From Paramesorhizobium deserti (lineage in GTDB: Bacteria; Pseudomonadota; Alphaproteobacteria; Rhizobiales; Rhizobiaceae): DNA of 64,000 nucleotides. Both the position numbers and the translations under genes were made by a program. Every line of letters starts with the position of its first letter. The stretch's first letter is position 1. Below, piece after piece: positions 1-64,000 of the stretch. The stretch covers positions 992,001 to 1,056,000 of the forward strand of contig NZ_LNTU01000001.1 in the NCBI RefSeq assembly GCF_001558695.1. Direction: 5' to 3'. A model generated the notes under the pieces. That model saw only the letters and a program-made list of their open reading frames with translations, searched no databases and was not told the DNA's origin.

Positions 1-51
1 AAAAACAGTTGACGGGGTGCTGTAACAACAAAGATTTCAGGAGCCAAAAAC

Positions 52-258
52 ATGAAGAACCTTTTCGTTCGTTTCGCCAAGGATGAATCCGGCGCGACCG
101 CCATCGAATACGGCCTGATCGCCGCCCTCATCTCCGTCGCCGTGATCGGCGGTGCTACCGTTCTCGGCAACAACATTGACGCGAAGTTCGGTAAGATCGC
201 TACGACCATCGGCGGCGGCACAGACGACGACATCAACAAGGGCACGACGCCGAATTAA
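52..258 (+). CDS. pilA: Flp/Fap-type IVb pilin
   Basis: Major structural subunit candidate of the Tad (Flp) type IVb pilus. The 68-residue product has a short basic leader ending at Gly14, followed by A-T-A-I-E-Y, which gives the Glu at +5 and Tyr at +6 that prepilin peptidase of this family requires after cleavage at Gly14. A hydrophobic assembly helix (about residues 21-41) follows, then a Gly/Asp-rich polar tail. An AGGAG ribosome-binding site lies 6-7 bases before the ATG. It heads the cpa/tad locus. The pilin class is certain; that it is the major pilin is inferred from position and length. Confidence 0.93.
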   Translation: MKNLFVRFAKDESGATAIEYGLIAALISVAVIGGATVLGNNIDAKFGKIATTIGGGTDDDINKGTTPN

Positions 259-334
259 TATTCCGCCATGTCGAACATAATTGCCGCCTTTCATGTAGGC
301 GGCAATTATCATTTCTGTTTCAGGATGCGCCTCG

Positions 335-502
335 ATGACAGTTTTTAAAGCTCTTCTTCATGATCGAGCTGGTTCGGCTGCGGTTGAATACGGTCTGATA
401 GGCGCACTCGTCTCGATTGCTATTCTTGCAGGAATCCTGCAGCTCGCCGCGAGCCTTAGTTTGGATTCCATCGCGACACTTGTTTCCGACGCGATGAAAT
501 AG
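335..502 (+). CDS. second, 55-residue Flp-like pilin
   Basis: Short open frame of 55 codons between the first pilin and cpaA. Its product carries the same processing motif as the upstream pilin: Gly13 followed by S-A-A-V-E-Y, with Glu18 and Tyr19 at +5 and +6, then a hydrophobic helix (about residues 20-40) and a very short tail (L-V-S-D-A-M-K). An AGGA lies about 10 bases before the ATG. Its tail is much shorter than that of the first pilin, so it may be a minor pilin or an assembly-priming subunit. Expression is not proven by sequence, but motif, spacing and operon position all support a real gene. Confidence 0.8.
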   Translation: MTVFKALLHDRAGSAAVEYGLIGALVSIAILAGILQLAASLSLDSIATLVSDAMK

Positions 503-538
503 CAGCGCCATGCGCGCATTTTTGGTTTTGGGGGAGCC

Positions 539-1060
539 ATGATCGAAGCGGCCATTCTCATTGTGTTTCCTTTCGCGATGGCATTCGCTGCGGTCTCCGA
601 CCTCCTGTCGATGACCATCCAGAATCGGGTATCGCTGATCCTGGTCGGCGCTTTCGCCGTTCTCGCGCCGCTGACCGGCATGGCATGGGATGTCTATTCC
701 CTGCATTTCGCCGCCGGCCTTGCCATATTGGCAGTGACCTTCGGCCTCTTCGCCATCCGCGCCATGGGCGGGGGAGACGCCAAGCTGATGGCGGCGACCG
801 CCGTCTGGTTCGGCTGGGATATCCAGCTGGTCGCCTATCTTGCCACGGCCTCCGTGCTGGGCGGCATGCTGACGCTGGCCATCCTGGCCTATCGCAGATC
901 GCCCATCGCCGTCGTCGCGGGGCGCTTCGAGTTCATGCGCCGCCTGGCGCAGCACGATATCGGCATTCCCTACGGCATCGCGTTGGGTGCGGCCGGCCTT
1001 CTCACCTTCCCGCAATCCGCGCCCGGCGCCTGGGTTCTCGACCGGCTTTCATCCATCTGA
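539..1060 (+). CDS. cpaA: CpaA, type IV prepilin peptidase (A24)
   Basis: Inner-membrane aspartyl protease that would cleave the leader of the two upstream pilins at their Gly. The 173-residue protein has only the peptidase core, as usual for Tad systems, without the N-terminal methylase domain of PilD. The two catalytic aspartates are visible: Asp21 in A-V-S-D-L and Asp80 in the G-G-G-D-A-K motif. Several hydrophobic segments span the membrane. A GGGGGAG ribosome-binding site lies just before the ATG. It follows the second pilin by 36 bases. Confidence 0.95.
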   Translation: MIEAAILIVFPFAMAFAAVSDLLSMTIQNRVSLILVGAFAVLAPLTGMAWDVYSLHFAAGLAILAVTFGLFAIRAMGGGDAKLMAATAVWFGWDIQLVAYLATASVLGGMLTLAILAYRRSPIAVVAGRFEFMRRLAQHDIGIPYGIALGAAGLLTFPQSAPGAWVLDRLSSI

Positions 1061-1173
1061 ACTCAACCATTAAATTTTTCTGCCCGGCGATAAGATTGCG
1101 TTAACCATAATTACACGATTCCCGCTGCATGTTCGGCTCGCGTATTGGGGCGCAGTTGTGCAGGGTGGGAAAA

Positions 1174-1980
1174 ATGAGATCAGCACGCCTGGTCGTTCTG
1201 GCCGTCGCGGTCGTTGCCGCCGCAGGGGCAGGCTATATCGCGATGAGCATGTCGGCAGCGCCGCCACCCGTCGTCGAGACCGCCGCGCCCGCACCACAGA
1301 TCGAATTGCGGGATGTTCTCGTCGCCACCGAAAATCTCGGTGTCGGCACGGAAGTGCGCGACCAGATGCGCTGGCAGTCCTGGCCGGCCGAGGCGATCAG
1401 CGACGGCTATATCACGCGCAGCGCCGAACCGCAGGCTATGGATGAGCTCAAGGGATCGACCGTCCGGCTGCAGTTCATGGCGGGCGAGCCCATCCGCAAG
1501 GCCAAGCTGATCGGCCCCGGACAGAGCTTCATGTCGGCGATGCTGCCGCCCGGCATGCGCGCCGTGGCGACGCAGATCTCCGCCGATACGTCCGCCGGCG
1601 GCTTCATCCTTCCCAATGATTTCGTCGACGTGATCATGACGCGCAGGCAGGAGGGCGACGGCGGCGGGCGACGCTTCCTGACCGAAACGATCCTGGAGAA
1701 CATTCGCGTCCTGGCCATCGACCAGGCCATCCAGGAAGACGAAAAGGGCAACAAGGTCATCGTCGGCCAGACCGCGACGCTGGAAGTGACGCCGCAGCAG
1801 GCGGAGATCATTACGGTTGCGCAGCAGATGGCGGATCGTCTGAGCCTCGCGCTGCGCTCGACACTTGACGCGCAGGAGCCCGCGGAAAAGGAAGCCGACT
1901 ATCTGGTTTCAGCACCCGGGCGGCGCGGAACGGTGAAACTCATCAAATCGGGAACCGTGATTGAAGTGGGGGCGAAATGA
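1174..1980 (+). CDS. cpaB: CpaB/RcpC, Flp pilus assembly periplasmic protein
   Basis: Tad pilus assembly protein thought to work at the outer-membrane secretin or pilus channel. The 268-residue product has an N-terminal membrane anchor or signal (residues 1-25), a SAF-type domain (about 45-115) and a C-terminal CpaB domain containing D-F-V-D-V-I. An in-frame ATG 45 bases upstream exists, but the chosen ATG has a GGTGGGA ribosome-binding site and places the hydrophobic segment directly at the N-terminus. Its stop overlaps the first ATG of cpaC (ATGA). A 113-base gap separates it from cpaA. Confidence 0.92.
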   Translation: MRSARLVVLAVAVVAAAGAGYIAMSMSAAPPPVVETAAPAPQIELRDVLVATENLGVGTEVRDQMRWQSWPAEAISDGYITRSAEPQAMDELKGSTVRLQFMAGEPIRKAKLIGPGQSFMSAMLPPGMRAVATQISADTSAGGFILPNDFVDVIMTRRQEGDGGGRRFLTETILENIRVLAIDQAIQEDEKGNKVIVGQTATLEVTPQQAEIITVAQQMADRLSLALRSTLDAQEPAEKEADYLVSAPGRRGTVKLIKSGTVIEVGAK

Positions 1981-3740
1981 ATAGGAAAAGCAACCCGCTT
2001 TTGGAGCATCTCACATTAAAGCGGAAACGCTTGCGGGACAGCGCCCCCCTCTGCCCTGCCGGGCATCTCCCCCGCAAGGAGGGAGATTACGCTGTCAGTT
2101 CCGCTTCCGCCAATCGCTGTTGTAAGGCTAGTGCCGTCATCGATGCCAGGCAATCTCCCCCCTTGCGGGGGAGATGTCCGGTAGGACAGAGGGTGGCGTA
2201 TCGCGGTTTCGTTAAAGCAGGAATCGCCGTTCCTCTCTCCATCGCCCTTCTCGCGCTAACCGCGACCGTCACCCCGCCAGCCCATGCCGAAAGCAACGTC
2301 GTGCGGCTGACGGGCCAGAACGGCGGCGCCAAGCGGGTCAAGCTGGGATTGAACAAATCGATCGTCATCGACCTGCCGCAGGATGCCTATGATATCCTCG
2401 TCGCCAATCCGGAGGTCGCGGATGCCGTGACGCGTACGTCACGGCGCATCTATCTCTTCGGAAAGCAGGTCGGCCAGACCAATATCTTCGTCTTCGGGCC
2501 AAACGGCGAGCAGATCGCCAGCCTCGACCTGGAGATCGAGCGCGATGTGGCCGGTCTCAACCATTATCTGAAGAAATATATTCCGGGTTCCGACATTACC
2601 GTCGAGCTCATCAACGACAACGTCGTGCTGACGGGGACCGTACAGACGCCGCAGGATTCGGCCAGGGCGGCGAAACTGGCCGGGCTTTTCGTCTCGGGCG
2701 GTGAAGCGACCACCGGGCAATACACGACCACCGCCTCGGCGCCGACCGACGGCGGCGGCGTCGATATCAACAATCCGGACCAGCAGCGTCGCTCGAGCAA
2801 GATCGTCAATCTCATCAAGATCACCGGCGAGGACCAGGTGACGCTGAAGGTGACGGTGGCGGAGGTCAATCGCTCCGTCATGAAGCAGCTCGGCGTCAAC
2901 ATGATCGGCTCGGGCAGCGCCGACGGCATCAGCTATGGCGGCATCTCGGAGAATGTCGCGGGCTTTGTCGGCAAGGCGATCACCAACTCCGGCGCCGCGA
3001 TCTCCGGCGAGTTCGGCAGCGGAACCCTTACGGCCTACCTCAACGCCATGGAACTGGCGGGCGTGATGAAGACGCTCGCCGAACCGACGCTGACCGCCAT
3101 TTCCGGCGAGAAGGCGACGTTCAAGGTGGGCGGCGAATACAACATCATCAGCGGCCAGGAAGTCGAGGTTAACAGGGTCACCGGCAAGGAAACCCCTGTC
3201 ATCACGCATGAAAAGATCGAATACGGCATCGGCCTCGAATTCATGCCGGTGGTGCTCTCGCCGGGGCGCATCAGCCTGAAGGTGCGCACCGCCGTCTCGG
3301 AACCGGTCCTGGAATCCTCGATCGCCATGAGCGGCGGCGTGTCGAGCCCGGCAGGCAACATCCTGTCGCTGCGCAGACGCGTGGCCGACACCACCGTGGA
3401 GCTGCCCTCCGGCGGCTCGATGATGATCGCCGGCCTCATCCGCGACGAAACCCGGCAGGCGATCTCCGGCTATCCCGGACTGTCGAAGATCCCGGTTCTC
3501 GGCACGCTTTTCCGCAGCCGCGATTTCGTGCGCAATGAGACGGAGCTGGTCATCCTGATCACGCCCTATCTGGTGCGTCCCGTGGCGCGCAACGCGCTCG
3601 CGCGGCCCGACGACAATCTGGCGCCGGCCAGCGACGCCGCCGGCTACATTCTCGGCCGGGTCAACCGCGTGTACGGCACGGCCCAGGCGCAACTGCCAGC
3701 CGGACGCTATCACGGCGTCGTCGGCTATATCTACAAATAA
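1977..3740 (+). CDS. cpaC: CpaC/RcpA, Tad pilus outer-membrane secretin
   Basis: Secretin forming the outer-membrane pore of the Tad pilus. It has a pilus/BON-type N-domain (I-P-G-S-D-I-T-V-E, about residues 200-225) and a C-terminal secretin domain ending in the usual G-Y-P-G-L-S-K-I-P-V-L-G-T-L-F signature near residue 505. The signal peptide (hydrophobic run then P-P-A-H-A) starts only at about residue 77. The 70-odd residues before it are coded by a ~158-base palindromic repeat (2041-2198) that keeps the frame open. The ATG overlapping the cpaB stop gives 587 residues. A GTG at 2193, inside the end of the repeat and preceded by purine-rich sequence, would give a normal n-region and about 515 residues, and I think it is the more likely functional start. 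Confidence 0.9.
   Translation: MNRKSNPLLEHLTLKRKRLRDSAPLCPAGHLPRKEGDYAVSSASANRCCKASAVIDARQSPPLRGRCPVGQRVAYRGFVKAGIAVPLSIALLALTATVTPPAHAESNVVRLTGQNGGAKRVKLGLNKSIVIDLPQDAYDILVANPEVADAVTRTSRRIYLFGKQVGQTNIFVFGPNGEQIASLDLEIERDVAGLNHYLKKYIPGSDITVELINDNVVLTGTVQTPQDSARAAKLAGLFVSGGEATTGQYTTTASAPTDGGGVDINNPDQQRRSSKIVNLIKITGEDQVTLKVTVAEVNRSVMKQLGVNMIGSGSADGISYGGISENVAGFVGKAITNSGAAISGEFGSGTLTAYLNAMELAGVMKTLAEPTLTAISGEKATFKVGGEYNIISGQEVEVNRVTGKETPVITHEKIEYGIGLEFMPVVLSPGRISLKVRTAVSEPVLESSIAMSGGVSSPAGNILSLRRRVADTTVELPSGGSMMIAGLIRDETRQAISGYPGLSKIPVLGTLFRSRDFVRNETELVILITPYLVRPVARNALARPDDNLAPASDAAGYILGRVNRVYGTAQAQLPAGRYHGVVGYIYK
2041..2198. repeat. palindromic mosaic repeat, copy 1, inside the 5' end of cpaC
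   Basis: The two ends (2041-2088 and 2152-2198) are inverted copies of each other over about 47 bases (cccctctg-ccctgccgg-catctccccc type). They flank a middle that shares the tract cgccaatcgc with the copy at 60252-60413. The layout resembles the Bru-RS and RIME-type palindromic repeats of Brucella and rhizobia, recalled from family knowledge and not searched. Total length is not a reason for frame loss here because all codons stay open. Confidence 0.88.
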
Positions 3741-3754
3741 AGGGGAACGCGGTG

Positions 3755-4447
3755 ATGCTCAGACAATCCTTCCGCAGCAAGCCCGCCCTGGCGCTTTTGG
3801 CGGCCCTTGCCATTTCCGGCTGCGCCAGCAACCGGAACATGACAACCGGCGCGCTCCCGGATGATTACCGCACCAATCACCCGATCACCATCGCCGAGCG
3901 CGAGCAGGTGGTGGATATTCCCGTCAGCCATGGCGACCGGCGTCTCACCCCCAGCCAGCGCAGCATCGTGCAGAACGCGCTCGTCAACTATCGGGCAAAC
4001 GGCTCCGGCATGGTCTATATCATGCTGCCGTCAGGCGCGCCCAACGAGGCGGCGGCCTACAGGCTGAGCACCGAGATCGCGGATGTGCTGCGCAAGGGTG
4101 GCGTGCGGCAAGGCAATATCGCGACGGAAACCTATGCGGCGCAGTCGCCCGAAGCCGCGCCGATCCGCATCAGCTATTATGCGATGACCGCCGCGACGGG
4201 ACCCTGCGGCCGGTGGCCCGACGATCTGCTCAATACCGCCGAGAACAAGCATTATGCGAATTTCGGCTGCGCCAACCAGAACAATCTGGCGGCCCAGATC
4301 GCCAATCCGGCCGACCTGCTCGGTCCGCGCGCGCCTGGTGAGATCGACGCGACACGGCGCGGCAATGTGATCGGCGATTACCAGGACAATTCACAAAGCC
4401 TCAGCGGAGTCTGGCAAGAGTCGCGCAGCCGGCAAGCCGAATACTGA
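3755..4447 (+). CDS. cpaD: CpaD, Tad pilus assembly lipoprotein
   Basis: Outer-membrane lipoprotein associated with the Tad secretin. The 230-residue product has a lipoprotein signal with lipobox I-S-G-C (Cys near residue 24) and the CpaD domain over the rest. A GTG immediately precedes the ATG in frame (3752). The AGGGGA ribosome-binding site at 3741 is better spaced for the ATG (8 bases). It lies 14 bases after cpaC and 18 before cpaE, so it is co-transcribed with both. Confidence 0.92.
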   Translation: MLRQSFRSKPALALLAALAISGCASNRNMTTGALPDDYRTNHPITIAEREQVVDIPVSHGDRRLTPSQRSIVQNALVNYRANGSGMVYIMLPSGAPNEAAAYRLSTEIADVLRKGGVRQGNIATETYAAQSPEAAPIRISYYAMTAATGPCGRWPDDLLNTAENKHYANFGCANQNNLAAQIANPADLLGPRAPGEIDATRRGNVIGDYQDNSQSLSGVWQESRSRQAEY

Positions 4448-4465
4448 TCGAAGCGGAAGCGAGCA

Positions 4466-5746
4466 ATGAACAGCCTGGCCTACGAACATGATGAAAGCAC
4501 CGATCCGGTCCTGCGGCAGGAAAGCATGGGCGCCCTGCAGTCGCTGCGGCCGATCCCGCGCATTTCCATCCAGGCATTCTGCGAGACAGACGGCGTCGCC
4601 AAGCCGATCGAACGGGCGGGCGAGGACCGCCGCATGGCCAAGACCCATCTGAAGGTCCATATGGGCGGCATCGAGGCAGCGACCGAATTCTACCAGACCG
4701 CGCCGACGCCCAACCTGATGATCATCGAATCCTCGGCCGCGCCGCGCGCGTTGCTCGATCGTCTGGCACGGCTTTCGCAGGTGTGCGATCCCGGCTCGAA
4801 GGTGATGGTGATCGGCCATTCCAACGATGTCTGGCTTTATCGCGAACTGATCCGCCGCGGCATTTCGGAATATATCGTCGCGCCGGTCTCGCTGGCCGAT
4901 ATCATCGCCATCGTCTCATCGATCTTCGTTGCGCCAGAAGCCGAACCGATCGGCCGCTCGCTCGCCTTTATCGGCGCCAAGGGCGGCGTCGGCTCCTCGA
5001 CCATCGCCCACAACATCGCCTGGACGATCTCGACCCAGTTCGAGAACGATGTGGTGATCGCCGATATGGATCTGCCCTACGGCACCGCCAACATCAATTT
5101 CGACCAGGACCCGGCGCAGGGCATAGCCGATGCCGTGTTCTCGCCGGAGCGGATCGATGAGGTCTATCTCGACCGCCTGCTGGCGCAATGCGCGGATCAT
5201 CTTTCGCTGCTCGCCGCCCCCTCCATGCTCGACCGCACCTTCGACTTCAACGAGGACGCCTTCGCCAATCTGATCGATGTCGCCCAGCGCTCCGCGCCGC
5301 ATGTCGTCCTGGACGTGCCGCATGGCTGGAACAGCTGGACCCGCACGACGCTTGCACGCGCCGACGAGGTGGTGATCGTGGCCGCGCCCGAGCTCGCAAA
5401 CCTGCGCAATGCCAAGAACCTGATCGACACGCTTAAAGCATTGCGGCCCAACGATGCGCCGCCGCGCCTCATCCTCAACCAGATCGGCGTGCCAAAACGT
5501 CCGGAGATATCGCCCGGCGATTTCGTCGAGCCCCTGGGCGTGGAGCCAATCGCGCTTATCGGCTTCGAGCCACAACTCTTCGGCAATGCCGCCAATAATG
5601 GCCGCATGCTGAGCGAAACAGAGCCCTCGCATGCGATCGTGCAGGCCATTACCGAGATCGCCCATATCCTGACGGGCCGCGGCGAGGTGAAGAGCAGGAA
5701 GAAGAGCGGACTGACGAGCCTCCTCGACAGGCTGCGCAGGAAATGA
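4466..5746 (+). CDS. cpaE: CpaE/TadZ, MinD-like pilus localisation ATPase
   Basis: Cytoplasmic protein that positions the Tad machine. The 426 residues hold an atypical receiver-like domain (about 50-160, M-I-I-E-S-S in place of the phosphoacceptor strand) and a C-terminal ParA/MinD-type ATPase domain (about 165-405). The deviant Walker A reads K-G-G-V-G-S-S-T: the signature first lysine is kept, but the usual lysine before S/T is serine, as in other CpaE/TadZ proteins. Switch I (D-M-D-L-P-Y-G) and the L-D-V-P-H strand are present. It sits between cpaD and cpaF in the usual order. Confidence 0.93.
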   Translation: MNSLAYEHDESTDPVLRQESMGALQSLRPIPRISIQAFCETDGVAKPIERAGEDRRMAKTHLKVHMGGIEAATEFYQTAPTPNLMIIESSAAPRALLDRLARLSQVCDPGSKVMVIGHSNDVWLYRELIRRGISEYIVAPVSLADIIAIVSSIFVAPEAEPIGRSLAFIGAKGGVGSSTIAHNIAWTISTQFENDVVIADMDLPYGTANINFDQDPAQGIADAVFSPERIDEVYLDRLLAQCADHLSLLAAPSMLDRTFDFNEDAFANLIDVAQRSAPHVVLDVPHGWNSWTRTTLARADEVVIVAAPELANLRNAKNLIDTLKALRPNDAPPRLILNQIGVPKRPEISPGDFVEPLGVEPIALIGFEPQLFGNAANNGRMLSETEPSHAIVQAITEIAHILTGRGEVKSRKKSGLTSLLDRLRRK

Positions 5747-5769
5747 CCCACGGAGCGGCGGAATAGACC

Positions 5770-7236
5770 ATGTTCGGCAAGAGAGGCAGTGACGGGGGCA
5801 GGCGTGTGGAGGCGAATTTTCGCCCGCTCGGTACGCCTGCGCCAGTGCCGGCCGCACCCCCGAAGCCAACGCCGGCACATGCAGCCATCATCGAGCCGGG
5901 CAGCCCGACCGCGGTGTCTTCCGTCCGCCCGGCCGCGCCGATGCGCGAGAAGAGCGACGGCTATTACACGACAAAAAGCCAAGTGTTTGCGGCGCTGATC
6001 GACACGATCGATCTCTCGCAGCTTTCCAAGATGGAAGCCGATGCGGCGCGCGAGGAAATCCGCGACATCGTCAACGATATCATCGCCATCAAGAATTTCG
6101 CGATGTCCATCTCCGAGCAGGAGGAACTGCTCGACGACATCTGCAATGACGTGCTTGGCTACGGCCCGCTGGAGCCGCTGCTTGCGCGCGACGACATCGC
6201 CGACATCATGGTCAACGGCGCGCGCAAGACTTACATCGAAGTGGATGGCAAGGTGCAGGAAACCGGCATCCGCTTCCGCGACAACCAGCAGCTTTTGAAC
6301 ATCTGCCAGCGCATCGTCAGCCAAGTGGGCCGGCGCGTCGATGAATCGAGCCCGATCTGCGACGCTCGCCTGCCTGATGGATCGCGCGTCAATGTCATCG
6401 CTCCGCCGCTCGCCATCGACGGCGCGGTGCTGACCATCCGCAAGTTCAAGAAGGACAAGCTGACGCTCGACCAATTGGTGCGTTTCGGCGCGATCTCGCC
6501 GCACGGCGCGGAGATCCTGCAGATCATCGGCCGCGTGCGCTGCAACGTGATCATCTCCGGCGGCACCGGCTCGGGCAAGACGACGCTTTTGAACTGCCTG
6601 ACGCGCTATATCGATCAGGACGAGCGCATCATCACCTGCGAGGATTCGGCCGAGTTGCAATTGCAGCAGCCGCATGTTGTGCGGCTGGAAACCCGGCCGC
6701 CCAATCTGGAGGGCGAGGGCGAGGTCACCATGCGCGATCTCGTCAAGAACTGCCTGCGCATGCGGCCCGAGCGCATCATCGTCGGCGAAGTACGCGGGCC
6801 GGAGGTGTTCGACCTCCTGCAGGCCATGAACACCGGCCATGACGGCTCTATGGGCACCATCCACTCGAACAGCCCGCGGGAGTGTCTCAACCGTATCGAG
6901 GCGATGATCGCCATGGGCGGCTTCACTCTGCCGCCGAAGACGGTGCGCGAGATCATCGTCGGCTCGGTCGATATCATCATCCAGGCGGCGCGCCTGCGCG
7001 ACGGCTCACGACGCATCACGCACATCACCGAGGTTGTGGGCATGGAAGGCGACGTCATCATCACGCAGGACCTGCTCACCTACGACATCAAGGGCGAGGA
7101 TGCCCAAGGCAGGATCATCGGCGAGCATGTCTCCACCGGTATCGGCAGGCCTGCCTTCTGGGAGCGCGCCCGCTATTATAACGAGGAGCAGCGCCTCGCC
7201 GCCGCCCTCGATGCGATGGAAAGGGCCAAGCCGTGA
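5770..7236 (+). CDS. cpaF: CpaF/TadA, pilus assembly ATPase
   Basis: Hexameric secretion ATPase that powers Flp pilus extension at the inner membrane. The 488-residue product has a low-complexity Pro/Ala N-terminus (1-60), an N-terminal GSPII_E domain, a Walker [10 protein letters not shown] near residue 265 and the Asp/His-box and Walker B region [10 protein letters not shown] followed by [11 protein letters not shown]. It starts 24 bases after cpaE. The tadB start follows within 20 bases. Confidence 0.96.
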
Positions 7237-7255
7237 CGGGCGGGAGGCGCTGACG

Positions 7256-8269
7256 GTGTTCGGATCCCTGGGCTCCACACTCGCCTTCGCGCTGCTTGCG
7301 GCAATCGCTGCGGCCGCGCTCGTCTATGTGCTGCTCTTCGACAGGATCGCCGAAGGCAAAACCCGGGATCGCCGGCTCAACACCGTCAAGCAATCGGCGA
7401 CCAGCATTTCCAGCAAGAAAGCCGATCACGACCGCGCCGCGGAGATACAGAAACGGCGCAAATCGCTTCAGGACAATCTGAAAGACCTCGAAACCCGGCA
7501 AAAACTGCGCGAAAAAAATCAGAAATCGCCGCCTTTTCGCATGTTCCTGGCCCAGGCCGGGCTGAATATCACGGTCCGGCAGTTCTACATCTATTCGATG
7601 GCGGCGGCCGTGGCGATCACCCTGACCGCCATTCTTCTCGGCGTACCGATGCTGCTTGCGCCGGGTGTCTTCCTTGCAGGCAGCTTCGGACTGCCGCGAT
7701 GGTTCGTCGGCCATTTGCGCAACCGCCGCATCAAGGCCTTTCTCAACGAGTTCCCCAATGCACTCGACGTGATCATCCGCTCGGTGCGCTCCGGCCTGCC
7801 GCTCAATGACGGCCTGCGGTTGATCGCCAGCGAGGCACGCGAGCCAGTGCGCGGCGAATTCCGCCGCATCGTCGAGGCGCAGCAGATGGGTCTCACCATT
7901 CCCGAGGCAGTGGCGAAGATGCCCGATTCCATGCCCTGCCCCGAAGCCAACTTCTTCGCCATCGTCATCCAGATCCAGGCGCAGGCCGGCGGCAATCTCT
8001 CGGAAGCGCTGGGCAATCTCTCGCGCGTGCTGCGCGACCGCAAGAAGATGAAGGCGAAGGTGAATGCGCTATCGATGGAGGCCAAGGCTTCCGCCGCCAT
8101 TATCGGCGCCCTGCCGTTCATCGTCACATTGCTGATCTATCTCTCGAGCCCGCAATATATCCTGCTTCTCTTCACCAGCCAGACGGGCCATCTGCTTCTC
8201 GGCATTTCCGCCGTACTGATGACCATCGGCATGCTGATCATGAAGAAGATGATCAATTTCAACATGTAG
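7256..8269 (+). CDS. tadB: TadB, Tad pilus inner-membrane platform protein
   Basis: Platform protein of the type II secretion F family, partner of TadC. A longer frame runs back into cpaF, but I chose the GTG at 7256 because GGGAGG lies 8 bases before it and translation then opens directly with a membrane segment (F-G-S-L-G-S-T-L-A-F). The 337-residue product has N-terminal membrane helices, a charged cytoplasmic stretch (about 35-90), the T2SSF domain with L-N-D-G-L-R-L-I, and two C-terminal helices. It is 8 bases from tadC. Confidence 0.92.
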   Translation: MFGSLGSTLAFALLAAIAAAALVYVLLFDRIAEGKTRDRRLNTVKQSATSISSKKADHDRAAEIQKRRKSLQDNLKDLETRQKLREKNQKSPPFRMFLAQAGLNITVRQFYIYSMAAAVAITLTAILLGVPMLLAPGVFLAGSFGLPRWFVGHLRNRRIKAFLNEFPNALDVIIRSVRSGLPLNDGLRLIASEAREPVRGEFRRIVEAQQMGLTIPEAVAKMPDSMPCPEANFFAIVIQIQAQAGGNLSEALGNLSRVLRDRKKMKAKVNALSMEAKASAAIIGALPFIVTLLIYLSSPQYILLLFTSQTGHLLLGISAVLMTIGMLIMKKMINFNM

Positions 8270-8277
8270 GCGCTGCC

Positions 8278-9276
8278 ATGGCTTCCCTCATCGCGCAAAA
8301 GCTGACCGATCCGCAGTTCCTGATCGCCATGTTCGTCGGGGTCGCGGTCTTCGCGACGCTTATCACCCTGCTGATGCCGCTCTTCAGCGCCAACGGGCTC
8401 AAATCCCGCATGAAGACTGTCGCGCTGGAACGTGATGCCATCCGCATCCGTGAGCGGGCGCGCCTCGCCGCCGAGGGCGACAAGCGGCGCGGCCTGCGCC
8501 ACACGCAGAAGCCGGGCATCCGCGATTTCGTGGAAAAGCTCGACTTGAAGCGGGCGCTGGCCGACGAAAAGACGGTCGCGGCCCTGCGCAATGCCGGCTT
8601 TCGCGGGCAAAACCCGTTGAACGTCTTCCTGTTCATGCGCTTCGTCCTGCCCTTCGCCGGCCTGACGCTGACGGCGTTCTACATCTTCGGGCTCGGCGTG
8701 CTGGCCGAACAGCCGCTGTTCGTCCGCATCATGGTCTGCATCTTCGGCGGTTATGCCGGGTTCTATGCGCCCAATCTCTACGTCTCCAACCGGGCTGCCA
8801 AGCGCAAGCAGTCGATCCAGCTCGCATGGCCCGATGCCCTCGACCTGATGCTGATCTGTGTGGAATCAGGCATGTCGACGGAGGCCGCCTTCCGCAAGGT
8901 GGCCGAGGAGATCGGCGTCCAGTCCGTGGAACTGGCGGAGGAATTCGTGCTGACCAATGCGGAATTGTCATTCCTGCCGGAACGTCGGCAGGCCTATGAA
9001 AACCTCGCCAACCGCACGGGCATGGAATCGGTCAAATCGGTGACGCAGGCACTTATCCAGGCCGAACGCTACGGTACGCCGGTCGCTCAGGCGCTCAGGA
9101 CGCTTTCTCAGGAGAGCCGCGACATGCGGCTGACGGAGGCGGAGAAGAAGGCGGCGGCGCTGCCGCCGAAGCTGACCGTGCCGATGGTGGTGTTCTTCCT
9201 GCCGGTGCTCTTCATGGTGATCTTAGGCCCGGCCTTCATCCAGATCAGCTCGCAGGGCGGCTTTTTCGGCCAGTAA
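8278..9276 (+). CDS. tadC: TadC, Tad pilus inner-membrane platform protein
   Basis: Second platform protein of the T2SSF family, 332 residues, with an N-terminal membrane helix (15-40), two helices around residues 115-165, a T2SSF domain (E-S-G-M-S-T-E-A-A-F-R-K) and a C-terminal helix (L-T-V-P-M-V-V-F-F-L-P-V-L-F). It is the last gene of the block. TadE, TadF and TadG are not found after it, and TadD lies 8 kb away at 17477. Confidence 0.94.
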   Translation: MASLIAQKLTDPQFLIAMFVGVAVFATLITLLMPLFSANGLKSRMKTVALERDAIRIRERARLAAEGDKRRGLRHTQKPGIRDFVEKLDLKRALADEKTVAALRNAGFRGQNPLNVFLFMRFVLPFAGLTLTAFYIFGLGVLAEQPLFVRIMVCIFGGYAGFYAPNLYVSNRAAKRKQSIQLAWPDALDLMLICVESGMSTEAAFRKVAEEIGVQSVELAEEFVLTNAELSFLPERRQAYENLANRTGMESVKSVTQALIQAERYGTPVAQALRTLSQESRDMRLTEAEKKAAALPPKLTVPMVVFFLPVLFMVILGPAFIQISSQGGFFGQ

Positions 9277-9290
9277 TCCAGTAATTGTGA

Positions 9291-9317
9291 TGACGGAGGA
9301 GGAATGCCCCTCCGTCA
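9291..9317. terminator. hairpin between tadC and fabI
   Basis: Perfect 9-base arms TGACGGAGG (9291-9299) and CCTCCGTCA (9309-9317) sit in the 50-base gap between two convergent genes. There is no strong T-run, so this is a likely but weak bidirectional terminator. Confidence 0.6.
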
Positions 9318-9326
9318 GAGCTCCAA

Positions 9327-10142
9327 TCACTCGCCGTTCTCGTCGGTCTTTTTCAGTTCGTCCAGCGTCGGCATCGAGACGATGTTATAGCCGGAATCGA
9401 CGAAATGGATTTCGCCCGTCACGCCGCTCGAAAGGTCGGAGAGAAGATAGAGGGCGGATTTGCCGATCTCGTCGATGTCGACCGTGCGGCGCAGCGGCGC
9501 ATTGCGGCGCTGATAGCTGAAGATGGCGCGGGCATCGCCGATACCGGCGCCGGCGAGCGTGCGAACCGGACCGGCGGAAATCGCGTTGACGCGAATGCCT
9601 TCAGGCCCGTAATCGGCGGCGAGATAGCGCACCATGGCCTCGAGCGCCGCCTTGGCCACGCCCATGACATTGTAGTTCGGGATGGTGCGCGTCGAGCCGC
9701 CATAGGTCAGCGTCAGGATCGAGCCGCCATTCTTCATCAGCTTTTCCGCGCGCTGCGCCACTTCCGTGAAGGAGAAGGCCGAGATCACCATGGTGCGGCT
9801 GTAGTTCTCACGCGTGGTCACATCGGCATAGCGGCCCTTCAACTCACTCTTGTCGGAAAAGCCAATGGCATGAACCACGAAATCGAGCGTGCCCCATGTC
9901 TTTTCGATTTCATCGAAGACGGCGTCCACGGTCGCGATGTCTTCCACATCGCAGGGCAGGACGAAATCGGAACCTACCTGCTCGGCAAGCGGCTTCACGC
10001 GCTTGCCCAGCGCATCGCCCTGATAGGTGAAAGCAAGCTCCGCCCCCTGCGCCGCGAGCTGCTTGGCTATTCCCCAGGCGATCGAATGATTGTTCGCGAC
10101 GCCCATGATGAGGCCGCGTTTCCCCTTCATCAAACCTTCCAT
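9327..10142 (-). CDS. fabI: FabI, enoyl-ACP reductase (NADH)
   Basis: Final reduction step of type II fatty acid elongation. The 271-residue short-chain dehydrogenase has the FabI-type nucleotide motif (G-V-A-N-N-H-S-I-A-W-G near residue 14) and the catalytic pair Tyr157 and Lys164 (Y-x6-K), with the second conserved Tyr147. A GGAGAGGGA ribosome-binding site precedes the ATG. It follows fabB by 15 bases, completing the fabA-fabB-fabI order typical of this group. Confidence 0.96.
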   Translation of the reverse strand: MEGLMKGKRGLIMGVANNHSIAWGIAKQLAAQGAELAFTYQGDALGKRVKPLAEQVGSDFVLPCDVEDIATVDAVFDEIEKTWGTLDFVVHAIGFSDKSELKGRYADVTTRENYSRTMVISAFSFTEVAQRAEKLMKNGGSILTLTYGGSTRTIPNYNVMGVAKAALEAMVRYLAADYGPEGIRVNAISAGPVRTLAGAGIGDARAIFSYQRRNAPLRRTVDIDEIGKSALYLLSDLSSGVTGEIHFVDSGYNIVSMPTLDELKKTDENGE

Positions 10143-10157
10143 GATATTCCCTCTCCG

Positions 10158-11390
10158 TCAGCCCTGATAACGCTGGAACACCAGCGTGGCATTGGTTCCC
10201 CCAAACCCGAAGGAATTCGAAAGGACTGTGTTCAGACGAGCGTTGTCGATGCGCTTGCGGACGATCGGCATGTCGGCAAAGGCAGGATCCAGTTCTTCGA
10301 TATGCGCGCTCTCGCAGATGAAGTCGTTCTGCATCATCAGGAGCGAATAAATCGCCTCCTGCACGCCGGTCGCGCCGAGCGAATGGCCGGTCAGCGACTT
10401 CGTCGCCGAGATCGGCGGGCAGTCGTCGCCCGGGCCGAAGACACGGCGGATCGCCTCGATCTCCGGCGCGTCACCTGCCGGCGTCGAAGTCGCGTGCGGG
10501 TTGATGTAGTCGATCTTTTCCTTGACGGTGGAAAGCGACATTTTCATGCAGCGCTCAGCGCCCTCGCCGGAAGGGGCCACCATGTCGTAGCCATCGGAGG
10601 TTGCGCCATAGCCGATGATCTCGCCATAGATCCTGGCGCCGCGCGCCTTGGCCGCCTCGAGCTCTTCCAGCACCACGACGCCGGCGCCACCGGCGATGAC
10701 GAAACCATCGCGGTTCTTGTCATAGGCGCGAGACGCCGTGGCCGGCGTATCGTTATATTTCGTCGACATCGCGCCCATGGCATCGAACAGCGACGACAGG
10801 GTCCAGTCGAGGTCCTCGCAGCCGCCGGCGAACATGCGGTCCTGCTTGCCGTACTGGATCATCTCATACGCATTGCCGATGCAATGGTTGGAGGTCGCGC
10901 AAGCCGACGAGATGGAATAGTTGACGCCCTTGATCTTGAAGAAGGTGGCGAGCGTCGCCGATGCGGTGGAGCACATCGCTTTCGGCACGGCAAAGGGGCC
11001 GATCCTCTTCGGGCCCTTCTCACGGGTGACGTCCGCGGCCTCGACGATGGCGCGCGTCGAAGGGCCGCCGGAGCCCATGATGATGCCGGTTCGCTCATTG
11101 GAGATCTCGCTTTCCTCGAGCCCTGCATCGAGGATCGCCTGATCCATGGCGACGTGGTTCCAGGCCGTTCCCCGCCCATGAAAACGCATGGCGCGTCGAT
11201 CCACGAGGGCTTCGAGCGCCTCGGCATCGATGTGCGGGGCGCCGTGCACCTGACAACGGAAACCGAGCTCGGCGTAATCCTCCGCCCGAACAATGCCGGA
11301 TTTGGCCTCACGCAGCGAGGCGAGCACCTCCTGCGTGTTGTTTCCAATCGAGGATACGATCCCCATTCCGGTGACGACCACACGCCGCAT
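10158..11390 (-). CDS. fabB: FabB, beta-ketoacyl-ACP synthase I
   Basis: Condensing enzyme needed to elongate the unsaturated intermediates made by FabA. The thiolase-fold triad is visible: Cys in S-S-A-C-A-T-S, His in N-P-H-A-T-S-T-P and His in L-T-G-H-S-L-G. The frame extends upstream, but the chosen ATG ([10 protein letters not shown]) has a GGAGAG ribosome-binding site and gives the family length of 410 residues. It lies 178 bases after fabA; that gap holds an imperfect hairpin (see the entry at 11467). Confidence 0.96.
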
Positions 11391-11466
11391 CACACTCTCC
11401 TTTGCGCCTGTCTTTTCCCGGGGCCTTGGCCCGAACAGGAAAGATGGTGCTTCTCTCACGCGTTTT

Positions 11467-11512
11467 GAGCATGGCCCCTTCAAAAAATTTCCGCTTCGGG
11501 CGTGCCATGCTC
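11467..11512. promoter_or_regulatory. long-loop inverted repeat in the fabA-fabB gap
   Basis: Arms GAGCATGGC (11467-11475) and GCCATGCTC (11504-11512) are perfectly complementary, with a 28-base A/T- and GC-mixed loop. It lies upstream of fabB on the minus strand. It could be a processing or attenuation structure between fabA and fabB, or chance; no function is assigned. Confidence 0.35.
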
Positions 11513-11568
11513 ATCGATATATCAGCTTGCCGATCCCCGACCGGGCTGCCGCCCGCTCCAGATTGGCC

Positions 11569-12084
11569 TCAAGCCGCGGCTTCCTTGGAAAGGCCGACCC
11601 GCAAATCTGTCGCCCAATAGATCGTCTCGCCATCGGCCTTCAGCCAGCCGTCGGCGGTGCCGAGCACCAGGCGCCCGCGCATCACGCGCTTGAAATCGAT
11701 ACCATATTCGACGAGCTTGGTCTTCGGCGTGACCATTCCCTTGAATTTCACCTCGCCGGTGGAGAGCGCCATGCCCCTGCCCGGTTCGCCGAGCCAGCCG
11801 AGGAAGAAACCCGTCAGCTGCCACATGGCATCAAGGCCGAGGCAGCCCGGCATGATCGGATTGCCGATGAAGTGACACGGGAAGAACCACAGGTCGGGCT
11901 TTATGTCGAACTCCGCCCGCACATAGCCCTTGCCATGCTCGCCGCCGGTCTCCGAAATATCGGTGATCCGATCGAACATCAACATCGGCGGCGCCGGCAA
12001 TTGGGCATTGCCAGGGCCGAACATTTCGCCGCGCGCACAGGAAAGGAGTTCCTCATACCCGTAGCTCGATTTCTGCTCTGCCAT
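11569..12084 (-). CDS. fabA: FabA, 3-hydroxydecanoyl-ACP dehydratase/isomerase
   Basis: Makes the cis double bond in anaerobic unsaturated fatty acid synthesis. From the chosen ATG (M-A-E-Q-K-S-S-Y) the product is 171 residues, and the catalytic residues fall at His71 (C-H-F-I-G-N-P) and Asp85 (C-L-G-L-D), near the E. coli numbering. Two further in-frame ATGs lie at 12087 and 12096. A GGGAGA directly upstream favours 12084 or 12087. Divergent from irr. Confidence 0.95.
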
Positions 12085-12144
12085 CATGTCTCCCATCGAT
12101 ATGTCCAGGACGCTGACCGGCGCCCCGAAATCTCACACATCCCT

Positions 12145-12157
12145 AACACGGAGTGTT
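12145..12157. promoter_or_regulatory. palindrome in the fabA/irr divergent region
   Basis: A 13-base palindrome AACAC-GGA-GTGTT lies 60 bases upstream of fabA in the 235-base divergent region. Its size and place suit an operator for fabA, but no factor can be named and no second copy was found. The rest of the intergenic stretch shows no convincing -35/-10 pair. Confidence 0.3.
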
Positions 12158-12319
12158 TCCAACAGTAAAACCGTGCCAATGGCTTTTTCCCGGCATTTAT
12201 GGCATAGGGAAACGCCTATTGATCGTCGTCTTGCGACGGCATATATCAATGGAGATGCATCATGGGCAACTGCCTGTGGCGCTTTTGGGCAAATTTGACA
12301 CGAAGCTGACGGAACGACC

Positions 12320-12754
12320 GTGCACATACATTCTTCGCATGTAGCCAATATTGAAGACCGTCTGCGCCTCGCCGGGTTGCGTCCGACACGGCAGCGTATC
12401 GCACTCGCGAGCCTGATCTTCGCGCAAGGTGACCGTCATCTTTCCGCCGAGGAACTGCATGAGGAGGCGGTAAGCGCGGACGTGCCCGTCTCGCTTGCGA
12501 CCGTCTATAACACGCTGCACCAGTTCACCGAGGCCGGAATGCTGCGCATTCTCGCCATCGAAGGTGCGAAGACCTATTTCGACACCAACACCTCCGATCA
12601 CCAGCATTTCTTCGTCGAAGGCGAGAACACGGTCATCGACATTCCCAACGGTCCGAAAGGCCAGCCGGTCGTCGGCAATCTGCCCGAGCCGCCGGAAGGC
12701 ACCGAGATCGCCAATGTCGACATCATCGTGCGCCTGCGACGCAAGGATCAGTAA
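12320..12754 (+). CDS. irr: Irr, haem-responsive Fur-family iron regulator
   Basis: Transcription factor of the Fur superfamily that in Rhizobiales acts under iron limitation and is inactivated by haem. The 144-residue product begins M-H-I-H-S-S-H from a GTG, has a winged-helix domain (about 10-85, P-V-S-L-A-T-V-Y-N-T-L-H-Q-F) and the His-rich stretch S-D-H-Q-H-F-F (His94, His96), which is the Irr hallmark replacing Fur metal sites. The Cys-type haem regulatory motif of Bradyrhizobium Irr is absent, as in Brucella and Rhizobium Irr. Confidence 0.94.
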   Translation: MHIHSSHVANIEDRLRLAGLRPTRQRIALASLIFAQGDRHLSAEELHEEAVSADVPVSLATVYNTLHQFTEAGMLRILAIEGAKTYFDTNTSDHQHFFVEGENTVIDIPNGPKGQPVVGNLPEPPEGTEIANVDIIVRLRRKDQ

Positions 12755-12773
12755 GAGCAACCCGCTCTAATAA

Positions 12774-12802
12774 AAAGCGGCCTTTCAGGTCGCTTTTGTT
12801 TT
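12774..12802 (+). terminator. rho-independent terminator after irr
   Basis: Arms AAAGCGgCCT (12774-12783) and AGGtCGCTTT (12787-12796) with a TTC loop, followed by a T-rich run (ttttgtttt), 20 bases after the irr stop. Confidence 0.85.
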
Positions 12803-12829
12803 GCGCATTTTTCCTTCAGCAGATGCCGC

Positions 12830-13399
12830 TCAATCGAACTTCTCGCCAGGATAGGCGCCCCAGAGTTCCGATTGCTTCATCCAGCCTCTGACCCGTTTGA
12901 TCTCCAGCCGACACCATTCGCCGTTGCACTCATCCAGGGTTCCGATCACGCCCGGCTGGACGTGCGCGACGATGCCCGCCGTCTCCCTAGGGCTGCCGTA
13001 AAGCTCCAGGATGGCGTCGGGCTCGTCTTTCTTCCACGGCGCGGCAATCGCCGTGCGCTTGCCGGAAAGCAGGGACTGGTAGACCCATCCTTCGGTGCCG
13101 TCGGCATCGCGGATGCGGCGCCAGTTATCATATTCCTGGATGATCTCGACCGGCAGACCGGATTTCTGGAAGAGCCATGAGACGGCATATTGACGCCCCG
13201 GCCCGACACGCAGATTGACGCGGCTGGGCTTCAGGCTGACGAAGCGGGGCAGAGGCAATCCGCTTGGGCCGACGACTGTCCCTGGCGCCGCAGCGGCGGC
13301 GTGATGATTATGTGGAATGCCGAGCGGCGCGCCCATGAGGAAAAATGATAGTGCCCCCACCAGGAGAATGGGGAAACGCAGTCGAAAACCCTTGTACAA
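12830..13399 (-). CDS. exported SH3-domain protein
   Basis: Putative periplasmic or envelope protein of 189 residues. After an N-terminal membrane or signal segment (F-P-I-L-L-V-G-A-L-S-F-F-L-M-G) it has bacterial SH3-type folds: S-R-V-N-L-R-V-G-P-G-R-Q-Y and a later repeat ending in G-W-M-K-Q-S-E-L-W. Such domains bind cell-wall peptides, but no enzymatic domain is present. The frame can be extended to a TTG at 13495 with no ribosome-binding site. The TTG at 13399 is preceded by GAGGG and gives a normal signal peptide. Substrate and role are unknown. Confidence 0.75.
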   Translation of the reverse strand: MYKGFRLRFPILLVGALSFFLMGAPLGIPHNHHAAAAAPGTVVGPSGLPLPRFVSLKPSRVNLRVGPGRQYAVSWLFQKSGLPVEIIQEYDNWRRIRDADGTEGWVYQSLLSGKRTAIAAPWKKDEPDAILELYGSPRETAGIVAHVQPGVIGTLDECNGEWCRLEIKRVRGWMKQSELWGAYPGEKFD

Positions 13400-13590
13400 T
13401 ATCGCCCTCGCCGGTTCTGCCGTCACTTCTTCGGGACATGGTGCCAGTCCCGTGTTTTTCTTTGTCTTTGGCGCGCTGCCTTGGTAGACAGACAACAGGT
13501 CTGGACAGGATTGCAGTCTGCACCCTCTTGGTTAAGGAGGTCTCAACGCGGAGTGCAAAAAGGGGTGAACGACCTTACGAAGAGGTGGAG

Positions 13591-14592
13591 ATGTCGAGCA
13601 GGAAGAAGCCTTTGGTCGTGATCACGCGGAAGCTTCCCGATCCGGTTGAAACGCGGATGCGCGAGCTCTTCGATGCCCGGCTCAATATCGACGACCGCCG
13701 CATGACACAGCCCGAGATCGTCGCGGCGATGAAGGAGGCCGACGTTCTCGTTCCCACCATCAATGATGTGATCGATGCGGCGGTGATCGAGCAGGCCGGC
13801 CCGAACATGAAGCTCATCGCCAATTTCGGCAATGGCGTCGACAATATCGATGTCGCCGCCGCCGCCAAACGCGGCATCACGGTCACAAACACACCGAACG
13901 TGCTGACGGAAGACACCGCCGACATGACCATGGCGCTGATCCTGGCGACGCCGCGCCGGCTTGTCGAAGGGGCGAATGTGCTCAGCGAATCCGGCAAATG
14001 GCCGGGCTGGTCCCCAACCTGGATGCTTGGCCGCCGCATCTGGGGCAAGCGCCTCGGCATTGTCGGCATGGGCCGCATCGGCACCGCCGTCGCCCGCCGC
14101 GCCAAGGCCTTCGGCCTGTCGATCCACTATCACAACCGGCATCGCGTCAGCCCGAAGATCGAGGAGGAGCTTGAGGCCACCTATTGGGAGAGCCTCGACC
14201 AGATGTTGGCGCGCATGGATATCATCTCCGTCAACTGCCCGTCGACGCCTGCCACCTTCCATCTGCTTTCGGCGCGGCGCATCGCGCTGATGCAGCCGGC
14301 GGCCTATCTCGTCAACACGGCACGCGGCCAGATCATCGATGAAAGCGCGCTGATCGAACAGCTCGAGCAGGGCAAACTTGCCGGCGCCGGGCTCGACGTC
14401 TTCGAGCACGAACCCGCCGTCAACCCGCGGCTCGTCAAGCTCGCGGCCGAGGGCAAGGTGGTGATCCTGCCGCATATGGGCTCCGCCACCATCGAGGGGC
14501 GGACGGACATGGGCGACCGGGTGATCATCAACATCCGCGCCTTCGTCGACGGCCACCGGCCACCGGACCGGGTGCTGCCAGACAAGGTATAA
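13591..14592 (+). CDS. D-2-hydroxyacid dehydrogenase (glyoxylate/hydroxypyruvate reductase-like)
   Basis: NAD(P)-dependent reductase of 333 residues. The Rossmann motif G-M-G-R-I-G-T-A-V-A is near residue 155. The catalytic Arg lies in N-T-A-R-G, a Glu in the D-V-F-E-H-E-P stretch, and the His in L-P-H-M-G-S-A-T. The overall pattern is that of GhrB/GRHPR-type glyoxylate and glycerate enzymes rather than biosynthetic SerA, since no ACT domain follows. The longer frame upstream is rejected because GAGGTGGAG sits directly before this ATG. Confidence 0.88.
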   Translation: MSSRKKPLVVITRKLPDPVETRMRELFDARLNIDDRRMTQPEIVAAMKEADVLVPTINDVIDAAVIEQAGPNMKLIANFGNGVDNIDVAAAAKRGITVTNTPNVLTEDTADMTMALILATPRRLVEGANVLSESGKWPGWSPTWMLGRRIWGKRLGIVGMGRIGTAVARRAKAFGLSIHYHNRHRVSPKIEEELEATYWESLDQMLARMDIISVNCPSTPATFHLLSARRIALMQPAAYLVNTARGQIIDESALIEQLEQGKLAGAGLDVFEHEPAVNPRLVKLAAEGKVVILPHMGSATIEGRTDMGDRVIINIRAFVDGHRPPDRVLPDKV

Positions 14593-14646
14593 GGGGATAA
14601 GGGAGTAGGTTTTTGCAAGCATACTCCCCTACTCCCTTATCCCCTT
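14591..14646. terminator. 19-bp perfect palindrome between convergent genes
   Basis: Arms 14591-14609 and 14628-14646 are perfectly complementary over 19 bases, with an 18-base loop. The left arm overlaps the dehydrogenase stop codon and the right arm ends 5 bases before the NlpC gene stop. It probably terminates both convergent genes. The arm sequence actcccctactcccttat recurs at 22356-22380. Confidence 0.75.
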
Positions 14647-14651
14647 ATCAC

Positions 14652-15527
14652 TCATGGCCTTCTGACCACCGTCGGATGATCATAGAGATAGGCGATGCGC
14701 TCGATCGCATCGCGCAGCGGCTCGAATGTCGTGCTCATCGTATGGCCGTTGGCATGGATGAGCGTTCGTTCATCGGCCATGATCGCGACATGGCCCTTCC
14801 AGAAGACGAGATCGCCGCGTCTGAGATTGCCGTAATTGGCATCGAGCTCAACAATCGCACCAATGGTGGCTGCCTGCATGTCGGTGTCGCGCAGGACATT
14901 CTTTCCCGTCATCAGCATCGACAGTTGCACCAGGCCTGAACAATCAATGCCGAAACTGGATGTGCCGCCCCAGAGATAGGGCGTATAGAGCAATGTTTCG
15001 GCCACTGCGACGTAATCGTCGGCGAACTCTCCAATCGGCTGCACGTGACGGGCGATGACCGCTTCACCGCTTTCGAGTATCAGATATCGCGTTCCACGCG
15101 TTTCCGCCTCGCCGGTGACGGCGATGCAGGAGCCGAGCGAAAGCGCTTGGCTGTGGGGAAAGCGCAGGTCCGGCCCGGGATAGAGGAAAGTGCGGGGAAC
15201 GCAGACCACATGGGTCGACTTGCCGCGCAGCTGCTCCAGCGAAAAATCGCTGACATAGCCGACATAGCCGTCGCGCGCCGCCTGCACCCAGCACCAGCCG
15301 TCGGCCTCCTCGAAAACCCGCACCTCGTCGCCGAGCAGAAGCTGTGTCTGCGGGCCGCTGTCGGGACGCGGCTCACCGCGCAGATCGATCACCGGCAGCG
15401 CGACCCGCATCGGCTTTCCTTCGGTGAAGCGGCCTGCCTCCACCCTGCCGCGCAGGTTGCTATCGGCGAGATCAGGGCGGAAGGCATGGAGGCGGCGGTC
15501 TAGAGCAAATTGCTCCGGCATGGTCAT
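14652..15527 (-). CDS. NlpC/P60 family cell-wall hydrolase
   Basis: Papain-like peptidoglycan endopeptidase of 291 residues, likely cutting the gamma-D-Glu-diamino acid bond. N-terminal SH3-type targeting domains (about 40-165) precede the NlpC/P60 domain with catalytic Cys196 (G-I-D-C-S-G-L), His246 (K-G-H-V-A-I-M) and His258 (I-H-A-N-G-H). No signal peptide is visible, which is common in this alphaproteobacterial subfamily. Its start overlaps the stop of the upstream MarR gene (ATGA), so the two are translationally coupled. Confidence 0.9.
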   Translation of the reverse strand: MTMPEQFALDRRLHAFRPDLADSNLRGRVEAGRFTEGKPMRVALPVIDLRGEPRPDSGPQTQLLLGDEVRVFEEADGWCWVQAARDGYVGYVSDFSLEQLRGKSTHVVCVPRTFLYPGPDLRFPHSQALSLGSCIAVTGEAETRGTRYLILESGEAVIARHVQPIGEFADDYVAVAETLLYTPYLWGGTSSFGIDCSGLVQLSMLMTGKNVLRDTDMQAATIGAIVELDANYGNLRRGDLVFWKGHVAIMADERTLIHANGHTMSTTFEPLRDAIERIAYLYDHPTVVRRP

Positions 15528-15874
15528 AATGGCAGTTCCCTGGATTTGGCGATCACGACATCGCCCAGCCGCTCAACGTAGAGCGCACCGTTTACTGTTC
15601 GCTTTATTAGCACGTTTCGCCGGTCTTTTTCGTCACGATGGCGCGAAACGAGCTCCATCGCCCCCATCGTGTCGAGCGCGCGGGTGATCACCGGCTTGGT
15701 GACACCGAGCTTCGCCGCCAGGCCGCGCACCGTGTGCGGCGGCGGCTCCAGATAGATCGTCAGCAATATAGCCATCTGCCGCCATGTGAGGTCTGGCATC
15801 TCGTCGCGCACTTCGGCGAGAGCGACATTCTTCAAAAGCGTGAGCGCCTGCAGCGGCTTGAGTTCGACGGGCAT
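15524..15874 (-). CDS. MarR-family regulator
   Basis: Small winged-helix protein of 116 residues: M-P-D-L-T-W-R-Q-M-A-I-L-L-T-I-Y, recognition helix V-R-G-L-A-A-K-L-G-V-T-K-P-V-I-T-R-A-L, and wing D-E-K-D-R-R-N. This is the MarR pattern, although it is shorter than the usual ~140-150 residues because the C-terminal dimerisation helices are reduced. It overlaps the NlpC hydrolase gene by 4 bases and probably shares its transcript. Ligand and targets unknown. Confidence 0.82.
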   Translation of the reverse strand: MPVELKPLQALTLLKNVALAEVRDEMPDLTWRQMAILLTIYLEPPPHTVRGLAAKLGVTKPVITRALDTMGAMELVSRHRDEKDRRNVLIKRTVNGALYVERLGDVVIAKSRELPL

Positions 15875-15937
15875 ACGGACCCATATCGTTTCGGTTCCGT
15901 ATCATTCAACCGGCTTTGCCCCGTTTGCGCAAGCGAT

Positions 15938-17323
15938 TCAGACGGTGGGGAAGCGCTGTTTCATGAGATGGTAAAGAGCGCGTATCGCCTGCGCCTCGCC
16001 ACCGACGGGTGCTGCGGGCTTTTCCAAGGGCGTCCAGCCAAAGATATCGAAATGGCTCCAGATGCGCGCCTTCTCGACGAAGCGCCTGAGGAAGAGCGCC
16101 GCCGTTACCGACCCGGCGAAGCTGTCCGTCGTGACATTGTTGATGTCGGCGACACGCGAGAAGAGCTTCTTCTCATAAGGCCCCCAGAGCGGCATGCGCC
16201 AGACGGGGTCGGCAACCGCACCGGCGGCGCCCGCCACCTCCACGGCAAAGCTGTCATCATCGGTGTAGAAAGGCGGCAAATCGGGACCCAATGCCACACG
16301 CGCGGCGCCGGTCAGCGTCGCCATGTCGATCAGCAGATCAGGCGCCTCCTCGTCGGCGAGCGCCAGCGCATCGGCAAGCACCAGCCGTCCCTCGGCATCG
16401 GTATTGCCGATTTCCACGGTGATACCCTTACGGCTTTTCAGGATATCGCCGGGGCGGAAGGCATTGCCGGCAATGGCGTTCTCAACGGCAGGGATGAGCA
16501 CCCTGAGCCGGACGGGCAATTTTGCATCCATGATCATATGGGCGAGACCCAGCACATTGGCCGCGCCGCCCATATCCTTCTTCATCAACAGCATGCCGCT
16601 CGCCGGCTTGATGTCGAGGCCGCCCGTATCGAAACACACGCCCTTGCCGACGAGCGTAACCTTCGGATGGCTCTCGTTCCCCCAGGTGATGTCGATAAGG
16701 CGCGGCGCTTCCGCCCCCGCGCGGCCGACGGCATGGATCATCGGGAAGTTCTGCCGCAGGAGCTGCTCTCCTGTGATCATCATGATCTGCGCTTCATGTG
16801 CCTTTGCCAGCCGGCGCGCCTCCCCCTCCAGCCTATCCGGCCCCATATCGTTGGCGGGCGTGTTGATTAGATCGCGGGCGAGCGCCACGCCGGCAAAGAT
16901 GCGCCGCGTTTCAGCTTCCTCGACACCCTCGGGCAGGACGAGAACCTTCCGGCCATCCTCCGTCTTGCTGCGATAACGGTCGAAGCTGTAGCCGCCCATG
17001 AGGAAGGCCAGCGCCAGAAGCCCGGCATCCTCGACATCACCCTCTATATGCCAGGCGCCTTCCGGAAGGCCGCGCGCCAGCTTGCCCGCGAGAAGCCGCG
17101 ACTGTCCGTCCCGGTCGGCCTTTTTCACGCCGAACAGCGCGCCAGCTATGCCTCCCGCGCCGTCGGGCACGATGAGAATACGCCCAGCCCGGCCTGCGAA
17201 GCCGTTTGCCCGCGCCCACGCGACTGCATTTTCGGGCAGCGGCAACTTGCCGAAATCTTCGCTTGTCACCAGCCAGACCGGCCGGCTTTCCTTTGTCTTT
17301 CGGGCGGTAATATCGACGGGCAT
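15938..17323 (-). CDS. leucyl aminopeptidase family protein (M17)
   Basis: Di-metal cytosolic aminopeptidase of 461 residues with a short N-domain and the M17 catalytic domain: V-G-K-G-V-C-F-D-T-G-G (catalytic Lys, metal Asp), K-K-D-M-G-G-A-A (metal Asp) and the signature N-T-D-A-E-G-R-L. The downstream M-A-T-L-T-G-A-A-R and S-F-A-G-S-V-T-A-A-L-F-L-R-R stretches are also typical. It sits alone, 63 bases upstream of the MarR gene. Likely role: turnover of small peptides. Confidence 0.93.
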   Translation of the reverse strand: MPVDITARKTKESRPVWLVTSEDFGKLPLPENAVAWARANGFAGRAGRILIVPDGAGGIAGALFGVKKADRDGQSRLLAGKLARGLPEGAWHIEGDVEDAGLLALAFLMGGYSFDRYRSKTEDGRKVLVLPEGVEEAETRRIFAGVALARDLINTPANDMGPDRLEGEARRLAKAHEAQIMMITGEQLLRQNFPMIHAVGRAGAEAPRLIDITWGNESHPKVTLVGKGVCFDTGGLDIKPASGMLLMKKDMGGAANVLGLAHMIMDAKLPVRLRVLIPAVENAIAGNAFRPGDILKSRKGITVEIGNTDAEGRLVLADALALADEEAPDLLIDMATLTGAARVALGPDLPPFYTDDDSFAVEVAGAAGAVADPVWRMPLWGPYEKKLFSRVADINNVTTDSFAGSVTAALFLRRFVEKARIWSHFDIFGWTPLEKPAAPVGGEAQAIRALYHLMKQRFPTV

Positions 17324-17476
17324 GCGGTGGACCTATTCAAAAATTTGGGAATGGATGCGTTTCAAGCACAGCAATTCTTAACCATCCGTTAGGGTTAACG
17401 GAATATTTCTTTCAGACGAAATGATGTGGGGCAGCGGCTTCGATCGGGTAGCGAAGCCGGTTTTCTGGAGCGGGAC

Positions 17477-18283
17477 ATGGCATTCATGCGGGGCGTCTGC
17501 GGCGGAGGCCGTTTCATATCGTCAATGACGGCGATCATGCTGTCGGCAGGCATTGCCGGTTGCGCCACGACGGGCCGCACGACAACCGGGTCGATCGCCC
17601 GCTCTCCTGCCCGACCTGTTGAGCAGATGAACAATCTGGAACTGGCGCAGGCCGTGCGAAGCTATGGCCTGCAATACCAGAAAAACCCAAGGGATAAGCC
17701 GCTGGCCCTCGCCTATGCCAATGTGCTGGCAATGACCGGGCGCAGCGATCAGGCGCTCGCGGTGATGCGCGCGCTGGCGATCGCCTATCCGCAGGACCGC
17801 CAGGTGCTCGCCGCCTACGGCAAGTCGCTGGCCAGCGCCGGACAGTTCGAGGCCGCACTCGACGCGGTGCGGCGGGCACAGACGCCGGCCTATCCCGATT
17901 GGAAGCTGCTCTCGGCCGAGGGGGCCATCCTCGACCAGATGGGCGATACGGAGCCGGCGCGCACGCTCTATCGCCGCGCCCTCGAAATCCAGCCGGGCGA
18001 GCCGTCGGTGCTGTCCAATCTTGGCATATCCTATATGCTCGCAGGCGATCTGAAGACCGCCGAAACCCATATGCGCAATGCCGCCGCCGCTCCCGGAGCA
18101 GACAGCCGCGTCCGGCAGAATTTGGCGTTGGTGGTCGGCCTGCAGGGCCGTTTCCAGGAAGCGGAGACGATCGCCCGCCGCGAGCTCTCGCCGCAGCAGG
18201 CCGAGGCCAATATCCAATATCTGCGCGCGATGCTTGCCCAGCAGAATTCCTGGAATATGCTCAAGGACAAGCCGAAGAGCTAG
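17477..18283 (+). CDS. tadD: TadD-like TPR lipoprotein, displaced from the tad locus
   Basis: Probable pilotin-like TPR lipoprotein of the Tad pilus. The 268-residue product starts with a lipoprotein signal (lipobox I-A-G-C, Cys about residue 31). Its tetratricopeptide repeats cover about residues 60-250 (L-A-L-A-Y-A-N-V-L-A-M-T-G-R, Y-R-R-A-L-E-I-Q-P-G-E-P). GGAG lies before the ATG at 17477; a longer GTG start at 17426 lacks this. It lies 8.2 kb downstream of tadC, with fatty-acid, iron and cell-wall genes between. Confidence 0.8.
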   Translation: MAFMRGVCGGGRFISSMTAIMLSAGIAGCATTGRTTTGSIARSPARPVEQMNNLELAQAVRSYGLQYQKNPRDKPLALAYANVLAMTGRSDQALAVMRALAIAYPQDRQVLAAYGKSLASAGQFEAALDAVRRAQTPAYPDWKLLSAEGAILDQMGDTEPARTLYRRALEIQPGEPSVLSNLGISYMLAGDLKTAETHMRNAAAAPGADSRVRQNLALVVGLQGRFQEAETIARRELSPQQAEANIQYLRAMLAQQNSWNMLKDKPKS

Positions 18284-18287
18284 GCGT

Positions 18288-19310
18288 CTATCTTCTCGCT
18301 TCAATTACCTTGAAACCCTGCCCCTCCTCCAAAATCTCGACCAATCGGAAGAGCGGTTTCAGCGTCGCCTCATAGGGTAATTGGCGATTGGCGACGAGGA
18401 GCAGCCTGCCGCCAGGCTTGAGCCGGCGAGCGGCGGCAGCGATGAAAGCCTGTCCAAGCGAGACATCCGCCGCACGGCCTTCATGGAAAGGCGGGTTCAT
18501 TACCACTGTGTCATAGATTTCCGCCACCGGCTCGCTCACCAGATCATGCCAATGGAAAGAAAGTGGAATGTCGCCCGCAAGACCGGAAAGATTGCCGCGC
18601 GCGGCCTCCAGCGCCTCGAAATCCGCCTCATAGAGATCGATTTTGCTGAACTTTTCGGGATATTTCAGGCATTCCGCCGAGAGATAGCCCCAGCCGGCGC
18701 CGAAATCCGCCACAGCGCCGCTCAAGCGGCCTTCCAGATGGTGGGCGAGCAGCGCCGATCCCTTGTCGATTTCGCCATGCGAAAACATGCCCGGAGCGGT
18801 ATCGAACCTGCCGTCGACGCGTTTTGCGGCTGGGCGGAGAGCACTGATCGTCTCATCGGAGAGTTCGGCTGGCCGTTTCATCCAGAAGACGACGGCATGG
18901 TTCTTGGAAAGCCGGTCTTCCAGTTCCACGATTTTTCCTGCCCATTTGCGGAAACTGTCGATACCGAGTTTCTTTTCACCGCAGACAACGATCGCGCCGT
19001 CAGGCGCGACGCGCTGAAGGCTATCGGCAAACCATTGCTCGTTGCGGCCGCGATGCTTGCCAAGCAGCAGCATCCCGGCATCGAAACGGCCATTGCCTTC
19101 TACCCGGGGCACGACATGGAACCCTGCCCGCTCCAGCTTGTGATAATCCGGGCGGAACGGCTGGACGATTGTGAGCGCCTTTTTCCACGCCTCATCCAGC
19201 GCCGTATTCGCCTCGATACCAAAGGCAACGAAACTCTCGGCATCGCTCGGCGGCGGCAATATGCCGTTTTCAAAGGGCAAGAAGAGCGTTTGTTGTGCCG
19301 CGGAAGCCAT
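18288..19310 (-). CDS. RsmC-like rRNA (guanine-N2) methyltransferase
   Basis: SAM-dependent methylase of 340 residues with the two-domain build of RsmC/RlmG: a degenerate N-terminal domain (1-165) and a catalytic domain with V-A-D-F-G-A-G-W-G-Y-L (SAM motif I) and N-P-P-F-H, the base-flipping motif of N2-guanine methylases. Target likely 16S rRNA G1207, inferred from family. Convergent with tadD, with only 4 bases between the stops. Confidence 0.86.
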   Translation of the reverse strand: MASAAQQTLFLPFENGILPPPSDAESFVAFGIEANTALDEAWKKALTIVQPFRPDYHKLERAGFHVVPRVEGNGRFDAGMLLLGKHRGRNEQWFADSLQRVAPDGAIVVCGEKKLGIDSFRKWAGKIVELEDRLSKNHAVVFWMKRPAELSDETISALRPAAKRVDGRFDTAPGMFSHGEIDKGSALLAHHLEGRLSGAVADFGAGWGYLSAECLKYPEKFSKIDLYEADFEALEAARGNLSGLAGDIPLSFHWHDLVSEPVAEIYDTVVMNPPFHEGRAADVSLGQAFIAAAARRLKPGGRLLLVANRQLPYEATLKPLFRLVEILEEGQGFKVIEARR

Positions 19311-19361
19311 GGAAATGTCCTCTATCGTATCTTTCCGAGGAGCGGAATCATGGTCAAATAA

Positions 19362-19387
19362 AAAAGCGCGCCCGGAGGCGCGCTTTT
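19362..19387 (-). terminator. rho-independent terminator after pnp
   Basis: Arms AAAAGCGCGCC and GGCGCGCTTTT around a four-base loop, followed on the minus strand by TTTTATTTG, 20 bases after the pnp stop. Confidence 0.92.
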
Positions 19388-19407
19388 CCTGTTCGTCAAG
19401 CTGGAGA

Positions 19408-21561
19408 TCAATCCGCGTCGGCTTCCGCGTCTTCGGACTTCTTCTTTTCCTGGACGATTTCCTTGCCGGTCTCCTGGTCGACGACCTTCATCGACAGGCG
19501 AACCTTGCCGCGCTCGTCGAAGCCCATCAGCTTGACCCAGACCTTCTGGCCTTCCTTGACCACGTCGGAGGTTTTGGCAACGCGGTCCTGAGCGAGCTGC
19601 GAGATGTGGACAAGGCCGTCGCGCGGACCGAAGAAATTGACGAAAGCGCCGAAATCGGCTGTTTTGACGACCGTGCCTTCGTAGATTTCGCCGACTTCCG
19701 GCTCGGCAACGATGGAATGAATCCACTTGCGCGCCGCCTCGATCTCCTTGGCGTTGGACGAGGCGATCTTGACCGTGCCGTCATCCTCGATGTTGATCTT
19801 GGCGCCGGTCTTCTCGACGATCTCGCGGATGACCTTGCCGCCGGAACCGATCACGTCGCGGATCTTGTCGGTCGGGATGTTCATCACCTCGATGCGCGGA
19901 GCGAATTCGCCGAGCTCGGCGCGGGCGCTGGAGAGCGCCTTCGACATTTCGCCGAGGATGTGGCTGCGGCCACCCTTGGCCTGCTCCAGCGCCACTTTCA
20001 TGATCTCTTCGGTGATGCCGGCGATCTTGATGTCCATCTGCAGCGAGGTGATGCCGTTTTCCGTGCCGGCGACCTTGAAGTCCATATCGCCGAGATGATC
20101 CTCATCGCCGAGAATGTCCGAAAGGACGGCGAAGCGTTCGTCTTCCTTGATGAGGCCCATGGCGATACCTGCCACCGGACGCGCCAGCGGCACGCCGGCA
20201 TCCATCAGCGCCAGCGAGGTGCCGCAGACAGTCGCCATCGAGGACGAGCCGTTCGACTCGGTGATCTCGGAGACGGCGCGGATCGTGTAGGGGAACTGCT
20301 CCTTGGCGGGCAGCATCGGATGGATGGCGCGCCAGGCGAGCTTGCCGTGGCCGATCTCGCGGCGACCGGGCGAGCCCATGCGGCCCGTCTCACCAACGGA
20401 GAAGGGCGGGAAATTGTAATGCAGAAGGAAGGTTTCCTTGTACATGCCGGTCAGCGCGTCAACGAACTGCTCGTCCTCGCCGGTGCCGAGCGTGGCGACG
20501 ACGATCGCCTGGGTCTCGCCGCGGGTGAAGAGGGCCGAACCGTGGGTGCGCGGCAGGATGCCGGCTTCGGCGACGATCGGACGGACGGTCTTCAGGTCGC
20601 GGCCATCGATGCGGGTGCCGGTGTCAAGGATGTTCCAGCGCACGATCTTGGCCTGCAGCGACTTGAACACGGTCGCGATCTGCTCCGCGGTGTATTTGGT
20701 TTCTTCCGCGCCCTCGGGCAGGAAGTGCGCCTTGACCTTGGCCTTGGCGGCATCGACAGCGGCATAGCGCGCCTGCTTGTCGGTGATCTTGTAGGCCTCG
20801 CGCAGATCGCTCTCGATGAAGGCGAGCATTTCGGCTTCGACGGCCGAGAGGTCTTCCGGCTGGAAGTCGCGCGGCTCCTTGGCGGCCACTTCGGCAAGCT
20901 GGATGATCGCGTCGATCACCGGCTGGAACGCCTGCTGGCCGAACACGACGGCGCCGAGCATCACATCTTCAGGGAGTTCCTGGGCTTCCGATTCCACCAT
21001 CAGCACGGCTTCCGAGGTGCCGGCGACGACGAGATCGAGCTTGGATTCAGGCATTTCGTCGATATGCGGGTTCAGCACATACTGGCCGTTGATGTAGCCG
21101 ACGCGGGCGCCACCGATCGGGCCCATGAAGGGAACGCCGGAAAGCGTCAGCGCTGCGGAAGCGGCGACGATCGAGACGACGTCGGGATCATTCTCGAGGT
21201 CATGCTGCATGACCGTGACGATGACCTGCGTGTCGTTCTTGTAGCCATCGGCGAAGAGCGGACGGATCGGACGGTCGATCAGGCGGGAAACCAGCGTTTC
21301 CTTTTCGCTCGGACGGCCCTCGCGCTTGAAATAGCCACCCGGGATGCGGCCGGCCGCATAGGTCTTTTCCTGATAATTGACGGTGAGCGGGAAGAAATCC
21401 TGGCCCGGCTTCGGCTCCTTGGCGGAGACGACGGTGGCGAGAACGACGGTTTCGCCATAGGTGGCAAGCACAGCGCCGTCGGCCTGACGGGCGATCTTGC
21501 CGGTTTCGAGAATGAGCGGACGACCGCCCCATTCGATTTCGACTTTATGGGTGTTGAACAT
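19408..21561 (-). CDS. pnp: polynucleotide phosphorylase
   Basis: 3'-5' phosphorolytic exoribonuclease of RNA decay. The 717-residue product has two RNase PH cores (about 5-215 and 310-545), the linking alpha domain, a KH domain ([15 protein letters not shown]) and an S1 domain ([15 protein letters not shown]). The tail is rich in Glu/Asp/Lys. I chose [10 protein letters not shown] because AGGGACTAG precedes it; an ATG 33 bases upstream is less likely. Follows rpsO as in most bacteria. Confidence 0.97.
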
Positions 21562-21862
21562 ATCTAGTCCCTGGCATTTGGGAAAGCCGCGCATCCCTGC
21601 GCCTCACCTTCCCTGCTTCGTTAGCGGACAGGCCATGGGCAAGACAGCAGAAAGCTTGGGTAAATGAGGCCATACAGGCCAAGCTCTTTGCAATCCTGCC
21701 CCATGACAGGTCCATGGCAGGCTTCCGCGCAATTGAGCGGAGGCCTTTCAGGAGCGGTTCCGGCTTTAACGGAATATGACCCGCTCCAATTCTTCACAAA
21801 TCCGGGCATATCGAACCCGGATGGAATTCGGCGGGCGTCATGGACGCCCGCCGAGAAAATGC
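21562..21862. other. rpsO-pnp intergenic region with stem-loops
   Basis: No gene seen in this 301-base stretch. It holds the hairpins TCCGGG/CCCGGA (21801-21821) and an 11-base perfect stem CGGCGGGCGTC/GACGCCCGCCG (21829-21839 with 21843-21853), just after the rpsO stop on the minus strand. Stem-loops here are known in enterobacteria as terminator plus RNase III site controlling pnp; the same role is inferred, not shown. A GGAGCGGTTCC...CCGCTCC partial palindrome lies at about 21750-21786. Confidence 0.6.
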
Positions 21863-22132
21863 TTAGCGACGCAGGCCCAGCTTGCCGATCAGCGTCTTGT
21901 AGCGGCCTTCGTCCACGCCCTTGAGATAGTCAAGGAGACGGCGGCGCTGCGAGACGAGCTTCAAAAGACCACGACGGGAGTGATTGTCCTTCTTGTGGTC
22001 CTTGAAGTGCTCGGTCAGGTTGGAAATACGCTCGGAGAGAACGGCGACCTGGACTTCCGGAGAGCCGGTGTCGCCCGCTTTCGTGCCGTATTCCGTGATG
22101 AGGGCCTGTTTGCGTTCAGCAGTAATCGACAT
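21863..22132 (-). CDS. rpsO: ribosomal protein S15
   Basis: Primary 16S rRNA-binding protein of the 30S subunit, 89 residues from [11 protein letters not shown], the family length. The signature [17 protein letters not shown] is complete. The open frame extends 43 codons upstream, but that part is not S15-like. Located between truB and pnp in the conserved order. Confidence 0.98.
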
Positions 22133-22316
22133 CGCAAATCCTTCCTTATGAGAGGAGAAAAAGTCGCCCACGGCCGGGATGTCGTCCAGCAGGGGCCGGT
22201 TCAATACGAGAGGGAAAACCCCATCGATGCGGCGCATATAGTGCAAAAGGCACGATAACACCAGTTATTTCTAACGATAGGCCCATTGGGCCGGCCGCTC
22301 TGCCCGAAAGGGAGCA

Positions 22317-22380
22317 GGGGAATGGGGGAGTACGGGAATATGTTTGCTCATAACTTATTCCCTTACTCCCCTACTCCCTT
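22317..22380. repeat. imperfect palindrome of the actcccctactccctt type
   Basis: Left arm 22317-22340 and right arm 22356-22380 are complementary at most positions. The right arm repeats the sequence found in the palindrome at 14628-14646. It overlaps the truB stop codon. It is probably a second member of a small palindromic repeat family used as a gene-end structure. Confidence 0.6.
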
Positions 22381-23356
22381 ATCCACCCGTAAAGACGCGT
22401 TTCGGCTTGAACTGGCCCTGCTCGACATAGCCGATGGCAAGAAGCCGGCCACGGGTCGTCACACAGGCCTCGTCCGCCTCGACCGGCGCATCGCGGCCGC
22501 GCAGGATCACCGGATTGCCCATGCGGATGCGGTGAGCCTGCTCGTCGGAAAGCGCCACCTGCGGCATGCAATCGAGCGCAGCCCCGGTATCGATCACCAG
22601 CGCGTCGAGAGCGCCGAAATCGCGAACCGGCATCACGACGTTCTCGCCCTCTTCCGTAGTCTGTTTTGGAGGGAGCGGCGGCCAGGCTGCCTCAAGCTCT
22701 TCCAGCGTGACCAGGTCTTCCGGCGTGAAGGGGGCGACCTCAACACGGCGCAGATCGGCTATATGGCCATAGCAGCCGAGATCACGGCCCATATCGCGGG
22801 CGAGCGAACGCACATAGGTGCCCTTGCCGCATTCGACCTCGAAGATTGCATGGGTATCATCAGGCGTCTCCACCAGATCGAGCCGGCCGATCTCGACCTC
22901 GCGCGCCGGGATTTCGACGCTCTCGCCCTCGCGCGCCAGATCATAGGCGCGTTCGCCGCCGATCTTGATAGCGGAGAACTGCGGCGGGATCTGCTGAATG
23001 ATGCCGGTATAGCGCGGCAGCAACGCCAGAATATCGTCCTTCGCGGGTCGCCTGGAAGAGCTCTGCGTCACGCCGCCCTCGAGATCATCGGTGGAGCGCT
23101 CCTCGCCCCAGGCGACGGTGAAACGATAGACCTTGGCGCCGTCCATGACGTAAGGCACCGTCTTGGTTGCCTCGCCGAGCGCAATCGGCAGCATGCCGGA
23201 GGCAAGCGGATCGAGCGTGCCCGCATGTCCCGCCTTCTCGGCATTGAACAGCCATTTGATCTTGGAGACCGCCTCGGTCGAGCCCATGCCTTTCGGCTTG
23301 TCGAACACCACCCAGCCGGAAATCGGCCGGCCTTTTTTCTTACCGCGTCTTGCCAT
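22379..23356 (-). CDS. truB: tRNA pseudouridine-55 synthase
   Basis: Makes pseudouridine 55 in the T loop of tRNAs. The 325-residue product carries the TruB motif [13 protein letters not shown] with catalytic Asp near residue 48, then K-x-Y-R-F-T-V and [10 protein letters not shown]-terminal extension forms the PUA-like part. The ATG at 23356 has GGGAG 8 bases upstream and overlaps the rbfA stop region. Confidence 0.96.
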
Positions 23357-23358
23357 TC

Positions 23359-23814
23359 TCAATCGCTCCCGCCGTCTCCACCATCCGTGCCGCCATCACC
23401 ATCGCCATCATCCTCATCGTCGTGGGGATGGGGCAGGTCGCGGGCGACTTCCGGCGAGCGCAGCAGCGCGTCGATCTTGGAGAAATTATCGAAACTGGTA
23501 TCCAGCCGGAAACGGAACTCCGGCATGTATTTCATCTGCCGCAATTGCGGCGCGATGCGGCCGCGAAGGAATTTCGCGTGCGCGTTCAGCGCCTTGATGA
23601 CGGCATCGCTGTCGATCGCACCAATCGGCGTGACGAAGCAGGTGGCTATCTTGAGGTCCGGCGACATGCGCACTTCGGAGACAGAAAGCACGCTGTATTC
23701 CAGAACAGGGTCGCTGACCTCGCCACGCTGAAGAACATTGCTCAGAACGTGGCGGACCTGCTCGCCGACGCGGAGCTGGCGCTGCGAGAGGCCGGAAGAA
23801 GAAGAACGAGACAT
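23359..23814 (-). CDS. rbfA: ribosome-binding factor A
   Basis: KH-like 30S maturation factor. The 151-residue product has the core [10 protein letters not shown] and [12 protein letters not shown] (about 15-125). It then has a strongly acidic Asp/Gly tail ([10 protein letters not shown]) that is longer than in E. coli RbfA and typical of Rhizobiales. Between infB and truB. Confidence 0.95.
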
Positions 23815-23834
23815 AGGCGATAATCCCAGGAAAC

Positions 23835-23865
23835 CGCGTCTGCCGGGATCAGACCGGCAGACGCG
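23835..23865 (-). terminator. hairpin after infB
   Basis: Arms CGCGTCTGCCG (23835-23845) and CGGCAGACGCG (23855-23865), 11 perfect pairs, in the 134-base infB-rbfA gap. No strong T-run follows, so it may be a partial terminator or a processing site that lowers expression of rbfA and truB. Confidence 0.6.
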
Positions 23866-23948
23866 TCCATCATGTCATTGCCGGCGTGCCGTCGCGACCG
23901 GGACCTCAGTGGTCCGGAAATCAGCAGCCAGCCAGCAGGCGGTCGGTG

Positions 23949-26561
23949 TCAGAGCGTACGCGTGACGTGCTCGACGCGGAAGGCCTCGATGATATCGCCA
24001 GCGCGGATATCGTCGTAGTTCTCGAACGCCATGCCGCATTCCTGGCCCGCCGGCACTTCGGCGACTTCGTCCTTGAAGCGCTTGAGCGTCTTGAGCTTGC
24101 CTTCGTGGATGACGACGTTGTCGCGGATGAGGCGGACGCCCGCACCACGCTCGACCTTGCCTTCGGTGACGCGGCAGCCCGCGACCTTGCCGACCTTGGT
24201 GATATTGAAGACCTCGAGGATCTCCGCATTGCCGAGGAAGGTTTCGCGGCGCTCCGGCGAGAGCAGGCCCGACATTGCCGCTTTCACATCGTCCACCAGA
24301 TCGTAGATGATGTTGTAATAGCGGATTTCGGTGCCCTGCTGTTCGGCCGCGTCACGCGCCTGCTTGTTGGCGCGCACGTTGAAGCCGATGATCGCAGCGT
24401 TGGAGGCTTCCGCCAGCGACACGTCGCTCTCGGTAATACCACCGGCACCGGAATGCACGATGCGTGCCCGCACCTCGTCGGTGCCGAGCTTGTCCAGCGC
24501 GCCGGCAATGGCTTCGATCGAACCCTGCACGTCGCCCTTGATGACCAGCGGGAATTCCTTCACGCCGCTCACCTGCAGCTGGTTCATCATCTGCTCGAGC
24601 GAGCCGCGCGAACCGGCCTGCCTTGCGACAGCCTTCTCACGGGCCAGACGCTGGCGATACTCGGAGATCTCGCGGGCACGGGCCTCGTTCTCAACCACCG
24701 CGATGCGGTCGCCTGCCTGCGGCGGCCCCTGAAGGCCCAGAATCTCGACCGGCATCGCTGGCCCGGCTTCCTTGACGTTCTCGCCACGATCGTTGACGAG
24801 CGCACGCACGCGGCCCCATTCGCTACCGGCAACGATGATGTCGCCGGGATGCAGCGTACCCTTCTGAACGAGAACGGTGGCGACGGAACCACGGCCGCGG
24901 TCAAGCTTCGCCTCGATGACGACGCCTTCCGCGGTACGCTCCGGATCCGCCTTCAGGTCGAGGATTTCAGCCTGGAGCAGGATCGATTCCAGAAGCTTGT
25001 CGAGGCCGGCGCCGGTCTTGGCCGAAACCTCGACATCGAGCGTCTCACCGCCCATCGATTCGACGAAAACCTCGTGCTGCAGAAGCCCGGTGCGGACTTT
25101 CTGCGGGTCGGCATCCGGCTTGTCGATCTTGTTGATGGCAACGATGATCGGCACGCCCGCCGCCTTGGCGTGATTGATCGATTCGATCGTCTGCGGCATG
25201 ACGCTGTCATCCGCAGCCACCACCAGGATCGCGATATCGGTCGCCTGCGCGCCACGGGCGCGCATCGCGGTGAAGGCGGCGTGGCCCGGCGTATCGATGA
25301 AGGTGATCTTCTGGCCGTTCTGCTCGACCTGATAAGCGCCGATATGCTGGGTGATGCCGCCGGCCTCGCCGGAAACGACATTGGCATGACGGATGGCATC
25401 GAGCAGCGAGGTCTTGCCGTGATCGACATGGCCCATGATGGTAACCACGGGCGGACGCGGCTTCATCGCTTCCGCCTTGTCCTCGACATTGAAGATGCCT
25501 TCCTCGACGTCGGATTCAGCAACACGGCGCACGGTGTGGCCGAACTCCTCGGCGATCAGCTGCGCCATATCCGCATCGATCACGTCGCCGGGCTTCATCA
25601 TCTGGCCCTGCTTCATCAGATATTTGATGACGTCGACCGAGCGCTCGGTCATGCGCTGCGCCAGTTCCTGGATGGTGATGGTCTCGGGGACAGTCACCTC
25701 GCGCGAGATCTTCTCGCGGTTTTCCTGATACATCGCGCGCTTGGCTTTTTCCTGACGGCGGCGCATGGCCGACAGCGAACGCCCGCGGGCGGTGTCGTCA
25801 TCGAGAGCGCTGGTCAGCGTCAGCTTGCCGCGGCGGCGGTCGTCATCCGACTTGGTGACCTTGGGCGTGCGCACTTCCGGCTTGGCCGGGACGCCACGGC
25901 GGACACCAGCGGGCCCACGACGCTCTTCTTCCTCATCGGCGACCAGAGGCCCTTTGCGCACGGGCGCGGCCGGCTTGAGTGCGACGGCATCCTGTGCGGG
26001 AGCCTGCTCCGGCGACCGCTTGCGGGCTTCCTCCTCGGCGCGCTTGCGCGCTTCGGCTTCGGCCTTCAGGCGGGCTTCCTCCTCGGCCTGACGGCGGGCG
26101 GATTCCTCACGCTCCTTGGCGCGGCGTTCTTCTTCCTCGGCACGGCGCTTCGCTTCCTCGGCAGCACGCGCACGTTCCTCGGCATCGCGCACCTTCGCGC
26201 CCTCGAGCGCGCGGCGGCGCGCCTCGATCTCCGAACGCGACAGGGTGTTCAGCACCATGCCTGACCGGTCCGCGGGGGTGGGACGCGGCGGAGGCGGGGT
26301 TTCGGTGCGCGGTGTCGGCTGCGGCGCCACATGCGGCTTCGTCACAGGCTGGGCCACGGGCGCAGCAGCCGCCGGCGTCTCCGGCTTTTCGTCGGGCCGA
26401 GAAAACTTGCGCTTCTTCGTTTCAACGACAACGGACTTCGTGCGCCCGTGGCTGAAATTCTGCCGCACGGTGCTCTGCTCGACGCCGGGCCGCTTCAGGG
26501 TCAACGTCTTTTTCGTATTGACGCTCAGCGTCTTGTCGTCGGTCGATTTGCTATCGCTCAT
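23949..26561 (-). CDS. infB: translation initiation factor IF-2
   Basis: GTPase that places initiator tRNA on the 30S subunit. The 870 residues comprise an Arg/Glu/Ala-rich charged N-terminus (about 120-200, nearly all helix-forming), an IF2 N-domain and the G domain: G1 G-H-V-D-H-G-K-T-S near residue 375, G3 D-T-P-G-H and G4 N-K-I-D. Domains II-IV follow. Its ATG overlaps the ylxR stop (ATGA). Length and layout are normal. Confidence 0.98.
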
Positions 26562-27211
26562 TCCGTTTCCGTTTCCTTCGCGGCATCAGCCGCATATCTG
26601 TCCGAATTCGTTGCGCTTCCGCCGCGAAAATGATGCAGCAGATGCGCCCGCGTGACGAACCCGTTCGCCGCCATTCCTTCAAGCACGGCAGCATGTATCA
26701 CATTTCCGCCCCCGAATGCCAAATCCATTTCGTCTCCCGTAAAAAGAGACAGGGCGGGGATATCAGGTCCGCCGGCATATACAAGCGCGCGACGGGCTTG
26801 ATCGAGCTTTCTGACGCCATCGGCGGCGGCCTCCTGCACATGCAGAACCATGACCGCCTTGCCGCTGCGTATGGCGGCGTCGACCTTGGCCGAACCCGTC
26901 ACCACGACACCCGATTTGCGCGCCAGCGCCAGGCTGCCGAGCGCGGACTTCATCAAAAGCCGGTCCACCAGCGCGCCCAGATCGTCAGGCGCGGTCACGC
27001 TCTCCTTCAGAGCGCGGGGGAACAGCTTGCGGCGCGCCGCTTCATCCACATGGCGCCGCTCCGCCTTGACCCAGCAGCCGCGACCGGGAAGGTTGCGCTT
27101 CAAATCCGGGACGACGGAGCCATCAGGCCCGGCCACGAACCGGATCATGTCTTCGGCGGGACCGCTTTCGCGCGTGACGATACAGGTCCTATCGTTCATC
27201 TCCGGTCCCAC
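26558..27211 (-). CDS. YlxR/DUF448 RNA-binding protein fused to an L7Ae-like domain
   Basis: Product of 217 residues with an N-terminal YlxR fold (about 1-85: [16 protein letters not shown]) and a C-terminal ribosomal L7Ae/L30e-like region (about 90-190: [11 protein letters not shown]). This fusion is the common alphaproteobacterial form in the nusA-infB operon. The GTG at 27211 has GGGAG six bases upstream; the ATG at 27199 (M-N-D-R-T) is an alternative. Role in translation or RNA binding is inferred from context. Confidence 0.88.
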
Positions 27212-27291
27212 GCGGCACTCCCGCCTTCAGCGCACCATACCAACTCCATCCGCTTGGCGCCCCAACCGATCTCCGGAGCGCCAAGGCGGCT

Positions 27292-28902
27292 TTACTCCGC
27301 GGCCGGCTCGCCTGCCATTTCCTCAGCGGCTTCCTCTTCGTCCTTCGCCAGATCCTCTTCCGTGATCCAGCCGCATTGCAGGCGCGCGGCAAGAACCATC
27401 TGCTCCGCGTCGGCGCGCGAAACCTCGAAGGGCGTCAGTACGCCGGGATGGTTGACCGTCTCGCCTTCCTTACGCTCGCGCCAGCCGACCAGATCGTCGA
27501 CGGCATAGCCTGCGAAATCCTCGACGGTTTTCACGCCATCCTCGCCGAGCGCCACCAGCATTGCGGTGGTCATCCCCGGCAGTTCGCGCAGTTCGTCCGA
27601 AACGCCGAGTTCCTTGCGGCGCTCATCGCGCTCGCCCTCGATACGATCGAGATATTCCCTGGCACGCTCCTGGATTTCGCTTGCCGTATCTTCGTCGAAA
27701 CCGTCGATGGATGCAATCTCATCGGATTCGACAAAGGCGATTTCCTCGACCGAGGCGAAGCCTTCCGATGCCAGTACCTGGCCGACCATCTCATCGACAT
27801 TGAGGGCATCCATGAAGAGGTTCGAACGCTCGACGAATTCCTTCTGGCGGCGTTCGGATTCCTCCTGCTCCGTCAGAATGTCGATGTCCCAGCCGGTGAG
27901 CTGCGATGCCAGGCGGACATTCTGCCCGCGGCGGCCAATCGCAAGAGATAGTTGGTCATCCGGGACGACAACTTCAATACGTTCCGCGTCTTCATCGAGC
28001 ACGACCTTGGCCACTTCGGCCGGCTGAAGGGCGTTGACGATGAAGGAAGCCGCATCGGGGGACCACGGAATAATGTCGATCTTTTCGCCCTGCAGTTCGG
28101 CGACCACCGCCTGAACGCGTGAGCCGCGCATACCAACGCAGGCGCCGACGGGATCGATGGAGGCATCGCGCGAGATGACGGCGATCTTGGCGCGCGAGCC
28201 CGGATCGCGGGCCACCGACTTGATCTCGATGATGCCGTCATAGATCTCGGGCACTTCCATGGTGAAGAGCTTCGCCATGAACTGCGGATGGGTGCGCGAC
28301 AGGAAGATCTGCGGTCCACGCTGCTCGCGGCGCACATCATAGACATAGGCGCGGATGCGATCGCCATAGCGGAAGGTTTCGCGCGGGATCAGTTCGTCAC
28401 GGCGGACGATGGCCTCGCCACGGCCGAGATCGACGATGACGTTACCGTATTCGACGCGCTTGACGGTGCCATTGATGATTTCGCCGACGCGATCCTTGTA
28501 TTCGTCATACTGCCGGTCGCGCTCGGCCTCGCGCACCTTCTGCACGATGACCTGCTTGGCCGACTGGGCGGCGATCCGGCCAAAATCCATCGGCGGCAGC
28601 TGGTCGGCGATGAAATCGCCGATCTGCGCATCGGGATTGCGCTCGCGGGCCACATCAAGCGACACCTGCGTGGCGTAATCCTCGACCGTCTCCACGACTT
28701 CGAGAAGACGCTGCAGCTTGATCTCGCCGGTCTTGGCGTTGATGTCTGCGCGGATGTTGGTTTCCTGTCCGTAGCGTGAGCGCGCCGCCTTCTGGATGGC
28801 GTCGGCCATCGCCGCGATGACGATTTCGCGGTCGATCGACTTCTCGCGCGCGACCGCATCGGCGATCTGCAGAAGCTCTAGCCTGTTTGCACTGACTGCC
28901 AT
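27292..28902 (-). CDS. nusA: transcription termination/antitermination factor NusA
   Basis: RNA polymerase-associated elongation factor. The 536 residues contain an N-terminal polymerase-binding domain, S1 (about 130-200), KH1/KH2 with [11 protein letters not shown] and [10 protein letters not shown], then C-terminal acidic repeats with a Glu/Ala tail. AAAAGGAGAG precedes the chosen ATG (M-A-V-S-A-N-R-L); an ATG 21 bases upstream is not used. Second gene of the rimP-nusA-infB operon. Confidence 0.98.
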
Positions 28903-29012
28903 TGTTCTCTCCTTTTGTCGCAAATCCGGGCGGAAAACCGCTTCACACTTTCCTGGATTTGCTCATTGGTGTCGCGCCCGCGATTTTCCTCATCGCCGGG
29001 CGCTTAAAATCG

Positions 29013-29705
29013 TTAAGATCGATTCCTGTCTGCGTCGTTTCCGCCCGCGCCGCTTTCGTCTTCCACCTGCTCTTCCAGCGAGCCCGCGTCGTCATCAGGG
29101 ATACGGCCCTCGCGCAGCGCCTTGTCCTTGCGCAGCGCATCGCGGATCAGATCGTCGGTCAGGATCAGCCGCGCATCGGCAACCAGATCGAACGGGATTT
29201 GCACGACGGGATCACCGCCATAGCTCGCCTGATCGCTCTCGATGGTCACGCTCTCCGCATCGACCGCGGTAATGCGGCCACGGAATTTCTTGCGGCCATT
29301 ATGGATGAGCGAAGTCTCGACCTTGGCGATATGGCCCTGCCAGTCGGCGAAATCCGACTTGCGGACCAGCGGCCGGTCGATGCCGGGCGAGGAAACCTCC
29401 AGATGATATTTGCGGTCGATCGGGTCCTCGACGTCGAGAACCGGCGAGACCGTGCGGCTGACGAGCTCGCAATCCTCCACCGTCATCGTGCCGTCGAAGC
29501 GCTCGGCCATGATCTGCAGCGTCAGGCCGTTGAGGCCGGAGAGCCGGACCCGCACCAGGCGAAAGCCCAGCGCCTCCAGCACCGGCTCGATAATGTTTGC
29601 TACGCGCGCATCGATACCGGTTTCGCGGATGATCCGCTCGTCACCAGCAGGCGCTCCATTTTCCTGGAGCTCGTTTTCATGAAGCTTTGCAGCTTTTTCC
29701 GTCAC
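29013..29705 (-). CDS. rimP: ribosome maturation factor RimP
   Basis: 30S assembly factor, 230 residues. The N-terminal half has G-F-R-L-V-R-V-R and [10 protein letters not shown]; the middle has the signature [14 protein letters not shown]. An acidic C-terminal extension (about 190-230) is longer than in E. coli RimP (about 150). Start is a GTG. First gene of the operon; the promoter and a terminator-like leader lie just upstream (29747-29833). Confidence 0.94.
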
Positions 29706-29746
29706 CCGGACCCATTCCTTTTTGGCTTAACCGGCCGTCAGGTAAC

Positions 29747-29780
29747 AAAAAAGAGCGGGACCGGTCGGACCCACTCTTGT
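29747..29780 (-). terminator. terminator-like hairpin in the rimP leader (possible attenuator)
   Basis: On the minus strand an AAGAGtGGG...CCCgCTCTT stem (one G-T pair) is followed by TTTTTTG. It lies between the rimP promoter and the rimP GTG, so full-length transcription must pass it. This is where the operon could be attenuated, for example by NusA itself; that is inference. Confidence 0.7.
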
Positions 29781-29804
29781 TCTAACGACCAAGAATTTGA
29801 CTTT

Positions 29805-29833
29805 TATATACCCGATGAAGCGACGTTTTTCAA
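29805..29833 (-). promoter_or_regulatory. near-consensus sigma-70 promoter for rimP-nusA-infB
   Basis: Minus strand: -35 TTGAAA (29828-29833), 17-base spacer, -10 TATATA (29805-29810). Transcription should start at about 29798, about 93 bases before the rimP start. Confidence 0.75.
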
Positions 29834-30034
29834 GGGCGGCACGGGAAGAAGACGCCCTCGGGTGGCGCTTTGCCGGACTTCGCTGAAATCCGACCGATGA
29901 CAGGTCGAAAAATGGTGAGTGTCCTTGCGTTCCGCGCATAGCAGCCCTGCCACAACTGGCCCTGCAACTCCCACCTCAAAAGGGCTATTTATGTTGCAAC
30001 GCACCATAACACATAGGCAACAAGGATTAAAACC

Positions 30035-30199
30035 ATGAGCTACAAGCAAGTGCCCGCCCGGATCGGCCGGTTCCTCACCATTTTCGGCAGCTCCATCGCC
30101 GTTGCCTCGGCGACCCGCGAAGGCCGCCAGCCGAACGCCAGCGATCTGGAAATCCTCGGCATCGACCCGGTGGAGTTCCGCAAGATCCGTCTGCGCTAA
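30035..30199 (+). CDS. 54-residue conserved-looking small protein
   Basis: Short open frame with an AAGGA ribosome-binding site eight bases before the ATG. The product starts M-S-Y-K-Q-V-P-A-R-I, has a short non-polar stretch (F-L-T-I-F-G-S-S-I-A-V-A-S-A, about residues 13-26) and ends in G-I-D-P-V-E-F-R-K-I-R-L-R. Codon use resembles neighbouring genes. I recall similar small proteins in Rhizobiales, but no named family or function can be given. A GCCGGAT/ATCCGGC hairpin follows the stop. Confidence 0.65.
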   Translation: MSYKQVPARIGRFLTIFGSSIAVASATREGRQPNASDLEILGIDPVEFRKIRLR

Positions 30200-30251
30200 A
30201 GCATTTTGCAGCCGGATGGGATCATCCGGCATCGCACAAATACGGTAGATG

Positions 30252-30287
30252 GAGCGGTTCCCTGCCTTGTCGAAATCGGAACCGCTC
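30252..30287. terminator. palindrome at the 3' end of trmB
   Basis: Arms GAGCGGTTCC (30252-30261) and GGAACCGCTC (30278-30287), 10 perfect pairs, end exactly at the trmB stop. A related GAGCGGTTCC arm occurs near 21753. It lies between convergent genes and lacks a T-run on either side. Confidence 0.5.
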
Positions 30288-30988
30288 TAAAGACGGATAA
30301 ACGTCAGATAGGCTGCGCGGCGTCCCTCGCGGATCGCCTTTGCCTCATAACGGGTGCCGGGCCAGCCCTCATAGGGCGTGTGCCAATCGGCGGGTGAAGA
30401 TGCCTGCCACTCGAAAGCCTCGTGCCTGCGGCAATGCAGGAGCGTCCAGTTGATATAGGACTCGATATCCGAGGCGAAGCGAAAGCGACCGCCCGGCTTC
30501 AGGACACGGGCGAAGCGATCAAGGTTCTTATCGCTGACGAAACGACGTTTCCAGTGGCGCTTCTTGGGCCAGGGATCGGGATAGAAGAGATCGATGCCGC
30601 CGAGCGAGGCCGGCGGCAGCCAGTCGAGAACCTGCGTCGCATCCTCATCGTAAACGCGCAAGCTGGAGAGCGGCTCAAGCTTCACCGCAGCGAGCAGCTT
30701 GGCCATGCCGTTGACGAACGGCTCGACCCCTATGAAGCCCATGTTCGGGAAGCGACGCGCCTCATAAAGCAGATGCTCCCCGCCACCGAAGCCGATCTCG
30801 AGCCGCACGCCTTCGATCGGAATGTCGAAGAGCCGGCGCAAATCAGCCGGCGCAGGCGACGTCAGATCGAGCCGCAGTTGCGGCAGAAGATCTTCACGGG
30901 TCGCGCGCTGCGACGGTCGCAAAGGCTTGCCGTGACGGCGACCGAAAAAACCTTCGGTCGCGCGCTTGCGGCGGTGTTCATCCGTCAT
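30287..30988 (-). CDS. trmB: tRNA (guanine-46-N7)-methyltransferase
   Basis: Class I SAM methylase that makes m7G46 in tRNA. The 233-residue product shows SAM motif [10 protein letters not shown], then F-I-G-V-E-P-F, the TrmB signature [13 protein letters not shown] and C-terminal T-R-Y-E-x-K-A. Eight bases after metK, so likely co-transcribed. Confidence 0.96.
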
Positions 30989-30996
30989 GATCTGCT

Positions 30997-32268
30997 TCAG
31001 GCCGCTATCGCGACCGCTGCCCTGAGCGCCTTGACCAGGTCGGTCCTTTCCCAGGAGAAGGAACCGTCGCGGCCCGGCTTGCGGCCGAAATGGCCGTAGG
31101 ACGAGGTTCTGGCATAGATCGGCCTGTTCAGGTCGAGATGCCTGCGGATACCGGTTGGCGAAAGATCCATGACCTCGCGGAGCGCGCCCTCCACCATCGC
31201 TTCCGGCACGCTGCCGGTGCCATGCAGATCGACATAGACCGACAAAGGCTGCGCAACACCGATGGCATAGGAAAGCTGGATGGTGCAGCGGTCGGCAAGA
31301 CCGGCGGCAACCACATTCTTGGCCAGATAGCGCGCGGCATAGGCGGCCGAGCGGTCCACCTTGGTGGTATCCTTGCCGGAGAACGCGCCGCCGCCATGCG
31401 GGGCCGCGCCGCCATAGGTATCCACGATAATCTTGCGCCCGGTCAGGCCCGCATCACCATCCGGCCCGCCGATGACGAACTTGCCGGTCGGGTTGATGTA
31501 CCAATTGCAGTTGTGAGCAATGGGAAGATCGCCCAGCGCCTCACGGATATAGGGCTCGACGACCTCGCGCACCTTCTTCGAATCCCAGGAGGGGTCGAGA
31601 TGCTGGGTGGAAAGCACGATCTGCGTCACCTCGGCGGCCTTGCCGTCGACATAGCGCACGGTCACCTGGCTCTTGGCGTCGGGCCCGAGCTTGCCGACAT
31701 CGCCCTCGCCCTTGTGGCGGGCGGCGGCGAGCAGTTCCAGGATCTTGTGGGAATAATAGATCGGCGCCGGCATCAAATCCGGCGTCTCGCGGCAGGCATA
31801 GCCGAACATGATGCCCTGATCACCCGCGCCCTCTTCACCCTGCCGGTCGGCGGCGTTGTCGACGCCTTGCGCGATATCGGCGGACTGCGAATGCAGGAGT
31901 ACGTCGATCTTGGCCGTCTTCCAGTGGAAACCGTCCTGCTCATAGCCGATGTCGCGAATGGCGCGGCGGGCGGCGGAACGGAAGCGGGAAGGATTGATCA
32001 CCGGATTGCCCTTGGCATCCTTCAATACTTCGCCGTTCTTGTCTTTCTTCAAAAGCGTCTCGGGAACGCGCACCTCACCGGCGATGACGACACGGTTGGT
32101 GGTGGCAAGCGTTTCACAGGCGATACGGACCGACCATGGATCGACGCCGACTTTACGCGCCTCCTTGTAGATCATGTCCACGATTTCATCGGAAATGCGG
32201 TCGCAAACCTTGTCCGGATGACCTTCGGATACCGATTCGCTAGTAAAGAGATAGGAACTGCGTAGCAC
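30997..32268 (-). CDS. metK: S-adenosylmethionine synthetase
   Basis: Makes SAM from methionine and ATP. The 423-residue product has S-E-G-H-P-D-K near the start, [11 protein letters not shown] and the phosphate-binding loop [13 protein letters not shown] with GAGGGG upstream gives the family length and the usual L-R-S-S-Y-L-F-T start; the longer frame is not MetK-like. Located between the XRE regulator and trmB. Confidence 0.97.
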
Positions 32269-32288
32269 GGGAAACCCCTCTTGAAAGT

Positions 32289-32340
32289 TCCTGCGAAAAC
32301 ATTCCGCAGACAGAACGGTGGCCGGAACGGCCATTCTGTG
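32289..32340 (-). promoter_or_regulatory. structured leader upstream of metK
   Basis: Two stem-loops lie between the XRE gene and metK: CTGCG/CGCAG (about 32290-32309) and a stem around TGGCCG-TTC-CGGCCA flanked by CAGAA/TTCTG (32311-32338). A TTGACG -35-like hexamer lies just upstream on the minus strand. No known SAM riboswitch class could be matched by eye. Confidence 0.35.
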
Positions 32341-32428
32341 TTTGCCAATATAGGCAGGAACCGTCAATGGAGATTCGTTTCGGAAAGCTGCCGAAGAGAG
32401 GAATTTTGTCTCTCCCCGAGCCGCAACC

Positions 32429-32842
32429 TCACTCGTTATCGTCGGCTAGCGACTTCACGAGATCGATGATCTTGCGCCTGACCTTGGGGTCGGAGATCTT
32501 GGTGAAGGAACGGGTCAACTGCACGCCTTCGTTGGAGTTGAGGAAATCGACGACATAGGTCGCTTCGCTGTCCTCGCCGAAGCTGCCGGCGCCGGGCGTG
32601 GTGCTGCCCGGTGCGTCCTCGAAAAAGAACGATACGGGGACATTCAGGATCGACGAAATGGCCTGGAGCCGGCTGGCTCCAACACGGTTTGTCCCCTTTT
32701 CGTATTTCTGGATCTGCTGAAAGGTGATCCCGAGGCTTTCGCCCAGTTTTTCCTGACTGAGACCCAACATGTTGCGGCGCAAGCGGATACGGCTTCCGAC
32801 ATGAACATCGATGGGATTTGGTTTCTTCTTGTTCTCAATCAT
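32429..32842 (-). CDS. XRE-family regulator (PraR-like)
   Basis: Helix-turn-helix protein of 137 residues: Cro/CI domain at about 15-70 ([23 protein letters not shown]) with a short C-terminal region. Size, sequence style and place between lnt and metK match the PraR/PhrR group of rhizobia, which control biofilm, attachment and symbiosis genes; the assignment is by recall. I chose the ATG with GAGGAG upstream (M-I-E-N-K-K-K). Inverted repeats in its promoter suggest autoregulation. Confidence 0.88.
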
Positions 32843-32907
32843 CAATGGTTGCTCCTCGCCGATGCGAGCTTTCGGCATCATCTGTCCTGCGGCGAACAGG
32901 TCAAAAT

Positions 32908-32955
32908 ACTACTGTCTGGGAGGTAGTCGGACAAATGAATTCTGGAACATTTGTC
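32908..32955 (-). promoter_or_regulatory. paired inverted repeats upstream of the XRE gene
   Basis: ACTAC (32908-32912) pairs with GTAGT (32923-32927), and GACAAATG (32930-32937) pairs with CATTTGTC (32948-32955), a perfect 8-base arm with 10-base spacing. They lie 65-115 bases before the XRE start. Likely operators, perhaps for the XRE product itself. Confidence 0.5.
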
Positions 32956-32988
32956 GCGGCCGCATAACATAGTATCAAATATGCGATG

Positions 32989-34650
32989 TCAATCGAAACG
33001 CCTGCCGGAAAACACTGCAAAACCGCAGGAAATGGCAAGCAAGAGTGTTAAAATCCCCCATGTCTGCATCGGGCCGGGAGGGGTGCCCCAAAACGGGTCA
33101 ACTCCTGACGGTAGGGAAGCATCGATGACGCCTACGGCATTGAGCGAGAGGCCGTCGGTGATTCGTCCATAGGGATCGACGATCGCCGATAAGCCGTTGT
33201 TTGCAGCGCGTATCAGGGGCAATCCCTGCTCAACCGCGCGTAGCTGCGCCTGGCGGAAATGCTGATACGGTCCGGGCGTGTCGCCGTACCAGGCATCGTT
33301 CGTCACATTGAGGATCGCGGCGGCTCTCGGCCCACTATAAGCCAGTTCGGAAGGGAAGATCGCCTCGTAGCAAATGAGCGGCAGGAAGGCCAAGGCGTTA
33401 TTCACCCTGAGCGATCGGCGGCTCGTCGCCCTGGTGAAGCCGCCGGGCATTTCTACCACCTCCTGGAGGCCCAATCCCCGCAACCATTTCTCCAGGGGCA
33501 GATACTCGCCGAAGGGCACGAGATGCACCTTGTCCACCGCATCGGTGATCTCGCCCCGATCGTTGATGGTATAGATGGAATTGTAATAGAGCGGCTCGGC
33601 GTCGCCGGCCCCCTGCTCCTCGCGCACGACGCCGGCCAGCAGTACCTGGCCTTCCGACAAGGCTTCTCCAATGCGCGCCAGCGCCTCGGGCGTTTCGGTC
33701 AATATGTAGGGGATGGAGGTTTCCGGCCAGACGACGATGGCGGGCTTCGGCTCTCCCGGTTGCGGCGGCGTTTCGGTCAGCGCGATGTGCTTGTCGAAGA
33801 TGGCGCGGCGGGAAGCATTGTCCCATTTCGCGGTCTGGGCGATCGACGGCTGGACGATGCGCACGCGCACGCCGTTGCCGGCGGCCTCCTCGGCAACCGT
33901 TGGCGCATTGTGCAGCCGGTAGAAGCCGAACCCGACATGGGCGACAACGAGCGCCAGCGCCAGCGATAGCCCTGCCCGGCGATGCCGCCTGTCGGCGAGA
34001 AGCGCCGGCGAGGCGAAGACGAGGACGGCAAGCGCGTTCATGGCGTAGAGACCGACCACCGCATCGGACTGCATCAGGAGCGGTACGGGCATTGCGGCAT
34101 AGCCGATGGCATTCCAGGGAAAGCCCGTCAGAACGAAAGAGCGCAGCCATTCGGCGATGCCGAAGCCGAAAGCGAGCGCGAAAATGCGGCCCAGCCCGTC
34201 CGACCAGAGAAGACGGGCAATCAGCACGGCCAGCGCATAGAAGAAAGCCAGAAAAGCCGGCAGCCCGAGGATCGCGAGCGGCAGCGCCCAGGCGAAATTC
34301 TGCGCGTCGATGAGAAGCGCGCCGCCGATCCACCAGAGCCCGGCCACGAAATAGCCGAAGCCGAACCACCAGCCGACGATCGCAGCCGGCAGCGCGCGCC
34401 GCAGCCAGCCGCCATCAGCACTATCGACGGCACCGTCGATCAGACAGACGAGGACCGGAAACGAGATCAGACAGACGGCAAAGAAATCATAAGGCGGCAG
34501 AGCCAGCGTCGCCAGCGCTCCGGCAAGAAACGCCGCAAGCGCGCGCCGCCATCCGCTCAGCAATATGATCCTGCTGGAAAGTCGCCCGATCAATGGCCCG
34601 GAGGGTTTCGCCGGATCTTTCCGGAGGATGGGAATATCCGCCCCTGTCAT
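32989..34650 (-). CDS. lnt: apolipoprotein N-acyltransferase
   Basis: Inner-membrane enzyme adding the third acyl chain to lipoproteins. The 553-residue product has about six N-terminal membrane helices and a periplasmic nitrilase domain with the triad Glu310 (W-P-E-T-S), Lys374 ([11 protein letters not shown]) and Cys427 (L-I-C-Y-E). The ATG is preceded by GAGGGGG supplied by a half copy of the repeat described at 34655. Between corC and the XRE gene in the usual rhizobial order. Confidence 0.96.
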
Positions 34651-34654
34651 TCAT

Positions 34655-34722
34655 CCCCCTCTGGTCTGCCGGCCATTTCCCCCAAGGGGAGTAAAGAAGG
34701 CGACAGCGGATTCCATCGATCA
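34655..34722. repeat. half copy of the mosaic repeat, upstream of lnt
   Basis: The stretch matches one arm of the elements at 2041 and 60252 (ccccctctg-tctgccgg then tttcccccaagggg) and then diverges. The second arm is missing. On the minus strand its end forms the lnt ribosome-binding site. Confidence 0.7.
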
Positions 34723-34771
34723 ACCCTAACAGCGCTGCCGTCTTCTGCCAATCGTCGGCAGAAACGGGTCG

Positions 34772-35884
34772 CTATCCCTCACCTTTGGCCGCTGCACTTT
34801 CGGCATCCGGCTCCGCCTTGACCGGGCGAAGCGGACGGCGGCGGCGTTCGGCGGTGCGCAGCGGCACGATGCGCACCTTGCGGATGCGGCGGGGATCGGC
34901 CTCCAGCACATGGAATTCGAAGTCCGGCACCGCCTGGACCACCTCGCCGCGGATGGGGATGCGGCCCAGAACCGAAAAGATCAGACCGCCGACCGTATCG
35001 ACATCCTCGCCATGCTCGCCGACGACGAATTTCGGGCCGATCCTCTCGGCAAGCTCCTCGAGATCGGCACGGGCATCGACGATGAAAACGCCGTCCGCTT
35101 CCTCGGCGATCATGACTTCCTCGTCGTCATGCTCGTCCTCGATATCGCCGACCACCATTTCGACGATGTCCTCGAGCGAAACCAGCCCGTCGGTACCGCC
35201 ATATTCATCGATGACGAGTGCCATCTGGATGCGGCTCGCCTGCATCCGCGCCATCAGGCTGCTCGCCTGCATGGAAGGCGGCACAAACAGCACCTTGCGC
35301 ATCACGTTGAGTTCGCTGATGGACTTGTCAAGGTCGACACGGCTCAAATCGAGCTTCGCCGTCTTGAACACGGTCTTCGGCGGGGTGGCGCCATTCTTGC
35401 GCTGAGCGGCGGGACGGCGGCCGTTCTTCTGGCGGGCTAGACGGGTGATATGGCCCAGCACGTCGCGGATGTGGATCATGCCGCGCGGATCATCGAGCGT
35501 TTCGCAATAGACCGGCATGCGCGAATGGCCGGACTTCTCGAACAGTTCCAGCACCTCGCCGAGCGTCGTGGCGATCTCGACCGCCTCGATATCGGAACGC
35601 GGGATCATCACATCCTCGACGCGGATCTCCCGCAGCCGCAGGATGTTGTGCAGCATGGCGCGTTCCTCAGGCGAGAACGCCGCATCAGTGCTTGCCTTGT
35701 CCGAAAGGGCTTCGGCGAGATCCTTGCGAAGGGAATGGCCCTGCCGGGAACGGAGGAAGGGGAAAATACCTGAAAGGAGTGATCGCTTTTCGGCCGCCAG
35801 CGGCCGCTGCGTACTCTGCTCTTCGGCATCGTTTGCCTGCGCGGCTTCGGCAGCAGGCGGAGGTTGGTCTGTAAGGTCAGGCAT
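34772..35884 (-). CDS. CorC/TlyC-like CBS-domain protein
   Basis: 370-residue cytoplasmic CBS-pair protein. Two CBS repeats lie at about 90-250 (V-E-D-V-M-I-P-R-S-D-I and V-L-F-V-P-P-S-M, D-E-Y-G-G-T-D-G-L-V), followed by a CorC_HlyC domain (about 265-345: D-T-V-G-G-L-I-F). It lacks the DUF21 membrane part, so it is of the short CorC type linked to cation efflux; the old name haemolysin is not supported. ATG at 35884 overlaps the ybeY stop region. Confidence 0.9.
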   Translation of the reverse strand: MPDLTDQPPPAAEAAQANDAEEQSTQRPLAAEKRSLLSGIFPFLRSRQGHSLRKDLAEALSDKASTDAAFSPEERAMLHNILRLREIRVEDVMIPRSDIEAVEIATTLGEVLELFEKSGHSRMPVYCETLDDPRGMIHIRDVLGHITRLARQKNGRRPAAQRKNGATPPKTVFKTAKLDLSRVDLDKSISELNVMRKVLFVPPSMQASSLMARMQASRIQMALVIDEYGGTDGLVSLEDIVEMVVGDIEDEHDDEEVMIAEEADGVFIVDARADLEELAERIGPKFVVGEHGEDVDTVGGLIFSVLGRIPIRGEVVQAVPDFEFHVLEADPRRIRKVRIVPLRTAERRRRPLRPVKAEPDAESAAAKGEG

Positions 35885-35886
35885 GG

Positions 35887-36426
35887 TCAATCGGTTTCAT
35901 CGTCCTTCTGGGATACAGCATAAGGATCGGGAATGGCAAGCGCTTGAAGGATCCGGCGCTCCCAGCCTTCCATCTCCTCCGCCTCTTCATCGTCCTCGTG
36001 ATCATAGCCGAGGAGATGCAGAAAGCCGTGCACTACCAGATGCGTGAGATGGTGATCGAACGGCTTCATTTCCAGTGCCGCCTCGCGCTCCACCGTTTCG
36101 CGCGCGATGACGATATCGCCCAGCATCGGTCCCGGCCGCTGGCCGGCCTTCACGGGGAAGGCCGGAAAGGACAACACATTGGTCGGCTTGTCCTTGCCCC
36201 GCCACCCGGCATTGAGCTCGCGGATCGAGGCATCGTCGGTAAAGACGATGCTGAGCTCCGTCTCCGCCTCGCCATGCCCCAGTGCCTGCCAGGCAGCGGC
36301 AACGGCGCGCTCGGCAAGCTGGCGCAGCGCCGCTTCGTCCGGCCAGCCTTCCGTCTCAATCAGAATATCGATATCGATCAAATCGTTCTGTCCCGCGAAA
36401 GACGGCACCCGGTCACGTCTTCGCAT
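35887..36426 (-). CDS. ybeY: endoribonuclease YbeY
   Basis: Metal-dependent RNase needed for 16S rRNA 3'-end maturation. The 179-residue product carries the zinc motif [11 protein letters not shown] (H-x3-H-x5-H). The start at 36426 lies 14 bases inside the phoH 3' end; the longer frame to 36609 only runs through phoH and is not YbeY-like. Confidence 0.94.
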
Positions 36427-37441
36427 GTCCTTTCCCATCCCGGTCATAGGCGGTGACGATCGCCGCCACCAGGGGATGACGCACGACATCCGCCTCGCTG
36501 AAGCGCACGGTGACGATCCCCGGTACGCCGTCGAGGATGCGCAGCGCATCAACAAGGCCGGATTTCTGGCCGGGTGGCAGATCGATCTGGCTCGGATCGC
36601 CGGTAACAATCATCCGGGCATTTTCGCCAAGACGGGTCAGGAACATCTTCATCTGCATGGATGTCGTGTTCTGCGCCTCGTCGAGGATGACCGCGGCGTG
36701 GGCCAGCGTGCGGCCACGCATGAAAGCGAGTGGCGCGATCTCGATGACCCCCGCCGTCAGCGCCCGCTCGACCTTGTCGGCCGGCATCATGTCATAGAGC
36801 GCGTCATAGAGGGGGCGCAGATAGGGATCGACCTTCTCCTTCATGTCGCCGGGCAGGAAGCCGAGCCGCTCGCCCGCCTCCACCGCCGGACGCGACAGGA
36901 TGATACGCTCCACCAGACCGCGCTCCAGAAGCATGGCGGCATGGGCGACGGCCAGATAGGTCTTGCCGGTGCCGGCCGGGCCGACGCCGAACACCAGCTC
37001 CGAACGGTCGAGCGCCCGCATATAGGCGTCCTGCGTCGGCGTGCGGGCGAAAATGGTCTTCTTGCGGGTCGATATCTGGGCGGCGGCCTGCTTGCTCTTG
37101 TTTTCCATCGTCGGCAGCGTCAGCTGATCGTCGGCGGCGATCGCCATGCGGATCGCGCCGTCGACGTCGGAGACGGAGAGCTCGTGCCCCTTCTGCACGA
37201 GGCTATAGAGCTGGTCGAGCGTGCGTCGCGCCTGCTCTGTCGCCCCCGGCTCGCCGCGGATCGAAAGCTGGTTACCCTTCGAGCGCACGTCGACGCCGAG
37301 CTTCTGCTCGATACGGGCGAGATTTTCGTCAAACTGGCCGAAGAGCGCGCTGGCCAGCCGGTTGTTGTCGAATGTCAGTACGATATGCGCCATGTCCGAG
37401 GCCCCGGCGGGGGCTGATTTCAGCTTTTCGGTGGCGTTCAA
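36413..37441 (-). CDS. phoH: PhoH-like ATPase
   Basis: Product of 342 residues with a KH-like N-terminal region (about 20-110) and the PhoH ATPase domain: Walker [10 protein letters not shown], Walker [11 protein letters not shown] and T-G-D-P-S-Q-I-D. In many bacteria phoH and ybeY are co-transcribed, pointing to RNA metabolism. Start is a TTG with GGAGAG upstream; an ATG at residue 17 is an alternative. Confidence 0.93.
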
Positions 37442-37464
37442 CCGGCTCTCCTCATGAATGGATC

Positions 37465-38904
37465 TCAGGCATTGATAGTCTCTAACGCCACAGAGGCGCT
37501 TTCCGCCGCCACCGCCTCGGCCACAAGGCTGTTGGTTCCGGTGGCGATGATTCGTACATCGATAATGTCGCCGATTTCTCCGGGGTTTTCACCAACAATT
37601 ACGGGTAGCAGCCAAGGCGAGCGGCCAACCATCTGGCCCGGCAGGCGGCCGGGCTTTTCAAGCAGCACATTCATGCTGCGGCCGACCATGCCGCGCTGGA
37701 AGGCGTATTGCTGTTCGGTCAACAACGCCTGAAGCCGCTGCAGCCGGTCATCCTTGACCGCCTCATCGACATGATCGGGCAAATCGGCGCCCGGCGTGCC
37801 GGGACGCGGCGAATATTTGAAGGAATAAGCCTGTGCATAGGTGACCTCCCGCACCAGCCGCATTGTCGCCTCGAAATCTTCCTCCGTCTCGCCCGGAAAA
37901 CCGACGATGAAGTCACCGGAAAGCGCAATATCGGGGCGTGCGGCGCGGATGCGCTCGACGAGCCTTAGATAATCGGCGGCTGTATGCTTGCGGTTCATGG
38001 CCTTGAGGATACGGTCAGAACCCGCCTGCACCGGCAGGTGCAGATAGGGCATCAGCTGGTCCAGATCGCGATGGGCCGATATCAGCGCGTCGTCCATATC
38101 GCGCGGGTGGCTGGTGGTGTAGCGCAGCCGGGCGATGCCGGGAATTTCCGCCAGGCGGAACAGGAGCTCGCCCAGCCCCCATTCACGTCCATCCCCGCCT
38201 TCGCCATGCCAGGCGTTGACGTTCTGGCCGAGCAGGGTCAATTCGCGCACGCCGGCGGCGGCGAGCTTTTCTGCCTCGGCGACGATCTGCGAAACCGGGC
38301 GGGAGATTTCCGAGCCGCGCGTATAGGGCACCACGCAGAAGGTGCAGAATTTGTCGCAACCTTCCTGAACCGTCAGGAAGGCCGAGACGCCACGGCTTCT
38401 CACCTGTTCCCGTTTCGGCGCGGGCAGATGCGCGAACTTGTCCTCGATTGCATATTCGGTCTCGACCACCTTCTCGCCGCGACCGACACGGGTCAACGCC
38501 TCAGGCAGGCGGTGATAGGTCTGCGGCCCGATGACGAGGTCGACCGATGGCGCGCGCCGGATGATCTCCTCACCTTCGGCCTGCGCCACACAGCCGGCGA
38601 CGCCGATCAGCATCTCCCGGCCATCCGCGGCGCGTTCGTCCTTCATCTTGCGCAGGCGGCCCAACGCCGAATAGAGCTTCTCCGACGCCTTCTCGCGGAT
38701 ATGGCAGGTATTGAGCAGCACCAGATCGGCGTCTTCGGGTGTCTCCGTGGAGACATAGCCCTGCTCGGCCAGGCTGTCAGCCATGCGCTGGCTGTCATAG
38801 ACGTTCATCTGGCAGCCATAGGTCTTGACGAAGACCTTGCGGGCATTGGACACCGGCGCCGCATCGGCGGCTTGGTGGATCGGGAGAGTGTTTTTGTCCT
38901 TCAT
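37465..38904 (-). CDS. miaB: tRNA-2-methylthio-N6-dimethylallyladenosine synthase
   Basis: Radical SAM methylthiotransferase for ms2i6A37. The 479-residue product has an N-terminal MTTase domain with conserved cysteines (T-Y-G-C-Q-M-N, N-T-C-H-I-R, A-G-C-V-A-Q), the radical SAM C-x3-C-x2-C ([10 protein letters not shown]) and a C-terminal TRAM domain. Located upstream of phoH. Confidence 0.97.
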
Positions 38905-38959
38905 TGGGGGGCTTTTAGCGCTTTTCGGCGCGATTGAGAATAGGTTGCATGGGGTGCCG

Positions 38960-39766
38960 CTATTCTTCGCTTTCCACCTGCCGTCCCATGAGCGAGGTCT
39001 GGAGCATGGCGCGCACCCGCTTCTCCATGGTGCGGGCGAGCGCCTTGCGATCCGAGTCCGACCGGATCACGACGGGCTCGCCGAAGCGTATGTCAACGTC
39101 GATCGCACCTTCTTTCAGGATACCTTTCAGATGCGGCAGTAATTCGACATCGCCCGGCCAAGAGGCGACAGGGCGAAGATAGCGGCCCATTGGCATACCG
39201 TGAAGCCTGGTATAGGCGATCGCCACCGGCTGAACCGTCACCGTCTCGACGCCGGCTTCACGGATCGCGGCGCTCGCCGCGCCGAACAGCGAGCTCTTGA
39301 ACGGCAGGACGCGATTTCCATCCGATGTGGTCCCTTCCGCGAAAAGCACCATGACATCGCCCGCCGCCAGCCGTGTGGCGATTTCGGACGCCTGCTTGCC
39401 CGTCTTGCCGCGCCGTTCACGCTCGACGAAGACGGATCGTTGCAAGACGGCCAAACTGCCGAAGAACGGCCAGTCGCGCACTTGCGTTTTGGCGATGAAG
39501 GAGACATCCCCCACTGTGGACAGAACGACGATGTCGCTCCACGATATATGGTTCGACGCGAGAAGCAGCGGGCGATCCCGGGTCATTTTGCCATGGACAT
39601 GGACGCGAAAGCCGAGAAGCCGGGCCAGGATGCGGTGAAAAAAGCGCGGTAGACGGTCCTTGAGCGCCGATCCGGTTTTCAGGAAAAGGTACTGGAACGG
39701 CACCACCGCCAGAATTAGCGCCGCAAAGCCGGCGAGGACAATCGCTATGCGCAGACCGGTCATCAT
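38960..39766 (-). CDS. plsC: 1-acyl-sn-glycerol-3-phosphate acyltransferase
   Basis: Phospholipid synthesis enzyme of the PlsC family, 268 residues, with an N-terminal membrane segment (5-30), the catalytic N-H-I-S-W-S-D (H-x4-D) and the substrate motif F-A-E-G-T-T-S-D-G. Paired ATGs at 39766 and 39763 overlap the rimI stop; the longer frame runs into rimI and is rejected. Could also act on ornithine lipids (OlsA group). Confidence 0.88.
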
Positions 39767-39770
39767 CGCA

Positions 39771-40271
39771 TCAGGCCGGGCTGCCCAAATCGCGGCGCAG
39801 GATGAGCGCCGCCGACCGGCCCCCTTCGGTCTGGTAATAGGCCGGACGGTCGCCGACCTTGACAAAGCCGAGGCGGCGATAGAGCGCCTGCGCGGCGACA
39901 TTGGCCTGATCGACCTCCAGAAACAGGCTGCGCGCCCGCTCGCCATGGAGATGGCGCAGAACCGCGTCCATCAGCGCATGTCCCACACCCTTTCGCTGCA
40001 CATCAGGCGAAACCGCGATGGTCAATATCTCCGCCTCGTCCAGGACGAGACGCGCCAGCACGAAACCCGCAGCGCTTCCCGGCTGCCCCTCCTCGCGAGC
40101 GACAAAGCCGAAGACGGTATCCTGCCCGATAAGCGCGTGGAAATCCTCCTCGCTCCAGGGATGCCGGAAGGTCTGGGTATGGATGTGGTGGAGATGCGTG
40201 CAGTCGCTTGCCGCAAGCGGCTCGACGGTGAAGTTCCTGCGCCCGAAACTGCCGAAGGAGAGGCTGATCAT
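39771..40271 (-). CDS. rimI: RimI, ribosomal protein S18-alanine acetyltransferase
   Basis: GNAT acetyltransferase of 166 residues with the acetyl-CoA loop V-Q-R-K-G-V-G-H-A-L and the RimI-like strand R-S-L-F-L-E-V-D-Q-A-N-V-A-A-Q-A-L-Y-R-R-L-G-F. Its ATG overlaps the tsaB stop by 4 bases; tsaB-rimI pairing is usual in alphaproteobacteria. Confidence 0.92.
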   Translation of the reverse strand: MISLSFGSFGRRNFTVEPLAASDCTHLHHIHTQTFRHPWSEEDFHALIGQDTVFGFVAREEGQPGSAAGFVLARLVLDEAEILTIAVSPDVQRKGVGHALMDAVLRHLHGERARSLFLEVDQANVAAQALYRRLGFVKVGDRPAYYQTEGGRSAALILRRDLGSPA

Positions 40272-40957
40272 GACGCACTCTTCCGTGGCAGGGCAAAGCC
40301 GGTCTGCGGCTTGGCATCGGGGCCGCGCAGATAGAGCGGCTTCGGCGCCTCTCCGGGCTCTCGCCGGGCGGCGATCCGCGCAAAGGTGGCTATGTCGCCG
40401 GTGGCGGCTTCGCTTACGACGGCAAGCCGAGTTCCACCCAGCTTTTCGTTGATGATCCCTGCCGCCGAACCGGTCAATACGGGTTTTTGCGACAGTCGCG
40501 ACAGAAGCGCCAGCACGTCATCCGGCTGTCCCGCCAGCGGCTCGCCCGCGGCTTTGCCATCCGGCCCGAAGGCTTGGGCATAGATTTCACCACGATGGGC
40601 ATCGACCGCCACGAGAACCGGCTCGCCCGGATGCGCGTCGCGCGCTTCCAGCGCCAGGGCCTCGAAAGCGGTGACGCCGATGGCGGGGCAATCAAGCGCC
40701 AGCGCGAAGCCGCGCGCCGCCGAAACGCCGATGCGCACGCCTGTAAAAGATCCTGGCCCGACATTGACCGCGATACGGCCGATTTCGGCAAAATCCGTCT
40801 GTGCTTCACCCAGCGCACGCTCGATATAGCCCATCAGCACTTCGGCATGACCCTTGCCGATATTCTCGCTGACGGCGGCAAGCACGCGCCCGTCCTCCGC
40901 ATCATAGACGGCGGCGGCGCAAAGATTGGCGGCGGTATCGACAGCGAGAATCTTCAT
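40268..40957 (-). CDS. tsaB: TsaB, tRNA threonylcarbamoyladenosine complex subunit
   Basis: Non-catalytic ASKHA-fold partner of TsaD in t6A37 synthesis. The 229-residue product starts M-K-I-L-A-V-D-T-A-A and has V-G-P-G-S-F-T-G-V-R-I-G. First gene of the tsaB-rimI-plsC string. Confidence 0.95.
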   Translation of the reverse strand: MKILAVDTAANLCAAAVYDAEDGRVLAAVSENIGKGHAEVLMGYIERALGEAQTDFAEIGRIAVNVGPGSFTGVRIGVSAARGFALALDCPAIGVTAFEALALEARDAHPGEPVLVAVDAHRGEIYAQAFGPDGKAAGEPLAGQPDDVLALLSRLSQKPVLTGSAAGIINEKLGGTRLAVVSEAATGDIATFARIAARREPGEAPKPLYLRGPDAKPQTGFALPRKSAS

Positions 40958-40978
40958 GGAACCAACCGCCTAAAGGAG

Positions 40979-41006
40979 AAAAGGCCCGCAAACAAGCGGG
41001 CCTTTT
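40979..41006 (-). terminator. terminator after otsA
   Basis: Arms AAAAGGCCCGC (40979-40989) and GCGGGCCTTTT (40996-41006), followed on the minus strand by TTTTCTCC. Just after the otsA stop. Confidence 0.9.
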
Positions 41007-41029
41007 GGAATCTGCACGGGCCAAACGGC

Positions 41030-42439
41030 TCAAGCGGCCTGATCGGCTCCCGTCGTACCTCCAGGTTCGGCGGCGAGCACTTGGAGGAAATCCTCGCACC
41101 AGCGGGAGACGTCGTGCTCCAGGAGATGCGGCATCATCTGGTTCCAGCGCTCGCGACGCGCTTCGAGCGGCATGGAAAGCGCGCGGGCGATGGCGTTCGA
41201 CACCGCCTCGATATCATAGGGATTGACCAGCAGCGCGCCGTCGAGCTCGCGCGCGGCGCCGGCGAAGCGCGACAGGATGAGGACACCCGGATCCTCGGCG
41301 CGCTGGGCCGCGACATACTCCTTGGCGACAAGGTTCATGCCGTCGCGAAGCGGCGTCACCAATCCGACCTTCGCCATACGATAAAGACCGGCGAGCACAT
41401 TGCGGCCAATGGAACGGTTGACATAGCGGATCGGCACCCAGTCGACCGCGCTGACGGCGCCGTTCACCCGACCCGCAAGCTCGGCCACCGTGCGCTGCAT
41501 ATCCTCATATTCCGGCACTTCGGAACGGGATTTCGGCGTGATCTGCAGGAAGGTCACCTTGCCCTGGCTGCCGGGATTGTTGGTGATGAAATGCTCGAAG
41601 GCCTCGATGCGGTTGGTGATGCCCTTGGAATAATCGAGCCGGTCGACACCGATGATCAGGTCGCGCTCGCCGAGGCTCTTCTGCATACGCTGCACCATGG
41701 CATGGCGCTGCGCGTTCTGCGCGACATGGGCGAAGGCTGATGTATCGATGGCGATCGGGAACACTTCGGCCCGGAAGACATGGCCATAAGCCTCGAAAAG
41801 GCCATTCCCGATTTCCCGGCCGATACCCTCACGCTTGAGGCATCCCGCGAAATTCTCGACATCGTGGCTGGTCTGGAAGCCGATCACGTCATAGGAGGCA
41901 AGCCCGCGCATGATCGTTTCATGGACGGGAAGCGTGAACAGCACATCCGCCGGCGGCCACGGGATATGCAGGAAGAAGCCGATGCGATTCTTCAGCCCCA
42001 TCTGGCGCAATTCCGAAGCGAGCGGGATAAGGTGGTAATCATGCACCCAGATCATATCGTCCGACTTGACGAGCGGGGCGAGGTGATGGGCGAAGAGACG
42101 GTTGACCCGGAAATATCCCGCCATGTCCTTGCGCGCATATTCGGTCAAGTCCAGGCGGTAGTGGCACAGCGGCCAGAGAACGCGGTTGGCGAAGCCCGCA
42201 TAATATTCGTCGACATCCTTGCGGCTCAGATCGACCAGGGCATAAGTGATTTTGCCATGCTCTTGAATATTGATGCCCGGCTTTTCGCGGGCGGATATCG
42301 ACTTGCCCGACCAGCCCATCCATACGCCGCCGCGCTCCTCAAGTGCTGCCTGAAGCGCGACGGCAAGGCCACCTGCGGGGGCGGTGCCGCTTTTATCCGG
42401 GAGCGGCACCCGGTTCGATATGACGACAAGTCGGCTCAT
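41030..42439 (-). CDS. otsA: trehalose-6-phosphate synthase
   Basis: GT20 glycosyltransferase joining UDP-glucose and glucose-6-phosphate. The 469-residue product has S-N-R-V-P near the start, W-V-H-D-Y-H-L, G-V-D-R-L-D-Y-S-K-G and T-P-L-R-D-G-M-N-L-V-A-K-E. GGGAGGA precedes the chosen ATG, which overlaps the GH15 stop (ATGA). Osmotic or desiccation protection is the usual role. Confidence 0.96.
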   Translation of the reverse strand: MSRLVVISNRVPLPDKSGTAPAGGLAVALQAALEERGGVWMGWSGKSISAREKPGINIQEHGKITYALVDLSRKDVDEYYAGFANRVLWPLCHYRLDLTEYARKDMAGYFRVNRLFAHHLAPLVKSDDMIWVHDYHLIPLASELRQMGLKNRIGFFLHIPWPPADVLFTLPVHETIMRGLASYDVIGFQTSHDVENFAGCLKREGIGREIGNGLFEAYGHVFRAEVFPIAIDTSAFAHVAQNAQRHAMVQRMQKSLGERDLIIGVDRLDYSKGITNRIEAFEHFITNNPGSQGKVTFLQITPKSRSEVPEYEDMQRTVAELAGRVNGAVSAVDWVPIRYVNRSIGRNVLAGLYRMAKVGLVTPLRDGMNLVAKEYVAAQRAEDPGVLILSRFAGAARELDGALLVNPYDIEAVSNAIARALSMPLEARRERWNQMMPHLLEHDVSRWCEDFLQVLAAEPGGTTGADQAA

Positions 42440-44274
42440 AATACGTCCTCCCATGAGCGCGAAAGATGCATGGCGGCGTTAATGAGGCCGACCATGGAGT
42501 AGGTCTGCGGAAAATTGCCCCACAATTCTCCGGTCTCGACATGCAGTCCCTCCGACAGCAGCCCCAGATGATTGCGGTGCTCCAGCACTTCCTCGAAAAC
42601 GGCGCGGGCATCTTCGGTGCGCCCTGCGCGGGACAACGCCTCGATCAGCCAGAAGGTGCAGGCCGTGAAGGCAGTCTCCGGCTCGCCGAAATCGTCCGGC
42701 GTGCGGTATCTGTAGAGATGATTGCCGAAACGCAGATATTTTTCAACCGCGTCGAGCGTTGCGAGAAACCGCGGATCGGACGCCGGCAATATGCCGACCT
42801 CCGGCATCAGCAGCAGGCTGGCATCGAGATCCTCGCCGTCGAAGGCGGAGGCGAAATATCCCTTCTCGGCGTTCCATGCGCGGGCGAGCGTCTCCTCGCG
42901 GATCGCCTGGGCGACCTGGCGCCAATGGGCGGCGCGATCCTCTATGCCGAGCTTGGCGGCGATGCGCGAAAGCCGGTCGCAGGCGGCCCAGCACATGACG
43001 CTGGAATGGGTGTGGACGCCGTTGCGGGTGCGGAACTCCCACAGGCCGGCATCGGGCTGATTCCAGCGCGCCGCGGCCTGCTCGCCCAGCGGCTCGAGGC
43101 TGCGGAACAGTGCCTCGTCACCCATGGTCGGCAGCCGCTCGTCGAAGAAGCATTGCGCGATGGCGAGGATGACCGAGCCATAGCCATCATTCTGCACCTG
43201 CAGATAGGCGGCGTTGCCGCTGCGCACCGGCCCGAGATTGCGATAGCCGGGGAGGCTCGCCATCAACTCCTCGTCGAACCGGCGTTCGAGGCCGAGCCCG
43301 AACAGCGGCTGGAGATAGCCGTCGGGGGAGCCGGCGGCGATGTTGGTGACATAGCGCAGGTAATCCTCCATGGTCTTGGTCGCTCCCAGCCGGTTCAGCG
43401 CCTTGACCGTGAAATAGGAATCCCTCAGCCAGCAGAAGCGGTAATCCCATGTGCGCCCGCTTGCGCCATATTCGGGAATGGACGTGGTGAGTGCGGCGAC
43501 GATGCCGCCGGTCTCCTCATTGGCGCAGAGCTTCAGCGTGATCGCCGCGCGGATGACGACGTCCTGCCAGTCCACCGGCAGTGAGAGATAGCGCACCCAT
43601 TCGATCCAATATTCACGGGTTTCATTGAGGAAATCCTTCGCCACGCGCATCGGCGATTCCTGCAATGTCTCGTCAGGCCCCAAAACGAAGGCATAGGGCC
43701 GGTCGACGATGAAGGGCATTTCTTCCTGGACGAAGGTTATGGGTGCATCCGTGGTGAGGCGGACCACCTGCGGGCCCATCAGGAAGCGCAGATGGTTGGA
43801 GCCGCGCGTCGTGTCGGGAATATTGGCGCCGTAATTATAGCGCGGGCGCAGGCGCATCGTCATGCGCGGGGTGCCGACAACAGGCTCCACCAGCCTGATG
43901 ATGGCCATCGGCCGGAAGATGCGGTCGTGATGCTTGAAACGGGGGGCGAAATCGCGGATGCGCAGGCTGTTGCCCTTTTCGTCGGTCAGCACCGTTTCGA
44001 GCACGGCCGTGTTGCGTATATAGCTCTGCTGGCTCGATACGAGATTGTCGATCTCGATCGCCCAGTCGCCCCCTTCCTGCTCGGGATTGCCCTGGCCCAA
44101 AAGGCTGCAGAAGATCGGATCACCGTCGAGACGCGGCGTGCACATCCAGACGAATTTGCCATAGCGGTCGATGAGCGCGGCGGCGGCGGAATTGCCGATC
44201 ACACCCAGATCGAGCGAGGGAAGCTGCTTGAGATCGAGAGGAGAATTATTCATCAAAATATCCGGATTGTTCAT
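42436..44274 (-). CDS. glycoside hydrolase family 15 protein (trehalase/glucoamylase-like)
   Basis: 612-residue protein with an N-terminal beta-rich domain (about 20-215) and a C-terminal (alpha/alpha)6 GH15 domain (about 230-600). Its motif region is G-R-T-W-D-Y-R-F-C-W-L-R-D-S-Y, and the late Glu lies in L-S-E-G-L-H-V-E-T-G-E. No signal peptide, so cytoplasmic. It lies between otsB and otsA with 4-base overlaps on both sides. GH15 members include bacterial trehalases, so trehalose turnover is the likely role, but the substrate is not proven. Confidence 0.86.
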   Translation of the reverse strand: MNNPDILMNNSPLDLKQLPSLDLGVIGNSAAAALIDRYGKFVWMCTPRLDGDPIFCSLLGQGNPEQEGGDWAIEIDNLVSSQQSYIRNTAVLETVLTDEKGNSLRIRDFAPRFKHHDRIFRPMAIIRLVEPVVGTPRMTMRLRPRYNYGANIPDTTRGSNHLRFLMGPQVVRLTTDAPITFVQEEMPFIVDRPYAFVLGPDETLQESPMRVAKDFLNETREYWIEWVRYLSLPVDWQDVVIRAAITLKLCANEETGGIVAALTTSIPEYGASGRTWDYRFCWLRDSYFTVKALNRLGATKTMEDYLRYVTNIAAGSPDGYLQPLFGLGLERRFDEELMASLPGYRNLGPVRSGNAAYLQVQNDGYGSVILAIAQCFFDERLPTMGDEALFRSLEPLGEQAAARWNQPDAGLWEFRTRNGVHTHSSVMCWAACDRLSRIAAKLGIEDRAAHWRQVAQAIREETLARAWNAEKGYFASAFDGEDLDASLLLMPEVGILPASDPRFLATLDAVEKYLRFGNHLYRYRTPDDFGEPETAFTACTFWLIEALSRAGRTEDARAVFEEVLEHRNHLGLLSEGLHVETGELWGNFPQTYSMVGLINAAMHLSRSWEDVL

Positions 44275-45086
44275 TGCGCAATTTCCGATAGCCACGATCG
44301 CAGGGTGGCGGGGGATTCCATATATAGTTTTGCCGAGGAGACCTTCTCTGCCGGAGAACCGATCTTCACCGAGAGGCCGTTAGCGGCATTGGCCGCCTTG
44401 AACATCGACTCATCCGTCACATCGTCGCCGAAGGCGAGCGGCCGCCTCGCGGAAAAGGGCGGGCCGGCCATGTAGGCTGCAAGCGCATAGCCCTTATCAT
44501 GCGCGGCGGGCCGCAGTTCCGTGACCAGCTTGCCCTGCTGCAGGGTCCATTGGGGACCGGCGATTTCGGCGATCTCGCGCATGAGCTTCTGCATGTCTGG
44601 CTCGAATTGCGGCGCCTGGCGGTAATGCACGGCGATTGCCGCATGCTTGTCCTCGACGAGGATCTCCGGCCAGTCGCGCGCCCGCTTCTTCAACGCACCC
44701 TTCGCCCGCAGGAAATCCGGCGTGAGCTCGATATGGCTGGTGCGGCCGGTCGGATCGCGCCGTTCGGCGCCATGCAGGCCCGCCACGGGAAAGCGCGCGC
44801 CGCGAAAGATCTCGTCGACGAAAGCGATGGAACGGCCGGTGACCAGCGCCAGCGCGCCGTCGAGCTTGTGCGAGAGGGTGGCGAGGTTCTGAATAAGCCC
44901 TTCCGGAACCCGCACCGTCCCGGGTGTTTCGGCGATATCGAGCAGGGTTCCGTCGATATCGAGGAAGATCGCCCAATCGGCGAGCGCGTTGCGGCTGCCG
45001 TCGGGCAATCCAAGCGGAAAGACGGGGCTTCCAGATGGTGCGGTCTTGGGAGGACTGGCCATCGGGTCGTGCTCTTTCAAAGACAT
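44271..45086 (-). CDS. otsB: trehalose-6-phosphate phosphatase
   Basis: HAD-superfamily phosphatase, 271 residues, releasing trehalose. Motif I F-L-D-I-D-G-T-L-L-D (nucleophile Asp43, Asp45), motif III around K-G-Y-A-L, motif IV F-G-D-D-V-T-D-E. The frame extends to a TTG at 45155; I chose the ATG M-S-L-K-E-H, with another ATG (M-A-S-P-P-K) eight codons later. First gene of the ots unit. Confidence 0.94.
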   Translation of the reverse strand: MSLKEHDPMASPPKTAPSGSPVFPLGLPDGSRNALADWAIFLDIDGTLLDIAETPGTVRVPEGLIQNLATLSHKLDGALALVTGRSIAFVDEIFRGARFPVAGLHGAERRDPTGRTSHIELTPDFLRAKGALKKRARDWPEILVEDKHAAIAVHYRQAPQFEPDMQKLMREIAEIAGPQWTLQQGKLVTELRPAAHDKGYALAAYMAGPPFSARRPLAFGDDVTDESMFKAANAANGLSVKIGSPAEKVSSAKLYMESPATLRSWLSEIAQ

Positions 45087-45369
45087 GCCGTAAAGGTAGT
45101 TCGGACCGCCGGAGGAGACAACCGCAAGAGGTTCGAAAATGTTGCGTTGCGGCAACGTATTGCAATTATTGTGCTTCTTTTGAAGATAAGCATTTCACGC
45201 AGCGGATGCGCGTTGCCGCCTGCTTCACGATCGCAGGACAAAATTTGCGATCCATCTTTAAAGCTCAAATTTTCTCCATATCTCTTGAGAACGAGAGACA
45301 AGTTCATATCTTCATAGTTGGATTTGGCTTGGGGTCTTCCGCAACGTTTTCGAGAAAATGGAGAAAGCG

Positions 45370-45663
45370 ATGGACGACAAACGTTTCCCCGTTCCCGTGG
45401 TCATCCGCATCGGCGAAGCGCGCAGCCGCGTCGTGGCCAGCGCGTGGGAGGCCGTCGAATGCCTCAAAACCTATTGGCCTCGCAATCGCGACCGCAGCTA
45501 CCGGCAGGCCCTCCAGACCTGCCTTGACGCGCTGGATGGGCTGAAGCCGGTCGCCAAGGCGCGGCGGGCCTTCGTTCATGCGGCAAAGGAAGCAGGGCTG
45601 ATCCTGCGCTCCGCTTCCACGCGCAACCGGACCGGCCATGGCAGGACGGCGGACGGAATCTGA
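45370..45663 (+). CDS. DUF982 family protein
   Basis: Small protein of 97 residues of the DUF982 family, which is almost confined to Rhizobiales and has no known function. Recognised by the pattern P-V-V-I-R-I-G-E-A-R-S-R-V-V-A-S-A-W-E-A and R-Q-A-L-Q-T-C-L-D-A. GGAG lies six bases before the ATG; an in-frame ATG four codons earlier overlaps that site. Divergent from otsB; a strong terminator follows. Confidence 0.85.
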   Translation: MDDKRFPVPVVIRIGEARSRVVASAWEAVECLKTYWPRNRDRSYRQALQTCLDALDGLKPVAKARRAFVHAAKEAGLILRSASTRNRTGHGRTADGI

Positions 45664-45688
45664 CGGAAAAATCCGAGATTTCTCCAGC

Positions 45689-45726
45689 AAAAAACCCGAA
45701 AAACGCTTCCGTTTTTCGGGTTTTTT
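45689..45726. terminator. strong bidirectional terminator
   Basis: A 17-pair stem AAAAAACCCGAAAAACG/CGTTTTTCGGGTTTTTT with a short loop, T-runs on both strands, between the DUF982 gene and the ABC permease. Confidence 0.95.
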
Positions 45727-45752
45727 CATGCGGTTTTTCCGGTTTTTTTCGG

Positions 45753-46781
45753 CTACGCCTTGCGCCGTTTGCGCTGGCGATACTGATCGGCGACCACCGC
45801 CGCGACGATGATAACGCCTTTGACGATCTCCTGATAATAGGCGTCGATGCGCAGGAAGGTGAAGCCTGATGTCATGACGCCGAGGATGATCGTGCCGATG
45901 ACGGTGCCGGTGATGCGGCCGACACCGCCCGACAGGGAGGTTCCGCCGATGACGGCAGCCGCGATGGCATCGAGCTCATAGGCGACGCCCATGCCCGCCT
46001 GGCCCGAGATGGCGCGGGCCGAGAGCACCACACCCGCCAAGCCCGAGAGGAGGCCGGCAATGGCATAGACCTTGATCAGATGACGGCCGACATCGATACC
46101 CGAGACGCGGGCCGCCTGCATGTTGGCGCCGATGGCGTAGGTAAACTTGCCATAGCGCGTGTAGCGCAGCGCGATATGGAAAATGAGCGCCACCAGGAGG
46201 AAGATCACCACCGGCCAAATGCCGGAGCCGATGGCGGCGTAATTGTCGCTCAACATCGAGACCGGCTGGCCGCGCGTATACCATTTCGCCATGCCGCGAG
46301 CGGCCACCATCATGCCGAGGGTGGCGATGAAGGGCGGGATGCCGGTATAGGCGATGAGGCTGCCGTTGATGAGACCGGCGACCGCGCCGGCGGCAAGCCC
46401 CGCCAGCACCGGCACGAGAACCGGCATGTCGGTGAGCATGGGATAGACCGCCCGGGCATAATCGGAGGTCTGGGCTAGGCTGGCGGCGACCATCGCGGTC
46501 AACCCCACCACGGAGCCGGACGAAAGATCGATGCCGCCTGTTATGATGACCTGCGTGACGCCGACGGAAATGATGCCGATGACCGAGACCTGAAGGATCA
46601 TCACCACCAGGCGCTGCCTGTTGAAAAGAAAGCTCTGGCCGACGAGAAGCCAACCCAGAAGCTCGAAAACCAGTGCGATGCCGATCAGCACCAGAAAGAT
46701 ATTCGCCTCCGACGGCATCTTGCGCCGGTGCCGCGGCTTTTCCAGCCGTTGCACGGGTTGCGTCATCTGTTCCATCGCCAT
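45753..46781 (-). CDS. sugar/cyclitol ABC transporter permease (RbsC-like)
   Basis: Inner-membrane permease of the carbohydrate uptake-2 class, 342 residues and about eight to ten helices. It has the RbsC pattern V-T-Q-V-I-I-T-G-G-I-D-L-S-S-G-S-V-V-G-L and I-A-A-A-V-I-G-G-T-S-L-S-G-G. Downstream of its ATPase (31 bases). Ribose- and inositol-type porters share this form; the neighbours favour an inositol-like substrate. Confidence 0.93.
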   Translation of the reverse strand: MAMEQMTQPVQRLEKPRHRRKMPSEANIFLVLIGIALVFELLGWLLVGQSFLFNRQRLVVMILQVSVIGIISVGVTQVIITGGIDLSSGSVVGLTAMVAASLAQTSDYARAVYPMLTDMPVLVPVLAGLAAGAVAGLINGSLIAYTGIPPFIATLGMMVAARGMAKWYTRGQPVSMLSDNYAAIGSGIWPVVIFLLVALIFHIALRYTRYGKFTYAIGANMQAARVSGIDVGRHLIKVYAIAGLLSGLAGVVLSARAISGQAGMGVAYELDAIAAAVIGGTSLSGGVGRITGTVIGTIILGVMTSGFTFLRIDAYYQEIVKGVIIVAAVVADQYRQRKRRKA

Positions 46782-46812
46782 TGCTCCCTCCCGGTTCTAT
46801 AGCGTGATGAGA

Positions 46813-48351
46813 TTATTGCGCGGCCAGTTCCATGATCTTGACCTGGCTGGCCTCGGCGCGATCGAGGAAACCGGTCACGCGCCCTTCATGCATGACCATG
46901 ATGCGGTCGCTCATGCCGAGCACCTCGGGCATTTCCGACGAGATCATGATGACGGCGACGCCCTCGCTCGCGAGTTTGGTGATCAGCCGGTGTATCTCCG
47001 CCTTGGCGCCGACATCGATGCCGCGCGTCGGCTCATCGAGGATGAGAATGCGCGGGCGCGTCAGCAGCCAGCGCCCGATCAGCACCTTCTGCTGGTTGCC
47101 GCCGGAGAGGTTCTCGATCCGCTCGTTGAGATCGGGGGTCTTGATGCGCAGCGCCTCGCGCATGCGCTCGCATTCGCGCGCGACCTCGGCTTCCGAGACG
47201 AAGCCGCGCTTGACATATCTGTCGCGCAGCACCGCCATCTGCATGTTTTCGAGAATATCGAGGACGAGGAAGCAGCCGGTATCCTTGCGATCCTCGGTGA
47301 GGAAGGCCATGCCGTGGCGCATTGCGATAGCAGGCGTTTTGACATCGATCGCGCGTCCGTTGATCGAAATCTCGCCCGATGTGGCGGGTGTGACGCCGAA
47401 CAGCGCCTCGGCGACATTGGAGCGGCCCGATCCGACAAGACCGGCAAGGCCGAGTATCTCGCCGGCGCGCACGTCGAACGAGATATCGTGGAAGACGCCT
47501 TTGAGCGTGAGATTTTTCACCGAAAGGACGACATCGCCGATCGGCACCTCCTCCTTGGGAAACATCTGGGTGATCTCGCGTCCGACCATCATGCGGATGA
47601 TATCGTCGCGCGTCACCTCGTCGGCCTTGTGCGTGCCGATATAATGGCCGTCTCGGAATACCGAGACCTCGTCGGCGATCTCGAACAGCTCGTTCATCTT
47701 GTGCGTGATATAGACGATGCCCTTGCCCTCGGCCTTGAGCGCCCGGATGATCTCGAAGAGATGCTCGACCTCGCGCTCGGTCAGCGCCGAGGTCGGCTCG
47801 TCCATGATGAGCACGTCGGATTCATAGGAGACCGCCTTGGCGATCTCGACCATCTGGCGATTGGCGACCGACAATTCGCCAACATTGATCTCGGGATCGA
47901 TGCGGATATTGAGCCGGGAGAACAATTCCTCGGTCTTCTCGCGCAGCGCACGGTGATCGACAAAGCCGAAAGCATTCTTCGGCTCCCGCCTGATCCAGAT
48001 ATTCTCCGCCACCGTCATATAGGGCATCAGGTTCAATTCCTGATGGATCATGGCGATGCCGTTTTCCAGCGCGTCGAGCGGCGAATTGAGCTCGATCTCG
48101 TTGCCGCGTAATTTGAAGGAGCCGCTGTCGGGCGTGTAGATGCCGGCGATGATCTTCATCAACGTCGATTTGCCGGCGCCGTTCTCGCCCATCAGCGCAT
48201 GCACGCTGCCGCGCCTGAGCCGGAAGGACACGTCGTCCAGCGCGATGACGCCGGGGAAGGTCTTGCGCACGCCTTCGACTTCCAAAAGAAACTCCGAATT
48301 GGGAACCGCTCCTGAATCGCGCACGGCGCGCATCGTCACAGGGCTTATCAT
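46813..48351 (-). CDS. sugar/cyclitol ABC transporter double ATPase (RbsA-like)
   Basis: 512-residue fused ATPase with two ABC domains. The first has Walker [10 protein letters not shown] and an L-S-V-A-N-R-Q signature; the second has the degenerate Walker A L-V-G-S-G-R-S-N, which is usual in RbsA/XylG/MglA, and [15 protein letters not shown] precedes the ATG. Partner of the permease and binding protein on either side. Confidence 0.95.
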
Positions 48352-48390
48352 TCCGCTTCCTCCCTTTTCCGGATCATTCCTCGCCCTGCC

Positions 48391-48444
48391 CCTCTCCCCG
48401 TCCCCCCGACCTTTGGGCAGGCCTCATTTGAGGACGGGGAGAGG
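48391..48444. repeat. palindrome between ATPase and binding-protein genes
   Basis: Arms CCTCTCCCCGTCC (48391-48403) and GGACGGGGAGAGG (48432-48444) are 13 perfect pairs in the 214-base gap. It may dampen read-through so that the binding protein is made in excess over the ATPase, a common layout in such operons. Confidence 0.6.
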
Positions 48445-48565
48445 CATGAGCGCCTACATTTTGTCTTATCCTTTGCGGGACGACCGAGACCCGCGGCTCG
48501 ATCCCGGGGCTATGCCGGCGGGCAGATGAGGGCGCTCATATATGCCTGCCCCACCTCGAAGGAGG

Positions 48566-49492
48566 TCAGTTCTTGGCCATGTACTGGTCCATGTTTTCCG
48601 GCGTCACGAGCTCGAAGGGCACCCAGACCATGGATTCCACCTTTTCGCCCTTGGCGAGCTTGAGGGCGGTATCGATCGCGCCCGACCCTTGAGCGGCGGC
48701 ATTCTGGAAGACGGTGACGCGCAGATCGCCTGCCTTCATGGCCGCCAGCGCATCCTGGGTCGCGTCGATGCCGGCCACCAGCACATCCTTTGTCGAGATG
48801 CCCGAAGCTTTCAGGGCCTGGATTGCGCCGATCGCCATTTCATCATTGTTCGAGACGATGGCGTTGGGTTTCAGCCCGGCGCTGATCCAGTTGGTCACGA
48901 GATCGGTGCCGAGTGTGCGCTGCCAATTGCCGGTCTGCTTGTCGAGGATCTTGATGTCCTTGCATTCATCGGTAGCGATCACATCCTCGACGTCCTGGGT
49001 GCGCTGGCGCGCCGCCTGGTTGGACAGTTCGCCCATCAGCACGACGATCTCACCCTTTCCGCCAAGAATCCGGCAGACTTCCTTCATCTGCAGCGTACCC
49101 GAATCCACCTCGTTGGAACCGACGAAGGAAACCTTCTCCGGCAGCTCCTTGTCGGCCGGCATGCGGTTGACATAGACAAGCGGAATGCCGGCAGCGGTAG
49201 CGAGTTGCGTCATCTTCGGCGTCGCATCGGTATCAACCGGATTGACGACGATGGCATCCACCCCTTGTGCGATGAAGTTCTGGATCTGGCTCAGTTGCTT
49301 GGAAACGTCATTCTGTGCGTCCTCGACCTGGAGATTAACGTCATCCTTGGTCTTGGCGTAATCCTGCATGCCATTGCGCAGGACGGTCAGAAAGTTATCG
49401 TCGAACAACGCCATCGACACACCGATATTCTCGGCGAGCGCCGAGCCCGTCATCAGCGCTGAAACGGCGGCCGCCAAAAGAAATTTCTTCAT
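48566..49492 (-). CDS. periplasmic sugar/rhizopine-type binding protein (MocB-like)
   Basis: Solute-binding protein of the Peripla_BP_4 class, 308 residues with a signal peptide cleaved after A-L-A (about residue 20). Core motifs Q-G-V-D-A-I-V-V-N-P-V-D-T and A-I-V-S-N-N-D-E-M-A-I-G. This resembles the inositol and rhizopine-binding proteins of rhizobia and Brucella by recall. GGAGGAG precedes the ATG. The ligand is unknown; a methylated cyclitol is inferred from the neighbouring Moc-like genes. Confidence 0.88.
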   Translation of the reverse strand: MKKFLLAAAVSALMTGSALAENIGVSMALFDDNFLTVLRNGMQDYAKTKDDVNLQVEDAQNDVSKQLSQIQNFIAQGVDAIVVNPVDTDATPKMTQLATAAGIPLVYVNRMPADKELPEKVSFVGSNEVDSGTLQMKEVCRILGGKGEIVVLMGELSNQAARQRTQDVEDVIATDECKDIKILDKQTGNWQRTLGTDLVTNWISAGLKPNAIVSNNDEMAIGAIQALKASGISTKDVLVAGIDATQDALAAMKAGDLRVTVFQNAAAQGSGAIDTALKLAKGEKVESMVWVPFELVTPENMDQYMAKN

Positions 49493-49651
49493 TTCGCTTC
49501 TCCTCCACTTTTTGGTGCCCGGCTGCACCCCTTTATCCGGAAACTCCCCCTCCCAGGGGAATTCTTGGCCTTCCGCCGTCAGTGAAGCACTCCCGATGCT
49601 TTCCGTCCCTTCGGCAGTCGCTCATCAGCAAAACGGAATGAATGGACCGTT

Positions 49652-49698
49652 TTTCAGTTCAGTGAAACATTTATTCCATTTTATTTTCGCGCCGTCAA
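49652..49698 (-). promoter_or_regulatory. promoter and LacI-type operator for the ABC operon
   Basis: Minus strand: -35 TTGACG (49693-49698), 17-base spacer, -10 AATAAA (49670-49675). Directly downstream, TTTCA-GTTCAG-TGAAA (49652-49667) is an inverted repeat of LacI-operator size, placed so that a bound repressor would block transcription. Confidence 0.5.
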
Positions 49699-49729
49699 TT
49701 CCGCAATTGGAGCTCCATTAAACTAAAAT

Positions 49730-49766
49730 GCCGCCGCAGCCGGTGTTGTGTTCGGGATGCGGCGGC
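49730..49766 (-). terminator. terminator after the IolI-like gene
   Basis: Arms GCCGCCGCA (49730-49738) and TGCGGCGGC (49758-49766), followed on the minus strand by ATTTTAGTTTA. It separates the isomerase from the binding-protein promoter. Confidence 0.7.
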
Positions 49767-49789
49767 GTTTCGGTTCGCTTCGGATCGGC

Positions 49790-50644
49790 TCAGGCGGCGG
49801 CTTTTGCGAAGCTCCGGCGGATGAACGCCATGCTGGCGGTGATTTCGCGCTCGGGCTCCTTCAAATCATGCACTTCCTGCGCAAAGGGCTCGAAAGACAA
49901 GGGTCCGTCATAGCCGCCCGCAAGCAGCGTGCGGATCTGAGCGGTGTTATCGAGCCGATCTTTTTCATTGACCAGAACGCGATGGGCGTCGCGCATCTCG
50001 GCATAGGTCAGCGCCGGATCGGCCACGCCTGAGATATGGACGAGCCCGATCAATTCCGGGAAAAAGGCGTCCTCACCCGCCAGCGTATGGTGGAAGGTGT
50101 CGTGCACCAGCCGGAAGACATTCTCGCCCGCGACATCCGCGATGGCTTCAGCCGCCTCGCGCTTGGAGCGCAGGGAGCAGATTTCAAAACCGAGCGGCTC
50201 GACCAGCCCGATAAGGCCGCGTTCCGCCAGGATCGGCTTCAACTGCTCCAGCGCCTCGCGCAGATTGCGCTGGCGCTCGCCATCCGCCTGGCCGGTGCCG
50301 TCATTGACGGGCACCAGCACCAGCGCCTTGGCGCCGCTCGCCCGGGCATAATCGGCAAGCTCGGCGGCTTCCGCCGCACGCGCCGGCGTCCACTCGTTAA
50401 AGCGCTGCAGAGCGTTGATCGAGATGATGGTGACGCCAGCCTCATCGGCAAGGCGGCGCGCTTCATCGGCAGGCACGGTGCGGATGTCGCCTTTTCCCGG
50501 CGAACCGTCTTCCATAAGATCGTTACGGATCTCGACCTCGTTCATGCCGAGCCTGCGGGCAAGCGCGAAAAGCCCGGCCATGTCCAGCCCCGGCACCGTC
50601 ATATGGTTCAAAGCAAAACGCGGCGGAGCGCTGCGATCGGTCAT
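49790..50644 (-). CDS. IolI/IolE-like TIM-barrel isomerase (sugar or inosose)
   Basis: 284-residue xylose-isomerase-like TIM-barrel protein with metal ligands expected in L-V-E-P-L-G-F-E, V-H-D-T-F-H-H, V-H-I-S-G and S-F-E-P-F. It resembles IolI (2-keto-myo-inositol isomerase) more than sugar isomerases, and rhizobial MocC belongs to the same fold. Next to the ABC genes and the LacI regulator, so it probably acts on the imported compound. The exact reaction is not provable here. Confidence 0.8.
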   Translation of the reverse strand: MTDRSAPPRFALNHMTVPGLDMAGLFALARRLGMNEVEIRNDLMEDGSPGKGDIRTVPADEARRLADEAGVTIISINALQRFNEWTPARAAEAAELADYARASGAKALVLVPVNDGTGQADGERQRNLREALEQLKPILAERGLIGLVEPLGFEICSLRSKREAAEAIADVAGENVFRLVHDTFHHTLAGEDAFFPELIGLVHISGVADPALTYAEMRDAHRVLVNEKDRLDNTAQIRTLLAGGYDGPLSFEPFAQEVHDLKEPEREITASMAFIRRSFAKAAA

Positions 50645-50821
50645 CTCTCAATCCTCCCAAAACCGGCCGGCCGCCGACGCTTTGGCAGCCGATGCAGATG
50701 GCCCAATCCAGTGTCACGCCCGAGAGCAAAGTCAATCAGGATGCGGAGCCGCACGCCCAGAACCTATCAAGGCTGATGGAATGGCGCTCTGGGCTGATGG
50801 ATTTCCATCAGATAGGAAGGA

Positions 50822-51859
50822 TCAAATTGTCTCGGAAATATGCATGTCGAAGGGAAGGAATATTTGCCCCGGCGTATCGGCTCCGCCGGTTTCGATCGCA
50901 CGGCCCATCTGGGTGACCAGCTCACGCGAAAGCCGCTCCAGCGGCGTGGCGATCACCAGCGTGATCACGCATTCGGCAAGGGCGGCGCGGCTGTCCGGCG
51001 TGATCTCGTTGCAGACGGTGACGAGGCGGCTGGCGCGGGCAATCCCCTCCTCCCGCAGCGCCGCAATCGCACCTTCCATGCCGCCGCCGGCGAGATAGAG
51101 CCCGGCGAGATCGGGATAACGCTGCAGGAGATCGAAGCTCGCCTCCTGCGCGATATGGTGATCGTCGAGATTGACCAGCGTGTCGATGACCTCGAATTCC
51201 GGCGCGTGCTCGCGGAAGAAGGTGCGGAAGCCGATCTCGCGCAGCTCATGGCCGTGAAACCGGTGGCTGCCGACAAAGATGGCTACCTTTCCCGGCCTTT
51301 TTGCCGCCTTGGCGATCATCCAGGCCGCGGTGCGCCCGACCTTGCGGTTGTCGAGCCCGATATAGCTCTCACGCACACCGGAAGCGAAATCGGAAAGAAG
51401 CGAGAAGACGGGGATGCCTCGCTCCTTCAGGTCGGCTACCGCCGCCGTAATCGTTGGATGATCAACAGAGACCATGGCGACGGCCCGGCAACGGGCAGCC
51501 ACCTCATGCAGTTTGGCGGCGATCTCCGCAGGCGTGCGCATGGCGAAATGATCGATGTGGGCGGTACCGCGAAAACCCTGGGCGTTCTCGACCGCGTTCT
51601 TCAGCTCCCGCGCGAAAGCCTGGTAGAAGGGCTGGTCGGGCCGTTGCAGGATGAAACCCAAGTGATAGTGCGGCAGATCCTGCTGCAGCCTGTGTCGGAT
51701 CAGCCCCGCCGCATGATAGCCGATGGCATTGGCCGCCTCATAGACGCGGCGCGCCGTCTCCTCGCGCACCGGCAGCCGGCCATTGAGCACCCGGTCGACC
51801 GTGGCGACGCTGACGCCGGCTTCAGCAGCCAGATCGGCGATGGTCGGACGCTTGGCCAT
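50822..51859 (-). CDS. LacI-family repressor
   Basis: 345-residue regulator: N-terminal HTH T-I-A-D-L-A-A-E-A-G-V-S-V-A-T-V-D-R-V-L-N-G-R and a periplasmic-binding-like sensor domain with late C-N-E-I-T-P. The D-R in place of the common S-R after the recognition helix is seen in inositol/rhamnose-type members. Lies between the transport genes and the divergent moc-like operon; likely controls both. Confidence 0.93.
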   Translation of the reverse strand: MAKRPTIADLAAEAGVSVATVDRVLNGRLPVREETARRVYEAANAIGYHAAGLIRHRLQQDLPHYHLGFILQRPDQPFYQAFARELKNAVENAQGFRGTAHIDHFAMRTPAEIAAKLHEVAARCRAVAMVSVDHPTITAAVADLKERGIPVFSLLSDFASGVRESYIGLDNRKVGRTAAWMIAKAAKRPGKVAIFVGSHRFHGHELREIGFRTFFREHAPEFEVIDTLVNLDDHHIAQEASFDLLQRYPDLAGLYLAGGGMEGAIAALREEGIARASRLVTVCNEITPDSRAALAECVITLVIATPLERLSRELVTQMGRAIETGGADTPGQIFLPFDMHISETI

Positions 51860-51899
51860 CAATGTCTCCCATGAGAAGAATGCATCAGCACTACAAGGC

Positions 51900-51937
51900 T
51901 GAAATGATGTATTCTGATAGAAAATATCATCACTTCA
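51900..51937. promoter_or_regulatory. inverted repeat in the lacI/mocD divergent promoter
   Basis: Arms TGAAaTGATG (51900-51909) and CATCAcTTCA (51928-51937) match at nine of ten positions around an 18-base A/T-rich spacer. It is in the divergent promoter region (51860-51998) and is probably an operator, but it differs from the one at 49652. Confidence 0.5.
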
Positions 51938-51998
51938 TTGAGGAGGTCAATTGCTGCGGATACGCTTCCTGTCGGTGAAATGCAGAGAGGAGGCTGTC

Positions 51999-53090
51999 AT
52001 GAACGCCATACCGACAATCCGCGACTACAGCCTGATCGGGCGTGATGCGCAGGCCGCCGTGGCAAACGGGCTTACCGCCGCCGAATGGTATCACACCGAC
52101 GTCCCGCGCAAGCAGATGAAGGATCTGATGAAGCGCAGCGACGGGCCGGCGATCCGCGACACGATCATCTGGCTCGGCTGCATGGCTCTCTTCGCCGGGC
52201 TCGGTATCGCTCTCTGGGGCAACTGGTGGAGCGTGCCGTTCTTCCTCGCCTATGGCGTGCTTTACGGTTCGGCGGCGGATTCGCGCTGGCACGAATGCGG
52301 GCACGGCACGGCGTTCAAGACGCGCTGGATGAACGACGCGGTCTACCAGATCGCCTCCTTCATGATGATGCGCAATCCCGTGACCTGGCGCTGGAGCCAC
52401 GCGCGGCACCATACCGACACGATTATCGTCGGCCGCGACCCGGAGATCGCCGTGATGCGTCCGCCGGATCTTCTGCGCCTCGTCCTCAATTTCTTCGGCC
52501 TGCTGGATGCCTGGCACGCTGTCGGCGACATGCTGCGCAATGCCTGTGGCAATGTCAGCGCGGAGGAAAAGACCTTCATCCCCAAACAGGAGCAGCACAG
52601 GGTGGTGCGGATCGCGCGCATCTGGGTGGCGATTTATGCGGCAACCATCGCGCTCGCGGTCGCCATGGGATCGATCCTGCCCCTGATGCTGATCGGCCTG
52701 CCCCGGCTCTATGGCGCGTGGCACCACGTGCTGACCGGGCTTCTGCAGCATGGCGGGCTTGCCGACAATGTCACCGACCACCGGCTCAACAGCCGCACCG
52801 TCTATATGAATCCCGTCAGCCGCTTCATCTACTGGAACATGAATTACCATGTGGAGCACCACATGTTCCCGATGGTGCCCTATCACGCATTGCCGAAGCT
52901 GCACGAGGCGATCAAGCACGATCTGCCGGCCCCGAACCCATCAATTTTCCACGGTTATCGCGAGATGATCCCAGCCTTCATCCGGCAGTTGCGCAACGAA
53001 GACTATTTCCTCAAGCGCGAATTGCCGCCGACGGCCAAGCCATACCGGGAGGAGTTTCACAGCGATGCCATCGCTCAGGCAGCGGAATAG
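51999..53090 (+). CDS. mocD: desaturase-fold hydroxylase (MocD-like)
   Basis: Membrane di-iron oxygenase of 363 residues. Three His boxes are complete: H98-E-C-G-H102, H134-A-R-H-H138 and H284-V-E-H-H288; hydrophobic segments lie at about 55-90 and 205-245. Followed by its own Rieske ferredoxin and reductase, it matches MocD of the rhizopine demethylase MocDEF, not a lipid desaturase. GAGAGGAGG precedes this ATG. A second strong site (AGGAGG at 51941) with TTG 51951 would add 16 residues. Confidence 0.85.
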   Translation: MNAIPTIRDYSLIGRDAQAAVANGLTAAEWYHTDVPRKQMKDLMKRSDGPAIRDTIIWLGCMALFAGLGIALWGNWWSVPFFLAYGVLYGSAADSRWHECGHGTAFKTRWMNDAVYQIASFMMMRNPVTWRWSHARHHTDTIIVGRDPEIAVMRPPDLLRLVLNFFGLLDAWHAVGDMLRNACGNVSAEEKTFIPKQEQHRVVRIARIWVAIYAATIALAVAMGSILPLMLIGLPRLYGAWHHVLTGLLQHGGLADNVTDHRLNSRTVYMNPVSRFIYWNMNYHVEHHMFPMVPYHALPKLHEAIKHDLPAPNPSIFHGYREMIPAFIRQLRNEDYFLKRELPPTAKPYREEFHSDAIAQAAE

Positions 53091-53130
53091 CCCGATCGGC
53101 ATCGCTGTCCAGCAGAATGGGAGGAAAGAA

Positions 53131-53445
53131 ATGAGTAACTGGATCGAAGCCTGCGCGGCGAACGATATCGACGAGGAGGACGTCATCCGCTTCGATCATG
53201 ACGGGCGCACCTTCGCCATCTATCGCAGCCCTGATGACGAATATTTCGCCACCGACGGCCTCTGCACCCATGAGCATGTGCATCTGGCGGATGGCCTGGT
53301 CATGGACGAGATCATCGAATGCCCGAAGCACAATGGCCGTTTCGACTACAAGACGGGCGAAGCCAAAGGCGCCCCCGTCTGCGTCAATCTCAGGACCTAT
53401 CCGGTGAAAGTCGAAGCCGGAAAGGTCTTCATCGGAATCGAGTGA
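53131..53445 (+). CDS. mocE: Rieske-type ferredoxin (MocE-like)
   Basis: 104-residue soluble [2Fe-2S] protein with ligands Cys45-T-His47 and Cys64-P-K-His67, exactly spaced for a Rieske cluster. It would pass electrons to the upstream hydroxylase. GGGAGGAAAG precedes the ATG (M-S-N-W-I-E); an upstream in-frame start lies inside mocD. Only 40 bases from the oxygenase gene. Confidence 0.93.
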   Translation: MSNWIEACAANDIDEEDVIRFDHDGRTFAIYRSPDDEYFATDGLCTHEHVHLADGLVMDEIIECPKHNGRFDYKTGEAKGAPVCVNLRTYPVKVEAGKVFIGIE

Positions 53446-53450
53446 CGGCG

Positions 53451-54680
53451 ATGGATGCGGGAATGGTCATCATCGGCGCCGGCGAATGCGGGGCGCGGGC
53501 AGCATTCGCGCTGCGCGAACAGGGCTATGACGGCCCGGTGACGCTGGTCGGCGCGGAGCGTCATCTGCCCTATGAGCGGCCGCCGCTCTCCAAGGAAACG
53601 ATGCTGGCGGACAACCCGCAGGCAAAGACCATCGCCGATCATGTGCGGCTCGCGGCGCATGACATCGATTTCATCGCGGAGACGGCAGTGACGGCCATCG
53701 ACCGCGATGCGCGCAGTGTACAACTCGGCAACGGCCCCAGCCTCCCCTATGAACGCCTGTTGCTTGCGACCGGTGCTGTGCCGCGCCGCCTGTCCTTCGT
53801 CCATGGGCCGCGTATGGCATATTTGCGCACTTTCGACGACGCGCTGGCGATCCGCCGTCATCTCGGCCCGGGCCGGCCCATTGCCATCATCGGCGGCGGC
53901 TTTATCGGGCTGGAGCTCGCGGCTTCCGCACGCCGGCTCGGCGCGGAAGTCATTCTGATCGAGGCACAGCCGCGCATCCTGATGCGCGGGGTGCCGGAGG
54001 AAATCGCCAGCGTGATCGACGCCCGCCACCGGGCCGAAGGCGTGGAGCTCGTCACCGGCGACGGCATCGCCGATATGGCGGACGATGACGCCTCCGTCAC
54101 CATTCGCCTTGCGAGCGGCAGGCGCGTGGATGCCGATCTCGCCATCATCGGCATCGGGGCAATGCCAGTGACCGATCTGGCGCAAGCCGCAGGGCTTGTG
54201 ATCGACAACGGCATTGCCGTCAACGAGCATCTCAGGACGAGCGATCCGCATATCTTCGCCGCCGGAGATTGCTGCTCGTTTCCTCTCGCGCTTTATGGCG
54301 GCCGTCGAGTGCGGCTCGAAGCCTGGCGCAATGCGCAGGAACAGGGGGCGCTTGCGGCAAGGAACATGCTGGGTCTTGCCGACGAGCCGTATGGTGCCGT
54401 GCCGTGGTTCTGGTCCGATCAATATGATCTCGGGCTGCAGATCGCGGGGCTTTGCGACGAAGGCAAGCGTGTCGTGCGCCGCGATGTCGGGGATGCCGCG
54501 TTCATCCTGTTCCATCTCTCCGAGGACGGCAGGCTGGTGGCAGCAAGCGGCATCGGACCGGGAACGGCGGTCGCAAGGGACATACGGCTCGCCGAAATGC
54601 TGATCGCCAGGGGTACGAGACCGGACGCACAGCACCTTGCCTCGCCGGCAACGAAGCTCAAGGCGCTGCTTGCGGCATAG
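53451..54680 (+). CDS. mocF: FAD-dependent ferredoxin reductase (MocF-like)
   Basis: 409-residue NAD(P)H:ferredoxin reductase of the rubredoxin/putidaredoxin reductase type. FAD site V-I-I-G-A-G-E-C-G-A-R at the N-terminus, NAD(P) site A-I-I-G-G-G-F-I-G-L-E near residue 145, F-A-A-G-D-C near 270 and a C-terminal reductase domain. Start chosen 6 bases after the mocE stop. Third component of the demethylase chain. Confidence 0.92.
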   Translation: MDAGMVIIGAGECGARAAFALREQGYDGPVTLVGAERHLPYERPPLSKETMLADNPQAKTIADHVRLAAHDIDFIAETAVTAIDRDARSVQLGNGPSLPYERLLLATGAVPRRLSFVHGPRMAYLRTFDDALAIRRHLGPGRPIAIIGGGFIGLELAASARRLGAEVILIEAQPRILMRGVPEEIASVIDARHRAEGVELVTGDGIADMADDDASVTIRLASGRRVDADLAIIGIGAMPVTDLAQAAGLVIDNGIAVNEHLRTSDPHIFAAGDCCSFPLALYGGRRVRLEAWRNAQEQGALAARNMLGLADEPYGAVPWFWSDQYDLGLQIAGLCDEGKRVVRRDVGDAAFILFHLSEDGRLVAASGIGPGTAVARDIRLAEMLIARGTRPDAQHLASPATKLKALLAA

Positions 54681-54701
54681 AATTCATAAGGGGAGACAAG
54701 C

Positions 54702-55502
54702 ATGTCGTCGAAAAGACCGACGGTCGCCGATGTTCTGGCGCTGAAAGGCAGGAATCAGCTCACCATGCTACGGGTGACCACGCTGGAGGAGGCGGAAGCC
54801 GCCCAGAAGGCCGGTGTGGAGATGCTTTCAGTCCCGCCGGAGCTGATGACCGATCCGCGGTTCCGCGATGCCGCGCCCGATTGTTTCACCGTGCCGGGCG
54901 GCGACAAGAGCGTCTATGTGACGAAGGACGAATGCCTCGGCGAAGCCTTCCGCATGATCCGCGCCGGAGCCGACGCCGTCTATTGCGCGGCAGGGCTCGA
55001 TACCATCCGCACGCTCAGGGCGGAGGGCGTTCCCGTCTGCGGCCATGTCGGGCTGATCCCATCCAAGGCGACTTGGACGGGCGGTTTCAAGGCCGTCGGC
55101 AAGACGGCGGAAAGCGCGTTTCAGGTCTGGAAGCAGGTGCGGACGCTCGAGGAGGCAGGCGCCTTTGCCGCCGAGATCGAAGTCGTGCCGGCGGAGGTGG
55201 CGACCGCGATTTCCAAGCGGACCTCACTCTTCATGATCTCGATGGGGGCCGGTGCCGGTTGCGACGCGCAATATCTCTTCGCTGAAGACGTGCTCGGTGC
55301 CCATCGCGGCCATTACCCGCGCCATGCCAAGGTCTATCGCAATTTCGCCGCCGAATATGACCGCCTGCAGCGGGAGCGCGTCGCCGCCTTTGCGGAATTC
55401 GTTGCCGATGTCGAAAAGGGCGTCTATCCCGGGCCGGGCCATGTCGTCCGGATTCCCCGTGACGAACTCGACCGCTTTCTCAACGATCTTGCCGGAGCAT
55501 GA
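54702..55502 (+). CDS. divergent PanB homologue (ketopantoate hydroxymethyltransferase fold)
   Basis: 266-residue TIM-barrel protein of the PanB family: V-C-G-H-V-G-L-I-P near 112, G-G-F-K-A-V-G-K, E160 in I-E-V-V-P-A-E (matching the catalytic Glu region), G-A-G-A-G-C-D-A-Q and K-G-V-Y-P-G-P-G-H. By hand alignment, the metal ligands of PanB (Asp45, Asp84, Glu114 in E. coli) seem replaced, since V-G-D-S is S-V-P-P and V-K-I-E-G is V-Y-C-A-A-G here. It therefore is probably not pantothenate synthesis but some one-carbon reaction beside mocDEF and purU. AAGGGGAG precedes the ATG. Confidence 0.8.
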   Translation: MSSKRPTVADVLALKGRNQLTMLRVTTLEEAEAAQKAGVEMLSVPPELMTDPRFRDAAPDCFTVPGGDKSVYVTKDECLGEAFRMIRAGADAVYCAAGLDTIRTLRAEGVPVCGHVGLIPSKATWTGGFKAVGKTAESAFQVWKQVRTLEEAGAFAAEIEVVPAEVATAISKRTSLFMISMGAGAGCDAQYLFAEDVLGAHRGHYPRHAKVYRNFAAEYDRLQRERVAAFAEFVADVEKGVYPGPGHVVRIPRDELDRFLNDLAGA

Positions 55503-56407
55503 AACCGATGAACCTTTCCGTGACATCCACCAGGGGAACCGAAACCGCCCTGCAGCATGCCAGCGCCTACATCCTGACGCTTTCCTGCGAGGATCAGCCG
55601 GGGATTGTGGCTGCTGTGACGACGGAGCTTGCGGGCGTCGGGGCGAACATCGCCGAGAGCAACCAGTTCTGGGACCGCCAGACCAACCGCTTCTTCATGC
55701 GCATCGCCTTCACCGTGGCGGAAGGGATTGCCAAGGACGACATCGAGCGCGGCATCAAGCCGGCGGTCGAGCGCTTTGCCATGAAGACGCCGATCGTCGA
55801 TCAGGCGAGACGGCCAAGGATCATCATCATGGTCTCGAAATTCGACCATGCCATGCTGCATCTCCTCTACCAGATCCGCGTCGGCTGGCTCGACGCCGAG
55901 GTGGCGGCGATCGTCTCCAACCATGAAGATTCACGCCGCACCGCCGAGCTGGAAGGCATCCCCTATCTCTATTGGAAGGTGACCAAGGACAACAAGGCCG
56001 AGCAGGAGGAGAAGCTGATCGCGCTGGTCAAGGAGACCGGCGCCGATCTGGTCATCCTCGCCCGCTACATGCAGGTGCTCTCCGACACTCTGTCAAAACG
56101 GCTCTACGGCAAGGTGATCAACATCCACCATTCCTTCCTGCCGTCGTTCAAGGGGGCGAAGCCCTATCACCAGGCGCATGAGCGCGGCGTCAAGCTGATC
56201 GGCGCCACCGCGCACTATGTCACCCCCGATCTCGACGAAGGCCCGATCATCGAGCAGGAGACAGAGCGCGTGACGCATGCGATGAGCGCCGATGATTTCG
56301 TGGCGACCGGCCGCGACATCGAGGCCCGCGTGCTCGCCCGCGCCGTCAAGCAGCATCTCGAAAGCCGGGTCATGCTCAACGGCCACAAGACAATTGTGTT
56401 TGGGTGA
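55499..56407 (+). CDS. purU: PurU, formyltetrahydrofolate deformylase
   Basis: Releases formate and tetrahydrofolate from 10-formyl-THF. The 302-residue product has an N-terminal ACT domain (about 20-100) and a formyltransferase-like domain with I-N-I-H-H-S-F-L-P-S-F-K-G-A, G-A-T-A-H-Y-V and L-D-E-G-P-I-I-E-Q (catalytic Asn, His, Asp). Its ATG overlaps the PanB-like stop (ATGA), so it is coupled to the demethylase operon. Next ATG three codons on. Confidence 0.93.
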   Translation: MKPMNLSVTSTRGTETALQHASAYILTLSCEDQPGIVAAVTTELAGVGANIAESNQFWDRQTNRFFMRIAFTVAEGIAKDDIERGIKPAVERFAMKTPIVDQARRPRIIIMVSKFDHAMLHLLYQIRVGWLDAEVAAIVSNHEDSRRTAELEGIPYLYWKVTKDNKAEQEEKLIALVKETGADLVILARYMQVLSDTLSKRLYGKVINIHHSFLPSFKGAKPYHQAHERGVKLIGATAHYVTPDLDEGPIIEQETERVTHAMSADDFVATGRDIEARVLARAVKQHLESRVMLNGHKTIVFG

Positions 56408-56707
56408 AGGAAAGGGCGGCTTTGCCGCCGGCCTGTTCCGATCCCGTTGCGGATGACTAGACTGTTTCCGCCTCTCAGCCGTGGATCCTCGGATCAAGCC
56501 CGAGGATGACGAAGGGAGAGATGGGATCGGAGTAACGTTCTGGCGTTGCGCCTGCCAATCCGTCAAAAAATGTCAGCCTCTGCGTCTGTCATTTGGCACC
56601 TTGCCTTCTACAGTCGCCATCCTCGGGCTTGACTCGAGGATCCACGGCAAGGGAGCGCCGACATACCCTTAAGCGGAGGCACGATCCAGAAAGCCGGAAC
56701 GGGCAGC
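56408..56707. other. intergenic region with an inverted pair of repeats
   Basis: No gene seen. The 33-base unit at 56478-56510 (gccgtggatcctcgg-atcaa-gcccgaggatgac) recurs inverted at 56616-56648 with few mismatches, 105 bases apart. Similar tcgtcatcctcgggcttga units are widespread in alphaproteobacterial genomes by recall. Between convergent purU and the M29 peptidase. Confidence 0.65.
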
Positions 56708-57967
56708 TCACGCCGCCCATTCACCGCCGCGCATCACAGGCACGCGGCCGCCGTCCTTGCCGATGCCGTCGACATCGATCCTGTCGGAGCCGATCATCCA
56801 GTCGATGTGGATGAAGCTCTTGTTGCCGCCGCGGATGGCGATCTCCTCCTGCGACAGCGTGGCGCCGTCGAGGAAGCATTTGGAGTAGCACTGGCCGAGC
56901 GCGATATGGCTGGCGGCGTTCTCGTCGAACAAGGTGTTATAAAAGAGAAGACCACTCTTCGAGATCGGCGAGGAATGCGGCACGAGCGCGACTTCGCCCA
57001 GGCGCCTTGCGCCCTCATCCGTATCGAGCACCTTGTTCAACACCTCCTCGCCCCGGCTCGCCTTCGCCTCGACGATGCGCCCTTCTTCAAAGCGTACCGA
57101 AATGTTCTCGATGAGCGTGCCCTGATGCGACAGCGGCTTGGTGCTGGTGACATGGCCCTCCACCCGGCGCGCATGCGGCGTGGTGAACACCTCCTCGGTG
57201 GGAATGTTCGGATTGCAGGTGACGCCGTTCTTGGCGGTCGACGCGCCGCCATGCCATTCATGGCCGTCGGCGAGCCCCACCGTCAGATCGGTTCCCGGAC
57301 CGGTGAAGTGCAGCGCATGGAAGGCATAGGCGTTGAGCCATTCGGTGCGGCGGCGTAGCGCCGCATTGTGCGCCTTCCAGGCGCCAACCGGGTCATCGCC
57401 ATCGACGCGCGAGGCGGCGAAAATGGCATCGGCGAGCTTCGCGGTCGCGACATCCTCGGGATCGCCGGGGAAGACCTGCGTGGCCCAGGACGGGTTGGGA
57501 TAGGAGACGATGTTCCAGTTGATGTCGAAATTGGCGATCTTTTCCAGTGCCGGCTGATAGGCGATGGAATTGGCCTTGTTGGCGCGCGCCACCTTGGCCG
57601 GATCCTGCGAGGAGAGGAGCAGCGGATTGTCGCCGGCGATGGCGAGACGCGCCGCGCCGCCCGCGAAGGCCTTGGCCATGCCCTCGTAGAGCCAGCCGGA
57701 GGCGCGGTCGAAGCTGGCATCGGGCGCATTGCGGTAGCGCGCCAGCGTGATTTCCTCATCGGCGAAGAACGGCGTCACCAGCCCGGCGCCGGCTTTATAA
57801 GCATGTTCGGCGATGCGGCGCACCAGCGGCAGGGCGGCGATCGGCGCCGTCATGACGAGATCCTGCCCGGCCTGGAGCTGCAAGCCGATCTTGACGGCCA
57901 CTTCCGCCAGCCGGTCGAGCTTGACGGGATCGATGATTGCGGAAACATCGCGGGAATGTGTGGTCAT
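56708..57967 (-). CDS. M29 family aminopeptidase
   Basis: Di-metal aminopeptidase of 419 residues, related to AmpS/aminopeptidase T. Metal ligands appear in N-I-P-T-E-E-V-F-T-T-P, L-G-E-V-A-L-V, the D-E-N-A-A-S-H-I-A-L-G stretch and S-F-I-H-I-D-W-M-I-G. Cytoplasmic, stand-alone gene. A role in peptide turnover is likely. Confidence 0.93.
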   Translation of the reverse strand: MTTHSRDVSAIIDPVKLDRLAEVAVKIGLQLQAGQDLVMTAPIAALPLVRRIAEHAYKAGAGLVTPFFADEEITLARYRNAPDASFDRASGWLYEGMAKAFAGGAARLAIAGDNPLLLSSQDPAKVARANKANSIAYQPALEKIANFDINWNIVSYPNPSWATQVFPGDPEDVATAKLADAIFAASRVDGDDPVGAWKAHNAALRRRTEWLNAYAFHALHFTGPGTDLTVGLADGHEWHGGASTAKNGVTCNPNIPTEEVFTTPHARRVEGHVTSTKPLSHQGTLIENISVRFEEGRIVEAKASRGEEVLNKVLDTDEGARRLGEVALVPHSSPISKSGLLFYNTLFDENAASHIALGQCYSKCFLDGATLSQEEIAIRGGNKSFIHIDWMIGSDRIDVDGIGKDGGRVPVMRGGEWAA

Positions 57968-58105
57968 GGCGCACCCGATTCTGAAAATGGACGGAAATCA
58001 CATTCATATCGCCTCATGACCGGACTGGCCACCGGCTTTCGCGAGGGGTGACCGATCTGCTATATATCCGCTGCGGATCAGGCCATGGAATGGAAAGGCA
58101 ACCCG

Positions 58106-58369
58106 ATGAAGAAATTCTCGCTCTGTGGTCTTATTCTCATTGCCGCGCTGGCCGGATGCCAGACCATGACGCCGGAAGAGCGGCGCGCCGCCGACGGCCA
58201 GACCTGCCGCTCCTATGGCTTTCGCGCGCAGACCGATGCCTTCGCCAATTGTCTCCTGCAACTTGAACTGGACCGGAGGGCGACGCGACGGGCGGCCTTC
58301 GACGATTCGTTCTATGGTCCGCCGATGATCGTCTATCAGCCGGTTCCGGTGCGGGTGCGACACCGCTGA
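58106..58369 (+). CDS. small lipoprotein
   Basis: 87-residue secreted lipoprotein with a clear signal (M-K-K-F-S-L-C-G-L-I-L-I-A-A-L-A-G-C, lipobox L-A-G-C). The mature part is Arg-rich with two further cysteines (Q-T-C-R-S-Y and A-N-C-L-L-Q) and a Tyr/Pro end (Y-Q-P-V-P-V). GGAAAGG lies seven bases before this ATG; an in-frame ATG seven codons earlier is less likely. I do not recognise its family. Confidence 0.8.
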   Translation: MKKFSLCGLILIAALAGCQTMTPEERRAADGQTCRSYGFRAQTDAFANCLLQLELDRRATRRAAFDDSFYGPPMIVYQPVPVRVRHR

Positions 58370-58387
58370 AGGTGAAGCGATCGTCCG

Positions 58388-59266
58388 TTACTGGAAAGCG
58401 GGCTCCGGGCGGTCCTGCGAGAGGAGCAGTTCGCCGATCGCATCGACCGATTTCTGCTCGGCACCATAGCCAAGCGCGGTTTCCGATGAAACGGTCGTCT
58501 GCGCCGTCATTTGCGATGCCGTCTGCTGTTCAGCTGCGGCATGGGGCGCGACGCGATCGCCCTTGGCGCGCGGACCGAAGCCCTGATCCTGCACAATGCT
58601 TGCGACCTGTACCTGGTCGACCGGCAACTGCGTCGGCATGGGGACGGCCCGCGACTTCGCCATATCGGGCAGCGCGGGCGCCTGCATGATATCGGCTTGG
58701 GCAACGAGGCGCGGCGCCTCTGGAACCGGCGCTTCGAGGGTGCCATCGCGGTGACGCTTCTCGTAGAAGGCATTGCCGCCGGCGACCAGCACATAGTGCA
58801 TGTTGCGATAGGGGAACTTCAGCCCGGCGGTGTGGAAGAACATGGCGTTCCTGAGCTTGGGATGACGCTTGCCTTTCAAGACCGCGTCAGCCGCCGCCTC
58901 CACATCGGGCAAGGCCGAGGAATTCATCCTGCGGCTCAGCACGCCGGGCGCAAACTGCTTTTTCTGGCCGACGACACCGCAGATCGTGTCGGGATATTTA
59001 TCGGAGGCGAGGCGGTTCATCACCACAGTCCCGACGGCCACGAGGCCATCCTGGCTGGAACGGTTCGATTCGAAGAACATCGCCCGCTGGAGGCATTCCT
59101 TGTCCTTGGCCGTATAGGCATAGGTCTTCGATGAACCCGACTTCGAGATCACGCCCTCGGCCAGATGGCTGGCGCCGCCTTTCGACGTCGTGCATCCCGC
59201 CACCAGAACAGGTGCCACCACAGTGCCGACGAGAACCAGGATTTTCCAGCTTCCGGCGCGGCTCAA
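58388..59266 (-). CDS. SleB-like cell-wall hydrolase lipoprotein
   Basis: 292-residue protein with a lipoprotein signal (L-V-A-G-C at about residue 25) and a Hydrolase_2/SleB-type lytic transglycosylase domain (about 55-170: E-C-L-Q-R-A-M-F-F-E-S-N-R, T-V-V-M-N-R, A-M-F-F-H-T-A-G) with the catalytic Glu probably that in F-F-E-S. The C-terminal third is Pro/Ala/Gln-rich and disordered. It may remodel peptidoglycan. Start is a TTG with no good ribosome-binding site, so it is uncertain. Confidence 0.82.
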   Translation of the reverse strand: MSRAGSWKILVLVGTVVAPVLVAGCTTSKGGASHLAEGVISKSGSSKTYAYTAKDKECLQRAMFFESNRSSQDGLVAVGTVVMNRLASDKYPDTICGVVGQKKQFAPGVLSRRMNSSALPDVEAAADAVLKGKRHPKLRNAMFFHTAGLKFPYRNMHYVLVAGGNAFYEKRHRDGTLEAPVPEAPRLVAQADIMQAPALPDMAKSRAVPMPTQLPVDQVQVASIVQDQGFGPRAKGDRVAPHAAAEQQTASQMTAQTTVSSETALGYGAEQKSVDAIGELLLSQDRPEPAFQ

Positions 59267-59460
59267 AAGTTCAGTCTCATGCTTGGACCCCTCAACAGAC
59301 CGCGGCCATGAAGGCGCATGTTTTGGGCCAAAGAATGGCGAAGGGGCAAATCAACCGGCCAGAGAATAGCGGGACACGCCGCGTTAACTATTTGTTTACA
59401 CAAGCTCAAATGGAAAAGCTCATTTTATTTTCCCGAGACTTGCCTTATTGAAGCCATAAC

Positions 59461-59496
59461 TTTTGCAGGAAAGCGGATCATCGCTTTCCTGCAAAA
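59461..59496. repeat. 15-bp perfect stem after phoB
   Basis: Arms TTTTGCAGGAAAGCG (59461-59475) and CGCTTTCCTGCAAAA (59482-59496) with a six-base loop, 17 bases beyond the phoB stop. A-run rather than T-run follows it on both strands, so it is not a standard terminator; it may protect the pst-pho transcript end. Confidence 0.6.
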
Positions 59497-59512
59497 ACAG
59501 ACGTTCTTTTAT

Positions 59513-60199
59513 TTATCCGAACGAATAGCCGGCGCCCCGCACGGTGCGAATCGGATCGGTGACCCGGCCCGTGTTGATCGCCTTGCGCAAGCGTCCGACA
59601 TGCACGTCGACGGTGCGATCATCGACATAGATGTCGGGACCCCAGACGCCATCGAGAAGCTGGCTGCGCGAGAAAACACGTCCCGGCGACATCATGAAAT
59701 ATTCGAGAAGCCGGAATTCGGTCGGCCCGAGACGGATTTCACGATCCTTGCGGTAGACGCGGTGCTGCTCGCGGTCGAGCACCAGATCGCCGACTTTCAG
59801 GACATGCGACAGGAGACTTGGCTTGGCACGGCGCAGCATCGCCTTGACGCGGGCGAGCAGTTCCGGCGTCGAGAACGGCTTGACGACATAATCGTCGGCG
59901 CCGACGCCGAGACCACGCACGCGCTCGCTCTCCTCGCCCCGCGCGGTCAGCATGATGATCGGAAGGCGCTCCGTCTCCACCCGCTGGCGCAGGCGGCGGC
60001 AGAGCTCGATACCGGATACGCCCGGCAGCATCCAATCAAGGATCAGGAGATCCGGCACGTTCTCGCGCAGCGCGATTTCCGCCTCATCACCGCGCAGGAT
60101 GGTATCGACCAGATAGCCTTCCGCCTCGAGATTGTAGCGGAGGAGAACGCTCAGCGCCTCCTCATCCTCGACAACCGCAACTTTGGGTGCGTGCGCCAT
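59513..60199 (-). CDS. phoB: phosphate regulon response regulator PhoB
   Basis: OmpR-family response regulator of 228 residues. Receiver domain with phosphoacceptor Asp55 (L-I-L-D-W-M-L-P-G), and C-terminal winged helix (T-E-F-R-L-L-E-Y-F, D-D-R-T-V-D-V-H-V-G-R-L-R-K). Last gene of the pst-phoU-phoB string, separated from phoU by a repeat element. The kinase PhoR is not in the window. Confidence 0.96.
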   Translation of the reverse strand: MAHAPKVAVVEDEEALSVLLRYNLEAEGYLVDTILRGDEAEIALRENVPDLLILDWMLPGVSGIELCRRLRQRVETERLPIIMLTARGEESERVRGLGVGADDYVVKPFSTPELLARVKAMLRRAKPSLLSHVLKVGDLVLDREQHRVYRKDREIRLGPTEFRLLEYFMMSPGRVFSRSQLLDGVWGPDIYVDDRTVDVHVGRLRKAINTGRVTDPIRTVRGAGYSFG

Positions 60200-60251
60200 T
60201 TTACCAATTCCTCACTAGAACATGCCCGTTGAAGTGGATACGCCGGCGCCA

Positions 60252-60413
60252 GGCACCCCCTCTGGCCTGCCGGACATCTCCCCCAAGGCGGGGAGATTGG
60301 ATGTAACGTCTGCTTTCGCCAATCGCCAATGTGGCAGAATTAGGCTCCGCCGCCGATGCCAGCCGATCTCCTCCCTTGCGGGAGAGACGTCCGGCAGACC
60401 AGAGGGGAGTGCC
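60252..60413. repeat. palindromic mosaic repeat, copy 2, between phoU and phoB
   Basis: Ends 60253-60298 and 60364-60412 are inverted copies of each other and match the arms of copy 1 (2041-2198). The middle shares cgccaatcgc and cgatgccag with copy 1. It fills most of the 250-base phoU-phoB gap and so lies inside the operon, where its stem could affect phoB expression. Confidence 0.88.
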
Positions 60414-60451
60414 TAACGGTTCCATCGAACAGGAGCCACTTTAAGCGAGAT

Positions 60452-61174
60452 TCAAGCCTGCCTGGCTTCGTCGACGACGATGCCGTGGCTCAGATCTTCC
60501 TTCGGCCGGTCCGGCGGCATCTGCTGGCCGGTGACGATGTAATAAACCGTCTCGGCGATATTGGTCGCGTGGTCGCCGATGCGCTCGATGTTCTTGGCGC
60601 AGAAGAGAAGATGCGTGCAGGCGGAGATGTTGCGCGGGTCCTCCATCATATAGGTGAGAAGCTCGCGGAACAGCGAAGTATACATGGCGTCGATCTCATC
60701 GTCGCGGTCGCGCACGATGTTGATCTGCTCAATCGAGCGCGTGGCGAAGGCGTCGAGGACGTCCTTCAGCTGCGTCAGGGCCAGCTCGGCCAGCGTCTGC
60801 AGCCCGCGATAGACGTTCAAGGACTGGCGCGTCTCGGAAATGGCGGCGACGCGCTTGGCGATGTTCTTGCCGAGATCGCCGACGCGCTCCAGATCAGCGG
60901 AAATGCGGATGGAGCCGATGATCTCGCGCAGATCGACCGCCATGGGCTGGCGCTTGGCGATGATGGCGATAGCCCTGTCATCAATCTCGCGCTCGCAGGC
61001 ATCGAGAATGAGATCGTCGGAAATGACGCGCTGGGCAAGCGCCTTGTCGGCATTGACGATGGCCGTCACCGACTGCTCGACCATGCGCTCGGCGTGGCCG
61101 CCCATCTCGGCGATCTTGTGGGCCAGGAATTTCAATTCGTCGTCATAGGAACGGACGGTATGTTGGGACTGCAT
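60452..61174 (-). CDS. phoU: phosphate signalling protein PhoU
   Basis: Negative regulator linking the Pst transporter to PhoR/PhoB, 240 residues of two PhoU three-helix repeats (E-M-G-G-H-A-E-R-M-V-E-Q-S and later A-E-T-V-Y-Y-I-V-T-G). The best start is M-Q-S-Q-H-T with GAGG nine bases upstream; ATGs at 61183 and 61216 are alternatives. Between pstB and phoB. Confidence 0.94.
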   Translation of the reverse strand: MQSQHTVRSYDDELKFLAHKIAEMGGHAERMVEQSVTAIVNADKALAQRVISDDLILDACEREIDDRAIAIIAKRQPMAVDLREIIGSIRISADLERVGDLGKNIAKRVAAISETRQSLNVYRGLQTLAELALTQLKDVLDAFATRSIEQINIVRDRDDEIDAMYTSLFRELLTYMMEDPRNISACTHLLFCAKNIERIGDHATNIAETVYYIVTGQQMPPDRPKEDLSHGIVVDEARQA

Positions 61175-61218
61175 TTCGTTCATCCTCGTGTCTCGAACCA
61201 GAAAGGCCGGAAGCAAAC

Positions 61219-61263
61219 CGCGTGATCTCGTCCGAAAGGTCTGCGACCTTTCGGAATCACGCG
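61219..61263 (-). promoter_or_regulatory. hairpin between pstB and phoU
   Basis: A two-part stem: CGCGTGAT with ATCACGCG outside and TCCGAAAGGT with ACCTTTCGGA inside. It fills the 46-base gap plus the pstB stop and is probably an mRNA processing or stability structure, as often found within pst operons. Confidence 0.6.
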
Positions 61264-62085
<822 letters not shown>

Positions 62086-62100
62086 TGTCATGTCTCCCGT

Positions 62101-63420
62101 TTACCAGCGCCGCTCGAAACGGCGGCGCAGAATGATCGCAGCGATATTCATAACGGCCAGAAACAGAAGCAGCACGATGATAGCGCCTGACGTACGCTCG
62201 ACAAAGGCGCGTTCTGCCTCATTGGCCCACATGTAGATCTGCACCGGCAGGGCGGTAGCCGGGTCCATCGGCGTCGTGGGGTAGCCGACGACGAAGGCAA
62301 CCATGCCGATCAGGAGCAGCGGTGCGGTTTCGCCCAGAGCCTGGGCAAGGCCGATGATCGTTCCGGTCAGGATGCCGGGTGCGGCAAGCGGCAGCACATG
62401 ATGGAAGACCATCTGCGTCTTGGACGCGCCGATGCCGAGCGCTGCAGAGCGGATCGACGGCGGCACGGCGCGCAGCGCGGCGCGGGTTGCGATGATGACG
62501 GTCGGCAGCGTCATGAGCGTCAGCACCAATCCGCCGACCAGCGAGGCCGAACGCGGCAAGCCGACCAGATTGATGAACACCGCCAGCCCCAGGAGGCCGA
62601 AGACGATGGACGGCACGGCCGCCAGATTGTTGATGTTGACCTCGATGATATCGGTAAGCCGGCTTTTCTTGGCATATTCCTCAAGATAGATCGAGGCGGC
62701 GACGCCGATCGGCAGCGACAGTACCAGCACGATCAGCATCATATAGAGCGAACCGACGAGGGCCACGCCGAGGCCTGCGGTTTCCGGACGGCTCGAAGCG
62801 CCGTAGGTGAAGAGGCCCGTGTTGAACTTTTGCCGCATCACGCCTTCATCGGCGAGCTCTTTCATCCAGGCGACCTGCCGGTTCGAAACCTTGCGGTTGG
62901 CTTCATCGACGTCGAGATTGATCTGACCCTTGAAGGCGGAGTCGATATCGGCGCCGGCAAGGACGGGAATGGTCTGCGTGGTGCCGATCAGCGACGGATT
63001 GGCGACGACCATTTCACGAAGCTGATTGCGCACGCCGTCGGAGACGAACTTGCTCAGATCCCGCATCGCCGGCCGGTCCGTGGTGGAAACGCCGAGCTTT
63101 TCGGCAAGGGCGTTGCGCACGAGCAGCGGATAGTTGGCCGTCAGCAGCACATTGGGGTTGGTCGCACGCTGGTTGCTGGGATCGATCAGCTTTTCATCCA
63201 GCTTCACCGGCAGTTCGATGGTCGTCTGCCAGAAGGCGGTATAGCCATTGGAGATGACCGAGAACAGCAGCGCGAAGAGGAAGAAGATGCCGACGGCGAT
63301 GGCGGCGACCCCATAGAAGCGGAAGCGGCGTTCCGCTGCATAGCGGCGCTTGATGCCGATATCGCGGCGCACCGGGCGGCCAACGGCCGCGACATTCGAA
63401 TTGAACGTTGCATCAGTCAT
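62101..63420 (-). CDS. pstA: phosphate ABC transporter permease PstA
   Basis: Permease of 439 residues. It is longer than E. coli PstA (about 296) owing to an extra N-terminal periplasmic domain between the first helix (about 38-60) and the permease core that begins near residue 210, a DUF3333-like layout of alphaproteobacterial PstA. The core has V-P-S-I-V-F-G-L-L-G and the A-L-G-E-T-A-P-L-L loop. Start overlaps the pstC stop (ATGA). Confidence 0.95.
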   Translation of the reverse strand: MTDATFNSNVAAVGRPVRRDIGIKRRYAAERRFRFYGVAAIAVGIFFLFALLFSVISNGYTAFWQTTIELPVKLDEKLIDPSNQRATNPNVLLTANYPLLVRNALAEKLGVSTTDRPAMRDLSKFVSDGVRNQLREMVVANPSLIGTTQTIPVLAGADIDSAFKGQINLDVDEANRKVSNRQVAWMKELADEGVMRQKFNTGLFTYGASSRPETAGLGVALVGSLYMMLIVLVLSLPIGVAASIYLEEYAKKSRLTDIIEVNINNLAAVPSIVFGLLGLAVFINLVGLPRSASLVGGLVLTLMTLPTVIIATRAALRAVPPSIRSAALGIGASKTQMVFHHVLPLAAPGILTGTIIGLAQALGETAPLLLIGMVAFVVGYPTTPMDPATALPVQIYMWANEAERAFVERTSGAIIVLLLFLAVMNIAAIILRRRFERRW

Positions 63421-64000
63421 TCGTACTGCTCCCGGTACTTGCGCACGATGTAGAGGGCGAAGATGTTCATCGCGAGCGTCAGGAAGAAAAGGGTGATGCC
63501 GAGCGCGAAGGCGACCAGCGTCTGCGGCGAGTTGAATTCAAGGTCGCCGGTCAGCTGATTGACGATCTTGACCGTTATGGTGGTCATCGCCTCGAACGGA
63601 TTGACGGTTAGCCTGGCGGCCACGCCGGCGGCGAGCACGACAATCATCGTCTCACCGATCGCGCGGGAGGCGGTCAGGAGCAGCGCGCCCACGATGCCGG
63701 GAAGCGCGGCCGGGAGGATGACGCGCTTGATCGTTTCGGACCGGGTGGCGCCCAGGCCGAGCGAACCATCGCGCATGGCGCGCGGAACGGCGGTGATGAT
63801 GTCATCGGAAAGCGACGAGACGAACGGGATGAGCATGATGCCCATGACGAGCCCCGCCGTCAGCACGCTCTGGGCCATGATGAAGCCGCCGCCGCCGGAA
63901 ATCGCAGCGCTCAGATCGCGGAGAAACGGGCCGACGGTGACGAGCGCGAAGAAGCCGTAGACGATGGTGGGAATGCCGGCCAGGATCTCCAGAAGCGGCT
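63417..64000 (-). CDS. pstC: phosphate ABC transporter permease PstC (partial, 5' end beyond window)
   Basis: C-terminal 194 codons of PstC, open to the window edge: L-A-G-I-P-T-I-V-Y-G-F-F-A-L, then P-F-V-S-S-L-S-D-D-I-I-T, G-L-G-A-T-R-S-E-T and S-R-A-I-G-E-T-M-I-V. The visible first ATG (63878) is internal. pstS and phoR presumably lie further upstream. Confidence 0.94.
   Translation of the reverse strand, partial: PLLEILAGIPTIVYGFFALVTVGPFLRDLSAAISGGGGFIMAQSVLTAGLVMGIMLIPFVSSLSDDIITAVPRAMRDGSLGLGATRSETIKRVILPAALPGIVGALLLTASRAIGETMIVVLAAGVAARLTVNPFEAMTTITVKIVNQLTGDLEFNSPQTLVAFALGITLFFLTLAMNIFALYIVRKYREQYE

Follow-up and report, generated by a model that had tools for sequence, protein, structure and literature searches.

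The 64,000-nucleotide stretch of Paramesorhizobium deserti DNA that was analysed, called the window below, includes between nucleotides 45753 and 56407 a divergent locus of ten genes. This island probably serves the catabolism of an O-methyl-inositol such as pinitol, ononitol or a closely related compound, from uptake through to disposal of the methyl group as formate. Each of the ten has an uninterrupted reading frame at the coordinates given below. The domains, called by Pfam and NCBIfam profile searches with the curated cut-offs applied to the latter, agree with those named for this divergent locus in an earlier note made from the sequence. The start sites of three genes were corrected to their most likely positions (mocD, ATG at 51999; mocE, ATG at 53131; mocF, GTG at 53442). 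The features are:

45753-46781, minus strand: ABC transporter permease (CUT2, RbsC-like); PF02653 (BPD_transp_2), 143.6 bits
46813-48351, minus strand: ABC transporter ATP-binding protein with two ABC domains; PF00005, two stretches
48566-49528, minus strand: periplasmic binding protein, MocB relative; PF13407 (Peripla_BP_4)
49790-50644, minus strand: TIM-barrel isomerase/epimerase-like protein; PF01261
50822-51862, minus strand: LacI-family regulator, FixV-like; PF00356 and PF13407
51915-51929, no strand assigned: predicted LacI operator TGATAGAAAATATCA, of the form TGATA-N5-TATCA; conserved in lacI-mocD gaps
51999-53090, plus strand: MocD-like membrane di-iron oxygenase (desaturase fold), proposed O-demethylase; PF00487 (FA_desaturase)
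53131-53445, plus strand: MocE-like Rieske ferredoxin; TIGR02377 above cut-off
53442-54680, plus strand: MocF-like ferredoxin reductase; PF07992 (Pyr_redox_2) and PF14759 (Reductase_C)
54702-55502, plus strand: PanBL, a PanB-related protein with a remodelled active site, proposed to transfer C1 units to tetrahydrofolate (THF); PF02548 (Pantoate_transf), 142 bits
55499-56407, plus strand: PurU, formyltetrahydrofolate deformylase; TIGR00655 above cut-off

The ATGA overlap between the PanB-like gene and purU, already pointed out in the earlier note, is real (nucleotides 55499-55502) and is retained in a genome of the same genus (L031). The same gene order is found in many Hyphomicrobiales belonging to many genera and, because of this recurrence, the arrangement is not due to chance. 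In M. huakuii pMHb, genes for a TIM-barrel protein and LacI lie on one side and mocD-mocE-mocF-PanB-like-purU-folD on the other, the six operon genes being free of internal stops. Among 80 named loci sampled for PanBL, many of them cut by contig ends, mocD was found in 75, mocE in 73, mocF in 54, purU in 27 and folD in eight; the five genes of the window operon do occur together elsewhere, all being present in 22 of the 80. Judged from their distribution, mocDEF can occur without PurU or PanBL. For PanBL this follows from its absence within 7 kb at 33 of the 74 places with MocD in 397 genomes of the order; 18 of these 33 places were examined at an E value of 1e-4, and none had a PanBL or PanB match.

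The protein encoded behind mocF scored 111.3 bits with the panB model TIGR00222, below the cut-off of 207.55, so that its description in the earlier note as a degenerate PanB homologue was a fair reading; it belongs, rather, to a conserved separate family, PanBL, of which 88 members were compared. PanBL shares with PanB (ketopantoate hydroxymethyltransferase) the domain PF02548, His136, Glu181 and several glycines, but it differs in its gene neighbours and in the loss of Asp45, Asp84, Lys112, Glu114 and almost all of residues 50-68. These four residues, which we take to be the Mg/ketoacid site of PanB, are replaced in the window protein by Pro, Gly, Tyr and Ala, respectively. In the alignment Asp45 is present in 29/29 PanB and 4/88 PanBL sequences and Asp84 in 25/29 and 1/88, while Lys112, found in 29/29 PanB, is Tyr or Met in 83/88 PanBL; residues 50-68 of PanB are nearly all gone. 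On the other hand, His136 and Glu181 are found in 88/88 PanBL, and Glu179 and His229 are likewise strictly conserved among the 88 members. An oxygenase gene lies within 6 kb in 74 of the 88 PanBL loci versus four of 27 true PanB loci, and a MocE-type match nearby in 63/88 versus 0/27 (71/88 and 62/88 for PanBL under a stricter overlap rule). Three minor oxygenase families near PanBL showed no significant enrichment when taken singly, and many of the less similar PanBL proteins had no oxygenase found nearby. PanBL is, on this comparison, a coherent family in which the presumed metal and ketoacid residues of PanB have been lost, and although annotated as an enzyme of vitamin B5 synthesis it probably has another role.

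The slot of PanBL before PurU and FolD suggests that it puts a C1 unit on THF. We tentatively propose that PanBL is a new enzyme family by which the C1 unit arising from oxidative demethylation is loaded onto THF. Such an enzyme could take formaldehyde or, with no free formaldehyde, could accept the hydroxymethyl group directly from the hemiacetal that MocDEF would form; this activity might be common to unrelated oxygenases (MocD, fatty-acid-hydroxylase type, PhyH and Rieske) across Alphaproteobacteria, including genomes of 1.4-1.6 Mb. It is quite conceivable, however, that PanBL is instead an aldolase joining formaldehyde to a metabolite, a hemiacetal opener or a scaffold, a reading that concerns this step only and is compatible with the rest of the proposal. 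Loading of THF would then be spontaneous: formaldehyde can react with THF even when no enzyme is present, and the step is usually taken to proceed in this way. Two loci lack PanBL, one with mocD, mocF and purU (L287) and the other with mocD, mocE, mocF and a FrmA-like formaldehyde dehydrogenase (60%; L289), and the C1 route can therefore run without it. Against this, an aldolase of the PanB type would presumably need the Asp45/Asp84/Lys112/Glu114 site that is gone in PanBL, the strict conservation of His136, Glu179, Glu181 and His229 makes a mere scaffold less likely, and the position of PanBL is ahead of PurU-FolD.

PurU passes the TIGR00655 cut-off (327.8 versus 285.95 bits) and includes PF01842 (ACT) and PF00551 (formyl transferase). 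The genome has two PurU and one FolD, the latter a single chromosomal copy; the second purU is 99.3% identical at the nucleotide level to that of the window over 843 bases. FolD adjoins PurU in the eight of 80 loci that have it and in L341, and therefore the folate route is complete there. In L221, L222, L230 and L341 the folD behind purU reads through without a stop as far as E. coli query residue 279; in L069, L218 and L070 folD has stops. At an E value of 1e-60 no PurU match was found in 11 of 27 searched genomes, and 10 of these 11 carry PanBL; in one of the PurU-negative genomes (G002) purU is cut by a contig end. A quick PurU tree indicated that the operon location has changed at least eight times. 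A comparable grouping of a demethylase with FolD and PurU is described, in the part of the source available, for the nicotine plasmid pAO1, where a MABO-FolD-PurU operon takes an N-methyl group to formate; MABO differs in being an FAD enzyme that acts on N-methyl groups and itself yields methylene-THF, while the window has a di-iron oxygenase and a separate PanB-related protein (PMC6214936).

MocE scored 189.5 bits with the MocE-family Rieske ferredoxin model TIGR02377 (cut-off 136.15). Compared with the rhizopine locus of R. lentis, whose MocR scored 740 bits (cut-off 650), the identities are 81% for MocD, 79% for MocE, 58% for MocF, 62% for the binding protein, 68% for PanBL (the gene behind mocF) and 50% for PurU; MocE is 79-85% identical to those of rhizopine loci, and the binding protein 62-64% to MocB of the R. 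lentis and S. meliloti loci. PanBL and PurU stand behind mocDEF in four MocR loci (L068, in which mocD is in two pieces, L069, L218 and L242), all with MocR above the curated rhizopine cut-off. The permease and the ATPase are 64% and 74% identical to those of a Peteryoungia LacI-mocDEF locus. The TIM-barrel protein, which the earlier note had called an IolI-like isomerase, can be placed at the level of PF01261, with 2q02 and 4hgx as best solved relatives and sole PDB matches (E 8.8e-40); it matched no NCBIfam model and no more specific family.

Inositol genes are recurrent in this setting. iolG is found in 17 of the 80 PanBL loci; IolC-, IolD-, IolE- and IolB-type genes lie beside LacI-mocDEF in L282, which L284 resembles by similarity; and L138 has PanBL, iolG, PurU and then an IolC-type gene in one run. 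The P. deserti genome has IolE and IolG above cut-off and IolC/D/B-type domains, all outside the locus. A model of Bahar (1998) is said to have combined a ferredoxin oxygenase with the inositol pathway. These inositol genes, in related loci and in the genome, together with the lack of a MocR above cut-off, point to O-methyl-inositols. The earlier note had proposed import of a methylated cyclitol, its demethylation and disposal of the methyl group as formate via folate; PanBL and PurU behind mocDEF at MocR loci, the iol neighbours and FolD beside PurU largely support this, with a methyl-inositol a more probable substrate than rhizopine.

Other substrates were considered. An O-methylated sugar (methyl-hexose or methyl-pentose) handled by the same demethylation and C1 disposal is unlikely here, even though the binding protein and transporter are of the ribose/galactose class by NCBIfam and sister PanBL operons in Mesorhizobium include Gfo/Idh, TIM-barrel and DUF4432 genes, which suggests that some PanBL operons do act on methylated sugars. 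The window has the LacI-TIM-mocDEF architecture, as do the loci whose PanBL sequences stand closest to its own in the tree; relatives of this architecture carry iolG and MocB-like binding proteins, and iol genes adjoin mocDEF in L282. The rhizopine 3-O-methyl-scyllo-inosamine itself is a much poorer candidate in spite of the closeness of MocD, MocE, the MocB-like protein and PanBL to the R. lentis locus. The moc locus of S. meliloti and R. leguminosarum (mocABRC, mocDEF) is alike in MocD, MocE, MocF, the MocB-like protein and PanBL and PurU behind mocF, but the window has LacI instead of MocR, as do loci with inositol dehydrogenase, an ABC permease and ATPase of its own, and no MocA- or IolE/MocC-type match in profile searches. 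The earlier note was right that the window lacks MocA and MocR homologues: the best MocR match in the whole genome reached 169 of the 650 bits, and none of the 21 genomic inositol-dehydrogenase/MocA-type matches lies in the window. A methyl-inositol is likelier than rhizopine because of the LacI regulator and the lack of MocR in the genome. The accessible part of the rhizopine paper (PMC10107442) contains no occurrence of ketopantoate or formaldehyde. Finally, the names in public records (3-methyl-2-oxobutanoate hydroxymethyltransferase, fatty acid desaturase) are hardly credible if taken literally, since PanBL falls below the panB cut-off and a second, PanB-type match lies elsewhere in the genome, and MocD reached 32 of 500 bits with the best NCBIfam desaturase equivalog and elsewhere keeps company with MocE/MocF and sugar-type ABC transporters.

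The LacI regulator is 63.5% identical to a LacI of Mesorhizobium sp. 131-3-5 (L340) whose gene immediately precedes nifA and which, from that position, is regarded as FixV. With this identity and the gene order of the window, it agrees with the description of FixV-type regulators in the available text of PMC3538637, where they share about 60% of their residues with FixV and their genes diverge from mocD and adjoin a TIM-barrel gene. As in the M. loti FixV-Msi119 pair, where Msi119 is likewise a PF01261 protein, and in fixV-like regulators by mocDEF, lacI adjoins a PF01261 gene and is divergent from mocD; a TIM-barrel gene also follows lacI in L341. In M. loti, FixV (Msi360) activates nifA2 and thereby nitrogen fixation genes. 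An inositol derivative was put forward as inducer in that study too, and its text has neither the word purU nor a word beginning with pantoate (PMC3538637). In 49 lacI-mocD gaps the best match to TGATA-N5-TATCA was exact in 22, had one mismatch in 22 and two in five, while shuffled gaps had a site with two mismatches or fewer in 3.5 of 49. TGATAGAAAATATCA is the only site in the window with at most one mismatch (0.25 expected); it lies between lacI and mocD as a conserved predicted operator.

What the sequence shows is which genes are present and how well they are conserved, their association with rhizopine and iol genes, the conserved operator and the pattern of PanBL residues. The scheme that follows infers the substrate, how it is demethylated, what PanBL does, and how the locus is regulated and induced. 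The O-methyl-inositol would be imported by the MocB-like binding protein and the CUT2 transporter, under control of the FixV-like LacI at TGATA-N5-TATCA. Electrons from NAD(P)H would pass through MocF and MocE to MocD, which would hydroxylate the methyl group, with release of formaldehyde or a hydroxymethyl (hemiacetal) group. PanBL may transfer or condense this C1 unit onto THF, FolD, chromosomal here and an operon gene in some relatives, would oxidise C1-THF to 10-formyl-THF, and PurU would hydrolyse the latter to formate and free THF. The inositol ring would go to the TIM-barrel protein together with IolG/IolE/IolC/IolD/IolB-type enzymes encoded on the chromosome.

Pinitol, ononitol and similar methyl-inositols accumulate in legume nodules, according to the available part of PMC8730688. 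In the literature searched on methyl-inositol breakdown by rhizobia no assigned operon was found. Comparison of the loci extends the operon for rhizopine demethylation by two or three genes, namely PanBL, PurU and FolD, and offers a likely fate for the methyl group. For FixV-type regulators it supplies a concrete predicted operator and a class of candidate ligands. Formaldehyde-activating enzymes are known for glutathione and methanopterin; PanBL may perhaps be an enzyme that puts C1 units on folate and, if so, it would be the folate counterpart of these enzymes.

The region of the window between nucleotides 45753 and 56407 includes ten open genes in two divergent groups, organized as follows.

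Leftward group: a LacI regulator, a TIM barrel protein (PF01261), a periplasmic binding protein, a two-domain ABC ATPase and a permease
Rightward group: a MocD-like FA_desaturase, a MocE-family Rieske ferredoxin, a ferredoxin reductase, a PanB-like protein and PurU
One flank: OtsA, GH15 and OtsB-type genes and a DUF982 gene
Other flank: an M29 peptidase

The Rieske ferredoxin and PurU score above their curated cut-offs, and the PanB-like protein is far under the panB cut-offs. The PanB-like gene and purU are joined by an ATGA overlap that is also present in a genome of the same genus; the gene content and the overlap described in the earlier note are both found. The genes on the two flanks do not look related to the locus; at 41030-45155 OtsA, the GH15 glycosidase and the OtsB-type gene are consecutive, a trehalose-type cluster adjoining the island. 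The possibility that MocD is a lipid desaturase was rejected, as it obtains 32 of 500 bits with the best desaturase equivalog.

The PanB-like protein belongs to a family, named here PanBL, that was compared with PanB by aligning 88 PanBL with 29 PanB sequences, the classes being assigned by the better tblastn score and hits shorter than 500 bases being excluded. Asp45 is found in 29/29 PanB and 4/88 PanBL sequences, and Asp84 in 25/29 and 1/88. Lys112, invariant in PanB (29/29), is replaced by Tyr or Met in 83 of the 88 PanBL proteins, and Glu114 (25/29 PanB, the other four having Gln) by Ala or Ser in 62. Residues 51-55 are missing in all 88 PanBL sequences and the remainder of the segment 50-68 in at least 86. 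On the other hand, His136, Pro141, Gly154, Glu181 and Asp217 are retained in 88/88, and two residues that are rare in PanB, Glu179 (4/29) and His229 (2/29), are invariant in PanBL. We take Asp45, Asp84, Lys112 and Glu114 of PanB to be the metal and ketoacid binding residues and Glu181 the base; a literature search on the PanB catalytic residues gave nothing relevant. The residue pattern fits a protein that has lost the ketoacid and metal half of the site and kept another part of it. Decay of PanBL was rejected because His136, Glu179, Glu181 and His229 are kept in 88/88 sequences, and a role in pantothenate synthesis because the protein is below the panB cut-off and a second PanB-type match exists elsewhere in the genome. 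In L126, another of the gathered loci, the gene at 9307-10101 encodes a protein closer to PanB than to PanBL, which may represent a third branch; a Rieske oxygenase gene lies 75 bases away on that strand.

A gene from any of four oxygenase families was found within 6 kb in 74/88 PanBL loci versus 4/27 true PanB loci, with P values that ignore the kinship of these related genomes. Those near PanBL were MocD (57 loci), the fatty-acid-hydroxylase type (10), PhyH (8) and Rieske oxygenases (4), some loci having two, and those near true PanB were PhyH (2) and Rieske (2). Taken alone, the fatty-acid-hydroxylase type, PhyH and Rieske families were not significant against the PanB control. A MocE-type match lies within 6 kb in 63/88 PanBL and 0/27 PanB loci; the PurU and FolD counts around the 88 PanBL loci are undercounts owing to overlapping reading frames. 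The gene directly adjoining PanBL encodes a protein of the fatty-acid-hydroxylase type in L113 and L116, PhyH in L037 and a Rieske oxygenase in L124. PanBL thus accompanies oxygenases of more than one kind, which suggests that a C1 product is what they have in common. Against this, MocD occurs at 33 of 74 places without PanBL within 7 kb, and no PanBL or PanB match was found in the 18 of these 33 that were fetched. One locus of this kind includes mocD, mocF and PurU (L287), and another (L289, 15240) a FrmA-like formaldehyde dehydrogenase, 60% to that of E. coli.

PanBL matches with E≤1e-25, some true PanB included, were found in 51/397 genomes of the window's order, and 279 of 72,556 plasmid records matched. 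Among the best 80 of 442 relatives, a selection that favours close kin and gives counts that are lower bounds because many loci end at contig ends, mocD was present in 75, mocE in 73, mocF in 54 and LacI in 47; the window-type TIM barrel was found in 36 and purU in 27, and inositol dehydrogenase and folD in 17 and 8, respectively. All five rightward genes, whose co-occurrence elsewhere the earlier note had made a test of its proposal, are together in 22 of these 80. The nearest relative (G002) has the block as far as PanBL, 84-97% identical, after which a contig end cuts purU, and three more family members retain LacI, the TIM barrel and the genes from mocD to PanBL, with the transporter in two. 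Plasmid pMHb of Mesorhizobium huakuii 7653R carries the TIM barrel and LacI followed by mocD-mocE-mocF-PanBL-purU-folD, six genes with no internal stops. Loci shorter than 14 kb were omitted from the PanBL tree. A MAG labelled as a beta proteobacterium (L186) has a PanBL 70% identical to that of the window, by misbinning or transfer. Divergent PanBL genes lie beside MocD-like genes or PhyH in alphaproteobacterial genomes of only 1.4-1.6 Mb (L139-L142, L147 and L153), and L147 has a tandem pair of them.

Plasmids p4 of Rhizobium lentis and p_1 of Sinorhizobium meliloti RCAM1115 include, in one stretch, iolE/mocC, Gfo/Idh genes, mocB, mocR, mocD, mocE, mocF, PanBL and purU, and two further loci (L218 and L242) have the same order. 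The MocR proteins of all four pass the curated rhizopine MocR model with 722-757 bits (cut-off 650). PanBL and PurU stand behind mocDEF in these loci, and both genes are therefore also part of the rhizopine operon. The S. meliloti RCAM1115 mocD (9227-10296 of L068) is missing from the gene table and matches as two overlapping tblastn pieces; it may be frameshifted. The identities between the window and the R. lentis locus are 81% for MocD, 79% for MocE, 58% for MocF, 68% for PanBL and 50% for PurU, and the window binding protein is 62% identical to MocB. In the portion consulted of the rhizopine paper PMC10107442, mocDEF is treated as one unit, and neither ketopantoate nor formaldehyde is mentioned. 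In the sections consulted of a study that offered several cyclitols to a MocR/PmocB sensor, the reported activators are scyllo-inosamine and 3-O-methyl-scyllo-inosamine (PMC6668481).

Rhizopine as the first-choice substrate of the window locus was rejected, since no MocR above the cut-off was found in the whole genome. In Peteryoungia the block of the window has iolG directly after PanBL, and another locus (L138) carries an uninterrupted run made up of PanBL, a Gfo/Idh gene, iolG, PurU and a DUF2090-PfkB fusion of the IolC type. IolC, IolD, IolE and IolB-type genes adjoin LacI-mocDEF in L282, where PanBL is absent, and by similarity L284 resembles it. The genome itself has IolE and IolG above cut-off, IolC/IolD/IolB-type genes on contig C34 and a single FolD. 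The inositol genes in related loci and in this genome, together with the lack of MocR, favour methyl-inositol over rhizopine. The route proposed in the earlier note, uptake of a methylated cyclitol or similar compound and disposal of its methyl group through formaldehyde and tetrahydrofolate to formate, mostly stands, as a function that we infer throughout.

A route from methyl to formate of this kind has a precedent in MABO-FolD-PurU of pAO1, as described in the extract seen of PMC6214936, and VanAB together with FrmA provides the corresponding precedent for the glutathione route (PMC10949508, in part). PanBL is the one rightward gene to which a demethylase-FolD-PurU scheme assigns no role, and its place is exactly between mocF and purU. 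FolD adjoins PurU in all eight loci that have it among the best 80 of 442, and also in M. huakuii, R. lentis and Peteryoungia; these assignments rest on tblastn and the M. huakuii annotation, the FolD profile being partly unreliable (it listed FolD at PurU sites). FolD is free of stops to query residue 279 in L221, L222, L230 and M. huakuii (L341), and matches partially in L188, L204 and L209 (contig ends) and in L242. Stops break it in R. lentis (L069, 13861-14481), L218 (11841-12473) and Peteryoungia (L070, 1532-2383); the broken copies behind PurU are thus those of two rhizopine loci and Peteryoungia, and the intact ones belong to other operons.

The PurU tree, a quick one with long-branch warnings, requires 12 location changes, at least 8 of them forced by well-supported branches; L287, which has no PanBL, was scored in it as an operon copy, and the 'other' copies were so classed without regard to their neighbours. 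L179, L184 and L201 (too short) and L319, L323 and L326 (doubles) were omitted. The tree suggests that PurU has been gained or lost repeatedly by such loci. The window PurU groups among other PurU of its own genus. A PurU match was absent in 11 of 27 searched genomes, 10 of which have PanBL, which counts against a fixed PanBL-PurU partnership. The two purU genes of the genome (window 55568-56410 and C34, 6464-7306 of L273) are 99.3% identical over 843 bases with no similarity beyond, and probably result from a recent duplication or gene conversion. In G002 the contig break is inside purU and the genome has no full PurU, perhaps because of the same purU repeat.

The window LacI is 62.3% identical to the LacI beside mocDEF in S. 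meliloti and 63.5% to that immediately before nifA in Mesorhizobium sp. 131-3-5, the position of FixV. FixV homologues have already been noted beside mocDEF, often before Msi119-type genes, and an inositol derivative has been proposed as the FixV inducer (both from the part consulted of PMC3538637). A palindrome common to the lacI-mocD gaps, TGATA-N5-TATCA, is the predicted operator. It was spotted in the window and the same-genus genome and then sought in 47 further gaps, and in the 49 it is exact in 22, has one mismatch in 22 and two in 5; mononucleotide shuffles gave sites with at most two mismatches in 3.5/49. As the gaps share descent, this is a conserved footprint and not 49 independent events. 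The window has a single copy of the palindrome, and the whole genome has four. No clear operator copy was found in the FixV-nifA loci, and no site with at most one mismatch in L338 or L340 (Mesorhizobium sp. 131-3-5). A site 577 bases before nifA in L343 (one mismatch) and another in the LacI-nifA interval of L340 (two mismatches) could be due to chance. On the Mesorhizobium plasmids L338 and L343, nifA is preceded at a distance of about 4-5.5 kb by genes for a FixV-like LacI and a TIM-barrel protein, and two LysR genes occupy the interval.

It was already known that mocDEF is a ferredoxin oxygenase of rhizopine catabolism and that FixV-like regulators are found beside it. No report of PanBL in demethylation was found in the literature searched, a body outside of which Rossbach 1994 and Bahar 1998 fall. 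So far as that literature shows, the predicted TGATA-N5-TATCA operator in the lacI-mocD gap is new, as is the PanBL-PurU-FolD tail of these operons, that of rhizopine included. Also new on the same basis is the recognition of PanBL as a separate family that may act in the transfer of C1 units to folate.
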